64,000 bases of DNA from Beroe forskalii (Eukaryota > Ctenophora > Nuda > Beroida > Beroidae). This document shows, piece by piece, positions 1 to 64,000 of this stretch (positions are counted from its first letter, which is position 1; every line of letters starts with the position of its first letter). The notes beneath the pieces are model-generated. The model worked only from the letters and a program-made list of their open reading frames with translations, made no database searches and was not told where the DNA came from. The DNA lies in NCBI GenBank assembly GCA_011033025.1, contig WFMF01000021.1:124001-188000 (forward strand), written 5' to 3'. Position numbers and translations under genes: made by a program.

Positions 1-590
1 GTCTCATGCTTTATTTGGATCTTCCCAGCTCTCTGATGAAAGCATTTCTTTCATGGATCCCATCAAAGACTATGGTTGGAGAGTTGGAGTTGTTGGAGAG
101 TTCTGTGGCTTGACTACAAGATGACTGTATTTGGCCCCCACAATTTTCAGAGGACAGGGGCCGAGATGCTCTTTGGCCCCCACAATAATTTGGAAAGATT
201 GGCCATGTTACCATTTTATTTTAAGCTACATCGTCACATTAGCTTGCGCAGTGATAAAGAAACGTCAGATAAACCAATTTGTGGAATGAAATAAAAACAA
301 ACGTAGGAATTGAGCCTAATTAGCAAATTTTATTGTCCATCATATAATGCAATAAGCTGGAATAATCAAGTTACCGGCTCATCAATAGGTAGAAACATGA
401 CCTCCAATGGCTTTGACTTGAAATTAACCCTCTCAAGGTGCTCAAGAGTGTGTCTATCAAAACATGCCAATGATGTGCTGTCAATTACAGCACTTGAAAT
501 TGCTAATATACAACTCTCACAGTGAAATTGCTAATATACAACTCTCACAGTGAATTTATATCAGTTAATTTGATCATCTGCAACTCTGCC
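1..590. other. Unassigned flank with a 28-bp tandem duplication
   Basis: No gene is recognised. The one clear structure is a perfect direct duplication of 28 bp at 496-523 and 524-551 (each copy starts GAAATTGC and ends CTCACAGT). The motif GGCCCCCACAAT occurs at about 139 and 174, and a related CAGCCCCCACAAT recurs near 3076. This could mark the border of an old element enclosing the hAT-like relic, but no terminal inverted repeat was found. Confidence 0.5.
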
Positions 591-1048
591 ATGCCTGCCG
601 ATATACAGGCGTTTTTCAAAGCCCCTTCGACCGACACCCTCCTTATCACCACCTTGGCACCTTCTTCACCTTCTAGTTCAACGTCGTCCAACAGTACCTG
701 ACAGTCTACTCTCTCTAAGCCTGATCGAATTGTCATAGATGATGAACCTGCTGCTTCTTTTGCAAAACACTGTTCACTTGAATGCTGCAATCTTTTGACA
801 ACTCCTGCATTTCGCTATCAGCAACTAAGCAAGTTGAGTACCACACTTATGGCAGAGTCAAAAGAAAGCATTTCTTTCACTGTGAATGGTTGAGTGAATT
901 CTGTTGATTAGTTTTTTTGTAAAACATCACACACTGCTTTCTGCCAAATCTGTCGCTTTGCAGTTGCTAGAACTTTGCCAAGCTTCTCTGAGAAGGGGGA
1001 CCCCGCATTCATTGATATGACTCTGGATTTTCCAACTGAAAGAAAGCT
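591..1048 (+). pseudogene. hAT/ZMYM-like zinc-finger transposase relic, 5' part
   Basis: Translation from the ATG at 591 begins MPADIQAFFK and, across one in-frame stop, reaches a cysteine motif (FCQICRFAVAR) followed by FSEKGDPAFID near 930-1020. This order, a short N-terminal tag, then a TTF-type zinc finger, then an F-x-x-x-G-F/DPAF stretch, is typical of hAT-family transposases and their ZMYM1-like relatives. The reading continues at 2480-2737 after a LINE insertion. The frame contains stops and does not rejoin perfectly, so this is a broken relic. Family assignment rests on motif order only. Confidence 0.5.
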
Positions 1049-2479
1049 GTGAGACAGCAACTTTGACTGTTTATAATGATCTCCTATGCATTAGTGACAT
1101 GAAAAGCAAAGTCATATTACTTTTACTTGATCTTAGTGCAGCTTTTGACACTATAAATCATGATCAACTACTGGAAAAGCTGCAGAATAAATTTGGTATC
1201 TCAGGGAATGTTCTACAGTGGTTCAAATCATACCTCAGCAATAGATCATTTACAGTCACAATCAACAAGTCAAAATCTGGAAAGGCATTCCTTTTCAATT
1301 GGGGTACCACAGGGCTCTATTCTGGGACCTATATTATTTATTTTGTTTAAAAGACATTGAATATATTGCTAAGAACCATGGTTTTGAAATCCATCTATAT
1401 GCTGATGATACTCAATTATACATAGAATTTAATCCAATCCTTCAAGACATATTTGATATGGAAGCTAAGATTGTTGACTGCCTTAAAGATATTAAAGATT
1501 GGATGCTTCTTAATCATCTACAGCTGAATACTGAAAAAACTAAAGCTTTGGTTATCAAGAAGCATAACAACTTTATATCACAAGAAGTAAGTGACCTTAA
1601 AATAAGCTCAGAAGAACTTATTCAGCCTGTAGCATGTGCAAAAAGTCTTGGCGTTTATTTTGACAAGTACCTTTCATTTGAAGATCAAATCAATAATGTG
1701 GTTAAAATATGCTTTGTCAATCTTCGCAACCTCAGATCAATTGGTTCAAAACTCAACTTCTCACTCAAAAAGAAGTTGGTGTATTGTCTGATTTTGTCCA
1801 GACTGGACTATTGTAATGGACTCTATGTTGGACTGCCTGCATACCTTGTTAACAAACTGCAAAAGATTCAGAATGCCTGTGCAAGATTTCTTTTTGGAAA
1901 AAAGATAAAACTGTTTGATCACATTACTCCATTTCTGAAAGAAGCTCATTTTTTACCTGTTAAGTTTAGGATTGACTATAAAATTGCACTAATGGCCTAT
2001 AAGTGTATCAATAATATTGCTCCTCCTTATTTATCTAAATTGTTAACTATTAAAGGCCAGCTTAGAAAATCACTTAGAAATGAGAATGATTATTTTCTTC
2101 TTGATATTCCTAAAGTTCCTAACTATATTCAGACAGATAGAGCGTTCAGTTTTGCAGCTCCAAATATTTGGAATAGACTTCCTTATGAAATTAGGACTTG
2201 TAGCAATGTAGATGAGTTTAAAAAGGAACTTAAAACATACTACTTTCAGATGGCATTTATAAAGTAATTCATGTTAGCAATGCTCAAGTGATTTAAGTCA
2301 TTCATGTTGAGTGATAAGCTATGTTTAAGTGATTTATGTGGCTAGTGATTAAGATGTTATTTAATTATGAATCGCTTTAGATGGCTGGGTTAATTCTTTT
2401 TTGACATTGCGTCTTGAAGTAAATACCTGTTTTAGCTTTAGGGCGATGTATAAGTATTTGTTATTTATTTATTTTAAAG
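1049..2479 (+). mobile_element. 5'-truncated L2/CR1-group LINE with (ATTT)n tail
   Basis: The insertion carries the C-terminal half of a reverse transcriptase and ends in a short TTATTTATTTATTTT tail (about 2459-2476). It is flanked by GAAAGCT at 1042-1048 and 2480-2486, a 7-bp target duplication, and the hAT-like relic resumes directly after it. The 5' end starts inside the RT domain, as expected for incomplete target-primed reverse transcription. Together these define a single truncated LINE insertion. Confidence 0.8.
1063..2267 (+). pseudogene. LINE reverse transcriptase, C-terminal part (frameshifted)
   Basis: Two overlapping frames, 1063-1350 and 1299-2267, together encode reverse transcriptase palm motifs: LLLDLSAAFDTINHDQLL (motif A with its catalytic Asp), GVPQGSILGPILF (read at 1310-1345) and YADDTQLY (motif C, catalytic Asp pair, about 1397-1420). 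The frame changes between the PQGS and YADD motifs near 1340. The downstream region carries LSRLDYCNGLY and the conserved C-terminal NIWNRLP and FKKELKTYYF blocks seen in L2/CR1-like LINEs. Endonuclease and ORF1 are missing. The stop at 2265-2267 precedes an untranslated region of about 190 bp and the tail. Confidence 0.85.
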
Positions 2480-2737
2480 GAAAGCTCTGAGTTCCATTGG
2501 GAATGCAAATTGAAGGTTAGCCATTTCATGAGATCTGACCCAATAAGTCACCAGATAAGTGACAACTTGAAGAAGACACACAAACTTCAAGCTGAATGTC
2601 TGATTGAGCAGCTGGAATGCATCAAATTACTCGCCAGGAATGGACAGGCCTTTCGTAATTTTCAGGATGAGGTCAAGAGAAGGGCAATTTGGCTCCAAAG
2701 TTGGCAAACTCTGCTCGCCACATACCATTCATGCTAA
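2480..2737 (+). pseudogene. hAT/ZMYM-like transposase relic, 3' part
   Basis: Translation in one frame from about 2484 gives FHWECKLKVSHFM, then ISDNLKKTHKLQAECLIEQL and IKLLARNGQAFRNFQDE. The last block matches the hAT/ZMYM1 pattern in which a run of basic residues is followed by L-A-R-x-G-x-x-F/L-R-x-x-x-D/E. It is the continuation of the relic at 591-1048 on the far side of the LINE. No DDE catalytic core is present. Confidence 0.5.
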
Positions 2738-3911
2738 CTTATTTGTGTAGGAGTTGACATTAAGGGCATAATCGTTAATTGGATAATTGTATAATTGAAT
2801 TTGGTAAATTTGAAATTTTTTACCGAAAAATTCCCAAAATTCGGTGAGTCTCCCATGTAAACGGGAGCCTTCATTATCTATGACAATGACGTCACTCAGA
2901 AAAATATAATTAAGCGCATCTAGCTGGTTAGGGTCAGGATTTGTTAGGTTTAGGATAAGGATTAAGGTTAGGGTTTTGGTTAGGGCAATGGTTATGTTTA
3001 GGATACAGAAAAATTGACGTTTAGATCTGTGACGTCACTCAGAGCCGTTTATATGCGAGACATACCCAAAATTCAGCCCCCACAATAATTTTCATCTTCC
3101 ACCATGGCTGAGCAACATGATGAAAATTTTTTGTAAAAATCTCCGAAGAGAGTAAAATATTATATAGCTCGAGGAAGCACCAAACATTCATAATGAATGG
3201 TGTATCGCAATAACAATAAATAACAATAAATTAATATCTGATAACAATAAATTAATCTGATATGAATAAAAATATAAGTGCAAAGGTTTCAGGAAGGACA
3301 ATGAATATGAAAAAAGGGTAAGGAATGTTTGCAGTTATAGAAACCCTATTGAAGTGTGAATAAATATAAATCTGAAATATTAGAACACTCCAAGTGTGAA
3401 TCCAATATTAAAAAAAAAAACTAAAACCCCTTGGCTATGTCAATGTCAAAAAGTAAATGCAAACATCCAAAAATATATAAATACTAGCAGGCCCGATGGG
3501 CCTGCAAACACACAGCTCACTCGGCGCTGCTACGCAGCACCTCGTTCGCAAGTTTAAAACACTGCCATTTGAATTGATTGGATACGTTTTACCGCATCAA
3601 AAAATCCCAATTACATCAAAGTTATTTTTAAAAAATCAAATATTGAAAACAAAATTTATGAAGGAGCAGAGTGGAAAATAGATCGAATTCGTCGGTTAGT
3701 CATAGACGTGCTTAAGTCTAAACCACGTGAGTTTTGTTCCAGCGTTCCGTTTTGATTGCAAGATGATGTTAATTCTGACAACTGATTCTCATACTGACAC
3801 TGACATTGGATAATTTTGTTTTGTTAACAGGCCAGGAACTGTCTTCGAAATCTGTTAGAGAACCAATTCAATTCAATCATATTTTTACAGCACATTCAAC
3901 TAATATATACC
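2738..3911. other. Non-coding stretch with degenerate telomere-like repeats and a GC palindrome
   Basis: No gene is recognised. Positions 2925-3005 contain scattered TTAGGG/TTAGGTTTAGG-type words, a degenerate telomere-like tract. At 3487-3505 there is a perfect palindrome with 8-bp arms (GCAGGCCC, loop GAT, GGGCCTGC), followed by a second small GC hairpin near 3523-3537 (GCGCTGC/GCAGC). These GC-rich hairpins stand out in AT-rich surroundings and may be the end of an unrecognised element. Confidence 0.5.
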
Positions 3912-4751
3912 TCAAGTGAAACAAGTAATCAAGTGAAACAAGTAATCAAGTGAAACAAGTAATCAAATTTTTATCCCATTTTACAATCTATTATAAACCT
4001 AATTTTACACTCAGTTAACAATATACATAATGTACTCATCTGTAACAAGAGTTTAAAACTGACAAAGTTTTTCATGACCATGTATCCTATGATTAGGTGT
4101 TGAACCTTAACTTGGAAGTATGTTTTGGAGTGTTTTCAGAGGAGACATTTCACAATGAAGGCATAATTTCAACATGTCAAAGGTTGTCAAATTCTGGGGG
4201 AAAGGAAACACACAGGCTGTTGCTATAGTGCGAACCTGAACAGAATTGACAGATTAGTTTGGTTTTTGAGTACCAACTGGGCAAGTGGTAGTTGAATTTT
4301 GTGCTAAAGTTTTACTTATTTGCTATGTTGAGATTTGCCTTTTTCATTAAAAACTTTCCAGCTGATGCAGTAGTATCTTAGAATATGGAGAATTTGTTTA
4401 ATGGTGCCAATTGGGCTACTATAAATTGCAAATGGTAAATTAGGTAATAAGCTTTATTTCAAATATAAATCAACAATAAATAAATAACTTACATAGATAT
4501 AAATTTCAGGGAGAACTATGAAAAAACACTTAACAACTCATAGATGGATGAAGCCAATTCCCTCAATACCATTATTTGTAACATATGCAATCATAGTGAT
4601 AGTCAACTATGGGCATATTTAATAATATGTAGTTGCTGAATGGGGACATTGCATTTGGGATAGTTATTTGGGATATGTTTTTGCCCCTGATAGAAATCCA
4701 GAACCAACAAGCCCAAGCATGGGTCAAATAAGCTGACAAGTTGGTTGGAAA

Positions 4752-5735
4752 TTAAATTTTCTTTATATCAAAATCATGGCTTGGAAGCCAGTGGAGGTTG
4801 TCATGCTTATGCTGGTTATCAAGTAGCATTTTCTTAAGGATTTCTTTGACAGAAGCAATTTTACATGAAAAATCGTCAGATATACCAACTTTTTTTCTAA
4901 GCAAATTCCACATAACTGATGATTGATGAATGAATTGGTGGTTTGATGGAGGAGAAATGAGGTTCATGTCATTATGGGTTGAAACATTATAGATAGAGTA
5001 CAGTGAAATTGGGGTTCGAAATTTAAGTATTTTGAGGGATTCCATAAAGCAGTGGAAGGAGTAAAGATTTTGCACTGAGAGGATTCCATATCTTTGAAAT
5101 AGTGGCTTAGTGTGCTCTTTTTCATAAAATTCAGGCCCTAAGCATTGAGCATTTATTGTTCTTGCACGAGCACAAGTTTTGAACTTATTCTTGTATGCTT
5201 CAAGGTCACCAAATAACACCCTGATGCACTTTTTTTGAATTCTATGCACTTCATTCATTTGATATTGTGGTATGCTGCCCCAAACCGATATGCAGTAGGA
5301 TAAGTGTGATTCAAAAAGTGTGTAGTATAGATCCTTGTGCAGTTCCTCTGGAACACATTTTTTAATTCTGGATATGGTAGATATAGTAAAGTTTAGCTTC
5401 TTTTTAAGCTCTTTTATGTGTGGACTCCAGCACAATTTGTCGTCAATTATGACACCTAGAAATTTTGTTGACGTCACTTTCTTTATCTTACATTCATTTA
5501 TTTTCAATTCGAGATGATCAGCACAAGGTTTCTTAGCTTTGGGAGTGAAGTGAATGAAGCAGCATTTACCCATATTGACATGCAGTTTGTTATGATTCAT
5601 ATATGCGTTAAGTGATTTAAGCAAAGCATTTCCCTTTTGGTAGACCTCTTCTAGGGTTGGGGCATCGACAAAGATATTTGTGTCATCAGCAAAAAGGATA
5701 AAATTCCCATCTTTACTACAATTTATAATGTCATT
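4752..5735 (-). pseudogene. LINE copy 1 reverse transcriptase, C-terminal part
   Basis: Minus-strand translation gives FADDTNIF (the motif C Asp pair, near 5690) and then the thumb and C-terminal region: HNKLHVNMGKCCFIHF, TKFLGVIIDDKL, LFESHLSYCISVWGS, HRIQKKCIRVLF, and an end at HDFDIKKI. It matches copy 2 almost residue for residue; copy 2 has three extra codons (Ser-Cys-Pro) before KAKKPC. The upstream half of the protein lies beyond 9062, on the other side of the inserted DNA element, so the enzyme is inactive as it stands. Confidence 0.9.
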
Positions 5736-8700
5736 TAGTAAGGGATTGATCCATAACCCCCCGTGAACTAAATCCTCCCAAAGATGTTAGAACGGAATTC
5801 GGTAGTCCATAGGCCCAAGAACCACCAAAAAAGTTGCCCAAGAAAATCCTTTGGGAACCTTGATTTTTACCCCTTTTTACCCACACGTAGGGTAAAACTT
5901 TTAAGAGGCCATATCTCTGCTTCCTTTTGAGATAGAGGTCAACGACCAGTCTAAAATGTGCGCAATGGTCACATTTGGTTGGGCGGGTCAAGGTTTGAAG
6001 TCGTTATCTCAAACCGTTTTTCGAGATAATCCCCAAAAACCCTTTTTCGCTAAGCGCAAGGGGGTAAAAAGTGGTACTGCTAAATTTGGCTCTACTGCAG
6101 GCAAATTGACCATTTTTGTAATTGTAGAAACGTTTCTGAGTCGCATATAGTCTAAAGTTGCACCGAAAAAAGTTGCCCAAGATATTCCATAAGGAACCCT
6201 CATTTTACCCCTTTTTTTCGGTACTAAGTGAAATTTGAAATTGGGATATCTCCACTTCCTTTTTGAGATAGAGAGGTCAACGACCAGTCTAAAATGAGCG
6301 CAATGGTCATATTTAGGGGCGGATCAAGGTTTGAAGTCGTAATTCAAACCGTTTTCGAGATAATCCCCAAAAAACCCTTTTTCGCTAAGTGCAAAGGGGT
6401 AAAACAGTGGTACTGGCAATTTGGCTCTATGCTGCAGGTAAATTGACCATTTTCATGATTGGAGACACATTTCTGAGTCGTTTACAGTCTAAAGTTGCAC
6501 CAAGAAAAAGTTGCCCATGATATTCCATAGGGAACCTCCATTTTAACCCTTTTCATACCCCCTGCATGAGTGAAAATTAGAAATGTGGATATCTCGGCTT
6601 CCTTTGGCGATAAAGGTCAGCAATAAATCTAGGATATGTTGAATGAGCATATATTTGTGGGGGAAGCATAGTTTGAGGCCGCTTTTTCCATCGGCATTGA
6701 AGATAATTGCTCAAAATTCCATTTTTCGTCAATTCTATGGAGTCAGCTAGATTTTCCATCATCCCTAATTAGTGAAATAAAAATGGTCTTATCAAGGCTT
6801 TTAAATTTAGAAATGGTTTCAATAATGGCATAAACCATCGTGGGTTGTCAATCTATGATCAACGTCAAATTATTGGTTAATTATTAATGGTGGCCAATCC
6901 TGTACCCAATATCAATTAATCCTCGTTGTCTTGCCCCAGTTATTGTTAATTTGGGTAATTCAAGACTAGTCACAAAAAATCCATTATTTGTTTGTGAAAT
7001 ACAAGTCAACAAAAACCTATATAACTGTCAAATTTTTGCTGCTTTTGCTGATCTTCGTAATAAAATTGTTGACCTGAAGTGCGGGCAGAAGAAAACGAAA
7101 GCCATTCTTCACGAGCTCAGTGATTCGGAAAAAGCCTTGACAGTATTTATCTATAGCTTCTTGCAGAGTGTGAGTTCAATATCATAGACCTATTTTCTGC
7201 CAAATATTCTGTCGACTGTCAGTGTCCCTACAATTCCGGGACAATCCAGATGAATTGCACTCGTGGTTTAATCAAAGAATGCGAAAAGTTGGAACTTTTT
7301 GTCTCGAGACACGAAGACAGTTCTTTAAGGAAGTTTTCACTTTTATTTCTTTCTCAGGTTAGTCTTTTTACTTATATGTTAGCCACTGTTCGCCAAGAAA
7401 TGCATATCTTGCTTGTCTGTTTATTAGGAATTGTGTAATTATCGTTGTTTAGAAATGAAACGATCCTGGAACACTCGAAACACACATTGTTCCATTTTTT
7501 CGCTTGATCCACAACCTTTTAAATAAATAAACACGCACCTATCGGGTCCATTTAAGGATACTTCCCGAGGGATGTATCCGATTTAAATTCGAGTCTGCGG
7601 GGGTAGGTCTAAACCAATATGGACCCGATCAGGCAAGTGTCTTTGTAGACTTCAGAGGGTTCTATGCTCAACTACTAGACAGAATGGTTAAAATGCATCT
7701 TTACAGGGTTTCAGGATCAAACTGTTCGTGTACAATGGCATTGTCACATTGCAAGCAGCTGTCAAATTTTATAATGGATGATGGCACTAGCAATCATCAA
7801 GTATTTTCTGTCAACATAACTTGGCATCGGTGGAAGTTTGCTCACAATGGATCTGTCTTTATAGCCTGGTCTGGTTTGTCTCGAATTGAAGTAGAAGGGC
7901 AATCCTCAGCTGGTATCATAAGACACTCTACCTTTGAAAAATGTGACCTTTAAAATGTGACTCAGACAAAAACAGAGATAATTTCCGAACTCATGCTAAC
8001 CAACTAGGAAATGACTATATAGGATGACAGTCATTGGATAACTGATGCTGAAAACTCACATCTTTTGTTTGGGCCTTTTCGGCAATCTTGATCGTTTTAT
8101 TGCGATTCTCTTGAGGTCTGTATGAGAATACGTTAGAAACACTGTGTTTATTCAAAGCAATGCCAATAAAAAAAGCTCACATCTTTGTTTTGGGCCTTAC
8201 ATTAAATGATAACAATCTATGGTTTTGTTTACGAATCAAGGCTTCGGTTTTTTTTTTTATTTTTTCTACAAAACACTGTGTTTATTCAAATTTCTAATTT
8301 TCTCTATGCAGGTATAAAAAAGGGGTTGGAAATGGAGTTCCAAATATCATAACCTTTTTTGGTGCAACTTTACATTAAATGATAATAATCATGGTTTTGG
8401 TCAATTTACGATAGAGCAAGGCTTTTGGCGGTTTTTTTTTGAAAAAGGGGTTTTTTAGTCTGAAACGGTTTAAGATAACGTTAAACGAAAGCCCTAATTA
8501 AAATTTGCTTTTAGATTTCTAATTTTCTATCTCAAAAGGGCGGAGATATCCCACTTTCAAATTTTACGCCAGGAAAAAAAAGGTAAAATGGGGTTCCTTA
8601 TGGAATATCTTGGGCAACTTTTTTTGGTGCAACTTTAGACTATATGCGACTCAGAAACGTTTCTACAATCATAAAATGGCCAATTTGCCTGCAGTAGAGC

Positions 8701-9061
8701 CAAATTTAGCAGTACACTTTTTTACCCTTTGGCGCTTAGCGAAAAAGGGGTTTTTGGGGATTATCGAAAACGGTTCGAGATAACGACTTCAAACCTTGAC
8801 CCGCCCAACCAAATGTGACCATTGCGCACATTTTATACGGGTCGTTGACCCTCTCTATCTCAAAGGAAGCGAGATATGGCCTTCTTAAAGTTTTGCCCTA
8901 CTGTGGGTAAAAAGGGGTAAAATCAAGGGGGTTCCCAAGGATTTTCTTGGGCAACTTTTTTCGGTGGTTCTTGGGCCTATGGACTACCAAAACGTTCTAA
9001 CATCTTTGGGAGGATTTAGTTCACGGGGGTGCCATATTTGGGGCAGATACATCCCTTACTA
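5736..9061. mobile_element. 3.3-kb non-autonomous DNA element with ~500-bp terminal inverted repeats
   Basis: Copy 2 of the LINE preserves the empty site (GTCATTGATATAG). Here the same sequence is split, with ATT on both sides (5733-5735 and 9062-9064), which fixes both ends and a 3-bp target duplication. The ends are TAGTAAGGGAT and its complement. The inverted arms stay recognisable for about 500 bp (5736-6265 against 8530-9061). Each arm is itself a tandem series of units of about 338 bp that carry AAAGTTGCCCA near 5831, 6169 and 6506. No transposase is visible, so it is probably non-autonomous. The superfamily is not assigned. Confidence 0.88.
6900..8000 (+). other. Central unique region of the long-TIR element, short open frames
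   Basis: Between the arms lie several short plus-strand frames (about 6951-7187, 7250-7438, 7684-7953), none of recognised family. The last includes HRWKFAHNGSVFIAWSGLSR. A short inverted repeat, ATCGGGTCCAT at about 7542 and ATGGACCCGAT at about 7619, suggests a smaller insertion or secondary structure. The region could be captured host sequence or a decayed transposase. I do not assign a function. Confidence 0.3.
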
Positions 9062-11038
9062 ATTGATATAGATTATAAATAATAAGGCCCCAGTACAGAT
9101 CCCTGTGGGACTGTAAATATAACAGTGAGTTCTTCGGAGTTTTCGACGGGAGTGCTGGTGTACTGGTTTCCGTTTGATAGGTAGCTTTCTAGAAGTTTAT
9201 GGGTTGTCCCTCGAACACCATATCTATCAAGTTTGCATAAAAGTTTTCCATGGTCTATTGTATCCTTTAAATGCTTTGCTTAAATCAATGAAAATCCCAA
9301 GGACATGATTCCTTTTCTTCAGGCACTTATTAATATGGTCAACAGAGTAATTGATAGCATGGCTAGTAGAATGGCTTGGTCTAAATCCAAATTGATTCTC
9401 ATGCAGCGAATTTTGGGATAAAAGAAAATCATATAACCTAGTATAGATTATTTTTTCAAATATTTTCCCAAAAGATTGGTAATGTTGATATTGGTCGATA
9501 ATTTTCTATAGATTCTGGATCCTCTTTTTTGTAAACTGGAGTTATTTTACCTACTTTTAGTACCTCTGGGAAAGTTCCAATATTCATAAGAACATTGAAA
9601 TGGTCAGAAAGAATTGGGCTTATGACATGGGAAGCCTTTTTGATAATTCTTACAGGTATATCACTGGCCTTGTTATTGTCTAGCTCTGAAATTATACTAT
9701 TTATTTCATCTGGTGAGCACTCAAACAATGCCATGGAGTTTTCAACTGGTTTATAGAGGTAATCTTCAAATGAGTTAAATTCACAGTCAGAGAGATCAGA
9801 ATCATTGATACTCTCATTTAATTTTGATGCAATGGAGTTAAAGTACTCATTAAATTTGGTAGCTATTATCCGCCTATCAATGATGCGTTGGTTATCTATA
9901 ACAAAGGAGGGTTTGATTTGATTTTTACTCTTACCTCTAAGTTCATTAATTATTTTCCATGTTTTTCGCTTATCTCCGGCCCTGTCTGAGATTTGCTTAC
10001 ACCTATATGATGACTTAGCAGAATTTATAACATGCTTCAGAGTTCTTCTGTAGGTACTAAAAGTATTATAGAGAATTTGGTCACCATCAGGATTTTCTTT
10101 TGAAATTGTGGCTTTCCATTTGTCTTTAAGTTCATGTTTTTTATTACAGGCTTCAATTATTCCTTCGGTGATCCAGGGGTTGTTAAGGGGAGTTCGTTTA
10201 GTTGTCTTTGGGACTTTCAGTTTACAGTGCTTATCAAGTATGGTAGTGAAGGTGTCGGTGAAAATATGGAAATTGTCGGTAGTTGGTATGATCTGGAATT
10301 CTTCTGCAAGATTTTTCACAAAACTATCAACATTTTTATTGCAAAAATCATAGTATTGCACATGTTTTATCTTGGACTCTTTAATTTTCACTTTGTAGTC
10401 AGCAAGCTGAAAAACAGGCAGGTGGTGAGTCAAGTTGTCACTTATGGTCCCAGATAGGATAACTTTTTCAGTGCTATTTGTAAAAATGTTGTCAATGCAG
10501 GACTTTTTGGTGCCTGGCCTCTCATGCGTGTATGTCGAAATCAAGGGAGAAAAGCCCCCAGAAAGAAAGCAATCCTCAAACTTGCTACAATTTGCATTTG
10601 ACAAAAGATTTATGTTAAAGTCTCCCATGACAAAAACATTTGACTTGGGCAAGGTCTCAAAAATTTCATTGATTTGCTCATAGAATTGATCTATGTCACC
10701 ATCATTTGGGCGATATACAACTCCAAATATTAATGGTTCTATAGTGTTGGTGGTTTTTAAAAACAAGGTTTCAATATTGGTGGAACAATCTGAGACATTG
10801 TCCATGACTGTGCAATTTATTGAATCATGTACATATAGGGACACACCTGTACCTGACTGCTTCTCATCCCGTGTGACTTGGTAATAGCCCTTATATCCAG
10901 GTAGGATGTAAGTTTCACCACAATTTGGATGTGTGTTTGTTTCAGCAAAGCCTATTGCACAAAATTTATTTTTAATGTTCTTTAGATCAGCTGAAAAAAG
11001 ATCGAAATTTGTTGAATTTCCATCAATATTCAAGAATA
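9062..11038 (-). pseudogene. LINE copy 1 endonuclease and N-terminal reverse transcriptase
   Basis: Minus-strand translation from about 11038 begins FLNIDGNSTNFDLFSADL and carries the APE-type endonuclease motifs: FAETNTHPN (catalytic Glu), GVVYRPNDGD, VFVMGDFNINLLSN, KKSCIDNIFTN and LTHHLPVF. It then enters the RT with NYRPISTLPIF. One extra A at about 9468 relative to copy 2 changes GKIFEK to WENI and ends the frame at 9456. The remaining RT motifs (DLSKAFDTIDH and so on) lie between 9062 and 9455 in other frames. The open frame runs 142 bp past the element boundary to 11180; those N-terminal residues are flanking DNA, not LINE. Confidence 0.88.
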
Positions 11039-11359
11039 AAGTTATACACCTACATTCGACTCGATTGAATTGTGCACACCTTGTAACCTTAACGGTTAAT
11101 TTCGCAACTGCAGTTACTACTGTTTTCACCGACTCAACTTTTATTATCGACCAACCTCTGCCACAATGAAAGCAATCCATTTGAAATATCCTCCGTTATT
11201 CAAGTTATGCCCATTCTCCATCTTTAGATCTTGAATTTGAAGTTAGATTAGATAACTCAATAACAATCATAATATGAAAATGACTCAATTGAAAACTCTC
11301 AACAACAAATTATGAGGGGTTATAAGGCAACTTCCACATCCAAAACTAGTAATCAGTTT
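11039..11359. other. Unassigned spacer
   Basis: Between the truncated 5' end of LINE copy 1 and the next degenerate ORF nothing is recognised. The short minus-strand frame here exists only as an accidental N-terminal extension of the LINE frame. Confidence 0.5.
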
Positions 11360-12330
11360 TAGGTATGAGATTTAAATCAAGTGTGACCATTTCAGATGTT
11401 TTTCCACTGGGCTTGCCTCTATAGCCCCTGAGTGAAATGACACATGTCTTGAGAAGGTCAAATCTGAGACGTCTCTAACAAAAAGCGACAGTGTCACTGT
11501 ATGATTGTCCAGTCTTATTGCTCAGTTTCACAGCCAAATGCTTTAAAAACCTAGCAGCTTCATTACCCATGCCACCAGTTGTTTTTGAACACGAGGGGAG
11601 TGAAAGTGGCTTTTTCAACCTGGAGTACCCTGTCATTGTACTTTGATTTCTTCTCATTCTCATGTCTCCTGTACATCTGGAAGAGGCTTGTGTTTGCATT
11701 GATTGAGCTTGTGGGTTACAATACCCTTATATCAGTAAATGCTCTGTCCAAAGGCGTCCAGAAACCTCTTGTGCATACGTCCAGTCGAGCCCCATCACTT
11801 ACATCAGTACCCCTTTGAAGCTGTTCAGTGGTTATAGGTATCAGGCTTGGTTCGGTTACTGTGTCCTTGCATACCTGTTCAAGCAACTTTTGCTGGTACC
11901 TTTCAGTGAGTCATGTCTCAGGGAAACATAGCCACCAAGTTTGCAGGTGAGACAGTGGTTGATTGTACTAGGTTCACCACACACACATAAACGTGGCCTG
12001 TTCAGGGAGCTCAGAGTCAGTTGTATCTCAAACTGAGGCATCATGAATTCTTGTTTATTCAATAAAAAGCCATATTCTTTCAAGGGGTAGTGATGTTAGC
12101 CATGATGAGGCCCTTTCTCTGAGAGTAGTTCTAGTTGCCGCTGTACAAGAGGACTGATCTCCTTCTCCAAATCATTCTTATATTGATCATGAGAAAGTCT
12201 GCCTGTTCCTCTTGACTGAGTGATAACTTTGTTTTAGTTTGGACTCATCGACTTGGAATGGCTCTCTTGGTTGTATATGGCATTTGTTAGATCTTCCATT
12301 GCTAGAATAGAATTTCCATATTCCAACTCT
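11360..12330 (-). pseudogene. Degenerate retroelement-associated ORF (CxCG..HCLxC finger and TTGGMG motif)
   Basis: On the minus strand, frames at 12083-11856 and 11699-11475 join through stops. Upstream is LKEYGFLLNKQEF, then RLCVCGEPSTINHCLTC followed by KLGGYVSLRHDSL, then TTGGMGNEAARFLKHLA, then LRFDLLKTCVISLRGYRGK. From memory, this order (a C-x-C-G-x(6)-H-x(3)-C finger with GGxxxxRH, a nuclease-like middle, then T-G-G-M-G-x-E) occurs in the C-terminal part of many invertebrate reverse-transcriptase-linked proteins. Stops and frameshifts show decay. The assignment needs a profile search. Confidence 0.45.
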
Positions 12331-12850
12331 GCTGTTTGACAAATGTTTGCAATGATGAAAATTTCCCAGTTAGCAAGTTCTAATCATTGCATAAATTGGG
12401 TAGTAATCTGCCAGCCATGTGATATCTCCAAGCTCTGTCACATGCTACAAAAGATGACACAACTGGCTGACTACTAAAATGCACAAAGTATAATTACAGT
12501 AAAGTAAGCATGATGGTATTTAACCATATCCTATCTCATACCCACTTGATCAATATCAATCATTAAACATTTATATTCAGCACCATTTCGCTTCAGTGCC
12601 CATTCCATAGTAACATAAATAAAAATCAAGTAAAATTAGTAAGTTTATCAATAAATTATATGTGCATTGTGTACTGTATGGACTGATTGAATGAGAGAAT
12701 GATAATTTCAAACTTCAACTTTTTAAGCATTTTCGAACTCAAAATTTTGTTTCTGAAAAATTCCATCAAAATTTTCCAAAATTGAATCATAATTAATTGT
12801 TAAATATTTACACATTTCTATACTCGATCCATTTCCATCATTGGTTTGCT
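12331..12850. other. AT-rich spacer, nothing recognised
   Basis: Contains only short words and no open frame of note. It separates the degenerate minus-strand ORF from the plus-strand Helitron relic. Confidence 0.5.
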
Positions 12851-14060
12851 AAACACGTATATCCCTGTGTGGCTCGCGTAGGCCATTATCGATCGGTGTC
12901 GTGCTGAAGGAATTGGCTACGCTGCAGCAGCTATGACAGGTATGGCTACTGCTCATCTCCGATGGTAGAACTGCACATTCTACTTTTGAAATTCCTATCC
13001 CTATGCGAGTTCGAACAAGTGCGACGTCGCACCTGACTCCCCCTGGGGCGAAAGGCCAGCTCTGGGCGTGTGAATTTCTGGCATTGATGAAGGATCAATG
13101 ATAACCATATTTCACACAGATGCCATTGATAGGATGCACAGGGATATTAATGGGAACAGACAGACACCTTTCGAAGCCAAAGTGCTCGTGATTATGGGTC
13201 AGTTTGATCAGACTCTATGTGTCGTCCCAGGGTGACGGAGGGCGAGTGCAGAGAACGTGCCTATTCAGTCATCCCGAGTTATGGCCTCTGGTCCGTCGGT
13301 ATACGTTCACACGTAACATGCGTGCTGATGCCAACAGTCCAGATGTCGTAAGTTGGAATAACTGGCTAAGTCAGGTCTCTCAGGGTACTACACCTCAACA
13401 CTCTTCTGACCCCTCCCCGGGCAGATTGATATCCCTGAGGAATGCCGTTCAATTCATCTAGATACAGGGGATATAATTGGGGAAGTGTTTGGCAATTTTG
13501 AGAGGATGACAAACGTGGTATTCTTGCACCGCAACTACCACACTGACAATATGAATGAACGGATACTTAGGTTGTACACGACACAATAAGGTTAATTGGG
13601 ACGGCTACAACCACCTGTAACCAGAGCAAATGGCCCAAGTGAAATTTGAAGTCTCCCTCCTCACAAATTTAACGTTATGGTCGGTGGCATAGTGATGTTG
13701 ATGAGGAAGTGGAACCTGGACAGTAGGCGAGGCCCTAAACAGTGTTCGTCTTAGGGTTGTTGAGCTTGGCGAGCATGTAATTAAGGTTAGAACTTAGACA
13801 GGGGATCACCGGAATTAAGAGGCCTTCATCCCCAAGTTACTCTGGATGCCACCCCAGATCAGGCTCAGAGGCTTGGCTTCAACAGAGCTGGACGAAGTTA
13901 AGCTTGCAGGCTATGACAATCAACAAATCACAGGGCCAAACTCTCGAGCGTGTTGGCCTTATGCTACCAGAGCCTGTTTTTGGCAAGGCCTGTTCTATGT
14001 TGCTTTCAGCAGAACCCGAGGTTTAATGATCGCTTCGTGGTTGCCAAGTTAATGATCAAT
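12850..14060 (+). pseudogene. Helitron Pif1-like helicase relic, C-terminal part
   Basis: Across several frames the plus strand encodes, in order, SDGRTAHSTFEIPIP (12960-13000), QTLCVVPG (about 13211), WPLVRRYTFTRNMRAD (13284-13335), the words for DIPEECRSIHLDTGDIIG (about 13420-13480), NYHTDNMNERILRLY (about 13530-13580) and LFYVAFSRTRG (about 13990-14025), the last shifting into GFNDRFVVAKL. These are signature blocks of the SF1B Pif1-like helicase at the C-terminus of Helitron Rep/Hel proteins. The Walker A region and the Rep (HUH) domain are absent, and at least six frame changes or stops are present, so this is a dead fragment. No Helitron 3' hairpin/CTRR end was identified. Confidence 0.8.
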
Positions 14061-14876
14061 TTTAACATTTATTAACATAATGTGGATTTTGGATGCTGAA
14101 TGGTCCCAATATTGGATTGCAATTTATGTAACCAAAATCTTGTTTTTGCTTGATTTGTGTGCAATGCACACACTGTGCATTTTAGAGCAAATATTATTTT
14201 CAAGATAGATGTAAACATGATAATTAAAAATCTTTTGAACTATTAAGTAATTACTTTAGACATTCCTGCACAAGTTATGAGAAAGAGCCAAATTTGGCTT
14301 GCACATGGGCTCAAAATCAGTTTTCGTTCATAACTTGGTTTGTGAGCATTTTAGGGCATATGTTTGTTGACAAGTCGTATATAAACATGGCCATTGCGAT
14401 TCGTTTGAGCCCAAACGGAGTCTGTATGACCTTCCTGAGCCAAGTTATGGGTTTAAACCCATACGCGTTCAGCGGAAAATGGGCGTGGTACCAGCACCCA
14501 TTAGGACGTCGATTCACGGGAGGGCAGCAAATTTTTCCGATAAAGGACCCTAAGATCTATAAAAACCGTTGAGAAACTCTGCTCGGATATTGAATACTGA
14601 CTTTGGCTGGCTACTGAGTAAAAAACATAAAATCACATTTTTTGAATTTTGGACGTGAAATCATGCCCAAAAGTAAATAATATCATTTCCATCGTTTTAT
14701 CGTATCAAAATACCCTATTTAGACACCAAACTCAACAAAATCGGACAAAAAATAAAGATTTCAATTTTTAGGGCTTACGCGTCACCCGTAAAAAGGGCGT
14801 GGCCCAAAAAACCATCGCCCCCATTAGCTAGGATCTTAAACTTTCTGTTGTGGTTTCCTGAGACCCTACACTAGCC
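14061..14876. other. Unassigned spacer
   Basis: A frame at 14294-14572 is open but resembles nothing recognised and lacks supporting splice or start context. The word CCAAGTTATG or a close variant occurs near 14270 and 14440. Nothing else is called. Confidence 0.4.
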
Positions 14877-14886
14877 CGTTGATACT

Positions 14887-15710
14887 AAAAGGTGGAACCA
14901 CCCGAAACCACCCGATACCACCCGAAACCACCCAACCCACCCGAAACCACCCCCGAAACCACCCAACATAACTCCGAAACCACCCGAAACCACCCGAAAC
15001 CACCTGAAACCACCCGAAACCATCCGAAACCACCCAACCACCCGAAACCACCCAACCCACCCAACCCAGTCAACGGTGGGTTGGGTGGTTTCGGATGGTT
15101 TCGGGTGGTTTCGGGTGGTTTCGGTTCACTCACATTTAAGTTAAATTTTGGGTCGTTTCGGGCTGGTTTCGGGCTGGTTTCGGGATGGTTTCGAAATTTT
15201 TGCATAAATTGGGGAACTTAAAACACCGAAACCACCCGAAACCACCCAAAACCACCCGAAACCACCCAAAACCACCCGAAACCACCCAAAACCACCCGAA
15301 ACCACCCAAAACCACCCAAAATTCATATTTTGGGTTGGTTCGGTGGGTTGGGTCGTTTCGGGTAGTTCCAAACAAAGGTAAAATTTTGGCTCGTTTCAAA
15401 ATTTTTGCATAAATTGGGGAATTCTAACCACCAAAATGACCCAAAACGACCCAACCCACCTGAAACTATCCAAAATCCATATTCTGGGTGGGTTCGGGTG
15501 GTTTTGGGTAGATCAAATTTAAGTAAAATTTTGGTTCGTTTTACGCTAGTTTCGAAATTTTTTGCGTAAATTGGGGTATTCAAACCACCTGAAACCAGGC
15601 GATTCCGCACAAAATATGAATTATGCACTTTGTGCTGTTTCGTATGGTTTCGAAACAGCCCGAAACAACCCAAAACAACCCACAACAATCCGAAACCACC
15701 CAAACGATGA
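14887..15710 (+). repeat. (CCACCCGAAA)n minisatellite, left arm of copy A
   Basis: Long runs of the 10-bp unit CCACCCGAAA and the variant CCACCCAACC on the plus strand switch at about 15072 to the complementary GGTTTCGGGT strand and back at about 15225, making nested inverted repeats inside one arm. The array opens all reading frames, giving repetitive proteins rich in W-F-R-V-V-S-G-G or P-E-T-T-R-N-H-P that are artefacts of the repeat. Confidence 0.9.
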
Positions 15711-16118
15711 ATTTCGGGTTATGGTGGACTGACGGTTTCTAAACTGGCAATTGTGATCATATCAATCATTCTCCTCCGATATGTACATTTTGATACTCTG
15801 TCGATTTTACGTTAACTTAGTGTGTAGGTACCATTACTCCAATCTCCATTATATGATGTATAGCTCTGTTACCAAATAAAATGAGGAAATTTGGTAACTT
15901 TCCGAAATTTAATGATCACATGCAATGATGAATCATGAACTGATCATGTGCCACGTGCAATGTGCATGGATTACTTTTACGAGCACAATTGCATGGAAGT
16001 AGTGGCATAAAGCTCTACAAATTCTCAAATATTACGTAGTCATAGACCAGAGATTGTGAGACATCTGAAATGCGAAATTTATATCAACGGCCGTGCTGAA
16101 ATTCAGCTTTCTGTACTG

Positions 16119-16680
16119 TTGCTATGGAAACTCGTGTGCTTGCAATGAAAGCCATGGCAATCTGAAAATCTCAGAATTCAGCGTTGACTTGTTATGATCA
16201 CTGAAAACTTTCACAGAATCGAAATATCTATCCTGTATGATGAGTAATCAAAACATAAAATGTGGTCTTGATCTAAATGTCAGCATGGGACTTCCTAGTT
16301 TTCAAAAGGCCCCTGTAGAAAAATCACTAAGATTTTCTCAAAAATTTGAACATAGAAAGGAAGTGAAAATTTAGTTCATTTAGAAAGAAATTTCTGAGAA
16401 TCACCTTTTGTTAACAATGAATAAAACATGATTTTAGTTGTAATAGCAAAATATGAAAAGTAGGGCTTTGGTGAAAATTTGTTTATGTAAATCTAGAAAA
16501 AAATCTTCAAAAATTTTAGGTCGGTTGTTAGGTGGGAACTCGTGTGGTTGCTAGGGACGTCCCAGCAACCTGAAAATCTCAGAATCCGCCATTCTTTGGT
16601 TATATTGAAAGAAACTTTTTACAGAATCGAAATATCTTATGTATTTTTCGAATGATCAAAAAAAATAAAGGGCCAAGACT
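16119..16680. repeat. ~400-bp direct duplication in the cargo of copy A
   Basis: Two related units start at about 16128 and 16540. Both contain GGAACTCGTGTG- or GAAACTCGTGTG-type words, CTGAAAATCTCAGAAT and ACAGAATCGAAATATCT in the same order. This stretch has no counterpart in copy B, so it belongs to the variable interior. No protein family is recognised. Confidence 0.6.
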
Positions 16681-17284
16681 TTTGGCGCACCCTGTACATT
16701 TACAAAGAAAGAAAGAACCCGGGCAATATCAAATACGTATGAATACTGAATGCGCACATCGCCATTTTGTGACAGCCATTCGTAGGCAAGGGCGCGCGCG
16801 GGCATGCCCAAATGTTATGTACAAATTCGGATCATTTATTGAAAATTACGTTTGAGAGTGTTTGGTTTCGTATTGTCATCGTGTTTATTCTAAACTTTCA
16901 TTATTATTACATGTTCCAATTTTCTTATACTTCTATTAATTATGTTTCTTTTTCTGCCCTGATTATACAGAAACCATTCCGTGGTCACACATTTGAGTAA
17001 ACTTTTTGGATTCTGAAAGCTCTGAAACCATCCTAACCCACCCGAAACCACTGAAGTAACGGAGTCCACCCATTCAACCCGACAACCCATCCGATAGTCT
17101 AAAGATAGCTATCATGAACTACATTCATATTTATTGCGTACCATCTCACGCCTCTTTTTTAAATTTTGCTCTCCGAAACTTCTCTTTTGCCCTGTTTATG
17201 GCCCAATTTGCCATCCTTTTTCAGGCCTCAAGATATATACCTATCAAAAACGACCATTTGGGATCCCTCGTGAAAATAATTTTA

Positions 17285-17794
17285 GGGAGCTGTCACATAC
17301 TACGTCATCACTATACGGGGGGAGGGGTTTTTCAAATGCTTACAGGTAAGGGCGGGGGGAGGGAGGGGGTTTGGGGTTTGTTGACGTCAGCAAAATTTTA
17401 AATTTTTGAAATCCTTAGGGTAGTAGGGTACGATTTCCAAAGTTTTTCGGAGTACCTATTTCATTTCTGCAATATGACTATATTTCCAACTAACTGGACA
17501 CGTGACAGGCCATATTTTATGATTAAATGAGGTTCCTCTATAGCAATAAGAAGCAAATTTTGCTTGTTTTAAACGAATTTAACAATATGAATCACACCAC
17601 ACGTTTAAGACTGATATTTTATGTCTGTTGTTTCGATTCGAAATAACCAAATGTTGTTTTGAAAAAGGAGGGGTTTTGGCCACAGCTGACGTAAGCATGG
17701 GGGAGGGGTCAGCCAATGATGACATATGCTGACAGACGGAGGGGAGGGGGTTACAAATGGGGGAAAAAGGGTGACGTAATGTGTGGCGGCTCCC
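17285..17794. mobile_element. PIF/Harbinger-like MITE with G-rich interior
   Basis: The terminal inverted repeats are GGGAGCTGTCACATACTACG on the left and the complement of GGGAGCCGCCACACATTACG on the right, flanked by TTA at 17282-17284 and 17795-17797. A TTA target duplication with GGG-starting ends fits PIF/Harbinger. The 510-bp body has no ORF of note and contains two G-rich stretches (about 17320-17375 and 17700-17765) on the same strand. It lies inside copy A. Confidence 0.75.
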
Positions 17795-17879
17795 TTATCT
17801 AAGCTAAGTATCAACCACTATCTTGAAGTCCAAAAATTTCCCTCGCTCCAACCGGATTTCAGGGGTCATGAGCTACCCC

Positions 17880-18708
17880 TGATCCGAAACCACCCAACCC
17901 AACCGAACCCACCCAACCCACCCGAAACCACCCAACCCACCCGAAACCACCACCTGACACGCCCAAACATGTCTTCAGAGCGGTTTTGGATAGCTTCAAG
18001 TGGGTTGGGTGGTTTGGGTCAGTTTGGTGGTTTGGATGGTTTCGGGTTCAGGTGGGTCGGATGGTTTCGGGTTCAGGTGGGGTCGGATGGGTTGGGTGGT
18101 TTCACAGGTGGGTTGGGTGTTTTCGGGTCCGGTTGGGTGGTTTCGGGTGGGTTGGGTGGTTTCGGTGGGTTGGGTGGTTTCGGTGGGTTGGGTGGTTTCG
18201 GGTGAGTTGGGTGGTTTCGGCAGATTGGGTGGTTTTGGGTGGGTTGGGTGGTTTCGGTGGTTGGGTGGTTTCGGGTGGGTTTGGTGGTTTCGGTAGATTG
18301 GGTGGTTTCGGGTGGGTTGGGTGGTTTCGGGTGGGTTGGGTGGTTTCGGTAGATTGGGTGGTTTCAGGTGGTTTCGGGTGGTTTCGGGTCGTTCCACCTT
18401 TTAGGTAGTACCACCTTTTAGCTCGTTTCGGGCTGGGTTCGGGCTGGGTTCGGGCTGGGTTCGTATTTTTCACAAAATATTTTAGTAAAAACAATGTTTT
18501 TGGGTGGTTTCGGGTGGTTTCGGGTGGTTTCGGGTGGGTTGGCTGGTTTCGGGTGGGTTGGCTGGTTTCGGGTGAGTTGGGTGGTTTCGCCTGGTTTCAG
18601 GTGGTTTCGGGTGGTTTCGGAGCTTTATTGGGTGGTTTCGGGGGTGGTTTCGGGTGGGTTGGGTGGATTCGGGTGGTTTCGGGTGGTTTCGGGTGGTTCC
18701 ACCTTTTA
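17880..18708 (-). repeat. (CCACCCGAAA)n minisatellite, right arm of copy A
   Basis: After a short C-strand block (17883-17955) the array runs as GGTTTCGGGT with a higher-order GGTTGGGT alternation, interrupted at about 18400-18500 by a unique segment also found in copy B, and ends in the transposon terminus. A degenerate internal terminus (CCACCTTTTAG twice, 18388-18421) suggests array growth by duplication of the end. Confidence 0.88.
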
Positions 18709-18714
18709 GTATCA

Positions 18715-19573
18715 TGATAAAAACTTCAGATTAATAAGTTAATAATTGATCACCAAATTGAGATTGCGCACATATAATTCAATCAGTTACAAAATTCAAT
18801 AGAAAATAGGTGAGTTTTCAAGTTCTTCTTGAAAAAAGAAATTTCATTTGAACATCTGATATCATATGGGATTGAGTTCCAAATTGATGGGGCAGTATGA
18901 GAGAAAGATCAAAGTGTCTGTTTCAGGCGAGGAAGATGATCTAGTAAGAAGAAGTCTTTATCATATCGTAGAGAGTGACAATACCTTACATGACAAAATA
19001 CCTTACACAACAAAATAACCTTAGGAGGTGTATTTAAAACGGTTGTAATTTGGGGATTTTTCAGAAAAATCCCCATTTTTCACCCACCATGAATTTTCAA
19101 AATCATATGTTAACAAGAGTAATGACTTGAAAAATGCCTATTTTTTCAACTTACCAAAATTTGAAACACCGAAATTTTATCCCACATAAATACACCTCCT
19201 AAGGTACCTTACAAGACAAAATAACATGGGACAATAATTCCAGGGATAAAAATTTTGGGAGTTTGAAAGTAAAATTAGGGGATTTTTTGCTTTTTTTCAA
19301 ATTCGAATAAATAAGTTACTTTTGACAATAAATCAGAACTTCAGAAAGGCCAATATCACTGAGGTGATCAATATAATAGAATTTCCTATACAAGATCCTT
19401 TTTATCAAGTCAAGTGAAGAAGGTTTTATTTTGAATTACTGCATTTTAGATATTTTGAACTCTTCTGCACTGATATACTTATTGTCTGGGAATTCCTTGC
19501 CTGGTGATGTGTGGCACATCACTTTTAAGGGTCTATCATCGATAGACAAGGAATTTCATACTTTATGCCCTGT
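18715..19573. other. Spacer with a small inverted-repeat element
   Basis: No coding sequence is recognised. The words TACCTTACA..ACAAAATA recur at about 18976, 18998 and 19204 on both sides of the small MITE at 19019-19204. Confidence 0.5.
19019..19204. mobile_element. Small MITE with 19-bp terminal inverted repeats
   Basis: CCTTAGGAGGTGTATTTA at 19019-19037 is repeated inverted at 19186-19204, enclosing about 150 bp of AT-rich sequence. It is compact and non-coding. The target duplication is ambiguous because the flanking sequence is itself repetitive. Confidence 0.6.
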
Positions 19574-19752
19574 TCAAGTGAAACAAGTAATCAAGTGAAA
19601 CAAGTAATCAAATTTTTATCCCATTTTACAATCTATTATAAACCTAATTTTACACTCAGTTAACAATATACATAATGTACTCATCTGTAACAAGAGTTTA
19701 AAACTGACAAAATTTTTCATGACCATGTATCCTATGATTAGGTGTTGAACCT

Positions 19753-20744
19753 AAATAAATAAATAAATATTGACAATTATAAAGCACTTCTTTTAAGCAA
19801 GCTTTCACACAGAAGTGCTTGCACCATCTAAAAACACAAAATGTAAGAATAAAAAGTTAATTCTCCCAAGAAAAACAAAAAGATAGACAACAAAAGCATC
19901 TAAGTATCTAACCCTTGTCCAATAAAGTCACCTAATTACAGGTAATAAGTTAAAAAGCTAACCAAACCCAAAGAAATCACAACAATTAAAATAAATTACA
20001 GAAATCAGCTTTGACAATTAAGCAGTTAATTGTTTAACTTCATAATCAGAAGCACTGAATAAGAATGTTTTCAGTAAAGACTTGAATGAATTAACATCAC
20101 TAGCAGAGACAATATGTTTAGGGAGCTTATTAATCAATTTAGGGCCAACAACACTAAAACTTCTACTTCCATACAAAGATTGGTAATGTGGTACAATAAG
20201 TTTAACTGTATGCCCATGGTGTGCATAAACAAATAGTTCTTGCAGATATTGAGGAGATTGGCCAATAATAGACTTATAAGATAGTAGAGCAAGCTTAAAT
20301 ATAACCCTTTTCTTAATACTCAACCAATGCAATTCACTCAAATCATCTTCCATATGGTCATGTTTGTATTTTCCCATCACAGTCTTAGCACATGCATTTT
20401 GGATCAGTTGTAATTGTAATATCAATTTTTCAGAAATACCAAAATAAAGTCCATTACAGTAATCCAGACATGAGACAACCAGAGAGTTCACAACAACCTT
20501 CAGCTGATCTTTGGTCAGGAGAAAACGGATTTTGTTTATATTTCGAATTGTCCTGAAGCATCTTTTCTTAAGTTCTGTTACTTGCTTAGCGAGAGTCAAT
20601 CTAGAATCAAAAACAACACCGAGATTCCTGTAGTTTGATACAAACCTTATGGTCAAACCAGAGGGAAGATTGATACCACCTATTCCAATGTCCTTCAAGG
20701 CCCTTTTGTTACCCAAAATGGAAATTTGGGTTTTGGAACCATTT
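19753..20744 (-). mobile_element. 5'-truncated L2-like LINE nested in LINE copy 2
   Basis: The 3' tail (AAATAAATAAATAAAT on the plus strand, i.e. TTTA repeats on the minus strand) abuts position 19752 of the host LINE. The 5' truncation joins at 20744/20745. Compared with copy 1, about 21 bp of host LINE sequence (4106-4127 in copy 1) is missing at the junction, so the insertion caused a small target deletion instead of a duplication. Confidence 0.85.
20018..20716 (-). pseudogene. L2-like LINE reverse transcriptase, C-terminal fragment
   Basis: The 232-residue minus-strand frame starts after the catalytic palm and carries RNLGVVFDSRLTLAKQV, SCLDYCNGLYFG, LIQNACAKTV, HWLSIKKRVIFKLALLSYK and the C-terminal block SFSVVGPKLINKLP. 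These match the order of the LINE at 1049-2479 but at low identity, so it is a second family of the same clade. Catalytic motifs A-C are missing because of the 5' truncation. Confidence 0.85.
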
Positions 20745-21368
20745 GAGTGTTTTCAGAGGAGACATTTCACAATGAAGGCATAATTTCAACATGCCAAAGG
20801 TCGTCAAATTCTGGGGGAAAGGAAACACACAGGCTGTTGCTATAGTGCGAACCTGAACAGAATTGACAGATTAGTTTGGTTTTTGAGTACCAACTGGGCA
20901 AGTGGTAGTTGAATTTTGTGCTAAAGTTTTACTTATTTGCTATGTTGAGATTTGCCTTTTTCATTAAAAACTTTCCAGCTGATGCAGTAGTATCTTAGAA
21001 TATGGAGAATTTGTTTAATGGTGCCAATTGGGCTTCTATAAATTGCAAATGGTAAATTAGGTAATAAGCTTTATTTCAAATATAAATCAACAATAAATAA
21101 ATAACTTACATAGATATCAATTTCAGGGAGAACTATGAAAAAACACTTAACGACTCATAGATGGATGAAGCCAATTCCCTCAATACCATTCTTTGTAATA
21201 TATGCAATCATAGTGATAGTCAACTATGGGCATATTTAATAATATGCAGTTGCTGAATGGGGACATTGCATTTGGGATAGTTATTTGGGATATGTTTTTG
21301 CCCCTGATAGAAATCCAGAACCAACAAGCCCAAGCATGGGTCAAATAAGCTGACAAGCTGGTTGGAAA

Positions 21369-22883
21369 TTAAATTTTCTTTATATCAAAATCATGGCTTG
21401 GAAGCCAGTGGAGGTTGTCATGCTTATGCTGGTTATCAAGTAGCATTTTCTTAAGGATTTCTTTGACAGAAGCAATTTTACATGAAAAATCGTCAGATAT
21501 ACCAACTTTTTTTCTAAGCAAATTCCACATAACTGATGATTGATGAATGAATTGGTGGTTTGATGGAGGAGGAATGAGGTTCATGTCATTATGGGTTGAA
21601 ACATTATAGATAGAGTACAGTGAAATTGGGGTTCGAAATTTAAGTATTTTGAGGGATTCCATAAAGCAGTGGAAGGAGTAAAGATTTTGCACTGAGAGGA
21701 TTCCATATCTTTGAAATAGTGGCTTAGTGTGCTCTTTTTCATAAAATTCAGGCCCTAAGCATTGAGTATTTATTGTTCTTGCACGAGCACAAGTTTTGAA
21801 CTTATTCTTGTATGCTTCAAGGTCACCAAATAACACCCTAATGCACTTTTTTTGAATTCTATGTACTTCATTCATTTGATATTGTGGTATGCTGCCCCAA
21901 ACCGATATGCAGTAGGATAAGTGTGATTCAAAAAGTGTGTAGTATAGATCCTTGTGCAGTTCCTCTGGAATACATTTTTTAATTCTAGATATGGTAGATA
22001 TAGTAAAATTTAGCTTCTTTTTAAGCTCTTTTATGTGCGGACTCCAGCACAATTTGTCATCAATTATGACACCTAGAAATTTTGTTGATGTCACTTTCTT
22101 TATCTTACATTCATTTATTTTCAATTCGAGATGATCAGCACAAGGTTTCTTAGCTTTGGGGCAGCTTTTGGGAGTGAAGTGAATGAAGCAGCATTTACCC
22201 ATATTGACATGCAGTTTGTTATGATTCATATATGCGTTAAGTGATTTAAGCAAAGCATTTCCCTTTTGGTAGACCTCTTCTAGGGTTGGGGCATCGACAA
22301 AGATATTTGTGTCATCAGCAAAAAGGATAAAATTCCCATCTTTACTACAATTTATTATGTCATTGATATAGATTATAAATAATAAGGGCCCCAGTACAGA
22401 TCCCTGTGGGACACCAAATATAACAGTGAGTTCTTCGGAGTTTTCGCCAAGAGTGCTGGTGTACTGGAGCCTGTTTGATAGGTAGCTTTCTAGAAGTTTA
22501 TGGGTTGTCCCTCGAACACCATATCTATCAAGTTTGCATAAAAGTTTTCCATGGTCTATTGTATCAAATGCTTTGCTTAAATCAATGAAAATCCCAAGGA
22601 CATGATTCCTTTTCTTCAGGCACTTATTAATATGGTCAACAGAGTAATTGATAGCATGGCTAGTAGAATGGCTTGGTCTAAATCCAAATTGATTCTCATG
22701 CAGCGAATTTTGGGATAAAAGAAAATCATATAACCTAGTATAGATTATTTTTTCAAATATTTTCCCAAAGATTGGTAATGTTGATATTGGTCGATAATTT
22801 TCTATAGATTCTGGATCCTCTTTTTTGTAAACTGGAGTTATTTTACCTACTTTTAGTACCTCTGGGAAAGTTCCAATATTCAT
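21369..22883 (-). CDS. LINE copy 2 reverse transcriptase (ORF2 second part)
   Basis: This 504-residue frame encodes the reverse transcriptase of a CR1-group LINE. Motifs in order are NYRPISTLPIFGKIFEK, LHENQFGFRPSHSTSHA, VLGIFIDLSKAFDTIDH (catalytic Asp of motif A), FGVPQGSVLGPLLFIIYIND, ILFADDTNIFV (Asp pair of motif C), TKFLGVIID and a C-terminal region ending DFDIKKI. The apparent ATG at 22883 is internal: the true protein continues upstream into 22916-24436. The break lies at about 22933, where this copy has four T and copy 1 has five, so one homopolymer base separates it from an intact ORF2. It is otherwise free of lesions and may be a recently active element. Confidence 0.9.
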   Translation of the reverse strand: MNIGTFPEVLKVGKITPVYKKEDPESIENYRPISTLPIFGKIFEKIIYTRLYDFLLSQNSLHENQFGFRPSHSTSHAINYSVDHINKCLKKRNHVLGIFIDLSKAFDTIDHGKLLCKLDRYGVRGTTHKLLESYLSNRLQYTSTLGENSEELTVIFGVPQGSVLGPLLFIIYINDIINCSKDGNFILFADDTNIFVDAPTLEEVYQKGNALLKSLNAYMNHNKLHVNMGKCCFIHFTPKSCPKAKKPCADHLELKINECKIKKVTSTKFLGVIIDDKLCWSPHIKELKKKLNFTISTISRIKKCIPEELHKDLYYTLFESHLSYCISVWGSIPQYQMNEVHRIQKKCIRVLFGDLEAYKNKFKTCARARTINTQCLGPEFYEKEHTKPLFQRYGILSVQNLYSFHCFMESLKILKFRTPISLYSIYNVSTHNDMNLIPPPSNHQFIHQSSVMWNLLRKKVGISDDFSCKIASVKEILKKMLLDNQHKHDNLHWLPSHDFDIKKI

Positions 22884-22915
22884 AAGAACATTGAAATGGT
22901 CAGAAAGAATTGGGC

Positions 22916-24436
22916 TTATGACATGGGAAGCCTTTTGATAATTCTTACAGGTATATCACTGGCCTTGTTATTGTCTAGCTCTGAAATTATACTATTTATT
23001 TCATCTGGTGAGCACTCAAACAATGCCATGGAGCTTTCAACTGGTTTATAGAGGTAATCTTCAAATGAGTTAAATTCACAGTCAGAGAGATCAGAATCAT
23101 TGATACTCTCATTTAATTTTGATGCAATGGAGTTAAAGTACTCATTAAATTTGGTAGCAATTATCCGCCTATCAATGATGCGTTGGTTATCTATAACAAA
23201 GGAGGGTTTGATTTGATTTTTACTCTTACCTCTAAGCTCATTAATTATTTTCCATGTTTTTCGCTTATCTCCAGCACTGTCTGAGATTTGCTTACACCTA
23301 TATGATGACTTAGCAGAATTTATAACATGCTTCAGAGTTCTTCTGTAGGTACTAAAAGTATTATAGAGAATTTGGTCACCATCAGGATTTTCTTTTGAAA
23401 TTGTGGCTTTCCATTTGTCTTTAAGTTCATGTTTTTTATTACAGGCTTCAATTATTCCTTCGGTGATCCAGGGGTTGTTAAGGGGAGTTCGTTTAGTTGT
23501 CTTTGGGACTTTCAGTTTGCAGTGTTTATCAAGTATGGTAGTGAAGGTGTCGGTGAAAATATGGAAATTGTCGGTAGTTGGTATGATCTGGAATTCTTCT
23601 GCAAGATTTTTCACAAAACTGTCAACATTTTTATTGCAAAAATCATAGTATTGCACATGTTTTATCTTGGACTCTTTAATTTTCACTTTGAAGTCAGAAA
23701 GCTGAAAAACAGGCAGGTGGTGAGTCAAGTTGTCACTTATGGTCCCAGATAGGATAACTTTTTCAGTGCTATTTGTAAAAATGTTGTCAATGCAGGACTT
23801 TTTGGTGCCTGGTCTCTCATGCGTGTATGTCGAAATCAAGGGAGAAAAGCCCCCAGAAAGAAAGCAATCCTCAAACTTGCTACAATTTGCATTTGACAAA
23901 AGATTTATGTTAAAGTCTCCCATGACAAAAACATTTGACTTGGGCAAGGTCTCAAAAATTTCATTGATTTGCTCATAGAATTGATCTATGTCACCATCAT
24001 TTGGGCGATATACAACTCCAAATATTAATGGTTCTATGGTTTTGGTGGTTTTTAAAAACAAGGTTTCAATATTGGTGGAACAATCTGAGACATTGTCCAT
24101 GACTGTGCAATTTATTGAATCATGTACATATAGAGACACACCTGTACCTGACTGCTTCTCATCCCGTGTGACTTGGTAATAGCCCTTATATCCAGGTAGG
24201 ATGTAAGTTTCACCACAATTTGGATGTGTGTTTGTTTCAGCAAAGCCTATTGCACAAAATTTATTTTCAATGTTCTTTAGATCAGCTGAAAAAAGATCGA
24301 AATTTGTTGAATTTCCATCAATATTCAAGAATAGAGTTGACAACAGATTTTCATTATGGTCAGCAGTAGCTTTACAATATGTTAATAAGGCATTGTTTAA
24401 GTCCTTGATTGAGTAAGTTCTGCAATTGTTAGTCAA
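22916..24436 (-). CDS. LINE copy 2 APE-type endonuclease (ORF2 first part)
   Basis: The 506-residue frame starts MTNNCRTYSIKDLNNAL and enters the endonuclease at FLNIDGNSTNF. Active-site blocks are FAETNTHPN (catalytic Glu), GVVYRPND, VFVMGDFNINLL (Asp and Asn of GDFN), KKSCIDNIF and NLTHHLPVF. The last replaces the usual Ser-Asp-His of APE-like LINE endonucleases with Thr-His-His. A linker with NNPWITEGI and YRCKQISDSAGDKRKTWKII leads to the RT at LDNNKASDIPVRIIK, where a one-base T-run difference from copy 1 ends the frame. Role: nicks target DNA to prime reverse transcription. Confidence 0.88.
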   Translation of the reverse strand: MTNNCRTYSIKDLNNALLTYCKATADHNENLLSTLFLNIDGNSTNFDLFSADLKNIENKFCAIGFAETNTHPNCGETYILPGYKGYYQVTRDEKQSGTGVSLYVHDSINCTVMDNVSDCSTNIETLFLKTTKTIEPLIFGVVYRPNDGDIDQFYEQINEIFETLPKSNVFVMGDFNINLLSNANCSKFEDCFLSGGFSPLISTYTHERPGTKKSCIDNIFTNSTEKVILSGTISDNLTHHLPVFQLSDFKVKIKESKIKHVQYYDFCNKNVDSFVKNLAEEFQIIPTTDNFHIFTDTFTTILDKHCKLKVPKTTKRTPLNNPWITEGIIEACNKKHELKDKWKATISKENPDGDQILYNTFSTYRRTLKHVINSAKSSYRCKQISDSAGDKRKTWKIINELRGKSKNQIKPSFVIDNQRIIDRRIIATKFNEYFNSIASKLNESINDSDLSDCEFNSFEDYLYKPVESSMALFECSPDEINSIISELDNNKASDIPVRIIKRLPMS

Positions 24437-24591
24437 ATCACAAACCCATAATTAACTAATTTAAACTTAACAACACTACTTATTACAATCAAATTTGAGG
24501 ACCCCAAACTGTTGTTTACCTTGTCACTAAACCCATGGATGCTTTTTTCCAACTAGCTCCAACTCACAAAAGCTAGATTGAATACTGTAAT
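24437..24591. other. Spacer between head-to-head LINEs
   Basis: About 155 bp separates the start of copy 2 ORF2 (minus) from the start of copy 3 ORF1 (plus). It could contain both 5' untranslated regions. No duplicated motif or target duplication was found. Confidence 0.4.
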
Positions 24592-26623
24592 ATGTCAAAA
24601 ACAGATAGTGGCAAAAAACAAGCATCCGGGAGGGGGGCCTCAGATGTGTTTCAGAGTGATAACAAAGAAAAGTCCCATGGCAATGTCAATGTTAATACTT
24701 TGAAAGACCCTCTTATCACTAATGGAAAATGCTGTAGATGCCCCTTCAATGGCAATATTGTTAATGAAGCTATTGCCTGTTCCATATGCCGTAAGTTGTT
24801 TCATGCCCTGTGCAGGGATAAGAAAGGTGGGTTTGCTGCTAATGCTATTTGTTCAAAAACTTTCTTTGAAATGTATGTTCGTTTGGATGCAAATCATAAG
24901 CAAAACATATCCAGGTGGGGACAATTCTTGTTTCTTTTGTCAGAGTTGTGATCTGAATTACCCAGGTTTATTTCCAAGCTCAGATTCAGAAGAATTAGAT
25001 GTTGTTTCCTTTGAAATCTCCTGCTAAGTTTATACCTCTGAAAAGTCTTTGTGTGCTGAGGTACAAACTGTTATATCAGGAAATTTGGAAGGGTATAGTT
25101 CTGAAAGTGAAACCAACCAAGACTATGATTTGAAAACCCTCACTAAACTCAATCATGAAATACTAGATAATATCAAAACTATTGAAAAATTATTCAAGGA
25201 GCAGGCTAACACATTCAACACTGAAATTGGTAAAGTTTTAACTGAGCTGAAATCAAAAGCAATTTGCTGGCTTCTCTAACCCTCCCTGCAGGAAACTAAT
25301 GATATACCATCCAGTTTCAAGTTTGATGCCACCTCTTGTAAACCAGCAAAAGCCTATGAAGAGGGTTTTCTCAACGAAGACCAACACAAACTAGTGTTGG
25401 ACTTCCTAGAGCAGTGTGGTGACTTCCAGACTATCAAATCAGGTAGTAGCAGTAGAGAAGTGGCCTACTATGGTGAGTTCAGGTACCGCTATGGTGCTAT
25501 TCAACATGAAGCTAATCCAGTACCAGTTATTTTACAGTGCATAATTGATCAGATATCATCAAAGTATCCCAAGTCACTTATAAATTCTTGTCTTATCACC
25601 AAGTACAGAAATGGGTCAAATGTTTGTCCAAAGCATAGTGATAATGAAAGTTTTATTGCACCTTGAGTGACATTTTCACTCTTTCTATTGGCTCTGAAAG
25701 ACCCATGAAATTCACTTCATCCTCAGAGGATACCCAATTAATTAATCTAGCAGATAATAGTCTTCTTTCATTCTCTAGAGCCTCTCAGGAGTTTTTGGAA
25801 ACATGAGATCCCTGAATCTAAATGCTCAACCACAAGATACAGCATAACGTTTAGACAGTTAGCACCCTACTACATGAATTCCACTCTCATTGCAGGGACT
25901 CAAAACACAGAATCTTAGGTTTGGGTCTGGTAAAAATACATTTGGGATATGGATGCCAGGTTGCAGGGGTGAAAGCAGGAACTATTGACAGCATACCTGG
26001 ACCTGATATGCTAGAATATCCTTACCATAACCTTGTTATTCACACAGGGATCAATGATATAAGAAACAACAATCATGTTCCAATCTCATTACTTGTAAAG
26101 AGACTTGAGCATAAAATGTCTTGATCTACAGGCCAAATTTCCTGGAATGAGGATTTTTGTTAGCTCCCTTCTTCCAACTAAAGACCCAGGTCTCAATACT
26201 CTTGTCAATGAATTTAATGAAAGAATCAAAGGCTTTGTTAATAGACATTCCAATATGCTTGTAATCTCACACCAAAACCTTGCTAACAGCTCAGGTCTAC
26301 TGACACATGATCTTGGCGCCACTATCAAGATGGTGGTGCCAAAGTCTTTGACACTGTTCATCTTGGATCAAAGGGAATTTCAGTTTTTTGTGCCAACATC
26401 AAGAATAGCATTATCAAAAGGAAGTCTGGCAAGAATTCCGAAGCTTCCCTTCCCAGGTCAAATAGTAGAATTGTTGACAGGAAATCATCTGACACAGGAT
26501 TTCTTTTCTGGAATCCTGACCCTAGATATAAGCCCAGCAACCGCCCTCTTCAAGCCCATCCTTACCCCTTGGACTGGAAATCATAGTGATAGCTTCCCTG
26601 TAGGAGGGTCCTCAAACCTTTAA
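24592..26623 (+). pseudogene. LINE ORF1: PHD finger, coiled coil, AlkB-like dioxygenase, SGNH esterase
   Basis: Read across frames, the product starts MSKTDSGKKQ and contains a C4HC3 PHD-like finger (KCCRC, ACSICRKLFHALC, then FFCQSC after a frameshift at about 24918). An acidic/coiled linker follows (NHEILDNIKTIEKLFKEQ). The next domain (25360-25860) has YYGEFRYRYGAIQHE, NSCLITKYRNGSNVCPKHSD with His 25634-25636 and Asp 25640-25642, then FTLSIGSERPMKF, WKHEIP (His 25802-25804) and RYSITFRQL. This is the HxD..H..RxSxTFR signature of AlkB-type Fe(II)/2-oxoglutarate dioxygenases. Last is an SGNH hydrolase region with HTGINDIR (26041-26064, the GxND block) and DTVHL (26350-26364, the DxxH block). 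At least four frame changes show decay. PHD and esterase domains in CR1 ORF1 are established; the AlkB domain is the unusual part. Confidence 0.8.
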
Positions 26624-26653
26624 CATCAATAATATGAACAATGGCTACCAATC

Positions 26654-29600
26654 ATGAGACTATTAAACGTGAATTATGTGAGCTGCTGTAAACAAATTCT
26701 AATCCATCAAAAATTCTTGGTCTGTTCAAGATGCAACAAAATTTCTCATCACAAATGTGGTAAACATCATTTTGTTTATGATCAAACAATTGACCAATGG
26801 TCTTGCAATGATTGTCTGTATGGAAGGTTGGTCAAATATTCTCCTTTAACTCCATAAGCTATAATAAATACAGCCCTGAGGACCCTGAAGCTTTTGCTGA
26901 GATAGAAAAATCAAAATTTGTCTCAACAACTGTAAACTTATGTCTAACAAACTGATAAATTCTCAAAATTTTGGTTTTGATAGAAAGCCTCTGGCTATTT
27001 TTTCTAATAACATTGATGGTATGTCACAAAATTTGATACCCTTCTAGCAAAACTATCTTTACTGCATAATCAATTTGATATCCTAGCTATTACTGAAACA
27101 AACATAAATGAGACACACAAAATTTATATGCAATTCCTGGATATGCTTCAACTTTCAGCTCAAAATATCCTAACAAACACAAAGGAAGTGGGCTTGGCAT
27201 TTATCTAAATGAAAGCTTTACAGGAAATGTGATCAATGAGCTTACTATAATAAGTCCTGATATTGAAACTCTTTTCATGGATATATCTTACCAGGGTCAA
27301 AACTTCAATTTTGGAGTTGTTTACAGACCCCCAAGTGGAAACCTAAAACATTTTAATCAACAAATAGAAAAGGTACTTAAAGGACGAGTAAAGCGAAATT
27401 TAAGGTATATGAAAAAATTCATATTATGATAGGTATCATAATTAAAAACACTTTAGTCAAAGTCCGATGTTTCTATTCACTTCCTACGCACGCTATAGCT
27501 AAATCAAAGAGCAATTCTAGGCGCAAAATATGAGGCAGTATGGTCCCCAGTATCGAATTACACCTGAGTTCACTATGTAAACACAGTATATATTGCACTG
27601 TTATTGACGGTTTTGATTGATTTATTCACGCCTCGATTATTAATTAGATAGATTTTTTGGTTTCTTTTATTGACTCAGAAAATTGAGAATTCCCCACTAG
27701 ACGAAACAAAACGCTGTTTAACCACTCATATACGATGGATAATTATACCAAAACGCAAGATAAATAACATACAAAGTACATAACATGCAAGGTCGCGTGA
27801 ATAGGAAGGGGACCAAATCTCGACATCAACTGCATGTTATGTATGATAAATATACGGAAAGGAAATATCTCGTCTTGTGGGTGTGGTAGAATCTTCGTTT
27901 TTTAACGATTAGATTAGAGAATTGCCCTAGATTCTGTGTACAACGTCTGAAAACGATATTTGAATAAAATTTCTTCGCTTTACTCGTCCTTTAATGTTCT
28001 ATCGAATAAAGAAATAAACAACCATTCTATTGTATGTGGAGATTTTAACATAAATCTTTTTAAAAATGATTTAAACAAATCTAAATTTGAGAACATATTG
28101 TTTGGTAACTGCTTCCTACCAACAATATCTCTTCCAACCCATGAAAAACCAGGATGTGACTCATCCTGTATTGATAATATTCTTGTCTCTGATGTAAACA
28201 ATGTAGTTGGATCTGGTCTACTAACTGATATTAAAGTATCTCATCACTACCCAACTGTATGCTTCTATGACATAATTGACGCAGATAGTGAGGGGAGTAA
28301 AGATACTACTGATAGTCAACCTTTTTATTATGATTATTGTGAAACACATGTCTTAGAATTTAACTCTAAGCTTTCTCAAAAAGTCTCTGTTGATAATTTT
28401 AGTTCCCATGAAACTGGCTTTGCACAATTCCTTGAATGCATAACTAATACAATGGATGAATGTTTTAAAGTCAGTTCGACAGCTGTAAAAGCTTCAAAAC
28501 GCAACAGGATAGAAAATCCCTGGATAACTAATGGGCTCATTAAGTCGATCAACTTTAAGAATTTCCTGTATGAAAAATGGAAGAAAAGTAAAACTAAGGC
28601 AGTTAAGTTAGGTGATTCCGAGATCTATGAAAAATACAAAAACTACCGAAAGAGATTGCGAACCCTGATTTTATCAGCCAAAAAATATGTTCTATTCAAA
28701 GAAATTTGATAACTGCAAAGGTAATAGTAAAAAAACTTGGGAATTAATCAATCAACTGAGAGGTAAAATTATATCAAAATCTAAGAGCTCTTTCCTTGTA
28801 AATGGAAATCTAATCAAGGACAGAAGAATCATTGCTAATGAGTTTAATAAATATTTTGTATCAGTTGCACAAATCTTGAATGAAGAAGCTTTCAGTTCTG
28901 AAAATCTCCCAGTGTGCCCCATTCCTGACTTTTCAACTTACATGGGAAAGAGGGTAAATGATAGCCTCTACCTTGAACCTTGTTCAGAAGAGGAAATAAA
29001 AAAGATAATAAATGAATTGGAAAATGGTAAAGCTAGTGATATTCCAGTACGAGTCCTGAAGTCTTGCATATCAATTATAACTCCACATTTGACATTGTTT
29101 TTTCAACAAATTTTTAGATACAGGTACATTTCCCAATATCCTAAAAAATTGGCCAAGTTACTCCTGTTTTAAGAAAGATAATAGCCAATTGTTAAAAAAC
29201 TATAGACCCGTCTCAATGCTACCATGCTTTGGAAAGATATTTGAAAAACTGATATACTTCCGTTTGTATAACTTCATTGTTGCAAAAATGTTCTATATGA
29301 AAACCAATATGGCTTTTCGAAGGCACCACTCAACCTCACATGCTGTAAACTACTCAATTGATAAGATAAGTTTAAATATTGAAAATAAAAACCATGTTCT
29401 TGGCATATTCATAGATCTTAGTAAAGCTTTTGATACCATAAGTCATGAGAAACTTCTTGTTAAATTAGAAAACTATGGAATCAGAGGAGCACCACACAGT
29501 TTGCTAAAAAGTTACTTGACAAATAGGCAGCAGCTTACCAACTATGATTCTACGAAATCTGATTTATTGCCTGTCAAATATGGTGTTCACAGGGATCTGT

Positions 29601-29806
29601 GCTGGGGCCACTGCTCTTCATTCTTTATATAAATGATATAATCAATTGTTGTACACTAGGGCATTTTGTTATGTTTGCTGATGACACTAATATATTTGTG
29701 ACTGGATGTTCAGAGGAGGAAGCTTATCGCCGGGCTAACAAGGTTCTTAAGGATGTTCAACTTTATATGTTAAGTAATCAAATGCATATTAATGTTGAGA
29801 AGTGTG
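26654..29806 (+). pseudogene. LINE ORF2: PHD-like finger, APE endonuclease, reverse transcriptase (interrupted)
   Basis: The N-terminus carries a second zinc finger (YVSCCKQ, LVCSRCNKISHHKC, WSCNDCL; 26684-26820). The endonuclease follows: NIDGMSQN, AITETNIN, SGLGIYLN and FGVVYRPPSGN. It stops at EKVL where a TTAA element intrudes and resumes in frame at NVLSNKEI, VCGDFNINL, SCIDNILV and KVSHHYPT (again His in place of the usual Asp of SDH). The RT has ENGKASDIPVRVLK, YRPVSMLPCFGKIFEK, GIFIDLSKAFDTISH, PLLFILYIND and MFADDTNIF (29671-29697). Frames change near 28690, 29170, 29300 and 29600. The C-terminus is lost at 29806. Confidence 0.85.
27381..27990. mobile_element. 610-bp TTAA-target non-autonomous DNA transposon
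   Basis: The ends are AGGACGAGTAAAGCGAA (27381-27397) and its complement at 27974-27990, with small differences further in, flanked by TTAA at 27377-27380 and 27991-27994. Removing the element with one TTAA restores the LINE endonuclease reading frame exactly (EKVL joined to NVLSNKEI), which proves both ends. TTAA targets are used by piggyBac and Kolobok superfamilies. The interior has no transposase. Confidence 0.92.
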
Positions 29807-29810
29807 TATA

Positions 29811-30195
29811 CAGGGTGTTTCAAGACTCGTGTCCATATTTTGAATAGCTACAATTTTCAGACCAAGGGAAAGGGCAGTTTCGTTTTATGTTCAAAATGCT
29901 GTCATTGTATTACAATTTAGGTTAGTAAACTCAGATTTGATCAATACTTCAATAATTTCTCGAACCAAGCCCCCTTTCTTGAGGCCAAGTTTTGCACTCT
30001 TGGTAGCATGTTATCCATGGCTGATTTCACTGTATCGAGACTTAGCTTCCTTACCTACCATATAATGTTATTTTTCAGCAGCCCAGTTGTTCTGGGGATG
30101 GGGTTGGCGTAAACACGCTCTTTAAGGTATCCCACAAGAAAAAGTTGCAAGGATTTAAGTCGGGCTGTCATTTGGCCATGCGAAATCAGTTCTCC
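29811..30195 (-). pseudogene. Mariner-like transposase relic, C-terminal part
   Basis: Minus-strand translation downward from 30185 gives FAWPNDSP, then LKSLQLFLVGYLKERVY, NIPRTTGLL-like sequence and a helical end containing SLDTVKSAMDNMLPRVQNLAS. The WPxxSPDLxxxDFFLWGYLK pattern is the third-Asp region of mariner/IS630 transposases; here stops and frameshifts break it. It joins the segment at 34874-35120 once the 4.7 kb insertion is removed. TA precedes CAGGGTGTTTC at 29811, a plausible mariner terminus. Confidence 0.75.
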
Positions 30196-30204
30196 CGTTG
30201 ATAC

Positions 30205-30822
30205 TAAAAGGTGGAACCACCCGAAACCACCCGAAACCACCCGAAACCACCCAACCCACCCGAAACCACCCCCGAAACCACCCAATATAGCCCCGAAACC
30301 ACCCGAAACCACCCGAAACCACCTGAAACCACCCGAAACCACCCAACCCACCCAACCCACCCGAAACCACCCGAAACCACCCAACCCACCTGAAACCACC
30401 CAAAAACATTGTTTTTACTATAACATTTTGTCAAAAAAAAAATACGAAACCAGCCCGAAACCAGCCCGAAACCAGCTGATATTTAACTAAAATGTGGAAC
30501 GACCCGAAACCACCTGAAACCACCCAACCCACCCCGAAACCACCCAACCCACCAGAAACCACCCAACCCACCCGAAACCACCCAACCCACCCGAAACCAC
30601 CCAACCCACCCGAAACCACCCAACCCACCGAAACCACCTAACCCACCCGAAACCACCCAACCCACCCGAAACCACCCAACCCACCCGAAACCACCCAAAA
30701 CACCCGAAACCACCCAAAACCACCGAATCCACCCGAAACCACCGAACCCACCTGAAACCAGTCAACCTTCCCGGAACCACCCAACCTTCCTAGAACCACC
30801 CAAGCCACCCGAAACCACCCAG
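30205..30822 (+). repeat. (CCACCCGAAA)n minisatellite, left arm of copy B
   Basis: 10-bp units with the variant spacing CCACCCAACC form a long array, split at about 30400-30480 by a unique segment that is also present in copy A's right arm. The complementary strand has repeated GGG runs and could form G-rich structures. Confidence 0.9.
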
Positions 30823-30922
30823 TTTCGACTGTTGATACTACAATAAATTTTTCAATTGGTCTTGATAAGGTTGGAAAATCTGATTATCGTCTAAAAGTGT
30901 AGCACCTCTGTTACAACATTTT

Positions 30923-31085
30923 CGTTGATACTAAAAGGTGGAACCACCCGAAACCACCCAACCCACCCGAAACCACCCAATATAGCCCCGAAACCAACCG
31001 AAACCACCCGAAACCACCTGAAACCACCCAACCCACCGAAACCACCCAACCCACCTGAAACCACCCAACCCACGTGAATCAACCC
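30923..31085 (+). repeat. Second internal terminus plus short minisatellite in copy B
   Basis: A complete extra copy of the terminal sequence CGTTGATACTAAAAGGTGG begins at 30923 and is followed by about 140 bp of the same 10-bp array. Either a nested partial element or a duplicated end inside copy B. Confidence 0.75.
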
Positions 31086-31089
31086 GATA

Positions 31090-32790
31090 CACTGTGAATT
31101 CAAGGAAAGCCCATGGCAAAATTTTCCAATTCGGATGATATAACTGTAGTACAGTATCAGTAGCGTGACTTCCATCCTCCAGCATGTTGCACAGTTGACA
31201 CTGACATGGGCTATTTCACTTCGTGTGTCCACGGCTCTGCTCAAATTCAGCATGACCCAATCCATACGTGTATCAATGATATGTATAATACCTGGAGAGC
31301 GAATTTTGCGGCAGATTTTATATTCATGTGACACTGAATAATAGTCTGGGCCAATGAATTGACTGTGATATATCCATTATCCAATACCTATCATTCTCGG
31401 GAGCTTATTTGAGAGATTTACCCTTCTAGAAAGGAAATGTTGAAAGTTTGAGTATAAATCTTCAAAAAGAATTTTAAAACCAACAGAAAGTTCTTGTGGC
31501 AAAATACAACGACTATTCAATGCAAGAGCGAGGTTCGGAGAAATAACAGCATTATTATATTATCACTATTAACATGGGTTGAACACTGAGCTCGACTTAA
31601 AATCGTTAATCAGGAACAAGACGTGTATTGACTTATTGATGACCTGTGGCAGCTTGAGCTACGAAGAACGAGCCCGACGGCCTAGCTCGTTATTGATATG
31701 TATCTTCATAAATCATAGGTCAGAAGCATCAGATTGTAAAATAAGTTGAAAGGGTGAAATGGCTCACGAAAGATCCTCAGTGGCCGGGTAATTGCATATA
31801 TGGTGGTTTTAATCTACAGAGAAATAGGTAGTTCTTGTAAAGAAAATCGTCCACACTGGGGCTGTAGTCTACGGCAAACCAAACGACCATTCAACGTTTG
31901 AGAAGTTTTACTGTAAAAGAGTAAAGTAGCAAAGGTGCTTTGAACTTTTGAAAACCATGCGTGGTAACACTTTTTTGACCCAAAATGTTCTTAAAACAAC
32001 ACTATCACTTATGATGATTGCATCACTTTACTTGAGCCCGAGTGTGCAAATTCTGATTCATTAAAACGTTGAAAATATAATTCACACCGAAACATCTGAC
32101 ATTTGTTTGAAATGATGGAAGATTTTGACGAGGGTAACATCGCGCACAAATAGTAAGTCCCACACGAACAATATGCCCCTGACACTGTCAGTAACAGTAA
32201 CAATTCTTGCGCCTATTTTTAGCGCGCGACGCTCATAACAGCCGGGCAAGTTCAGCGGCAGTTAGGGAAATATCGCGAATGTGTCATTGGTTGCGTAAGA
32301 ATCCTTCATTTCGTTGCATTACAGTACTTTCATTGCTCAGACGGCCCGTGTACTTATATTCACCTTTTTGCATGTAATTCGACAGTACGTTCATCTTGTT
32401 CATCTTATTCACCTTTATGAAAATGTTCAATACTACATTCCAACATTATATTTTGTTGTTAATGTTCCTTGATATATAATCACATGGGCGGTGGGGCTAT
32501 AGAAATCCCCACAATGTACACTTACAGACGTGTATCAAATGTTACTTGTGTATTGTGCAATGATAAGTTATTACAGGCAGCCCTTGAATTGTATGTCGGG
32601 TAATATGGACATTGGACATGGTATCGAGGTTTTGGCAATTAACTAATTAAGAAACAGCGCATGTAATTGTAACAAAATAAAAAACTATACCTAACGAGTG
32701 GACGAGTTTGTGTGTGATATTTCATCTCTTTTGCAAGCCTCTCTTTGATTTTCAGCATGATCCAATAACTTATATCGTACCTACAGCAAG
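31090..32790. other. Variable interior (cargo) of copy B
   Basis: About 1.7 kb with no counterpart in copy A and no recognised protein. A CpG-containing stretch lies at 32200-32290. It may be captured host sequence, since elements sharing ends but differing in interior resemble Pack-MULE-type carriers, but that is inference. Confidence 0.4.
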
Positions 32791-33508
32791 CTGAATTTCA
32801 GCACGGCCGTTGATATAAATTTCGGATTTCAGATGTCTCACAATCTCTGGTCTATGACTACGTAATATTTGAGAATTTGCAGAGCTTTATGCCACTACTT
32901 CCATGCAATTGTGCTCGTAAATGTAATCCATGCACATTGCACGTGGCACAAGATCAGTTCATGATTCATCATTGCATGTGATCATTAAATTTCGGAAAGT
33001 TACCAAATTTCCTCATTTTATTTGGTAACAAAGCTATACATCATATAATGGAGATTGGAGTAATGGTACCTACACACTAAGTTAACGTAAAATCGACAGA
33101 GTATCAAAATGTACATATCGGAGGAGAATGTTTGATATGATCACAATTGCCAGTTTAGAAACCGTCAGTCCACCATAACCCAAAATTCATCGTTTGGGTG
33201 GTTTCGGATTGTTTTGGGTTGTTTCGGGCTGTTTCGAAACCATACGAAACAACACAAAGTGCATAATCCATATTTTGTGTGGTTTCAGGTGGTTTGAATA
33301 CCCCAATTTACGCAAAAAATTTCGAAACTAGCGCAAAACGAACCAAAATTTTACTTAAATTTGAACTACCCGAAACCACCCGAACCCATCCCGAATATGG
33401 ATTTTGGATAGTTTCAGGTGGGTTGGGTCGTTTTGGGTCATTTTGGTGGTTATAATTCCCCAATTTATGCAAAAATTTTGAAACGAGCCAAAATTTTACC
33501 TTTGTTTG

Positions 33509-34370
33509 CCCATCGCCAATAACCACAGCAGACCGGCAGATATCTGCGTGGAAATTTGGGAAAAAAGAGGAAATTTCATAATTTCGGTGGAAATTTTAAG
33601 CGAACGACGGAGCATTATCATATAATAAATTGAGTACAGTATTTTGCTAGGAGGGATTTTTGAATTATGATTACAAAAAATTATTAATCAGGAAAATCAA
33701 TCAGGAAATTATGATTACAGACAGGTAAAACTCTAGTATTGTCTGACTAGTTCTGAAAATTTATTTACCCCTTATGCCGAGGGCAATTAATGAAGTACAA
33801 ACTCATGATAACTGATAAGATTCATGTTATTGAATGAACTTATGCAATTTATCCAGTGTTCAAGCTTCTAGGTTTCTCGTAATTTCGGCCCAAATTACGG
33901 TTAAAGAATCACTATGAGACGCCAATTTCATCTATTTAGAACACCTGGCTTCTGGGGGCTGCCGCCCCCAGACCCCTGCTTATCATTCGAAATTCATTTC
34001 GTTTAAGGCTTCTTGTGTCAGAAACCTTGAAATTTCGGCTAAAATTAGGGTAAGAATCACTATAAGATGAAAATTTCATCTACTCAGAACATCTGGCTTC
34101 TGGGGGCTGCCGCCCCCAGACCCCTGCTTTTCATTCGAAATTCATTTCGTTTTAGATTTCATACGTCAGGCACCTTGAAATTCGGGTAATTTAGGGTTGA
34201 AATCATTATCAGGCGACAATTTCATTTACACAAAACGTCTTACTCGGCTTCTGAAGTGGTATATTAGCACTATAGCAAAAATGTTGCCAACCTTTGCGAG
34301 CGAAGCGAGCGGGCCTCAGAAAGTGTAAAAATTGGTCTGTGTGGAAATTTTAAATTTTTTGGATATGGGT
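33509..34370. mobile_element. 862-bp insertion with 8-bp target duplication, built of three ~137-bp units
   Basis: TTTGTTTG flanks both sides (33501-33508 and 34371-34378). Copy A has the uninterrupted site (CCAAACAAAGG on the other strand), so the ends are certain: CCCATCGCC at the left and GGATATGGG at the right, giving a short CCCAT/ATGGG inverted end. An 8-bp duplication fits hAT-type insertion but the ends are too short to assign. The second half is three tandem units, two of them carrying the perfect hairpin TCTGGGGGC-TGCC-GCCCCCAGA (33951-33972 and 34099-34120). Confidence 0.85.
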
Positions 34371-34379
34371 TTGTTTGGA

Positions 34380-34850
34380 ACTACCCGAAACGACCCAACC
34401 CACCGAAACAACCCAAAATATGAATTTTGGGTGGTTTCGGGTGGTTTCGGGTGGTTTTGGGTGGTTTCGGGTGGTTTCGGGTGGTTTCGGGTGGTTTCGG
34501 GTGGTTTCGGGTGGTTTCGGTGTTTTAAGTTCCCCAATTTATGCTAAAATTTCGAAACCAGCCCGAAACCAGCCCGAAACGACCCAAAATTTTACTTAAA
34601 TGTGGTGACGAAACCACCCGAAACCACCGAAACCACCCAACCCACCGTTGGCTGGGTTGGGTGGGTTAAGGGCTGGTGGTTGGGTGGTTTCGGGTGGTTT
34701 TCGGATGGTTTTGGGTGGTTTCGGATGGTTTCGGGTGGTTTCGGGTGGTTTCGGAGTTATGTTGGGTGGTTTCGGGGGTGGTTTCGGGGGTGGTTTCGGG
34801 TGGGTTGGGTGGTTTCGGGTGGTTTCGGGTGGTTTCGGGTGGTTCCACCT
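34380..34850 (-). repeat. (CCACCCGAAA)n minisatellite, right arm of copy B
   Basis: Plus-strand GGTTTCGGGT units, with a strand switch at about 34610-34650 (the block pairs CCCACCGTTGG with surrounding GGTGGG) and a GGAGTTATGTTGGG interruption shared with copy A's left arm. Confidence 0.9.
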
Positions 34851-34873
34851 TTTAGTATCAACGTCAGTTCTCC

Positions 34874-35130
34874 TGGATATCACCTTATCCTCAAATTGCC
34901 CCTTCAGCCAAGTGATACTTGCTGTGTTGGTATGTGGGGGAGCACCATCTTGCTGGAAATAGCAAGAGTCAAGTATTTTCTTCCTTTTTGGCAGTGAGAT
35001 GAACTTATTCCGAAACATGGCTAAGTAGTAAGCTGTTTTGATAGTCTCAGCCTTCCCATCACCATCTTCAAAAAATGGGGTCCGAAAACCCCTTGATGAC
35101 TGAGACACATCCAAACTGAATTTTTCAGTT
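34874..35130 (-). pseudogene. Mariner-like transposase relic, central part
   Basis: Minus-strand translation contains FSLDVSQSSRGFRTPFFEDG, KTAYYLAMFRNKFISLPK, then SCYFQQDGAPPHTN and ASITWLKGQFEDKVISRRT. FQQDGAPPH is the second catalytic Asp block of mariner-like transposases. The frame leads directly into the C-terminal segment at 30185 once copy B is removed. The N-terminal helix-turn-helix is missing. Confidence 0.85.
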
Positions 35131-35345
35131 GTTTTAGGTCCCTCATTAACCGCATATGGTTAATCATGTTTGATAGACCCTCTGCAACTCTGAACCAATC
35201 CCCCAAGAACAACTGGGATGCTGAAAGAGAACATCAGAAGAGAGGTGAGAAGCTAATTCTCGATACAGTGAAAACAGCTATGGATAACATGCTACCAGAG
35301 TGCAAAACTTGGCCTCAAGAAAGTTGAAAATATTGGTCAAAGATT
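35131..35345 (+). pseudogene. Second mariner C-terminal fragment, opposite strand
   Basis: The plus-strand words for KLILDTVKTAMDNMLPECKTW (about 35248-35315) repeat, in inverted orientation, the block SLDTVKSAMDNMLPRVQ found on the minus strand near 30000. The two are similar at DNA level over about 150 bp. This is a separate inverted mariner fragment abutting the first. Confidence 0.65.
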
Positions 35346-35353
35346 CTGATTAC

Positions 35354-35460
35354 CTCAAAACATTTTACCTGATTCCCTCAAAACATTTTACCTGATTTCC
35401 TCAAAACATTTTACCTGATTGCCTCAAAACACTTTACCTGATTACCTCAGAATTTTACCT
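35354..35460. repeat. ~23-bp tandem repeat, about five units
   Basis: The unit contains CCTCAAAACATTTTACCTGA and is repeated with small changes through 35457. Non-coding. Confidence 0.85.
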
Positions 35461-35489
35461 TACGACACTTTAAGGCATGAAATTTCAAT

Positions 35490-35580
35490 AACAGGCAATG
35501 GTTAGGGTAATGGCATGGGTTATGGTTAGGGTTAGAGTCAAGGGTTTGGGTTAGGTGAGGGTTGTTTTTAGGGTCAGTAG
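35490..35580. repeat. Degenerate telomere-like GGGTTAG tract
   Basis: GGTTAGGG words (TTAGGGTAATGG, GGTTAGGGTTAGAG, GGGTTAGGTGAGGG) with substitutions. Too degenerate and short to be a telomere; an interstitial remnant. Confidence 0.6.
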
Positions 35581-35584
35581 GACC

Positions 35585-36252
35585 CACATTCGCACGTGTT
35601 AATGTGCACGTGACCCACATTTGCACGTGTAAATGCTCACGTGACCCAAATTTGCAGTGTTAATGTGCACGTGACTCACATTTGCACGTGTTTATGTGCA
35701 CGTGACCCACATTTGCACGTGTAAATGCTCACGTGACTCACATGTGCACGTGTTAATGTTCACGTGTCCCACATTAGCACGTGTAAATGTTCACGTGACC
35801 CACATTAGCACGTGTAAATGTTCACGTGATCCACATTTGCACGTGCTAATGTGCACGTGACCCACATTTGCACGTGCTAATGTGCACGTGACCCACATTT
35901 GCACGTGTTAATGTGCACGTGACACACATTTGCACGTGTAAATGATCACGTGACCCACATTTGCACGTGTAAATGATCACGTGACCCACATTTTCACGTG
36001 TTAATGTTCATGTGACCCACATTTGCACGTGTAAATGTTCACGTGACCCACATTTGCACGTGCTAATGTGCACGTGACCCACATTTGCACGTGTAAATGA
36101 TCACGTGACCCACATTTGCACGTGTAAATGATCACGTGACCCACATTTTCACGTGTTAATGTTCATGTGACCCACATTTGCACGTGCTAATGTGCACGTG
36201 ACCCACATTTGCACGTGTTAATGTGCACGTGACCCACATTTGCACGTGTAAA
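35585..36252. repeat. 31-bp satellite with two CACGTG E-boxes per unit
   Basis: About 21 units of 31 bp. Each holds two palindromic CACGTG hexamers, 17 bp and 14 bp apart in alternation, in contexts GCACGTGT and (G/T)CACGTGACC. By hand count about 40 intact CACGTG sites occur in 670 bp. CACGTG is the class B E-box bound by bHLH and bHLH-ZIP factors such as Myc/Max, USF and CLOCK/BMAL1-type proteins. A 31-bp period is close to three helical turns, which would place all sites on one face of the DNA. Confidence 0.92.
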
Positions 36253-36263
36253 TCTCTCTCCAG

Positions 36264-36373
36264 GATCACGTGATTGCTCCATGACGTCAGACGAGGAGAG
36301 TAGCATCTGCATGTCGAGCCCTGACTACCAGTTCATGTCGAGTGATGACGAGGCTAGCAACATCGGCGGATGA
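36264..36373 (+). CDS. Possible terminal exon encoding an acidic Ser-rich C-terminus
   Basis: A pyrimidine tract with CAG (CTCTCTCCAG ending 36263) precedes an open stretch that ends at TGA 36371-36373. The frame gives MTSDEESSICMSSPDYQF and then MSSDDEASNIGG, an acidic, Ser-rich tail of the kind found at protein C-termini. No upstream exon is identified because the E-box satellite lies immediately before it. It could equally be a single-exon start at ATG 36281. Function unknown; coding status is inferred from splice-like context and composition only. Confidence 0.3.
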
Positions 36374-36624
36374 GATGATGACGTTATTGACCACGTGGAT
36401 ATTAGGTTGAAACACGTACAAGGTTAAAACACGTGTATTACGTTAGGAACAATGTCTTATTCAAAGACTTTTTGAGCCGTGACATTGTCAATAGTTTGGA
36501 TGTATTCGCGAGTGTTGAAATCACGTACGCCCACTATATGAGGTACCCCGGAATTAGGATATAGATGCCAATCCTCTGCATACAAACTGTATGTGTATAG
36601 TTAATGCGAAAACTGATTAACAAT

Positions 36625-36730
36625 GACAGTTCGGACTGCAGTTTTGAGTGCGCGGCGTATGGAATTGGACTCGTTATTTATATGTGAATGTCTTCACGCC
36701 CGCGCACACAAAACTGCTGTTCGAACTGTC
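36625..36730. repeat. Long-stem hairpin 1 (34-bp stem, 37-nt loop)
   Basis: Arms 36625-36658 (starts GACAGTTCGG) and 36696-36730 pair with three mismatches and one bulge. The dimensions (about 106 nt, imperfect stem, compact loop) resemble a microRNA precursor as well as a foldback MITE. Confidence 0.75.
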
Positions 36731-36873
36731 GAGATAGGCCATGTTCACTATACGTATAGTCATTTGTGAGGCTTTCAGTTGTGCGACCCACACTTGAATT
36801 GAGGGATTATAGATGCTGTTGTCAAGACTTTAAGTTTGACAATGAACATAGAAGGTGAATGTTTAATTAACTG

Positions 36874-36991
36874 AAACGAGAGTATTGATCATGAGAAGTT
36901 TTCTAAAACCGAATGAGATTATTTTAGTGAGTCAAGAGCTTTGACGGTTACACTGGGCCACTGTTTCCTCAACTCATCAATACTCTCGTTT
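36874..36991. repeat. Long-stem hairpin 2 (16-bp perfect stem base)
   Basis: AAACGAGAGTATTGAT at 36874-36889 is perfectly complementary to 36976-36991, with weaker pairing further in. Total span 118 nt. Confidence 0.75.
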
Positions 36992-37088
36992 GCGGGCCAT
37001 GTCGTCATTAAAAGCGTTGGGAATGAAGTTTCCCAAGGACAGATTGCATTCTTACCTGACAATAATCATTAATCAAACGCATATGAGT

Positions 37089-37203
37089 GCAGACCGCTCG
37101 ATTACAAGAGGGCTCGCAAAAAGACGCGCAAAATTATGTGCTTTCGACAGAATTGTTGTATGAGTTGTCGCGCTGGAGCCCTCGCTGTAATTGAGCGGTC
37201 AGC
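37089..37203. repeat. Long-stem hairpin 3 (~27-bp stem)
   Basis: Arms 37089-37115 and 37176-37203 pair over GACCGCTC, ATTACA and GAGGGCTC with two mismatches and a one-base bulge. Span 115 nt with a loop of about 60 nt. Confidence 0.75.
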
Positions 37204-38070
37204 ACCCAAGCCGGTGTACCTGTGTAACTTGCAGTGTGCAAATTACAGGTTTACACTATGCACGCGTGCCTTTTTCACTCTAAAATGGAAATGAGGGACT
37301 CATGAGTTGTATTTAGCTATAACACCTCAAAGCTATCCTATTTTAGTATTTTAACTAATTCAAATGTTAATTCAAATCACGTACCATTACTTTATTGCAC
37401 TTTATAAATACATCAATTATTTGCGGAATTTTTCGAGATAATCTATGATAAGTTTGTTTATTTACGCTACGAATTTAAGTACAACACTGATTAAACTCAG
37501 GATAAATTCACAGAAAATTCACTCATACCTTTCCCATACGTTTTGTGAGGTTACTTTTGTGCGAGAATCGAATTCGAGTGATATGATTTCATGTCAAATT
37601 AGCTCTCAGGGTGAATTTTATCTGAAAATTAGAGTCGATGTTACAACTTACACAATATTATTACTCATGCTACTCAATTTAAGACAGCTTGACTAGATTT
37701 GATTCAAATCTAATACTCAGTTTAAATTTTAATTCGTTGCGGTGCATGGTTTAATTTGAACAATCGTATTTCGTTAAAATATATTGAATATTTTAGTTAT
37801 ATTGCTGGTCAATATACAATTACAATGGTTAATGTAAACATGTAATTTAATCAGCCAAAACAGTGGTTCATTTTAATTTAAATTATGATAATAATAATAA
37901 TAATATGTAGATTATTTGAGCTTTGATTGTCTTTTATTTCACTTTTTGTTCTATAAATTACAATGTGCTCTGACGAATTAATTATAATTAGGCAGGTCAC
38001 GTGATATATTATTCTGATCATATTGTTTCGAGCGTGATTGATGTTTTTGATGCTTTTCTTGTGCCACGTT
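37204..38070. other. AT-rich spacer, nothing recognised
   Basis: No coding or structural signal beyond a short (AAT)n run near 37890-37905. Confidence 0.5.
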
Positions 38071-38572
38071 ACCTTATTGTCCCTTATTTAACTTTAACCG
38101 GTCCTTAGGCTTATGGACAAAGGGCTTGTTAAGAAGCAAGGTTAAAAATGCGTCAAAATACACGATACGTATTTTTTGGCAGAAACTGCCGTATTTTGCC
38201 CCTATTTTTCTTTATTCTAATCTCAAAATTTTGATTAAATCTTTTTAAAGGTACATATTCACGTATTTTTTTTACTATTTTATCACTTTTTCACGTATTT
38301 AACAACTCCCAATTCCTATCGATTTTTTCATAGGAAGTCACGTGGTTTGAATAAAAATACGCTTATTTTTCGTCGAAAGCAAATTGAAATACGTCGTTTT
38401 TTGACGATTTTTGCACGTATTTACAGATAGTTTAACTTAAGTATTAAGTAAATCAATGAAAAAATTCCAAGGGGCCGGTTAAGAAGGTTAAAAATGATCC
38501 AATTTTTGTTCATAAGGCTGGATCAATTTTTTTATAAATTTAAAGACGGTCGGTTAAATAAAGGCCAATAAT
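38071..38572. mobile_element. Possible 500-bp inverted-repeat element with ACGTATTT words
   Basis: TTATTGTCCCTTATTTAA near 38071 and TTAAATAAAGGCCAATAA near 38555 form imperfect inverted ends, each adjacent to a CCGGTC or GGTCGG word. The interior repeats CACGTATTT or TACGTATTT at least five times. Imperfect; no target duplication established. Confidence 0.4.
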
Positions 38573-38660
38573 CTATGTACTCTGACCTCCAAGCGACCAA
38601 CGCATCATGGACCCTATGCAAACAATGCACCTCTTAGATTGAAACATCGAAGGACTTAAG

Positions 38661-38810
38661 GTGGTTTCATCGTTCCGCGTCAATCAAATGGATTGATCAA
38701 ATGAAAAACGCGCACAATACACTTTTATGAAGACATCCGCGCAAAAAAGCAAGCGCGTGCCATTTTCATTTGATCAGTTCATTCCATCGACGCGTAACGA
38801 TGCAGGTACC
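38661..38810. mobile_element. 150-bp foldback MITE
   Basis: Arms 38668-38713 and 38754-38804 pair over about 45 bp, including CATCGTT, CGCGTC and TGATCAAATGAAAA, with mismatches. Loop about 40 nt. Hairpin-type non-autonomous element or structured RNA locus. Confidence 0.65.
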
Positions 38811-39420
38811 TAAAAACTTAATTGAAATGATAAAATTAAAACACACGAATGAATAATTTACTTAGTTATGTGTTTTATAATTATCACTTATGCATATATT
38901 TGATAAATATCGCATCCTGAAAAATGATGTTTTTTTAAATTTAAGGAATAGGACGTTGTTTGCTTTTATCGGGTCTGGTATATGCTTCCTCGTGTTGTAA
39001 CTTGTTGCCTATATTATCATAATTATTGTGAATTTTCGACGATTGATATTTCTATATAACATTGTTAGTAAAAACTATTTTATTATTACAACTAATTCAC
39101 ACACTTGTTTCGATGGTTCCTAAGCCTGCATAGGTTTGCGTATGCCGATGCGCGCAGCGCTTCCCTGAGGAATTGTCCGTGTCGGATGTTGTCTGACCCT
39201 TTCGGCGGGCGCGCGCGCGTCGAATCCGACGAAGGCGGACCATTTTTTCACTGAAACAACGTCTGACCCGCTCACGGCAGTTGAATTCTCACGAGGGTCT
39301 GTCATCGGCCGACAACTGAGGGAGCACAAAGCCAACAGGGGTATACGTGTTTAGCAATTTAGATGTGTTTGATCTTGCCACATCAATATCACATGCTACT
39401 CCCTGACTCCCTGTTTGTTT

Positions 39421-39514
39421 GTCAGGCGTTGCCTGACCCCCTCGTGCGCGCGAAATTTGAAATAATGGGTCTGACGACGTCAGACAACTGTTTGTTTGTC
39501 AGACGTTGTCTGAC
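39421..39514. repeat. Three 7-bp-stem hairpins with compensatory changes
   Basis: GTCAGGC-GTT-GCCTGAC at 39421-39437, GTCTGAC-GAC-GTCAGAC at 39469-39485 and GTCAGAC-GTT-GTCTGAC at 39498-39514. The first and third lie in the same context (TTTGTTTGTC before, CCCC or CCCCT after) and differ by a G:C to A:T pair change on both stem sides. Confidence 0.8.
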
Positions 39515-39795
39515 CCCTGGCGGCCCTTCGCCTTCGGTGGACGACTTCGGTGTCCGCATGCGGACACCTCTTTTTTTCTAGTTTGACTTCCTAAGCCCGC
39601 ATAGGTGTGTGTACGCGCCGCGCGCTTCCCTACGGGACGATAACAGGGATATACGCGTTTAGCAATAGTTTGATAGACGATGCCCGTCTTTGCTATTTCT
39701 TCTCACTGGAAATGGATGGCGAAGCGCAATTGCAAATGTGACTGTCCAATTGTGGAGCGTTGCGGGCAGCGTTGCCACATGCTGTGTCCCTGTTT

Positions 39796-40225
39796 GCTCG
39801 CGCGCGCGCGCCTGTTCTCTGAACACACACGCGCGCGCCTGTTATCTGAACACACACGCGCGCGCGCCTGTTATCTGAACACACACACGCGCGCGCGCCT
39901 GTTCTCTGAACACACACGCGCGCGCCTGTTCTCTGAACACAAACGCGCCTGTCCTCTGAACACACGCGCGCGCACCTGTTCTCTAAACAGTATAAACACA
40001 CGCGCGCGCGTCTGTTCTCTGAACACGTGCGCGCGCACCTGTTCTCTGAGGACGCGCGCGCACCTGTTCTCTGAGGACGCGCGCGCACACCTGTTTTCTG
40101 AGGACGCGCGCGCACCTGTTCTCTGAACACACGCGCGCACCTGTTTTCTGAACACGCGCGCACCTGTTCTCTGAACACGCGCGCACTTGTTCTCTGAACA
40201 CGCGCGCGCGCACCTGTTCGCTGAC
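39796..40225. repeat. CpG-rich minisatellite, CCTGTTCTCTGAACAC plus CGCGCG spacers
   Basis: About 17 units of 21-29 bp, each with a conserved CTGTTCTCTGAACA core (itself an imperfect palindrome, TGTTC..GAACA) and a variable alternating purine-pyrimidine spacer (ACACACGCGCGCG). Alternating CG/CA tracts favour Z-DNA. The arginine-rich open frames across it are by-products of the repeat. Confidence 0.92.
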
Positions 40226-40385
40226 CTTAGGTTCTCCTAACCAGAGGGGCGTCGCGCTTGCCGCGCCGCGCACTCCGTGCGCGTAACCATTCCTAGGCCC
40301 GCATAGGTGCGTGTACGCACCGCGCGCTTCCCTACTGGGGAAGCGCGCCGCGCGAGCCACACAGGGATATACGTGTTTAGCAAGC

Positions 40386-41300
40386 GTAACCAGGGTTCTG
40401 GTTAGGGCAAACCTTAGGTAGAATCATCTTAACTTCTTGGTGGGAATGCACCTGACCTGTGGTAATTCAAACCACATCATTGTTTTTAAAGTCTTATTTT
40501 ACCTGCTAGGTATCAATGCCACCAGAGCAAACTGACAAAATAAAAAAATACTACTAAAATAAGACATCAAAACAAAAATTATTGAATAAGCTATTTTATT
40601 TGTGGATTTGAATTGCCAGAATTGTTCATGGTTGGTCGGGGGCCCAAGCAGTTCGACATCTAGCTCATTTTCAAAGCCTGGACACTGATGAATATCTTTG
40701 GCCTCTACCATTTTTATTTTCCAGTAAATTATTTAAGTAGATATGTCTGTGAAAAAGGATAATGCTTCAGCTGGCACATTACTGATCACATCTTATTAAA
40801 TGAGGTTTTGTGAATGGGCAGTGTCCAAAATCGCAACCTGAAGTAGTATAATATTTTAAAGATATAATCGCGAAATTTTGAGCATTTTTATTAAGATACA
40901 TTTTGTATCCATTTTTGTCAACAAGACCCTCATCACTAGAGTACGGAAGTTAAAAGACTCCTTGCCTTTCTTTCATTCAAAAGTATACTTTTTCTGGGGG
41001 CAAGCCTTCTTTTTACTTTTCGGAATGAGCTGCTTGGGTAACTGACTGGCCATTGGCCAAGTTTAAAAAAATACATTCTGGTCTGGGCTCTTGAGATCTA
41101 GAAGAATCCCCTGAAATAAGTTATGAATTATTATTTAGATTTTATAAAAGCAGGTATGAAAGTATACTTGCATTAAGATGTGGTTGGGCTTCATTTTTAA
41201 AAATTCTCTGTCTCACTGCAATGATCAATCTTATCACACATAATGCTAAGATTATTTGTTTAGGAAATTGATTCACCACTCACTGGACATTGATGCAAAG
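40386..41300. other. Upstream region of the Ser-rich gene, no coding signal
   Basis: No recognised protein. It may contain promoter or 5' exon sequence of the gene starting at 41301; no TATA box or initiator can be singled out with confidence. Confidence 0.4.
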
Positions 41301-41350
41301 ATGAGGATACTATCTCCTGAAAAGAAATATCTCTATTTTCTTATGATAAG
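41301..41350 (+). CDS. Ser/Thr-rich nuclear-type protein, exon 1 (LisH/CstF50-like N-terminus)
   Basis: The ATG at 41301 opens MRILSPEKKYLYFLMI and the exon ends at a GTAACC donor (41351). Spliced to 42166 in phase it gives LMISQLHEDGYTQQALQLE. This resembles the N-terminal homodimerisation helix pair of CstF50/CSTF1 (x-I-I-S-Q-L-x-x-D-G-Y) and the general LisH pattern. An alternative is that the exon begins at an acceptor near 41260, because the frame is open upstream (KLIHHSLDIDAK). The start is chosen by analogy with CstF50, where few residues precede this helix. Confidence 0.5.
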
Positions 41351-41501
41351 GTAACCATTAATCATGTCAGCCTTTTTGTTTTTAATGTTGTTTTCGTGGC
41401 ACAGCTGTGCATTGAAATAAGTTGATGTGCCACTATAATATAAAAAGTTTAAGTTATTATTATTATTATACTTGTCATTTAAAGTTGTTGTTGTCATTTA
41501 A

Positions 41502-42055
41502 AGGGGGGAGTGTCACTGTCCCAAATGTCCCAAATGTCCCTGTCCCAATTTACTTTTTTTTGAGTTTGGGACTGGTTTTTGGGACAATTGGGACAACTGG
41601 GACATTTGGGACAATTGGGACAAACAAAAAGTTGAAAAAATCAGTCATTTATCATTTTTTACATTGATCCAAGTGTTTCTATCATTGAAATGAAAGTGAT
41701 ATTCAATTGCCGCTTTGTAAAAGGCTTTGAGACAAAAAACACCAAACTGCCGCTCAAAAAACAATCACTTGAGCCCCAGTTGTCTCTGTCACTTTTGTCC
41801 CAATTGTCCCAAATGTCCCATTTGTCCTAGTCCTCATTCAGTTTTTTTGAGTCCCATGTGTTCTATTTCCTATGTTCCATTTGTCCCAATTGTCCCATTT
41901 GTCCCAAATGTCCCAGTCCGAATTCACTTTCTTGAGACCAATTTGTTCCATTTTTTCTGTCCCATTTGTCCCAATTGTCCCATTTGTCCCAATTGTCCCT
42001 GTCCCAATCCACTTTTTCTTGAGTTTGGGACAATTGGGACAGTGAAACCCCCCCT
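41502..42055. mobile_element. TTAA-target MITE with TGTCCCAA repeats, in intron 1
   Basis: The ends are AGGGGGGAGTGTCACTGTCCC and its near-complement (positions 42022-42055), flanked by TTAA at 41498-41501 and 42056-42059. The interior is largely TGTCCCAAT/TGTCCCATT nonamers on one side and GGGACAATT on the other, so the two halves form an extended hairpin. 554 bp, non-coding; same target preference as the element at 27381-27990 but unrelated ends. Confidence 0.85.
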
Positions 42056-42165
42056 TTAAAGTATGTATCTATATATGTTTGAACTTGAGTGGCACTGTCA
42101 AGTGTGATTGAAATATTGTACTGAAAATTCTATTTCTGCTTTTGTTTTGATGTGGCACATTTCAG

Positions 42166-42323
42166 TCAATTACATGAAGATGGATACACGCAACAAGCTC
42201 TTCAATTGGAAGTCTCTACTATACATAGTTCTGGAAATGTAAAAGCCAGTGACAAACTCAGTAGACTATTCTCATCATGTTTGTCGAGTGTGACAGAGGC
42301 AACTTCTTATTTTAATAGCAGAG
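42166..42323 (+). CDS. Ser/Thr-rich nuclear-type protein, exon 2
   Basis: Acceptor TTTCAG ends at 42165 and donor GTTAGT begins at 42324. The exon completes the Ser codon begun in exon 1 and encodes QLHEDGYTQQALQLEVSTI, then ASDKLSRLFSSCLSS and TEATSYFNSR. The phase fits exon 3, the shared codon reading Gly. The helical, leucine-patterned composition contrasts with the disordered exon 3 and supports a small N-terminal dimerisation module. Confidence 0.6.
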
Positions 42324-42885
42324 GTTAGTATATTTTCTGACATCTGATATAGGTAATTTTATTAAGGACACTTGCAGAAGCCCACAAAATATTGTAAAAA
42401 GTGGTTGATGTTGCCATGTATTATTTTCCCTCAGCTTGTAAATAATGTAAACTTACAGCCCTATACCAACTTTTGCTTTTTTGTTTTTGAACTCATTTCA
42501 AAATTTCAATGTAATCAAGTTGAAATGTAATCAATTTCTTGAAATCTCTTAATTTCTACAAAGCATCCATGTGCATCACAAATCCATGCATATTGAATTA
42601 GAATTAGCTTAAAATTGATTACATAATATGTGAAAGATCCTCAACACTTTAAAGAACTTGTTCATTCTCATACATAATCTCAAATCTGATTGCTTAAAGT
42701 TGTGTTGTAAAGTTATTTTTTGTCATCAAAATGGTTCTTTGTTCTGAAATTATTAATTTGAATTTTAAAGTAATAAAGTAACAAATATGTTTAAATTCAG
42801 TTTTTTCTCAAAAAAGCATCCCTGTTCCTCGTGATTGGTATTTTCACTTTGCCAAGTAGCTGATTATGATTTTTAAACATCACAG

Positions 42886-44655
42886 GTGTTGGGATTGCAG
42901 GGAGAAAGAGACATGGCAATCAATCTGCCGCAAACATTCGGGCTGCCAATCTTGCTAATCTTGCTAAGAGGAGGAGGACAGCTGGATCAATTGATTCAAC
43001 AAGCATGTTGCAAGATTCCATTAAGAAATGTGTCAAGTTGGTGACCAGTGATCTGCAAAAGCTACATCTGATATTAAAGCAATATCTCCTGGTCCTAGCC
43101 CATTGCTTAAGCAAACAAAACAACCCATGAAGAAAGCATCACCTAAAGTGCAACCCCTGCTGCTCGCCAACTGTTTCCTGGAACATCATCAAAAGGTGCT
43201 TCACCCAAAGCTGGCATAGCTCCAGTTTCAAATTCATTTCTAAAAGGTATCAGCTTATTGAAATCTTCTCAACTACCAACAGTGACTCCATATGGTTCAA
43301 ATATGCCACTTGCTAGTAGCAGCACTCTAAGTACGAGCTTTCAATCTAATCCTTCAAGCAGTAAATCAGCACCTCAGCCAAGTAATGTAACAGCACAAAT
43401 TCTTGCTAGTCAAAGAATGACATCTGATTCAGCATCTGTTGTTCGTGTTACAAAGAATACTTCCAATGATCCTGTTATAATTGATGTTGAAGCAAGTTCT
43501 TCTAGAAATGCTCAATCATCAAGTGGACTTCAATTGACAAAGCCTCGATCAATTCCTGCCCCAAATATTTCACAAGCTCTGCCAAGTTTCCCAGCTCCAA
43601 GACTTACCCCACCAAATCTTCTGGGAAAGAAACCTATTCTAACAGTTGGTCAGACTAGTGCATCTGCTTTGAAATCTCTTGTCAACAAAGTGTCTCGGCC
43701 CCAAAAGGCACCACTCAAACCATCCTTGGAAGTTGTGGTAATTGATGATAACAGTAGCAGTAGTAAAAAACCAACTCAGCAACCAGTCATGACAGTTAGC
43801 AGCCCAACTCCTAATGTTGTAACTACCACCCCGCCAAGAAGATCTGCCGCTCCGACTCTTACAACTCCACAATCATCACCCATCCAGAGGAGTAGTTCGT
43901 CCTCTCCTGGTGTATCTTCCCTGGAAGCTGCCATGTCTCCAGTTCTTAGTACACTTGGTTTACATCCTTCACCGAGTCAGAGACCAGATGAAACCACTTC
44001 AACAGTTCCACCATTGTCCCATGATCCACCAAGCCTTGAGTCTTCTAGTACAACAGATCCTGAGTTGGGCACTTCATCTGAAGATCGAACCCCTGCAAAC
44101 ACTCCAGACCCATCAGTGTCTAGCAATGGGTTGAAGTCGCCAGTCATTACGTCAGAAGATTCAAAACCTGTACAAGAAGCATCAACTTCCAATGATACTG
44201 AGGTAAAGAAGGAAAATGCTCCCTTGGATCCTCTGGAAATATCATGTGGCAGATGTGATGCCCCAGATGAGAAATTTGCCATACCAGGGAGTTCTGAAGA
44301 AAATCAAGGCCAGTCTGGTAATAAAGATCATACTGAAGGTACTCATAAAGAAGAGGTTCCAAAGTCAAGTACACCAGAGGGAAGTAATGTAGCAAGCAAA
44401 ACTTCTCAGGAGTCAAGTGAGACTATGGATTCAGAATCAACTATTGGTTGTGCAACCATGGAAAAAACATCAAATATAGATGAATCTCAAAATCAAGAGC
44501 TATCTACGACTGATTCGGATTTCCCTGAAGATATTTTTGCCCCTGATGTGTCATCCTCCACGGATGAAGGGACTAAGGAGCCAGTCATATCAAATCCGAC
44601 AACTTCTCTTTCAGATGCTCTCCATGCAGCGTCTGATGCACTGTTAGAAAACTAG
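42886..44655 (+). CDS. Ser/Thr-rich nuclear-type protein, long last exon
   Basis: Acceptor ACAG ends at 42885. The exon opens GVGIAGRKRHGNQSAANIRA and ANLAKRRRTAGSIDS, a basic stretch that could act as a nuclear signal. The frame then shifts by one base at CAAAAG (about 43055) and again at AACCCC (about 43153); both look like one-base homopolymer deletions. The correct frames read KATSDIKAISPGPSPLLKQ and then AARQLFPGTSSKGASPK, joining the long frame from 43258. That tail is low-complexity Ser/Thr/Pro with PVIIDVE and EVVVIDDNSSS, SUMO-interaction-like hydrophobic-acidic words. It ends DIFAPDVSSST...ALLEN at 44655. Most likely an intact gene with sequencing errors; function unknown. Confidence 0.65.
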
Positions 44656-46628
44656 TACTTGCAAAACAGAGACTTTTTAGCCATAGCATTGTTCAATATT
44701 TTGTATTAGAATGTTTTTCATTATTATAAGCCCATTCAGGGATAATATCTCTTGCACGATGTTGTATATTATTATCATTTCTGGAGGTAATTTTTATTTT
44801 AATTTATAAATTATTATTCTGATGCAGTTATTTAAAAGATATATACATAATATTATGAAGGAGGAACTTAATTTTGGCTATTTTTATTTATGCCACAAAA
44901 GTTTCGTCTATATGGAACCCCTCAGTTAAACATGACATACAGCAAGGGCATCTACAGTATGGCAGAACTAGGCACATAACCAAGTTCTACAACACAAGTT
45001 GTATTCATAAGTTCAGGATCTTAGTGACATTTCCTTGAGTTTGAAAGATGATGCCAACACAGCTGGCAGAACTATTAGTTGTTACCTATATAGGCTAGTC
45101 TTTTCAAATTAAACTTTAATGTTTAATCTTTGCTGATACATATGACAGTTGATTTGCCACATTAAAGGATTCAAAAATTTACTTTGAATTTTAGTTTCAT
45201 TATTCTCGTAATGAAATTTTATTTTTTAATTTTTGACCTCTTAGTCGTTCTCTTTATTCTCAAAATCAATATAAAATGTTATGTGATAAATTATGCTGCA
45301 TGAAAAGTAACAATACATCAGTTTTATATTCACAACTTTAAATCACTATACATGTTTATTTCTAATTTTAATAACTGGACCACCATTAATAATGTCAATG
45401 GTAGAATAAGATACTTATTAGCTGATCAAAAGCATTCCTATTGGAATCAAGAGCTTTGTTTAACTATTTGAATTTATTCTACTTTGCAATATTGGAGGGA
45501 ATTTTTCTTGATAATGTGATACATTTATCCATGATTATTAATTTCAATATATTTTTCCCATGTTTTAAGAGAAATTTCAACTCTTTTGTAGCAAATTGAG
45601 TCGTTCTTAAATTATGGAGTTGCCGTATGGCCATGGGCTTCTTTTTCATTAAGCGAAAATTTGCTTTCTGACAATCTTTCTGAAATAGCAAAACAAAGTT
45701 ATAAAAGCAATTTTTCGTCTCCTAAAATGTAATTTACACTGATATTGTCCCCCTTGTATAAAAACCTGATGTTTTAAAAGTAACAGATTTGCACAAGTTC
45801 AATATAGCCATAATTCATTACAATGAGTTTCCCGCTAAATTGAAAATAAGTTGAACTATAAGAATAGAGTGATGTTTGCTCAATGGCCATTAGGACTGCA
45901 GAATTGGCACTCTATCAAAAATGTCCTAATCTAGTTGGCACTTAAAAAACTAGTCTATAATGTGAGTACTGAGTATGGCTGCTTTCTGGAACTCTATGCC
46001 TCTAAAATTAGTATAATCACCATCACTCTATCTTTCAAAATGAATCTTAGAACTTATCTAATAGAAAAGAACCAGTAGATTACTTTTCAATTACTATCAA
46101 CCTTTCTTGACTCAAATGACCATACTCTATGAAGCATTGTCGTACCTTGCCTCTGTCCTATTGCTCAAAGTGTAGTTGGTTCAGATGCGCTTCGTGGTCT
46201 TTACCCCTCTTTAATGTACAAACTGGTGTGAGCGTTTCCTAGCTCCCCCCGTCACTTAATTTTGTCCCCTTCTTTTCGTTTATTATTGCATCATATTATT
46301 CTGTTATGACGGTATGTTAACCAGCAATGGAATTGAATTTTGAACTGGTTTTAATGGATACATTACCCAAGGATAGACAATATGAAAAAGTTATATTGTA
46401 ATTTTATTCTTAAATTGAGTTATTTATTTATTCTATTTTATTGATCTATTTTCTAACATATATTGCTATTTCCAACTACAAATATGTTTCCTAATATTTG
46501 CTTCAATTTTCGGAATATTTGAGCTTGCTCAATCCTAACTTAAGCTAACACAGCATTTGGAATACCATTAGGGCAATAGGAGGGAGATGACTAGACCTAC
46601 CACTAACAACGGTACCAGCGTAACTCAG
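44656..46628. other. 3' UTR and intergenic or intronic AT-rich DNA
   Basis: The first part should be the 3' UTR of the Ser-rich gene. No canonical AATAAA was found within the next kilobase; ATTAAA occurs near 45164. The rest holds no recognised feature. Confidence 0.4.
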
Positions 46629-46716
46629 AACAAGTTAATGTGTGCTGATGCCCTCCTGTCCCGTTTTGCTGATGTGAATGTGGCCAATGAAGATGGAGAC
46701 TCCCCTCTCATAGCAG
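46629..46716 (+). CDS. Ankyrin-repeat gene, exon A
   Basis: Between acceptor AACTCAG (ending 46628) and donor GTACGT (46717) lies an open exon of 88 bp: NKLMCADALLSRFADVNVAN then EDGDSPLIA. The A-D-V-N-x-x-N-x-D-G-x-(S/T)-P-L pattern is the loop and first helix of an ankyrin repeat. It ends in phase 1, which fits exon B. Ankyrin repeats mediate protein binding; the particular protein is not recognised. Confidence 0.65.
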
Positions 46717-46743
46717 GTACGTACTATACTTCGTGTACTTGGA

Positions 46744-46936
46744 ATTGGCGCTCTGCTTGGTTAATATCCACTGCATCTCACGTGAACTCCTTTGTGTACG
46801 ATACCGAATTATGGACCAGTCCCACGGTTGAATCTGACGTTGGGAATGTCATATTTAACCGTATGATTGGTATATTTGGTATCGTACACAAAGGAAATCA
46901 CGTGAGAGGCAGTGGATTGACAGAGCAGTGTGCCAA
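46744..46936. mobile_element. Hairpin MITE with ~60-bp terminal inverted repeats
   Basis: Arms 46744-46805 and 46878-46936 are inverted copies containing TCTCACGTGA and CCTTTGTGTACGATACC. The 193-bp element sits 27 bp after the exon A donor. Each arm carries a CACGTG. Target duplication not established. Confidence 0.75.
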
Positions 46937-47574
46937 CTTTAAGACATGCAAACTTTAGTGTTGATAAGTTGATATCTTTATACCTGTTGGTTGTATCCCT
47001 GACGAAGTCAGGGGGCAGGGGTGTTTGCATAAGTGGCCTGATGGGTAAATTCGATATTGAGAAACATTTCACTGCCTTATATTGCTGCCTAATTGATGAT
47101 GAGATATAGTGTGTACTGTTTTCTACAAGCTCTACTGCCTCTGTATTTCCTCTCTCATTACTATTCAATTTCAAAGTCTGGACTAATATTTTGATTTCTC
47201 TGATATTCATATGGGCAAATCCACGAAAACGAGGAAAAATTTTGAAATTTGAAATCATCAGTCCAGCAAAAAGCTTTGACTTCAAATGAAAGCTAAGACT
47301 TTCCTCTAAATGATGCAAAAAAACCGCATCAAAAATATTGAAAGACCTCGACGATTTGCGCGATTGAGTAGGGCTACTTTTGGACAATGTTCAGCCCTCA
47401 ATTAATGGCATTTTTGAATTATCATAAAGAATGCTTATATTTGTAATCAAGGGAATAATTTTTGCTCCATAGTGGACTTTTGATCTAGTTTGATTCATAT
47501 TTTAATATGAATAATCGCTTTCTCTAACTATTTTGAAGTGACGTTCAAACTCTTTGGGGACAATTGATGTGTGC

Positions 47575-48817
47575 GTTACGTAACAAAATGATGCAAAAAG
47601 TTTTGTAAAAGCCTTAATTCATTTCCATTTATGCCGAAAACTCATTTTCAGCTGTTTTGGATACTTTTGGTCGTCATGGCACATGTGTGAAAGCTTAGAC
47701 TGATCAAATTTAGACAATATGGCCTTGTGCGTTACGTAACGTTACGTAATGCACAAAACTTTTTCCAATTAATTTTCAATGAAAGAAACTGCAAGAAATA
47801 TCCATTTCTAATCAGAAAATTCTGTAATAACTTACAGATAAGGAATGTAAAGTAAATTTCAACTTAGAAAAGAATTACAAAGAAAAATTTAGTATTTAGT
47901 CATTCAATCCCACATACATTAGAAAATCAAAGCATAAATCGATAAATTTTCTTTTTTCTAGAACCTAAATGCTATCAAAAATGTATTCAGGGGTATAAGA
48001 TATCAATGCCCTTGAGGAATTGTGCTTTAATGGCCTCAAAAGTGATTTTCTCAAAAATTTGCCACTTTGTGACACATGAAAAAACATCTTTTTCTACTAG
48101 CAAATTCGAAAATCGTTGAATTTGGCCCTCTCACGATAGGAATCGGCCATTATTCATCTTATAAAGTTGCTGGGTGATACCAAGAGTGATCTTAACCCTG
48201 TCAGAAATGAAATATTCTGAGTATGACAGTAAAATCATAGAAAATTGATCCAATTTTTTGCTACACTTTTGATGGCCTAATATGGGACTGAAATTGATAG
48301 AACCACCAAGATTTTTTTAGATTGAGGACCTTGATTGCTCCTGCATCTAATTGAGGCCTTACTATGTCAATAGAACAGTATAAAATAGGTCTATTCACAG
48401 TGAGGAAAATTTGTGCATTACGTAACAGGCATTTTGTGCATTACGTAACAAATTATGTGAGCCTGGTAAAAGAAAATGGGGTGCATCAACCAATAAAAGC
48501 ATTGTTAAACTTAAAGTTTATATATTCTTCTATCATTAGAAACTAGTGTGAACTCCCCATTCGCTCACATGGAACTGACTTTTGTGATCAAATTCTGTCA
48601 ATTGATTTTATTTGATCCAGTCCTGTGCGTTACGTAACATTTTTTGATGGCTTGTGTAAAATTTTCTGTGCAACCAATTCTCATTCAAAACATCAAATAG
48701 GCTCAATGAATGTTTGAAGTTTGTCTCTAAAGCAAGGAATAGTGCTGTGATGACTTCAATTTGGCTGCCTTGACCTTTGAATCCTCAAAATTGAGTAAAA
48801 AGTGTGCGTTACGTAAC
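47575..48817. promoter_or_regulatory. Cluster of seven RTTACGTAAY palindromes (intronic)
   Basis: Perfect or near-perfect GTTACGTAAC/ATTACGTAAY palindromes occur at 47575-47584, 47731-47740, 47741-47750, 48417-48426, 48440-48449, 48629-48638 and 48808-48817. Six of them share the extended word TGTGCRTTACGTAAC in the same orientation. RTTAYGTAAY is the known site of PAR-bZIP and NFIL3/E4BP4-type factors. Flanking similarity (a TAAAA word about 20-30 bp downstream of several) suggests the cluster is a decayed repeat. Binding is inference. Confidence 0.7.
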
Positions 48818-48872
48818 GTGGATTTGGACATATATTTGATCAAATTTAAACTAAAACCCCTCCTCTTTACAG

Positions 48873-49033
48873 CCCTGGAACAAGGAAACACCAATCTCCA
48901 CATGATAGCCCTGCTGTTACATTACGGTGCTGACGTCACCCACAAGAACAATGCTGGACGGTGTCCTCTCTCCATTGCTATTGACTCCAAGAACTCCAAC
49001 ATTATCAAGTGGGTGGCAATTCCTCTGATATAG
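48873..49033 (+). CDS. Ankyrin-repeat gene, exon B
   Basis: Acceptor CTTTACAG ends at 48872. The exon completes an Ala codon and reads LEQGNTNLHMIALLLHYGAD, then VTHKNNAGRCPLSIAI and DSKNSNIIKWVA: an ankyrin repeat (G-N-T-x-L-H ... L-L-x-x-G-A-D-V). Continuing exon A across the junction gives G-D-S-P-L-I-A-A-L-E-Q-G, as expected for consecutive ankyrin helices. The frame runs to a TAG at 49031-49033, but a donor near 49011 (AAGTGG/GTGGCA) may end the exon earlier. Confidence 0.65.
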
Positions 49034-49130
49034 GTAGAAGTACATCACAATCCATTGCTATTGACTCCAAGAACTCCGACATTATCAAGTGGGCGGCAAT
49101 TACTCCTGATATAAGTAGAAGTACATTACA
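48971..49130. repeat. 80-bp tandem duplication of the 3' end of exon B
   Basis: 48971-49050 and 49051-49130 are direct copies with a few differences (TCCATTGCTATTGACTCCAA in both). The second copy duplicates the end of the ankyrin exon and its possible donor, so it is either a pseudo-exon fragment or an alternative exon end. Confidence 0.85.
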
Positions 49131-49403
49131 ACACCTCTCTAGGGAGTAATTCATATATCATCGAATTCATATAGATCGAGTTCTGACTATTTGAACCAGA
49201 GGTGCTGCACCCGTGGTCTGTCATATTTCATTGTAAGGGGAAGGGGATAATATAGGGAAAGGGGATCATTAAAATGTATTTTGTGTATACACAAGCATAA
49301 TATCAAAGTAAGCAACATGTTATTATAATAATTTCTGTACTTAATAAATAATTTTAAAAGACAAAAGGCTACTACGGAAGTCACCTAGATTTCAACCTTG
49401 CAG

Positions 49404-49532
49404 GCTGCTGGTGACAGGTCGTAACATTCCCCAGTGGGCATATGACAGCATAGCCTGCACTATGCCAGTAGAGGAGAGCATGGAACTCATTGCTCTCTCA
49501 GGCTCTGTCCCTTCTCTCTACACCCTCTCAAG
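49404..49532 (+). CDS. Ankyrin-repeat gene, exon C (seed of the splice-site satellite)
   Basis: Acceptor CTTGCAG ends at 49403 and donor GTAAGC begins at 49533. The open frame reads LLVTGRNIPQWAYDSIACTM, PVEESMELIALSGSVPSLYT and LSR. The last 59 bp plus the first 9 bp of the intron form the first unit of the 68-bp array that follows. The exon is outside the ankyrin consensus; assignment to the same gene rests on position and strand. Confidence 0.55.
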
Positions 49533-52500
49533 GTAAGCAAAGAGAGCATGGAACTCATTGCTCTCTCAGGCTCTGTCCCTTCTCTCTACACCCTCTCAAG
49601 GTAAGCAAAGAGAGCATGGAACTCATTGCTCTCAGGCTCTGTCCTTCTCTCTCAAGGTAAAGAGAGCATGGAACTCATTGCTCTCTCAGGCTCTGTCCCT
49701 TCTCTCTACACCTCTCAAGGTAAGCAAAGAGAGCATGGAACTCATTGCTCTCTCAGGCTCTGTCCCTTCTCTCTACACCCTCTCAAGGTAAGCAAAGAGA
49801 GCATGGAACTCATTGCTCTCTCAGGCTCTGTCCTTCTCTCTACACCCTCTCAAGGTAAGCAAAGAGAGCATGGAACTCATTGCTCTCTCAGGCTCTGTCC
49901 CTTCTCTCTACACCCTCTCAAGGTAAGCAAAGAGAGCATGGAACTCATTGCTCTCTCAGGCTCTGTCCTTCTCTCTACACCCTCTCAAGGTAAGCAAAGA
50001 GAGCATGGAACTCATTGCTCTCTCAGGCTCTGTCCCTTCTCTACACCCTCTCAAGGTAAGCAAAGAGAGCATGGAACTCATTGCTCTCTCAGGCTCTGTC
50101 CCTTCTCTCTACACCCTCTCAAGGTAAGCAAAGAGAGCATGGAACTCATTGCTCTCTCAGGCTCTGTCCCTTCTCTCTACACCCTCTCAAGGTAAGCAAA
50201 GAGAGCATGGAACTCATTGCTCTCTCAGGCTCTGTCCCTTCTCTCTACACCCTCTCAAGGTAAGCAAAGAGAGCATGGAACTCATTGCTCTCTCAGGCTC
50301 TGTCCTTCTCTCTACACCCTCAAGGTAAGCAAAGAGAAGCATGGAACTCATTGCTCTCTCAGGCTCTGTCCCTTCTCTCTACACCCTCTCAAGGTAAGCA
50401 AAGAGAGCATGGAACTCATTGCTCTCTCAGGCTCTGTCCCTTCTCTCTACACCCTCTCAAGGTAAGCAAAGAGCATGGAACTCATTGCTCTCTCAGGCTC
50501 TGTCCCTTCTCTCTACACCCTCTCAAGGCAAAGAGAGCATGGAAGCATTGGAACTCATTCTCTCTCTCTCAGGCTCATGGAACTCATTGCCTTCTCTCTG
50601 TCACCCTCTTCAAGGTAAGCAAAGAGAGCATGGAACTCATTGCTCTCTCAGGCTCTGTCCCTTCATTCTCTACACCCTACACCTCAAGGTAAGCAAAGAG
50701 AGCATGGAACTCATTGCTCTCTCAGGCTCTGTCCTTCTCTCTACACCCTCTCAAGGTAAGCAAAGAGAGCATGGAACTCATTGCTCTCTCAGGCTCTGTC
50801 CTTCTCTCTACACCCTCTCAAGGTAAGCAAAGAGAGCATGGAACTCATTGCTCTCTCAGGCTCTGTCCCTTCTCTCTACACCCTCTCAAGGTAAGCAAAG
50901 AGAGCATGGAACTCATTGCTCTCTCAGGCTCTGTCCTTCTCTACACCCTCTCAAGGTAAGCAAAGAGAGCATGGAACTCATTGCTCTCTCAGGCTCTGTA
51001 CCTTCTCTCACCCTCTCAAGGTAAGCAAGAGAGCATGGAACTCATTGCTCTCTCAGGCTCTGTCCCTTCTCTCTACACCTCTCAAGGTAAGCAAAGAGAG
51101 CATGGAACTCATTGCTCTCTCAGGCTCTGTCCCTTCTCTCTACACCCTCTCAAGGTAAGCAAAGAGCATGGAACTCATTGCTCTCTCAGGCTCTGTCCTT
51201 CTCTCTACACCCTCTCAAGGTAAGCAAAGAGAGCATGGAACTCATTGCTCTCTCAGGCTCTGTCCCTTCTCTCTACACCCTCTCAAGGTAAGCAAAGAGA
51301 GCATGGAACTCATTGCTCTCTCAGGCTCTGTCCCTTCTCTCTACACCCTCTCAAGGTAAGCAAAGAGAGCATGGAACTCATTGCTCTCTCAGGCTCTGTC
51401 CTTCTCTCTACACCCTCTCAAGGTAAGCAAAGAGGAAGCATTGGAACTCATTGTCCTCTCTCAGGCTCTGGAACCATTCTCAGGTTCTGTCCACCTCTCA
51501 AGGTAAGCAAAGAGAGCATGGAACTCATTGCTCTCTCAGGCTCTGTCCCTTCTCTACACCCTCTCAAGGTAAGCAAAGAGAGCATGGAACTCATTGCTCT
51601 CTCAGGCTCTGTCCCTTCTCTCTACACCCTCTCAAGGTAAGCAAAGAGAGCATGGAACTCATTGCTCTCTCAGGCTCTGTCCCTTCTCTCTACACCCTCT
51701 CAAGGTAAGCAAAGAGAGCATGGAACTCATTGCTCTCTCAGGCTCTGTCCCTTCTCTCTACACCCTCTCAAGGTAAGCAAAGAGAGCATGGAACTCTTCA
51801 GGCTCTGTCCTTCTCTCTCAGGCTCTGGCCCTTCTCTCTACACCCTCTCAAGGTAAGCAAAGATAGCATGGAACTCATTGCTCTCTCAGGCTCTGTCCTT
51901 CTCTCTAAACCCTCTCAAGGTAAGCAAAGAGAGCATGGAACTCATTGCTCTCTCAGGCTCTGTCCCTTCTCTCTAAAACCCTCAGGCTCTGTCCCTTCTC
52001 TCTAAACCCTCTCAAGGTAAGCAAGAGCATGGAACTCATTGCTCTCTCAGGCTCTGTACCTTCTCTCTACACCCTCTCAAGGTAAGCAAAGAGAGCATGG
52101 AACTCATTGCTCTCTCAGGCTCTGTCCCTTCTCTCTACACCCTCTCAAGGTAAGCAAAGAGAGCATGGAACTCATTGCTCTCTCAGGCTCTGTCCTTCTC
52201 TCTACACCCTTTCAAGGTAAGCAAAGAGAGCATGGAACTCAGGCTCTGTCCCTTCTCTCTGTCCCCCCTCTCAGGTAAGCAAAGGCTCTGTCCTTCTCTC
52301 TACACCCTCTCAAGGTAAGCAAAGAGAGCATGGAACTCATTGCTCTCTCAGGCTCTGTCCCTTCTCTCTACACCCTCTCAAGGTAAGCAAAGAGAGCATG
52401 GAACTCATTGCTCTCTCAGGCTCTGTACCTTCTCTCTACACCCTCTCAAGGTAAGCAAAGAGAGCATGGAACTCATTGCTCTCTCAGGCTCTGTCCCTTC

Positions 52501-52630
52501 TCTCTACACCCTCTCAAGGTAAGCAAAGAGAGCATGGAACTCATTGCTCTCTCAGGCTCTGTACCTTCTCTCTACACCCTCTCAAGGTAAGCAAAGAGAG
52601 CATGGAACTCATTGCTCTCTCAGGCTCTGT
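49474..52630 (+). repeat. 68-bp satellite carrying a splice donor, ~47 units
   Basis: The unit runs from GAGAGCATGGAACTC through ATTGCTCTCTCAGGCTCTG to CACCCTCTCAAGGTAAGCAAA (68 bp; a few units are shortened or rearranged, as at 50530-50600, 51430-51500 and 51790-51840). Each unit contains an AAG/GTAAGC donor identical to that of exon C and a CTCTCTCAG/G acceptor-like word 31 bp before it. Because 68 is not a multiple of three the frame changes every unit, so the roughly 60-residue open frames are artefacts. Homogeneity implies recent expansion. Confidence 0.95.
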
Positions 52631-53177
52631 ACATAGGGCAGTATCAGTTATGTGACTTATAAAAAGTGATCCGATCTTTCGAGTGAGCATCAACAGATAA
52701 TCCTAAAAGCTTGCTCGTGAAAGTCGCCAAATTTGTTTTTATACTTTTATACTGCTATTGAGCTATTCGTTAGGAAAAATTCCAAGCACTGGACGTTTTA
52801 TTTCAGGATAGCAGTTGTAAGATTTATGCAAGAGAATAGTGAGAATTTCGAGAAGGAAGATGTTGTAAGTACCGAATTGATTTTCTCAAATTGAATTGGA
52901 TACCAATTTTCTCGTCTTTTAGGGCAATAGATTTACTCGGAACAATAATTCTGGGGATCAAAATTTTGCGGGTACGAAATTTATGGATATTTTTGGTAAT
53001 ATTACGCATGTTAACGTATGATTATTAAGTCAATTTGAAATTCTGTGGGGAACGAAAATATGGGTATATTTTTTTCGAAAATCATCTTATTTCGTACCTT
53101 TAAAATTTGTCTATTAATCATTGAGCCCTGTAACTAAACTAAAAAAGTGTCATCAAATTTAGCTAATTTACCTTCAG

Positions 53178-53271
53178 AAGCACTTACTAACGAAAGGAGA
53201 AGACGACATTTTGGATACGGTTTCAAAGTACCCAGCCACGGTGTTCACGCCAAGAAACAGAGCCCCCATAT
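53178..53271 (+). CDS. Possible exon downstream of the satellite
   Basis: Acceptor TACCTTCAG (ending 53177) and a donor-like TAG/GTGATA near 53272 bound an open frame HLLTKGEDDILDTVSKYPAT then VFTPRNRAPIS. It could continue the ankyrin gene past the satellite. No family recognised. Confidence 0.3.
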
Positions 53272-54203
53272 CTAGGTGATACATTATGATGATGACCTTG
53301 TGGTGACCTCTATGGGGTGTGGCACAGTGACATGTCATAGGAAATAGGAAGTAGTGTAGCCTCCCGGAAAATCAGAGACTATGGACAGATATAATGGGCA
53401 GAATAATGGACGGAATATCAGAGACTATGGACAGGAAGGTGGTTAAAGCAGGGGTGGAGTTGCAAAACGTGGGGAAGATTGTAGGCGAAGGTTTTCTTTT
53501 GAAGATTGCGCAGACCCAATCTAAGATGCTGGATTTTTGTTGCTCCATCAAAAATTGAAAAAGTCTCCAGTTTTCGTGTTATCAGAAAATCTGATGAGCA
53601 TGAAGAAATTAAATGCCAGCATCTTCAACCCCAAAAGAAAAGCCATATTAATTGCAAGCTCACAGTTGCAAATATATGCATCAATCAGAATGGCCTATTA
53701 TGAACAACCCTGTGACCTGTCTTTAGAAAAATGGACAAGAAATCAATTATTAACAGGGTTAACTTCAGGAAATCCCCTTCCAAAACTCTTTCAAACCCCA
53801 TCGCAAATACCTACTTACCTAATGCGAATTTGCCGTTTAATATCTGACTTTTTATCTTCCTTTCTCTTCGATGGAGTTTATACTCCGCGTATTAGAAATT
53901 GGCGGACTGCTTGGTGACTCTTCGAGCTGCCGCGCACGTGACCAGCGCGTGACGTAACATGGGCCAATCAGAGGGCAGTAGGAGATGATGGACGCGCGCG
54001 CAACTCAGCGCGTTCTCAGAGACAGATAGTCCTCGAACGCAGGACGATTCATCCGCTGAAAGGTACTCACGAATTAGAGACAGGACGGCAGAGGACCTGA
54101 GGTATAGTTGATAGTGATTCCACCTTAACCCAAACTCTACTTCAAAGTATATCAAGTATAAGTACTTTGCTTGTTGAAACACTCGACTTTACCGCCAAGC
54201 GGG

Positions 54204-54359
54204 ACAAAATATGGGATAGAAATGAGCTTCAAGTTTAGCAAGAAGTATTTCTCATCTTCCAAGTGGTCTCGACGTGGGAGACAGAGTATCGGCATTCTGA
54301 TCAGGAAGTGCGATGTTTTTCCAATCATATCCTGTATAATAATATTTCCTTGTGTTTAA
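54204..54359 (+). CDS. Short open frame in left palindrome arm
   Basis: The ATG near 54222 opens MSFKFSKKYFSSSKWSRRGR, conserved with few changes in the other arm (57554-57366, minus). The basic, Ser-rich N-terminus is plausible as a first coding exon downstream of the CCAAT-containing arm end, but no donor can be fixed. Unknown function. Confidence 0.3.
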   Translation, partial: TKYGIEMSFKFSKKYFSSSKWSRRGRQSIGILIRKCDVFPIISCIIIFPCV

Positions 54360-54734
54360 AGAATCATGACAGATCTGGATATTGTTACAATCTTATGCTG
54401 TAAAAATTTGGAGCTGTTGTACCTTGTCTACCCTTCAAATAGTCTGATCACCGTCTGATATCCAAAAAGCAAATTTGAAAGCTTGTTTATCATTAATTTA
54501 TGCTCATTAAACTGAGTAATCACATTGAGGTACAAATAACGAGCGGAGACAGGGCTGCATAGATTGGCTGCCAGAGCCTGTTTTCATAATAAGAAACACT
54601 ATTATTGAACGTGTTGAAGTCCGACAAATTGTCTTGATTATGCTTTAGTTACAAAGTAATTCGAAAAGCATGCTATAAGCATAGCTATAAGCATCACCAC
54701 AACAATCTTTAATTTACAACATGTATCATTTCAG

Positions 54735-54822
54735 GTAACCCGACTATCGTCAGGTGGAACAAATACAGTGATCGGCTTACCAGGATTCGAAGTTCATGAT
54801 CGTGCTGCATCACTGAGATTAT
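54735..54822 (+). CDS. Putative exon in left palindrome arm
   Basis: Acceptor CATTTCAG ends at 54734. The frame reads VTRLSSGGTNTVIGLPGFEV then HDRAASLRL, with a possible GTGAAA donor near 54823. In that phase it joins the exon at 55069 without a stop. The other arm has the inverted copy at about 56907-56994. No family recognised. Confidence 0.4.
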
Positions 54823-55068
54823 GTGAAATTTTGAATTTATTCCTGAGCTCTGATTTTCTCAAACCTTATAGCCCCGATAAAAATATTTCCATGTGTTTCG
54901 ATCCAAATGAGATTTACTAGAAATGGCACAAAATCATAAATTTGGTCGCTAAAACAGTAGCATTTTGGCTTGTTAACATCCCAAAAGCAATTTAAAAGAT
55001 TTTTGGCACTCACAATGCGTTGATATAAGCCTGTTGTACAGTTTAAAACAACATTATCATGATTTCAG

Positions 55069-55174
55069 GCGACTCGCATGCTACACTCATGGGTGAAGAT
55101 AAAGCTCTTGGAGGAATGCCGGTTAAAGTTCATCATATCATCTCGGTGGCCCATTCTCTAGCTGATCTGATGAG
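55069..55174 (+). CDS. Putative exon with strong splice sites, left palindrome arm
   Basis: Acceptor GATTTCAG ends at 55068 and a consensus donor GTAAGT begins at 55175. The 106-bp exon reads DSHATLMGEDKALGGMPVKV then HHIISVAHSLADLM. The inverted copy at 56558-56663 has the same length and splice sites. A partial direct echo of its 3' end (GTTGATCTGATGAGGTAAGT) occurs in the palindrome centre near 55943. Unknown family, but open frame, phase and splice sites agree. Confidence 0.5.
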
Positions 55175-55424
55175 GTAAGTAAGTTTTAGAGTACTCATCT
55201 GACCGAGCAAATGCGAAGCATTGCCTTTATTTATAAGCTGTGAGCTTCATTTTTTACATTTCTAACGACTATTTATATCGGTGTCCTTGTGGAAGTACGA
55301 CTTGAAATTCTAGCTTCCCATCTCTTTAAATTTGCATACATTGAGCTTGCAGTATAATTCTGATGGCTTCATAATTTGCAAAATGTCGGCGATCTTGTTC
55401 TATGAGGAGGTTGACATCGAAAAA

Positions 55425-55512
55425 ACAAAGTGGCCATGACCTGGACTCGAACCCTGGGCCTTTCGCCCAAGTGACCCAAGGCCTACCACTATGCCATCTC
55501 AGCGATGTAGGA
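55425..55512 (-). ncRNA. tRNA-derived pol III promoter sequence (SINE head or tRNA relic), left arm
   Basis: On the minus strand the sequence contains TGGCATAGTGG, matching box A (TRGYNNARNNG), and GGTTCGAGTCC, matching box B, about 35 bp apart. The acceptor-like ends pair with wobbles but the T-stem is mismatched, so it is not an intact tRNA. A tRNA-derived SINE head is the likeliest reading. Confidence 0.6.
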
Positions 55513-56226
55513 AAAGTATTTTGACGCAGCATATTCATTATTTTGTTATTCGAACAAAACTTTTCAAAATTGCAAGATTTTTCTTTCCTAAGCCATTTCC
55601 ACTTAAAAACTCAATACCTACCCAAATATCGAGTGCAATAACTCTGTATTGCGACATTTCTCTGGGGAGGGGGAGCTAGAATATCAAGTCGTACTGCCAT
55701 AAGGATCAGGGCGTAGCCAGATTTTTGAGAAGGAGGCGGAGAGTTACATTCGAAATCTGTTGAATGTTTTATTTTGCTTGGCTCAAAGCTCTCATTATGA
55801 CAAAATGAAATTTTTTCGCAATTTCAGTCCAATTAGGGGGAGGCAGCCGCCTGTGTCGCCTTCCCCCTGACTACGCCTCTGATAAGGATACCGCTACCAA
55901 TATAGTCGAGATAATAATATCCTATCGGTGGCTGGTTATCTTGTTGATCTGATGAGGTAAGTAAGTTACAAAGTCCTCTTCTGGTTGAGAAGTTTCATTT
56001 ACATTTCTAATGTCTACAGGTAGTGGTATTCATATGAAATTAGGGATTGAAATTCTAGCTTCCCATCCGGAGAAATGGCGAACACCACAGTTATTTCATT
56101 CTTAAATTGGGTAGGTATTGAGTTTTTAAGTGGAAATGGCTTAGGAAAGAAAAATCTTGCAATTTTGAAAAGTTTTGTTCGAATTACAAAGTGGTGAATA
56201 TGGTGCGTCAAAATACTTTTCCTACA

Positions 56227-56305
56227 TCGCTGAGATGGCATAGTGGTAGGCCTTGGGTCACTTGAGCGAAAGGCCCATGGTTCGAGTCCAGGTCATGGCT
56301 ACTTT
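56227..56305 (+). ncRNA. tRNA-derived sequence, right arm copy
   Basis: Inverted copy of the left-arm sequence, with box A TGGCATAGTGG and box B GGTTCGAGTCC, differing by a few bases (TTGAGCG for TTGGGCG). Orientation is plus. Confidence 0.6.
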
Positions 56306-56557
56306 GTTTTTTCGATGTCAACCTCCTCATAGAACAAGATCGCCGACATTTTGCAAATTATGAAGCCATCAGAATTATACTGCAAGCTCAATGTATGCAA
56401 ATTTAAAGAGATGGGAAGCTAGAATTTCAAGTCGTACTTCCACAAGGACACCGATATAAATAGTCGTTAGAAATGTAAAAAATGAAGCTCACAGCTTATA
56501 AATAAAGGCAATGCTTCGCATTTGCTCGGTCAGATGAGTACTCTAAAACTTACTTAC

Positions 56558-56663
56558 CTCATCAGATCAGCTAGAGAATGGGCCACCGAGATGATATGAT
56601 GAACTTTAACCGGCATTCCTCCAAGAGCTTTATCTTCACCCATGAGTGTAGCATGCGAGTCGC
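56558..56663 (-). CDS. Putative exon, right palindrome arm (copy of 55069-55174)
   Basis: On the minus strand the acceptor CAG and donor GTAAGT bound the same 106-bp exon, encoding the same DSHATLMGEDKALGG and VHHIISVAHSL words. The exon is unchanged although surrounding arm sequence differs at scattered sites. Convergent with the left-arm copy. Confidence 0.5.
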
Positions 56664-57848
56664 CTGAAATCATGATAATGTTGTTTTAAACTGTACAACA
56701 GGCTTATATCAACGCATTGTGAGTGCCAAAAATCTTTTAAATTGCTTTTGGGATGTTAACAAGCCAAAATGCTACTGTTTTAGCGACCAAATTTATGATT
56801 TTGTGCCATTTCTAGTAAATCTCATTTGGATCGAAACACAAGGAAATATTTTTATCGGGGCTATAAGCTTTGAGAAAATCAGAGCTCAGGAATAAATTCA
56901 AAATTTCACATAATCTCAGTGATGCAGCACGATCATGAACTTCGAATCCTGGCAAGCCGATCACTGTATTTGTTCCACCTGACGATAGTCGGGTTACCTG
57001 AAATGATACATGGTGTAAATTAAAGATTGTTGTGGTGATGCTTATAGCTATGCTAATAGCATGCTTTTCGAATTACTATGTAGCTAAAGCATAATCAAGA
57101 CAATTTGTCGGACTTCAACACGTTCAATAATAGTGTTTCTTATTATGAAACAGGCTCTGGCAGCCAATCTATGCAGCCCTGTCTCTCCGTCGTTATTTGT
57201 ACCTCAATGTGATTACTCAGTTTAATGAGCATAAATTAATGATAAACAAGCTTTCAAATTTGCTTTTTGGATATCAGACGGTGATCAGACTATTTAGACA
57301 AGGTACAACAGCTCCAAATTTTTACAGCATAAGATTGTAACAATATCCAGATCTGTCATGATTCTTTAAACACAAGGAAATATTATTATACAGGATATGA
57401 TAGGAAAAACATCGCACTTCCTGATCAGAAAACCGATACTCTGTCTCCCACGTCGAGACCACTTGGAAGATGAGACATACTTCTTGCTAAACTTGAAGCT
57501 CATTTCTATCCCATATTTTGTCCCGCTTGGCAATAAAGTCGAGTGTTTCAACAAGCAAAGTACTTATACTTGATATACTTTGAAGTAGAGTTTGGGTTAA
57601 GGTGGAATCACTATCAACTATACCTCAGGTCCTCTGCCGTCCTGTCTCTAATTCGTGAGTACCTTTCAGCGGATGAATCGTCCTGCGTTCGAGGACTATC
57701 TGTCTCTGAGAACGCGCTGAGTTGCGCGCGCGTCCAGCGTCTCCTACTGCCCTCTGATTGGCCCATGTTTTGATGTCACGTGACCAAGTTTACTTGTGAG
57801 CCGGCGCGGATGTTCTATTCGATCCGCCAATTTCAAATACGCCGAGTT

Positions 57849-58570
57849 TAATAGTTCTAACCCTAACGCAATGAACAAAGAAAATCTAAAATAAATTCTA
57901 TGGGAGGATGTACATTTTAAATCATATAATGGCCGTCTTAAATAATTATTCAAAATAATATTAGAATAATTATCATTTATGTCAGATTTAGATTTGGTCA
58001 TTCAAATCTCTCTTGATATAAGTCTATTATTGAGATAACCTCAGGTGCCTTGTGTGTGATTCTGATTGATTAAGTTGATGTGAATTGGAGTCAAAATGCA
58101 ATGTTCAATGTTGTCAGAGCGAGATGTTGTCAGACATTTTTATAATTTGATAGAAGAGCATTCAGCCTAAATTAATAAAACCTGGAATTATTTGCAGGAA
58201 GCTCGAATTCATGTATGCTCATGATTATAAAATATAATTCGATTCTTTTTTTTTCGTTTATAGTCAGGGGTTCTATTTCTATAGAGAAAAGTCTGAAGTC
58301 ATCGACGTATTAGTTTTAGTTAATATAGTTAATCTTACATCTTACATCTGAACTTGTAATCTAACATCTTCAATTAACTGTACATCCAATCGATATTTTT
58401 TGTTGCAGTAATTTTCTGAATTACTCTTAATTTAATTACTCCGAATTTTGTTGTGGTAATTGTTGCAGTAATTTTTTTAATTTACTCTGAATGTGAATTT
58501 TTATTGAATCATTTAAGTGTTGATAAAATGAAATAGTTTATTTGTGCGTACAGTGATGTGCAATTACTAA
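57849..58570. other. AT-rich spacer, nothing recognised
   Basis: No coding signal. A duplicated TTGTTGCAGTAATTTT-type word occurs at about 58401 and 58459. Confidence 0.5.
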
Positions 58571-58572
58571 TC

Positions 58573-58667
58573 GCCGCGCACGAGAAATAGGCGGTTTAAC
58601 GTCATCAACTCACTACATTATTATATGATAATGACGTCATCTCAACCGCCTATTTCTCGTGCGCGGC
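58573..58667. repeat. Perfect 24-bp stem hairpin
   Basis: 58573-58596 (GCCGCGCACGAGAAATAGGC and four further bases) is exactly complementary to 58644-58667, with a further ACGTCAT/ATGACGT pairing in the 47-nt spacer. Perfect pairing implies recent origin or constraint. Confidence 0.85.
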
Positions 58668-58913
58668 ATATAATTTACGGTATTAACTATATGAAGCGGA
58701 AAACATGACAATACACGAAAGTTAGTGATTGGATCATGTTTCTCGTTGCACCCGTAGTTATTTCTTTATTTATTTTAATGTACAAAGTTGCAGTGATTCG
58801 ATCAATTCATGTCTCTGTGTTTTTGAGTAATATTTATCTGATAGTAATTTTATTCTGATTTCTGTGTAAAGAATCTGGGAGAGATCATCAGTTCTTGTGT
58901 TAGCATGGCACGT

Positions 58914-58999
58914 TGTGTACCCTGTACACTGTACACTGTACAGTGTACACTGTACACTGTACATTGTACACTGTACAGTGTACACTGTACCCTGTATAG
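58914..58999. repeat. TGTACA/GTGTACAC palindromic repeat block
   Basis: About ten overlapping CTGTACA or GTGTACA words in alternating orientation form nested palindromes over 85 bp. Both strands stay open only because of the repeat. Confidence 0.9.
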
Positions 59000-59884
59000 G
59001 GAGACCCTCTTTACACACACGGGTTATCGGGCATGTCAAATCGAATATATATTGTACAACGTTATTATATGCAATGTTATCCCACATATTTTGTTATAAT
59101 AACATGTAACATGCACTGTAATTCTATACGGATCATTGTCATTTGTCACCTACAATATGTACACATCGGAACCTCCTGCTGCCTTTTTGATGTTTTGGTA
59201 GTTTCGTAATTCGTAACTAAAATTTAGCTATGGGTCCACCGGCCAACGGCCAACCGACTAGAAAATTTGCTGTTTCGGCCAATTGGCCGTTGGCTGTTTG
59301 GCCGTTTTTTTCGTTTTTTATCTCTGGTTTTGGCCAGAAGCATCTTAGTTGAAAGTTGTGGGAGAAAAAGTTGTTACAATTTCTATAACCGACATTTTTT
59401 TGCTAATTTGATTGGTGGGGCGTGTCAAATGTGTCAATTGAGGTCATTGAAACAGTCAAAATTTTCCCTTGTGGTTGAAGATGGCTCAAGCTCCATACAT
59501 TTATATAATGCTGTTTTGAATGTTACAAAAATCAAAGAAAGAGAGAATTTTGAAGTTGCTAATGGTCCATGACAATGTGCAGTTCAGGTGGTGACCAATG
59601 ACCATCCCTACTCTTTTAGCATTATAGTCTTATAAATCCATTCCAATATAGTCATATTGTTTTATCCCTGATGCCGTGCCATGCCTGGAACTATTTCCTG
59701 CTCATGTTAGAAACACTCAATTCTATTGACTGACTCCCTGCGTGTATATGACCTAGGGAAGTGGGGAAGACTATACCAATGACCCCCTGCTGCCCCACCG
59801 AACACCCGCCAACCCCCTGGTGTTTTTCATGTTCAAAATCACTCATGATAAGTGTCGAAACAATTATCAGATCTGAAATGGTTC

Positions 59885-60262
59885 AGTAAGGGTTCACCAG
59901 AGGTCAGCAGGGCAGGGGCTCAGTGGGGGCAGCAGGGTGTCGTAGGGTTCACCAGGGGGTCAGCAAGACAGCAGGGGTTCAGTAGGGAGTCACTAGGGAC
60001 CTAAGGGGATAGTGGGGGTCACTGGAGGGTGAGTGGGGGTCGCCAGGGGGTCAGTAGGGGTTAGTGGGGGTCACCAGGGGGTCATTAGGAGTCAGCAGGG
60101 GTCAGTAGGAGTTCAACAGGGAGTCAGTAGGGGGTCAGCAGGGATTCACCAGGGGGCTAGCAGGAGTCAGCAGGGCGTCAGTAGGAATTCACCAGGGAGT
60201 CAGCAGGGGTCAGTAGAGGGCCAGCAGGGGGTTATTAGGGGGTCAGCAGGGTTCAGTAGGGG
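59885..60262 (+). repeat. G-rich minisatellite (GGGGTCAGYAGG)n
   Basis: Irregular 11-14 bp units built on GGGGGTCAGTAGGGG, GGTCACCAGGGGG and GGTCAGCAGGGG. Runs of three to five G at short spacing could form G-quadruplexes on the plus strand. Confidence 0.88.
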
Positions 60263-60830
60263 GATGAATTAGGAATCCATTGGGAAGGGGCTGCAGAACA
60301 GGATGAAAAGACTGAGGAAGAGACTGGGTAGAAGACTCAGAAGGAAGTTGAGGAGCAGTGGCTGATCTTGAGGAATTTGAGAAGGAGGCCAAGGTACTAA
60401 GGCGAGACAAGGGTAAGGAATGCATGGTGCTATAGTGTGAGGCAGATAGACTAGATGGGCTGGGGAACTTTCAGGGCTCAATAGGGCAGGGACAGGCGCT
60501 CAATGGGGGGGGGGCAGCAGGGGTTCACCACGGGGTCAGCAGGGGTCAGTAGGGGGTCATTAGGGGTCAGCAGGGGTTCAGTAGGGTGTCAGTTGGGGGA
60601 TGGACTAGGAATCTATTGGGAAGGGGCTGCAGAACAGGATGAAAAGACTGATGAGGAGACTGGGTAGAGGACTCAGAAGGAAGTTTCGGAGCAGTTGCTG
60701 ATCATGAGGAATTGAGAAGGAGGCCAAGGTACTAGGGCGAGACAAGGCTAAGGAATGCATGGTGCTATAGTGTGAGGCAGGGAGACTAGATGGATAGGGG
60801 CACTTTCAGGGCTAAATAGGGGCAAAGAGG
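60262..60830 (+). repeat. ~350-bp tandem duplication next to the G-rich array
   Basis: 60262-60480 and 60600-60820 are direct copies (both contain TTGGGAAGGGGCTGCAGAAC and GGAATGCATGGTGCTATAGT) separated by more G-rich units. The repeat unit therefore comprises a unique segment plus a piece of the G-rich array. Confidence 0.85.
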
Positions 60831-61486
60831 ACTTTACTGGAAAGAAGGGCAGTGGAATAATGGAGGCAGGAGGTCAAGCGGAGGGAAGCACTGCTGTTGT
60901 ATTAGTAAATATTAGTTGTGGAAAGGTGATATTAGTGGTGGAAAGGCCCGGAAGTGGGAGCAGGAGTGGATTTTACTGGTTGCAGGGCCTTGGGGTTGAC
61001 AGAATTCTGGGAAGCCATCGTTAGCTCCGATAGTCTAATGGCAATGTCAGGGTGAGTAATTCCTTGCAGGACTCTGTGCTGCAGTCTTAATTGGCAAGCC
61101 CTTTTATCAGAATCAAGGAGTCCTCATGCAAGGAGATTTCCTTTCAAGCACTCCAATACTTTCCTGGCCACCGAAAAATATTCAATACCTCTTGGGGAAC
61201 CTACTGAGATGTTAACAGTTGCATTCTCCTGGTCTATGAGTTGCCAAAAGCACTAGACTACGAAAATGAGCTTTATTATCTTTAACACCACATTTTTTCG
61301 CGATTTCGATAATAAGTGTCTTCAAATGTACTCAGGTGTGTTCTTTGAACTATAACAAGCAACTTTCTCTCTGAGAGTTTTTTGATTGTACCCCCCTGAA
61401 GAGCGGTAAATATCAAAAATAGAAAAACGGCCAACCGGCCAACCGTCTAAAAATTTCCAATTTCGGCCAATTGGCCGATGGCCGAA

Positions 61487-62120
61487 CTTAATCCATCTTA
61501 TAACAACTACTTGTATTACTAATTATAGTGTTATTTTGGATCACCATTGATAAATAATTATACTGCATCTTAGGGTTTAAATAAACGTCACAACTTCACA
61601 AGGTTATTTAATGGTAAGTTGCATCATTTATATTATATATAAATCATATATAAATTATAATGAAATAATATTATTTTATATACGACTTGCCATTATTACT
61701 GTACCAACCGCAGCCTATATCTTAATAACTTAATAACCGAATTCATATCTCAATATATCTCAATATATATCCCGGGCATGATTACGAGCTAATTACCCAA
61801 TTAGGGAAGGAGGGAGTATCTCCCATTTGTCCTGCACCTAAAATAGACGAATTAACGTCAATTGTTCGCCATTCTAAGGCCTGATAATGACGTCACGCCC
61901 AGATGCCTATATCACTGACATTTTGATGTCCACGGGATACATCTAAACATATTATATATATATAAATATTTGTATTGTGAAACGTTAAATATAATTTGAT
62001 CTTCTAATTTGGTCTGTTGTTTAATGTAAAGTAAGTTACCATGAGTCATCCCGAACATATTGTTATTATTGCTCTTCCCCGGCTGCGCTACGTTTCAGTG
62101 TTCGTCCTCGCTCCTCGGTG
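61487..62120. other. AT-rich spacer, nothing recognised
   Basis: Contains TATATA-rich runs at 61625-61680 and 61740-61770 only. Confidence 0.5.
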
Positions 62121-62129
62121 CTTTTACAG

Positions 62130-62425
62130 TTCACATGTGTGTGGTACACTTTGTACTACACATGTGTGTGGTACACTTACACAATGTGTGTGGTACACTT
62201 TGTACTGCAGATGTGTGTGGTACACTTTGTACTACACATGTGGTACACTTGGTACTACACACATGTGTGTGGTATGAATAGTAGAATTGGGTAGCGTTAT
62301 GCCTTCATCGTTCTTTTGTGTGTGTTTTTGATTGTAAGTTGTGGAGATCAATAAAAAACGTTGTTTACTTTGTACCACACACGTGTGTGGTACACTTTGT
62401 ATTACACATGTGTGTGGTCCACTTC
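62130..62425. repeat. GTGTGGTACAC minisatellite in two blocks
   Basis: Units of about 26 bp with CACATGTGTGTGGTACACTT and TTGTACTACA occur six times at 62132-62275 and twice more at 62372-62420, separated by about 95 bp of unrelated sequence. ACATGT and GTAC palindromes dominate. Confidence 0.88.
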
Positions 62426-64000
62426 GAACTGCACAATCACCCTTGCCCAACTGATGAACCATCTTAGCCCGTGAGCACCAGTTTATCTTTCCTGGTCTTA
62501 AATTATTTTTAGTTTCAAGTACCCTTTTTACATGGATTTGGAGCCTTGTTCTTAGTTACTTCTACGTAACGCTTGAGCTTGTTCACCTACCTCCCTACTT
62601 ATAATCATCGAGACAGTCCAGTTTAAATTAAAAATCTTTGAAATTATCTGGTAAACTGATCCATCTGACATTCCACCTAACATTCCACCTGACATATGGT
62701 GCCATCATGATTATGATGTGAGAATGTTCAATGAACACCAGATCTTTACACTCGACAGCATATTAAAATATTAGCTTAACCATAGAATCGCGAAATCTTC
62801 AAGACATTGACCAATCAGTGCGCGAATTTACGGCCAACTCGGGCGCTGATTGGTCAATATCAAATGGACCTGTGGGTAAACTGATACACCAGATCTCTAT
62901 AGTCCTGGTAAGCTTTACTGACTGGTGTTTAACGAGGTAACAAACCATGAGATGTAACATATTATCATAGGTCATCATAAGATAATACACGGATAAAAAC
63001 TGAAAATAAATTGATTAATTAATCTTAAATTCTTTATCTTACATCTTTTTTAAGAATTTTAATTTGTTTTTTTTTTATTTACAACTATTTTTACGAGGTA
63101 CATTTTATTTTTTTATTAAACTTTTTTGTTCGTTTTTACTACCACTTTTTGTCGGTTTTCATCATCAGCAATGCATCGACAGGCAGCCTCTCCAGGCATC
63201 ACCATAATACCACTCCACGGCACACCACAAATTAAGGAAGGGAAATGTATTTAAAGAGGGCGAGGAGAGAATAAAATATTACCATGACGTCAACTCCTCA
63301 AATAGAAATATTTGGTCGAGGTCAAATATTAATGTACCGCTTTCCAGTCATTTCTCTTTGTCATGGTACTGTACATTGAAAAATAGAAATTTCTCGGAAT
63401 TATATCAGTACAAAAAAGGACTTATTGAATAATGACTTTCAAAACCTATTATGTAATATATCATGGCTATAATGGCATACGTGGAAGATAGGAACATCTA
63501 CTAATTCCGAGATTATCTAATGACAGTTGCTGATCCGTACTTCTGTTATAAAATCGCCGTAGTTTCTGCAGCCCAAATTCTACATTTACTCTGTACAAGT
63601 GAGTGGCATAATATGAGAGGTAGTGTATAACCCACATTTCCATCTAAAATTGACAACTCAGTGTGCGAGTTGACCCAAAACTAGCATACTCATTGGTCAT
63701 TTGGTCATGGTACTGAGTATAGTGTGTTGTGAGTACATAGTCTGACTCATAATCAAGAGGTCTCAGGTCAATTCCGTGCCATTCCCACTGAGAGATTAAT
63801 GTCAAGATTTATAACCAGCCACACGGTTCACTCAGCCAAGGAAAGTGAGGGTTAAAAGAGGAGCTACTCATTGCAGCGAAGTCTCGGACGATTGAAGTAT
63901 GGATTACACTCCCTTAACCGTCACTGGCTTGGTTACACTTGAATCCTTCGATTCCTGTCATTGGCTGTAAGGCTGCTGTACAAGTGGACACTGGGATGAA
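62426..64000. other. Non-coding end of window with a CCAAT-box inverted repeat
   Basis: ATTGACCAATCAG at 62806-62818 and its complement at 62846-62858, with GCGC inside each arm, form a short inverted repeat. No gene recognised in the remaining sequence. Confidence 0.5.

What the first reader, a model, noticed from the sequence alone, without database searches (positions are those of the whole stretch)
30196..34863. Minisatellite-ended transposon family with a 10-bp target duplication and variable cargo
Copy B lies in a mariner transposase with exact TCAGTTCTCC duplications, and removing it rejoins the transposase frame. Copy A (14877-18714) has the same two ends and subterminal blocks in inverse orientation but a different interior. 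Both ends start CGTTGATACTAAAAGGTGG and are mostly a 10-bp minisatellite (CCACCCGAAA). Long arrays inside terminal inverted repeats, with exchangeable interiors, suggest a MULE-like non-autonomous family that spreads minisatellite DNA and carries captured sequence.
Basis: partly seen in the sequence, partly recalled or inferred. Interest (0 to 1): 0.88.

Follow-up and report, generated by a model that had tools for sequence, protein, structure and literature searches.

The report
Non-autonomous minisatellite-ended DNA transposon family
This is a real, fairly young family of parasitic DNA pieces with long repetitive ends that usually duplicates ten bases of its target when it inserts, and it looks like a new member of a known kind (foldback-type, probably Mutator-like transposons) rather than a new kind of element.

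Summary
Copy B (30196-34863) is a genuine insertion: its joined flanks (400 nt) match 17 uninterrupted genomic places over their full length at 92-99%. Genome-wide (216 Mb) the exact 19-bp terminus occurs 147 times. Of 38 fetched inverted pairs, 29 carry an exact 10-bp duplication and one a 9-bp one, against 0 of 1406 mismatched-pair controls. The family is young (median 1.0% from consensus); no transposase gene was recognised in its copies.

"Exchangeable cargo" is not supported: 13 of 38 copies carry core I, 25 core II, none other, and 6 of 11 extra stretches examined look like later nested insertions. Core II usually has a second, internal right terminus; in 18 of 18 copies with both, the 10-bp duplication is at the outer one.

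MULE assignment is probable, not proven. Of 10 end-mapped MULE elements of this genome, 9 have 12-18-bp tandem repeats at their ends, but they duplicate 8-9 bp. No MULE match found lies within 15 kb of an exact terminus. New member of a known kind.

The parts
30186..30195 (+). target site duplication, left copy (TCAGTTCTCC) of copy B
   Evidence: exact match to 34864-34873; joined site with one copy matched full length at 17 places
30196..34863 (-). copy B, whole element (core II; reverse orientation relative to reference copy L009)
30196..30214 (+). outer right terminus of copy B (19 bp), followed by minisatellite arrays 30215-30821
30822..30922 (.). about 100 bp of unique spacer between outer right module and inner terminus; its first bases next to the inner terminus are the same in 18 of 18 copies that have both termini (one base differs in L015)
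   Evidence: boundary towards the arrays approximate
30923..30941 (+). inner right terminus (second exact copy of the 19-bp end), not the boundary of this insertion
30908..32737 (-). core II of copy B; overlaps the inner terminus
   Evidence: aligned to core II of L037 at 95%; approximate coordinates
32782..33508 (-). inner part of the shared left block of copy B
   Evidence: aligned to L009 left block 445-1172 at 92%
33509..34369 (.). 861-bp nested insertion inside the left block of copy B, flanked by 8-bp duplication CAAACAAA; contains a 148-bp tandem repeat
   Evidence: repeat
34370..34863 (-). outer part of the left end of copy B with minisatellite arrays and terminus
34864..34873 (+). target site duplication, right copy (TCAGTTCTCC) of copy B
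14877..18714 (+). copy A (core I); right tip lacks its last 3 bases, no target duplication
16139..17940 (+). core I of copy A with about 209-216 bp extra near 16279-16490
   Evidence: approximate coordinates

Best explanation
Copies A and B belong to a non-autonomous class II (cut-and-paste) transposon family of the foldback type. A copy (median 3.7 kb among the 38 fetched pairs) has symmetrical 19-bp tips, long ends made largely of a 10-bp minisatellite in inverted orientation, and one of two fixed cores without a recognised gene. A transposase supplied in trans, most likely of the Mutator-like (MULE) superfamily, recognises the ends and inserts with a 10-bp stagger. Shown: family, ends, 10-bp duplication, empty sites, two cores, and the duplication at the outer terminus in core II copies that have both termini. 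Inferred: that the transposase is a MULE, and that the minisatellite units serve as arrayed transposase-binding sites. The double-terminus form probably arose when an element acquired an extra outer right-end module plus about 100 bp of spacer and then amplified; this is inferred from the constant junction.
For: 147 exact termini, reversed-pattern control 0; 444 with up to 3 mismatches against 25 in the control. Exact 10-bp duplication in 29 of 38 pairs, 9-bp in 1 of 38, mismatched-pair control 0 of 1406. Empty sites: 17 full-length matches to copy B's joined flanks; L030's site has an uninterrupted paralog, with its 10-bp word once, inside extra DNA of L011 (77% identity with gaps). Young: median divergence from consensus 1.0% over the shared left block, 35 copies. 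Two cores, 13 and 25 of 38, none other. Longest open frame in the two reference cores 119 aa. MULE link: 46 PF10551 hits in the genome, 12 loci fetched; 10 yielded both ends, with 8-bp (6) or 9-bp (4) duplications. Tandem Repeats Finder shows 12-18-bp repeats at the ends of 9 of those 10, at both ends in 8, with about 2-7 copies; L060 shows none. FLYWCH plus MULE matches in 8 of the 11 transposase frames scanned (one MULE match below its cut-off), MULE alone in 3. Literature passages: MULE duplications of 8-11 bp (PMC6446971); mosquito MULEs with 9-15-bp subterminal tandem repeats and non-autonomous derivatives (PMC5225508); Tm1 (PMC3169594).
Against: No transposase-coding member was found. 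None of the 46 PF10551 hits (nearest 15.2 kb), nor of 100 listed matches to one full MULE transposase (89 of 682 candidates scored; nearest 15.7 kb), lies near an exact terminus. The 10 end-mapped MULEs duplicate 8-9 bp and have asymmetric tips of about 6-8 bp, whereas this family duplicates 10 bp and has identical tips; their arrays are short (2-7 copies) where this family's reach about 60. 34 of 46 PF10551 loci were not inspected. 8 of 38 pairs have neither an exact 10-bp nor 9-bp duplication: 5 because an inner terminus stood in for the outer end, 2 with 3 mismatches in 10, 1 (L010) with none. Requiring exact termini selects intact copies, so 29 of 38 overstates the rate for the whole family.
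Confidence: 0.75

Rival explanations
1. Same transposon family, but mobilised by a transposase of another superfamily. Foldback-type ends have arisen more than once; Galileo is a P-superfamily element.
For: No MULE match found lies within 15 kb of any exact terminus. Tip symmetry and 10-bp stagger differ from the genome's end-mapped MULEs. Foldback structure is described as convergent (PMC3573991 and PMC4079207 passages).
Against: 10-bp duplications fall in the 8-11 bp range given for MULEs and differ from the 7 bp mentioned for Galileo. The usual duplication lengths of other superfamilies are recalled, not tested here; no other transposase family was searched in the genome.
Confidence: 0.15
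2. Pack-MULE-like carriers: interiors are captured and exchanged host sequence.
For: Copy lengths vary from 2.8 to 9.1 kb and copies A and B differ inside. Heterogeneous interiors are reported for mosquito MULE derivatives. The origin of the two cores and of 5 of 11 extra stretches is unknown.
Against: 38 of 38 fetched copies carry core I or core II. 6 of 11 inspected extra stretches have inverted ends or 8-10-bp flanking duplications of their own. No host gene fragment was identified, but interiors were not searched by homology against genes.
Confidence: 0.06
3. The minisatellite arrays have no binding role: they are passive slippage or unequal-exchange products that hitchhike in the ends.
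For: Amount and position of minisatellite differ between ends and copies; tandem arrays expand readily (general knowledge).
Against: 9 of 10 end-mapped MULE elements of this genome have short tandem repeats at their ends, with different units in different families. Galileo's repeats contain binding sites for the transposase's THAP domain (PMC3688188, abstract).
Confidence: 0.3
4. Chance or assembly artefact, or a segmental duplication of satellite DNA.
For: Minisatellite DNA is prone to misassembly (general knowledge).
Against: 29 ten-base duplications of different sequence against 0 of 1406 controls, and uninterrupted empty sites.
Confidence: 0.01

Closest known systems
Muta families of Aedes aegypti and their non-autonomous derivatives (MULE; PMC5225508)
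   [quoted passage not shown] here).
   Different: Muta duplications are 8-9 bp; here 10 bp. Muta has identified transposase-encoding members; here none. No sequence comparison with Muta was made.
Tm1 Mutator/Foldback family of root-knot nematodes (Phantom-type MULE; PMC3169594)
   Same: TIRs mostly made of variable numbers of a short tandem unit (about 14 bp), nested other elements, non-autonomous groups (passages read).
   Different: Tm1 duplications are mostly 9 bp and its tips are asymmetric 7-bp motifs; this family has 10 bp and identical 19-bp tips. The genome's own end-mapped MULEs resemble Tm1 more closely than this family does.
Drosophila Foldback (FB) elements (PMC7642927)
   Same: Inverted ends with blocks of short tandem repeats, variable block number, duplication on insertion (passages read).
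   Different: FB has 27-31-bp repeats in the passage read and a 9-bp duplication; here a 10-bp unit and a 10-bp duplication.
Tetris of Drosophila virilis (PMC4079207)
   Same: Non-autonomous foldback element, no transposase found, assigned to Mutator by its 8-10-bp duplications (passages read).
   Different: Tetris has repeats of about 220 bp and only three structurally complete copies; this family has a 10-bp unit and at least 29 copies with exact duplications.
Rehavkus (PMC6446971, passages with Table 1)
   Same: MULE-related, minisatellite reported before the 3' TIR.
   Different: 9-bp duplication, coding element with PHD finger, minisatellite described before one end only.

Membership tests
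Class II TIR transposon (cut-and-paste) | terminal inverted repeats plus fixed-length target duplication with empty sites | tested here: met
   29 of 38 exact 10 bp, control 0 of 1406; empty sites
Foldback-type element | long inverted ends built of internal tandem repeats | tested here: met
   arrays in the ends; colinear inverted part 168-220 bp at 84-91% identity in 8 copies compared
Mutator-like (MULE) | 8-11 bp target duplication | tested here: met
   10 bp in 29 of 38; range as stated in PMC6446971
Mutator-like (MULE) | autonomous member encoding a MULE DDE transposase between the same ends | tested here: inconclusive
   46 PF10551 hits and 100 listed matches to one MULE transposase, none within 15 kb of an exact terminus; diverged termini and 34 of 46 loci not inspected
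Phantom/Tm1-type MULE | asymmetric short terminal motifs outside the inverted repeat | tested here: not met
   the 38 pairs have the same 19 bp at both ends, but they were selected for that, so asymmetric relatives would have been missed
Phantom/Tm1-type MULE | FLYWCH plus MULE transposase | tested here: inconclusive
   no transposase in the family; 8 of 11 transposase frames of other elements in the genome have both
Pack-MULE | captured host gene fragments in the interior | tested here: inconclusive
   two fixed cores in 38 of 38 and no gene recognised, but interiors were not searched by homology against host genes
Rehavkus | 9-bp duplication | tested here: not met
   10 bp in 29 of 38, 9 bp in 1 of 38
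Rehavkus | PHD-finger transposase | not tested
   no transposase-coding member found; PHD finger not searched

The most novel reading that the evidence does not exclude
The family is driven by an undescribed transposase lineage, MULE-like or not, with a strict 10-bp stagger and symmetrical tips, distinct from the 8-9-bp MULEs mapped in the same genome and too diverged for PF10551 to detect. In it, array length and terminus position decide which of two nested ends is cut, as in 18 of 18 double-terminus copies.
Probability: 0.15. Interest if true: 0.6.

Novelty: new member of a known kind. Interest (0 to 1): 0.38.

Why it matters
It is a clean, young family, in what is probably a ctenophore genome, where minisatellite DNA is spread by transposition at a measurable dose per copy. 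The same genome holds MULE elements with long open transposase frames and short repeats at their ends that differ between families. That makes one old idea directly testable: that foldback-type repeats are arrayed transposase-binding sites, with each family evolving its own unit. The double-terminus copies offer a natural experiment on end choice.

Tried and rejected
Tried without result: Pfam on several window frames (0 of 5 with a match). Search for a transposase frame inside the 16 longest copies (none recognised by eye; the one long frame without repeat bias, 314 aa in L045, lies in extra DNA). Intersection of MULE matches with termini (none within 15 kb). Host identification by a GPCR-like frame and by a retrotransposon frame (no hit named by organism in the lists shown). 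Only the MULE search gave named relatives, best Bolinopsis microptera 49% and Mnemiopsis leidyi 45%, below better unnamed hits, so 'probably ctenophore' is an inference. Naming the interrupted frame (no match). A match of L011's joined flank to a locus of the same place, running into the element itself, was discarded. A DNA search with part of the left block and core (40 of 242 candidates scored) was used only for orientation.

Considered and rejected: captured cargo as the main source of interior variation; artefact; Rehavkus membership. Papers: passages were seen of PMC6446971, PMC4079207, PMC3169594, PMC7642927, PMC5225508 and PMC3573991, and abstract and outline of PMC3688188; other papers only in search listings. 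A search for a ctenophore minisatellite Mutator element in the held library listed 13 papers, none of which by title describes this family. Paper searches made.
Full report
Observation. Copy B runs from 30196 to 34863 with the same 19-bp terminus at both ends and exact 10-bp flanking copies TCAGTTCTCC. Tandem Repeats Finder confirms 10-bp arrays in both ends. Copy A (14877-18714) has the same left end and subterminal block in the opposite orientation, but its right tip lacks the last three bases and its flanks show no duplication. The sequence that copy B interrupts is multi-copy: a query of 400 nt made of the two flanks with one duplication copy matches 17 places over its full length at 92-99% (68 matches in all, including partial ones and copy B's own two flanks). 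These are empty sites. The frame statement is right but weak, and the name 'mariner' was not confirmed by Pfam, NCBIfam or PDB searches.

Family. The window lies in a 216-Mb, 1134-contig eukaryotic assembly. The exact terminus occurs 147 times (71 forward, 76 reverse; 0 for the reversed pattern), and 444 times with up to three mismatches against 25 in the control. Grouping gave 88 sets, 38 of them inverted pairs with neighbouring termini less than 9.6 kb apart; all 38 were fetched. Exact 10-bp duplications flank 29 of 38 and a 9-bp one flanks 1; no pair matches at 8, 11 or 12 bp; 1406 mismatched left-right pairings gave 0 at 10 bp. Of the other eight, five were delimited by an inner terminus because no exact outer one followed, two have 3 mismatches in 10, and one (L010) has none. 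Requiring exact termini selects intact copies. A second empty site was found: L030 sits in a repeat whose uninterrupted copy in extra DNA of L011 has its CAACTTGTAG once (77% identity with gaps). The duplications show no strong motif beyond a mild central T-A bias, not tested statistically; their AT content is 0.64 against 0.62 in the flanks.

Age and interior. Over the non-repetitive part of the left block, 35 copies differ from their consensus by a median of 1.0% (range 0.3-2.6%). All 38 copies fall into two groups: 13 with core I and 25 with core II, none with both or neither; copy A has core I and copy B core II. The two reference cores have no frame above 119 aa. Eleven extra stretches in nine copies were examined. 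Four have inverted ends: 1865 bp in L011, 3984 bp with 557-bp inverted ends in L010, 968 bp in L028, 1130 bp in L031. Two more have longer flanking duplications: the 861-bp insert in copy B (33509-34369, CAAACAAA) and 1314 bp in L036 (10 bp, no inverted ends seen). The other five gave only 4-5-bp matches, which can be chance. The 'variable cargo' is therefore two old cores plus, largely, later nested insertions; capture is not excluded for the five unexplained stretches or for the origin of the cores.

Ends. Each copy carries 465-1103 bp of minisatellite-like sequence. The strictly colinear inverted part is only 168-220 bp (84-91% identity in 8 copies compared); the rest of the arrays is similar but not colinear. 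In 18 of 39 copies (the 38 plus copy A) a second right terminus with up to 4 mismatches lies 412-782 bp inside the outer one, in all 18 followed by the same spacer (AAAATGTTGTA...). In all 18 the exact 10-bp duplication is at the outer terminus. The five pairs that the search delimited at the inner terminus have that same spacer outside it and no duplication there. The arrays fit a G-quadruplex pattern 15 times in copy B and 17 in copy A, against means of 0.01 and 0.03 in 200 base shuffles; no function is claimed.

Which transposase. A genome-wide search for PF10551 gave 46 hits. Twelve loci were fetched (L049-L060). Ten gave both ends: duplications of 8 bp in six and 9 bp in four, with asymmetric tips of about 6-8 bp (ends were picked as the exact 8-11-bp duplications with the best inverted ends). 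Tandem Repeats Finder shows repeats of 12-18 bp at the ends of nine of the ten, at both ends in eight (in L052 at one), with about 2-7 copies; L060 shows none there. L054 and L056 gave no clear pair of ends. Of eleven transposase frames scanned, eight match FLYWCH plus MULE (in L057 the MULE match is below its cut-off) and three MULE alone. This is the structure described for Tm1 and the mosquito Muta families. It makes a MULE origin for the present family likely, since it shares the tandem-repeat design of the ends and 10 bp lies in the reported MULE range. Against it: the family's stagger is 10 and not 8-9, its tips are identical, its arrays are far longer, and none of the 46 hits (nearest 15.2 kb) nor of 100 listed matches to one full MULE transposase (89 of 682 candidates scored; nearest 15.7 kb) lies near an exact terminus. 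The L049 and L051 transposase searches did not complete.

Mechanism. Shown: insertion with a 10-bp duplication, multiplication of two subfamilies without a recognised gene, duplication at the outer of two termini. Inferred: trans-mobilisation by a MULE transposase and a role of the repeats as arrayed binding sites, by analogy with Galileo, whose repeats contain THAP-binding sites (abstract of PMC3688188). Each insertion also seeds minisatellite DNA at a new place; whether these arrays later grow into satellites, as reported for Tetris, was not tested.

Novelty. The kind is known: non-autonomous foldback-type derivatives with short tandem repeats in the ends. New here, as far as the held library shows, are the family itself, its regular 10-bp duplication, identical tips and the double-terminus form. 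The host is probably a ctenophore, inferred only from the best named relatives of a MULE protein. Overall interest 0.38.

Noticed in passing
L049-L060 (12 MULE loci of G000): MULE elements of this genome, mostly FLYWCH+MULE; 10 end-mapped ones have 8-9-bp duplications and asymmetric tips, 9 of these with 12-18-bp tandem repeats at their ends; several have long open transposase frames.
   Followed up: partly
window 33509-34369: 861-bp nested insertion in copy B with 8-bp duplication CAAACAAA and an internal 148-bp tandem repeat; the element type was not identified.
   Followed up: partly
G000 contig C294 near 226400-228399: Four same-facing exact termini spaced 681, 662 and 656 bp: a possible tandem array of right-end modules, not fetched.
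   Followed up: no
L010:3792-7775: 3984-bp insertion with 557-bp inverted ends (98% identical), a 5-bp duplication and long internal repeats.
   Followed up: no
L036, 1314-bp extra stretch: Flanked by a 10-bp duplication (ATACAGAAAC) like the family's own length, but without inverted ends seen.
   Followed up: no
window 49474-52630: Large 68-bp tandem array (about 34 copies plus a degenerate part).
   Followed up: no
window 35581-36253: 31-bp tandem array (about 22 copies) about 700 bp beyond copy B.
   Followed up: no
window 4752-11195 and 20018-29632: Several long frames that look like non-LTR retrotransposons; only the 528-aa one at 21369-22955 was searched and has thousands of reverse-transcriptase relatives.
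   Followed up: partly
window copies A and B: Minisatellite arrays fit a G-quadruplex pattern 17 and 15 times against shuffled means of 0.03 and 0.01.
   Followed up: partly
L045:2974-3915 (- strand): 314-aa open frame in extra DNA inside a family copy; its sequence looked like an ORF1-type frame to me, not tested.
   Followed up: no
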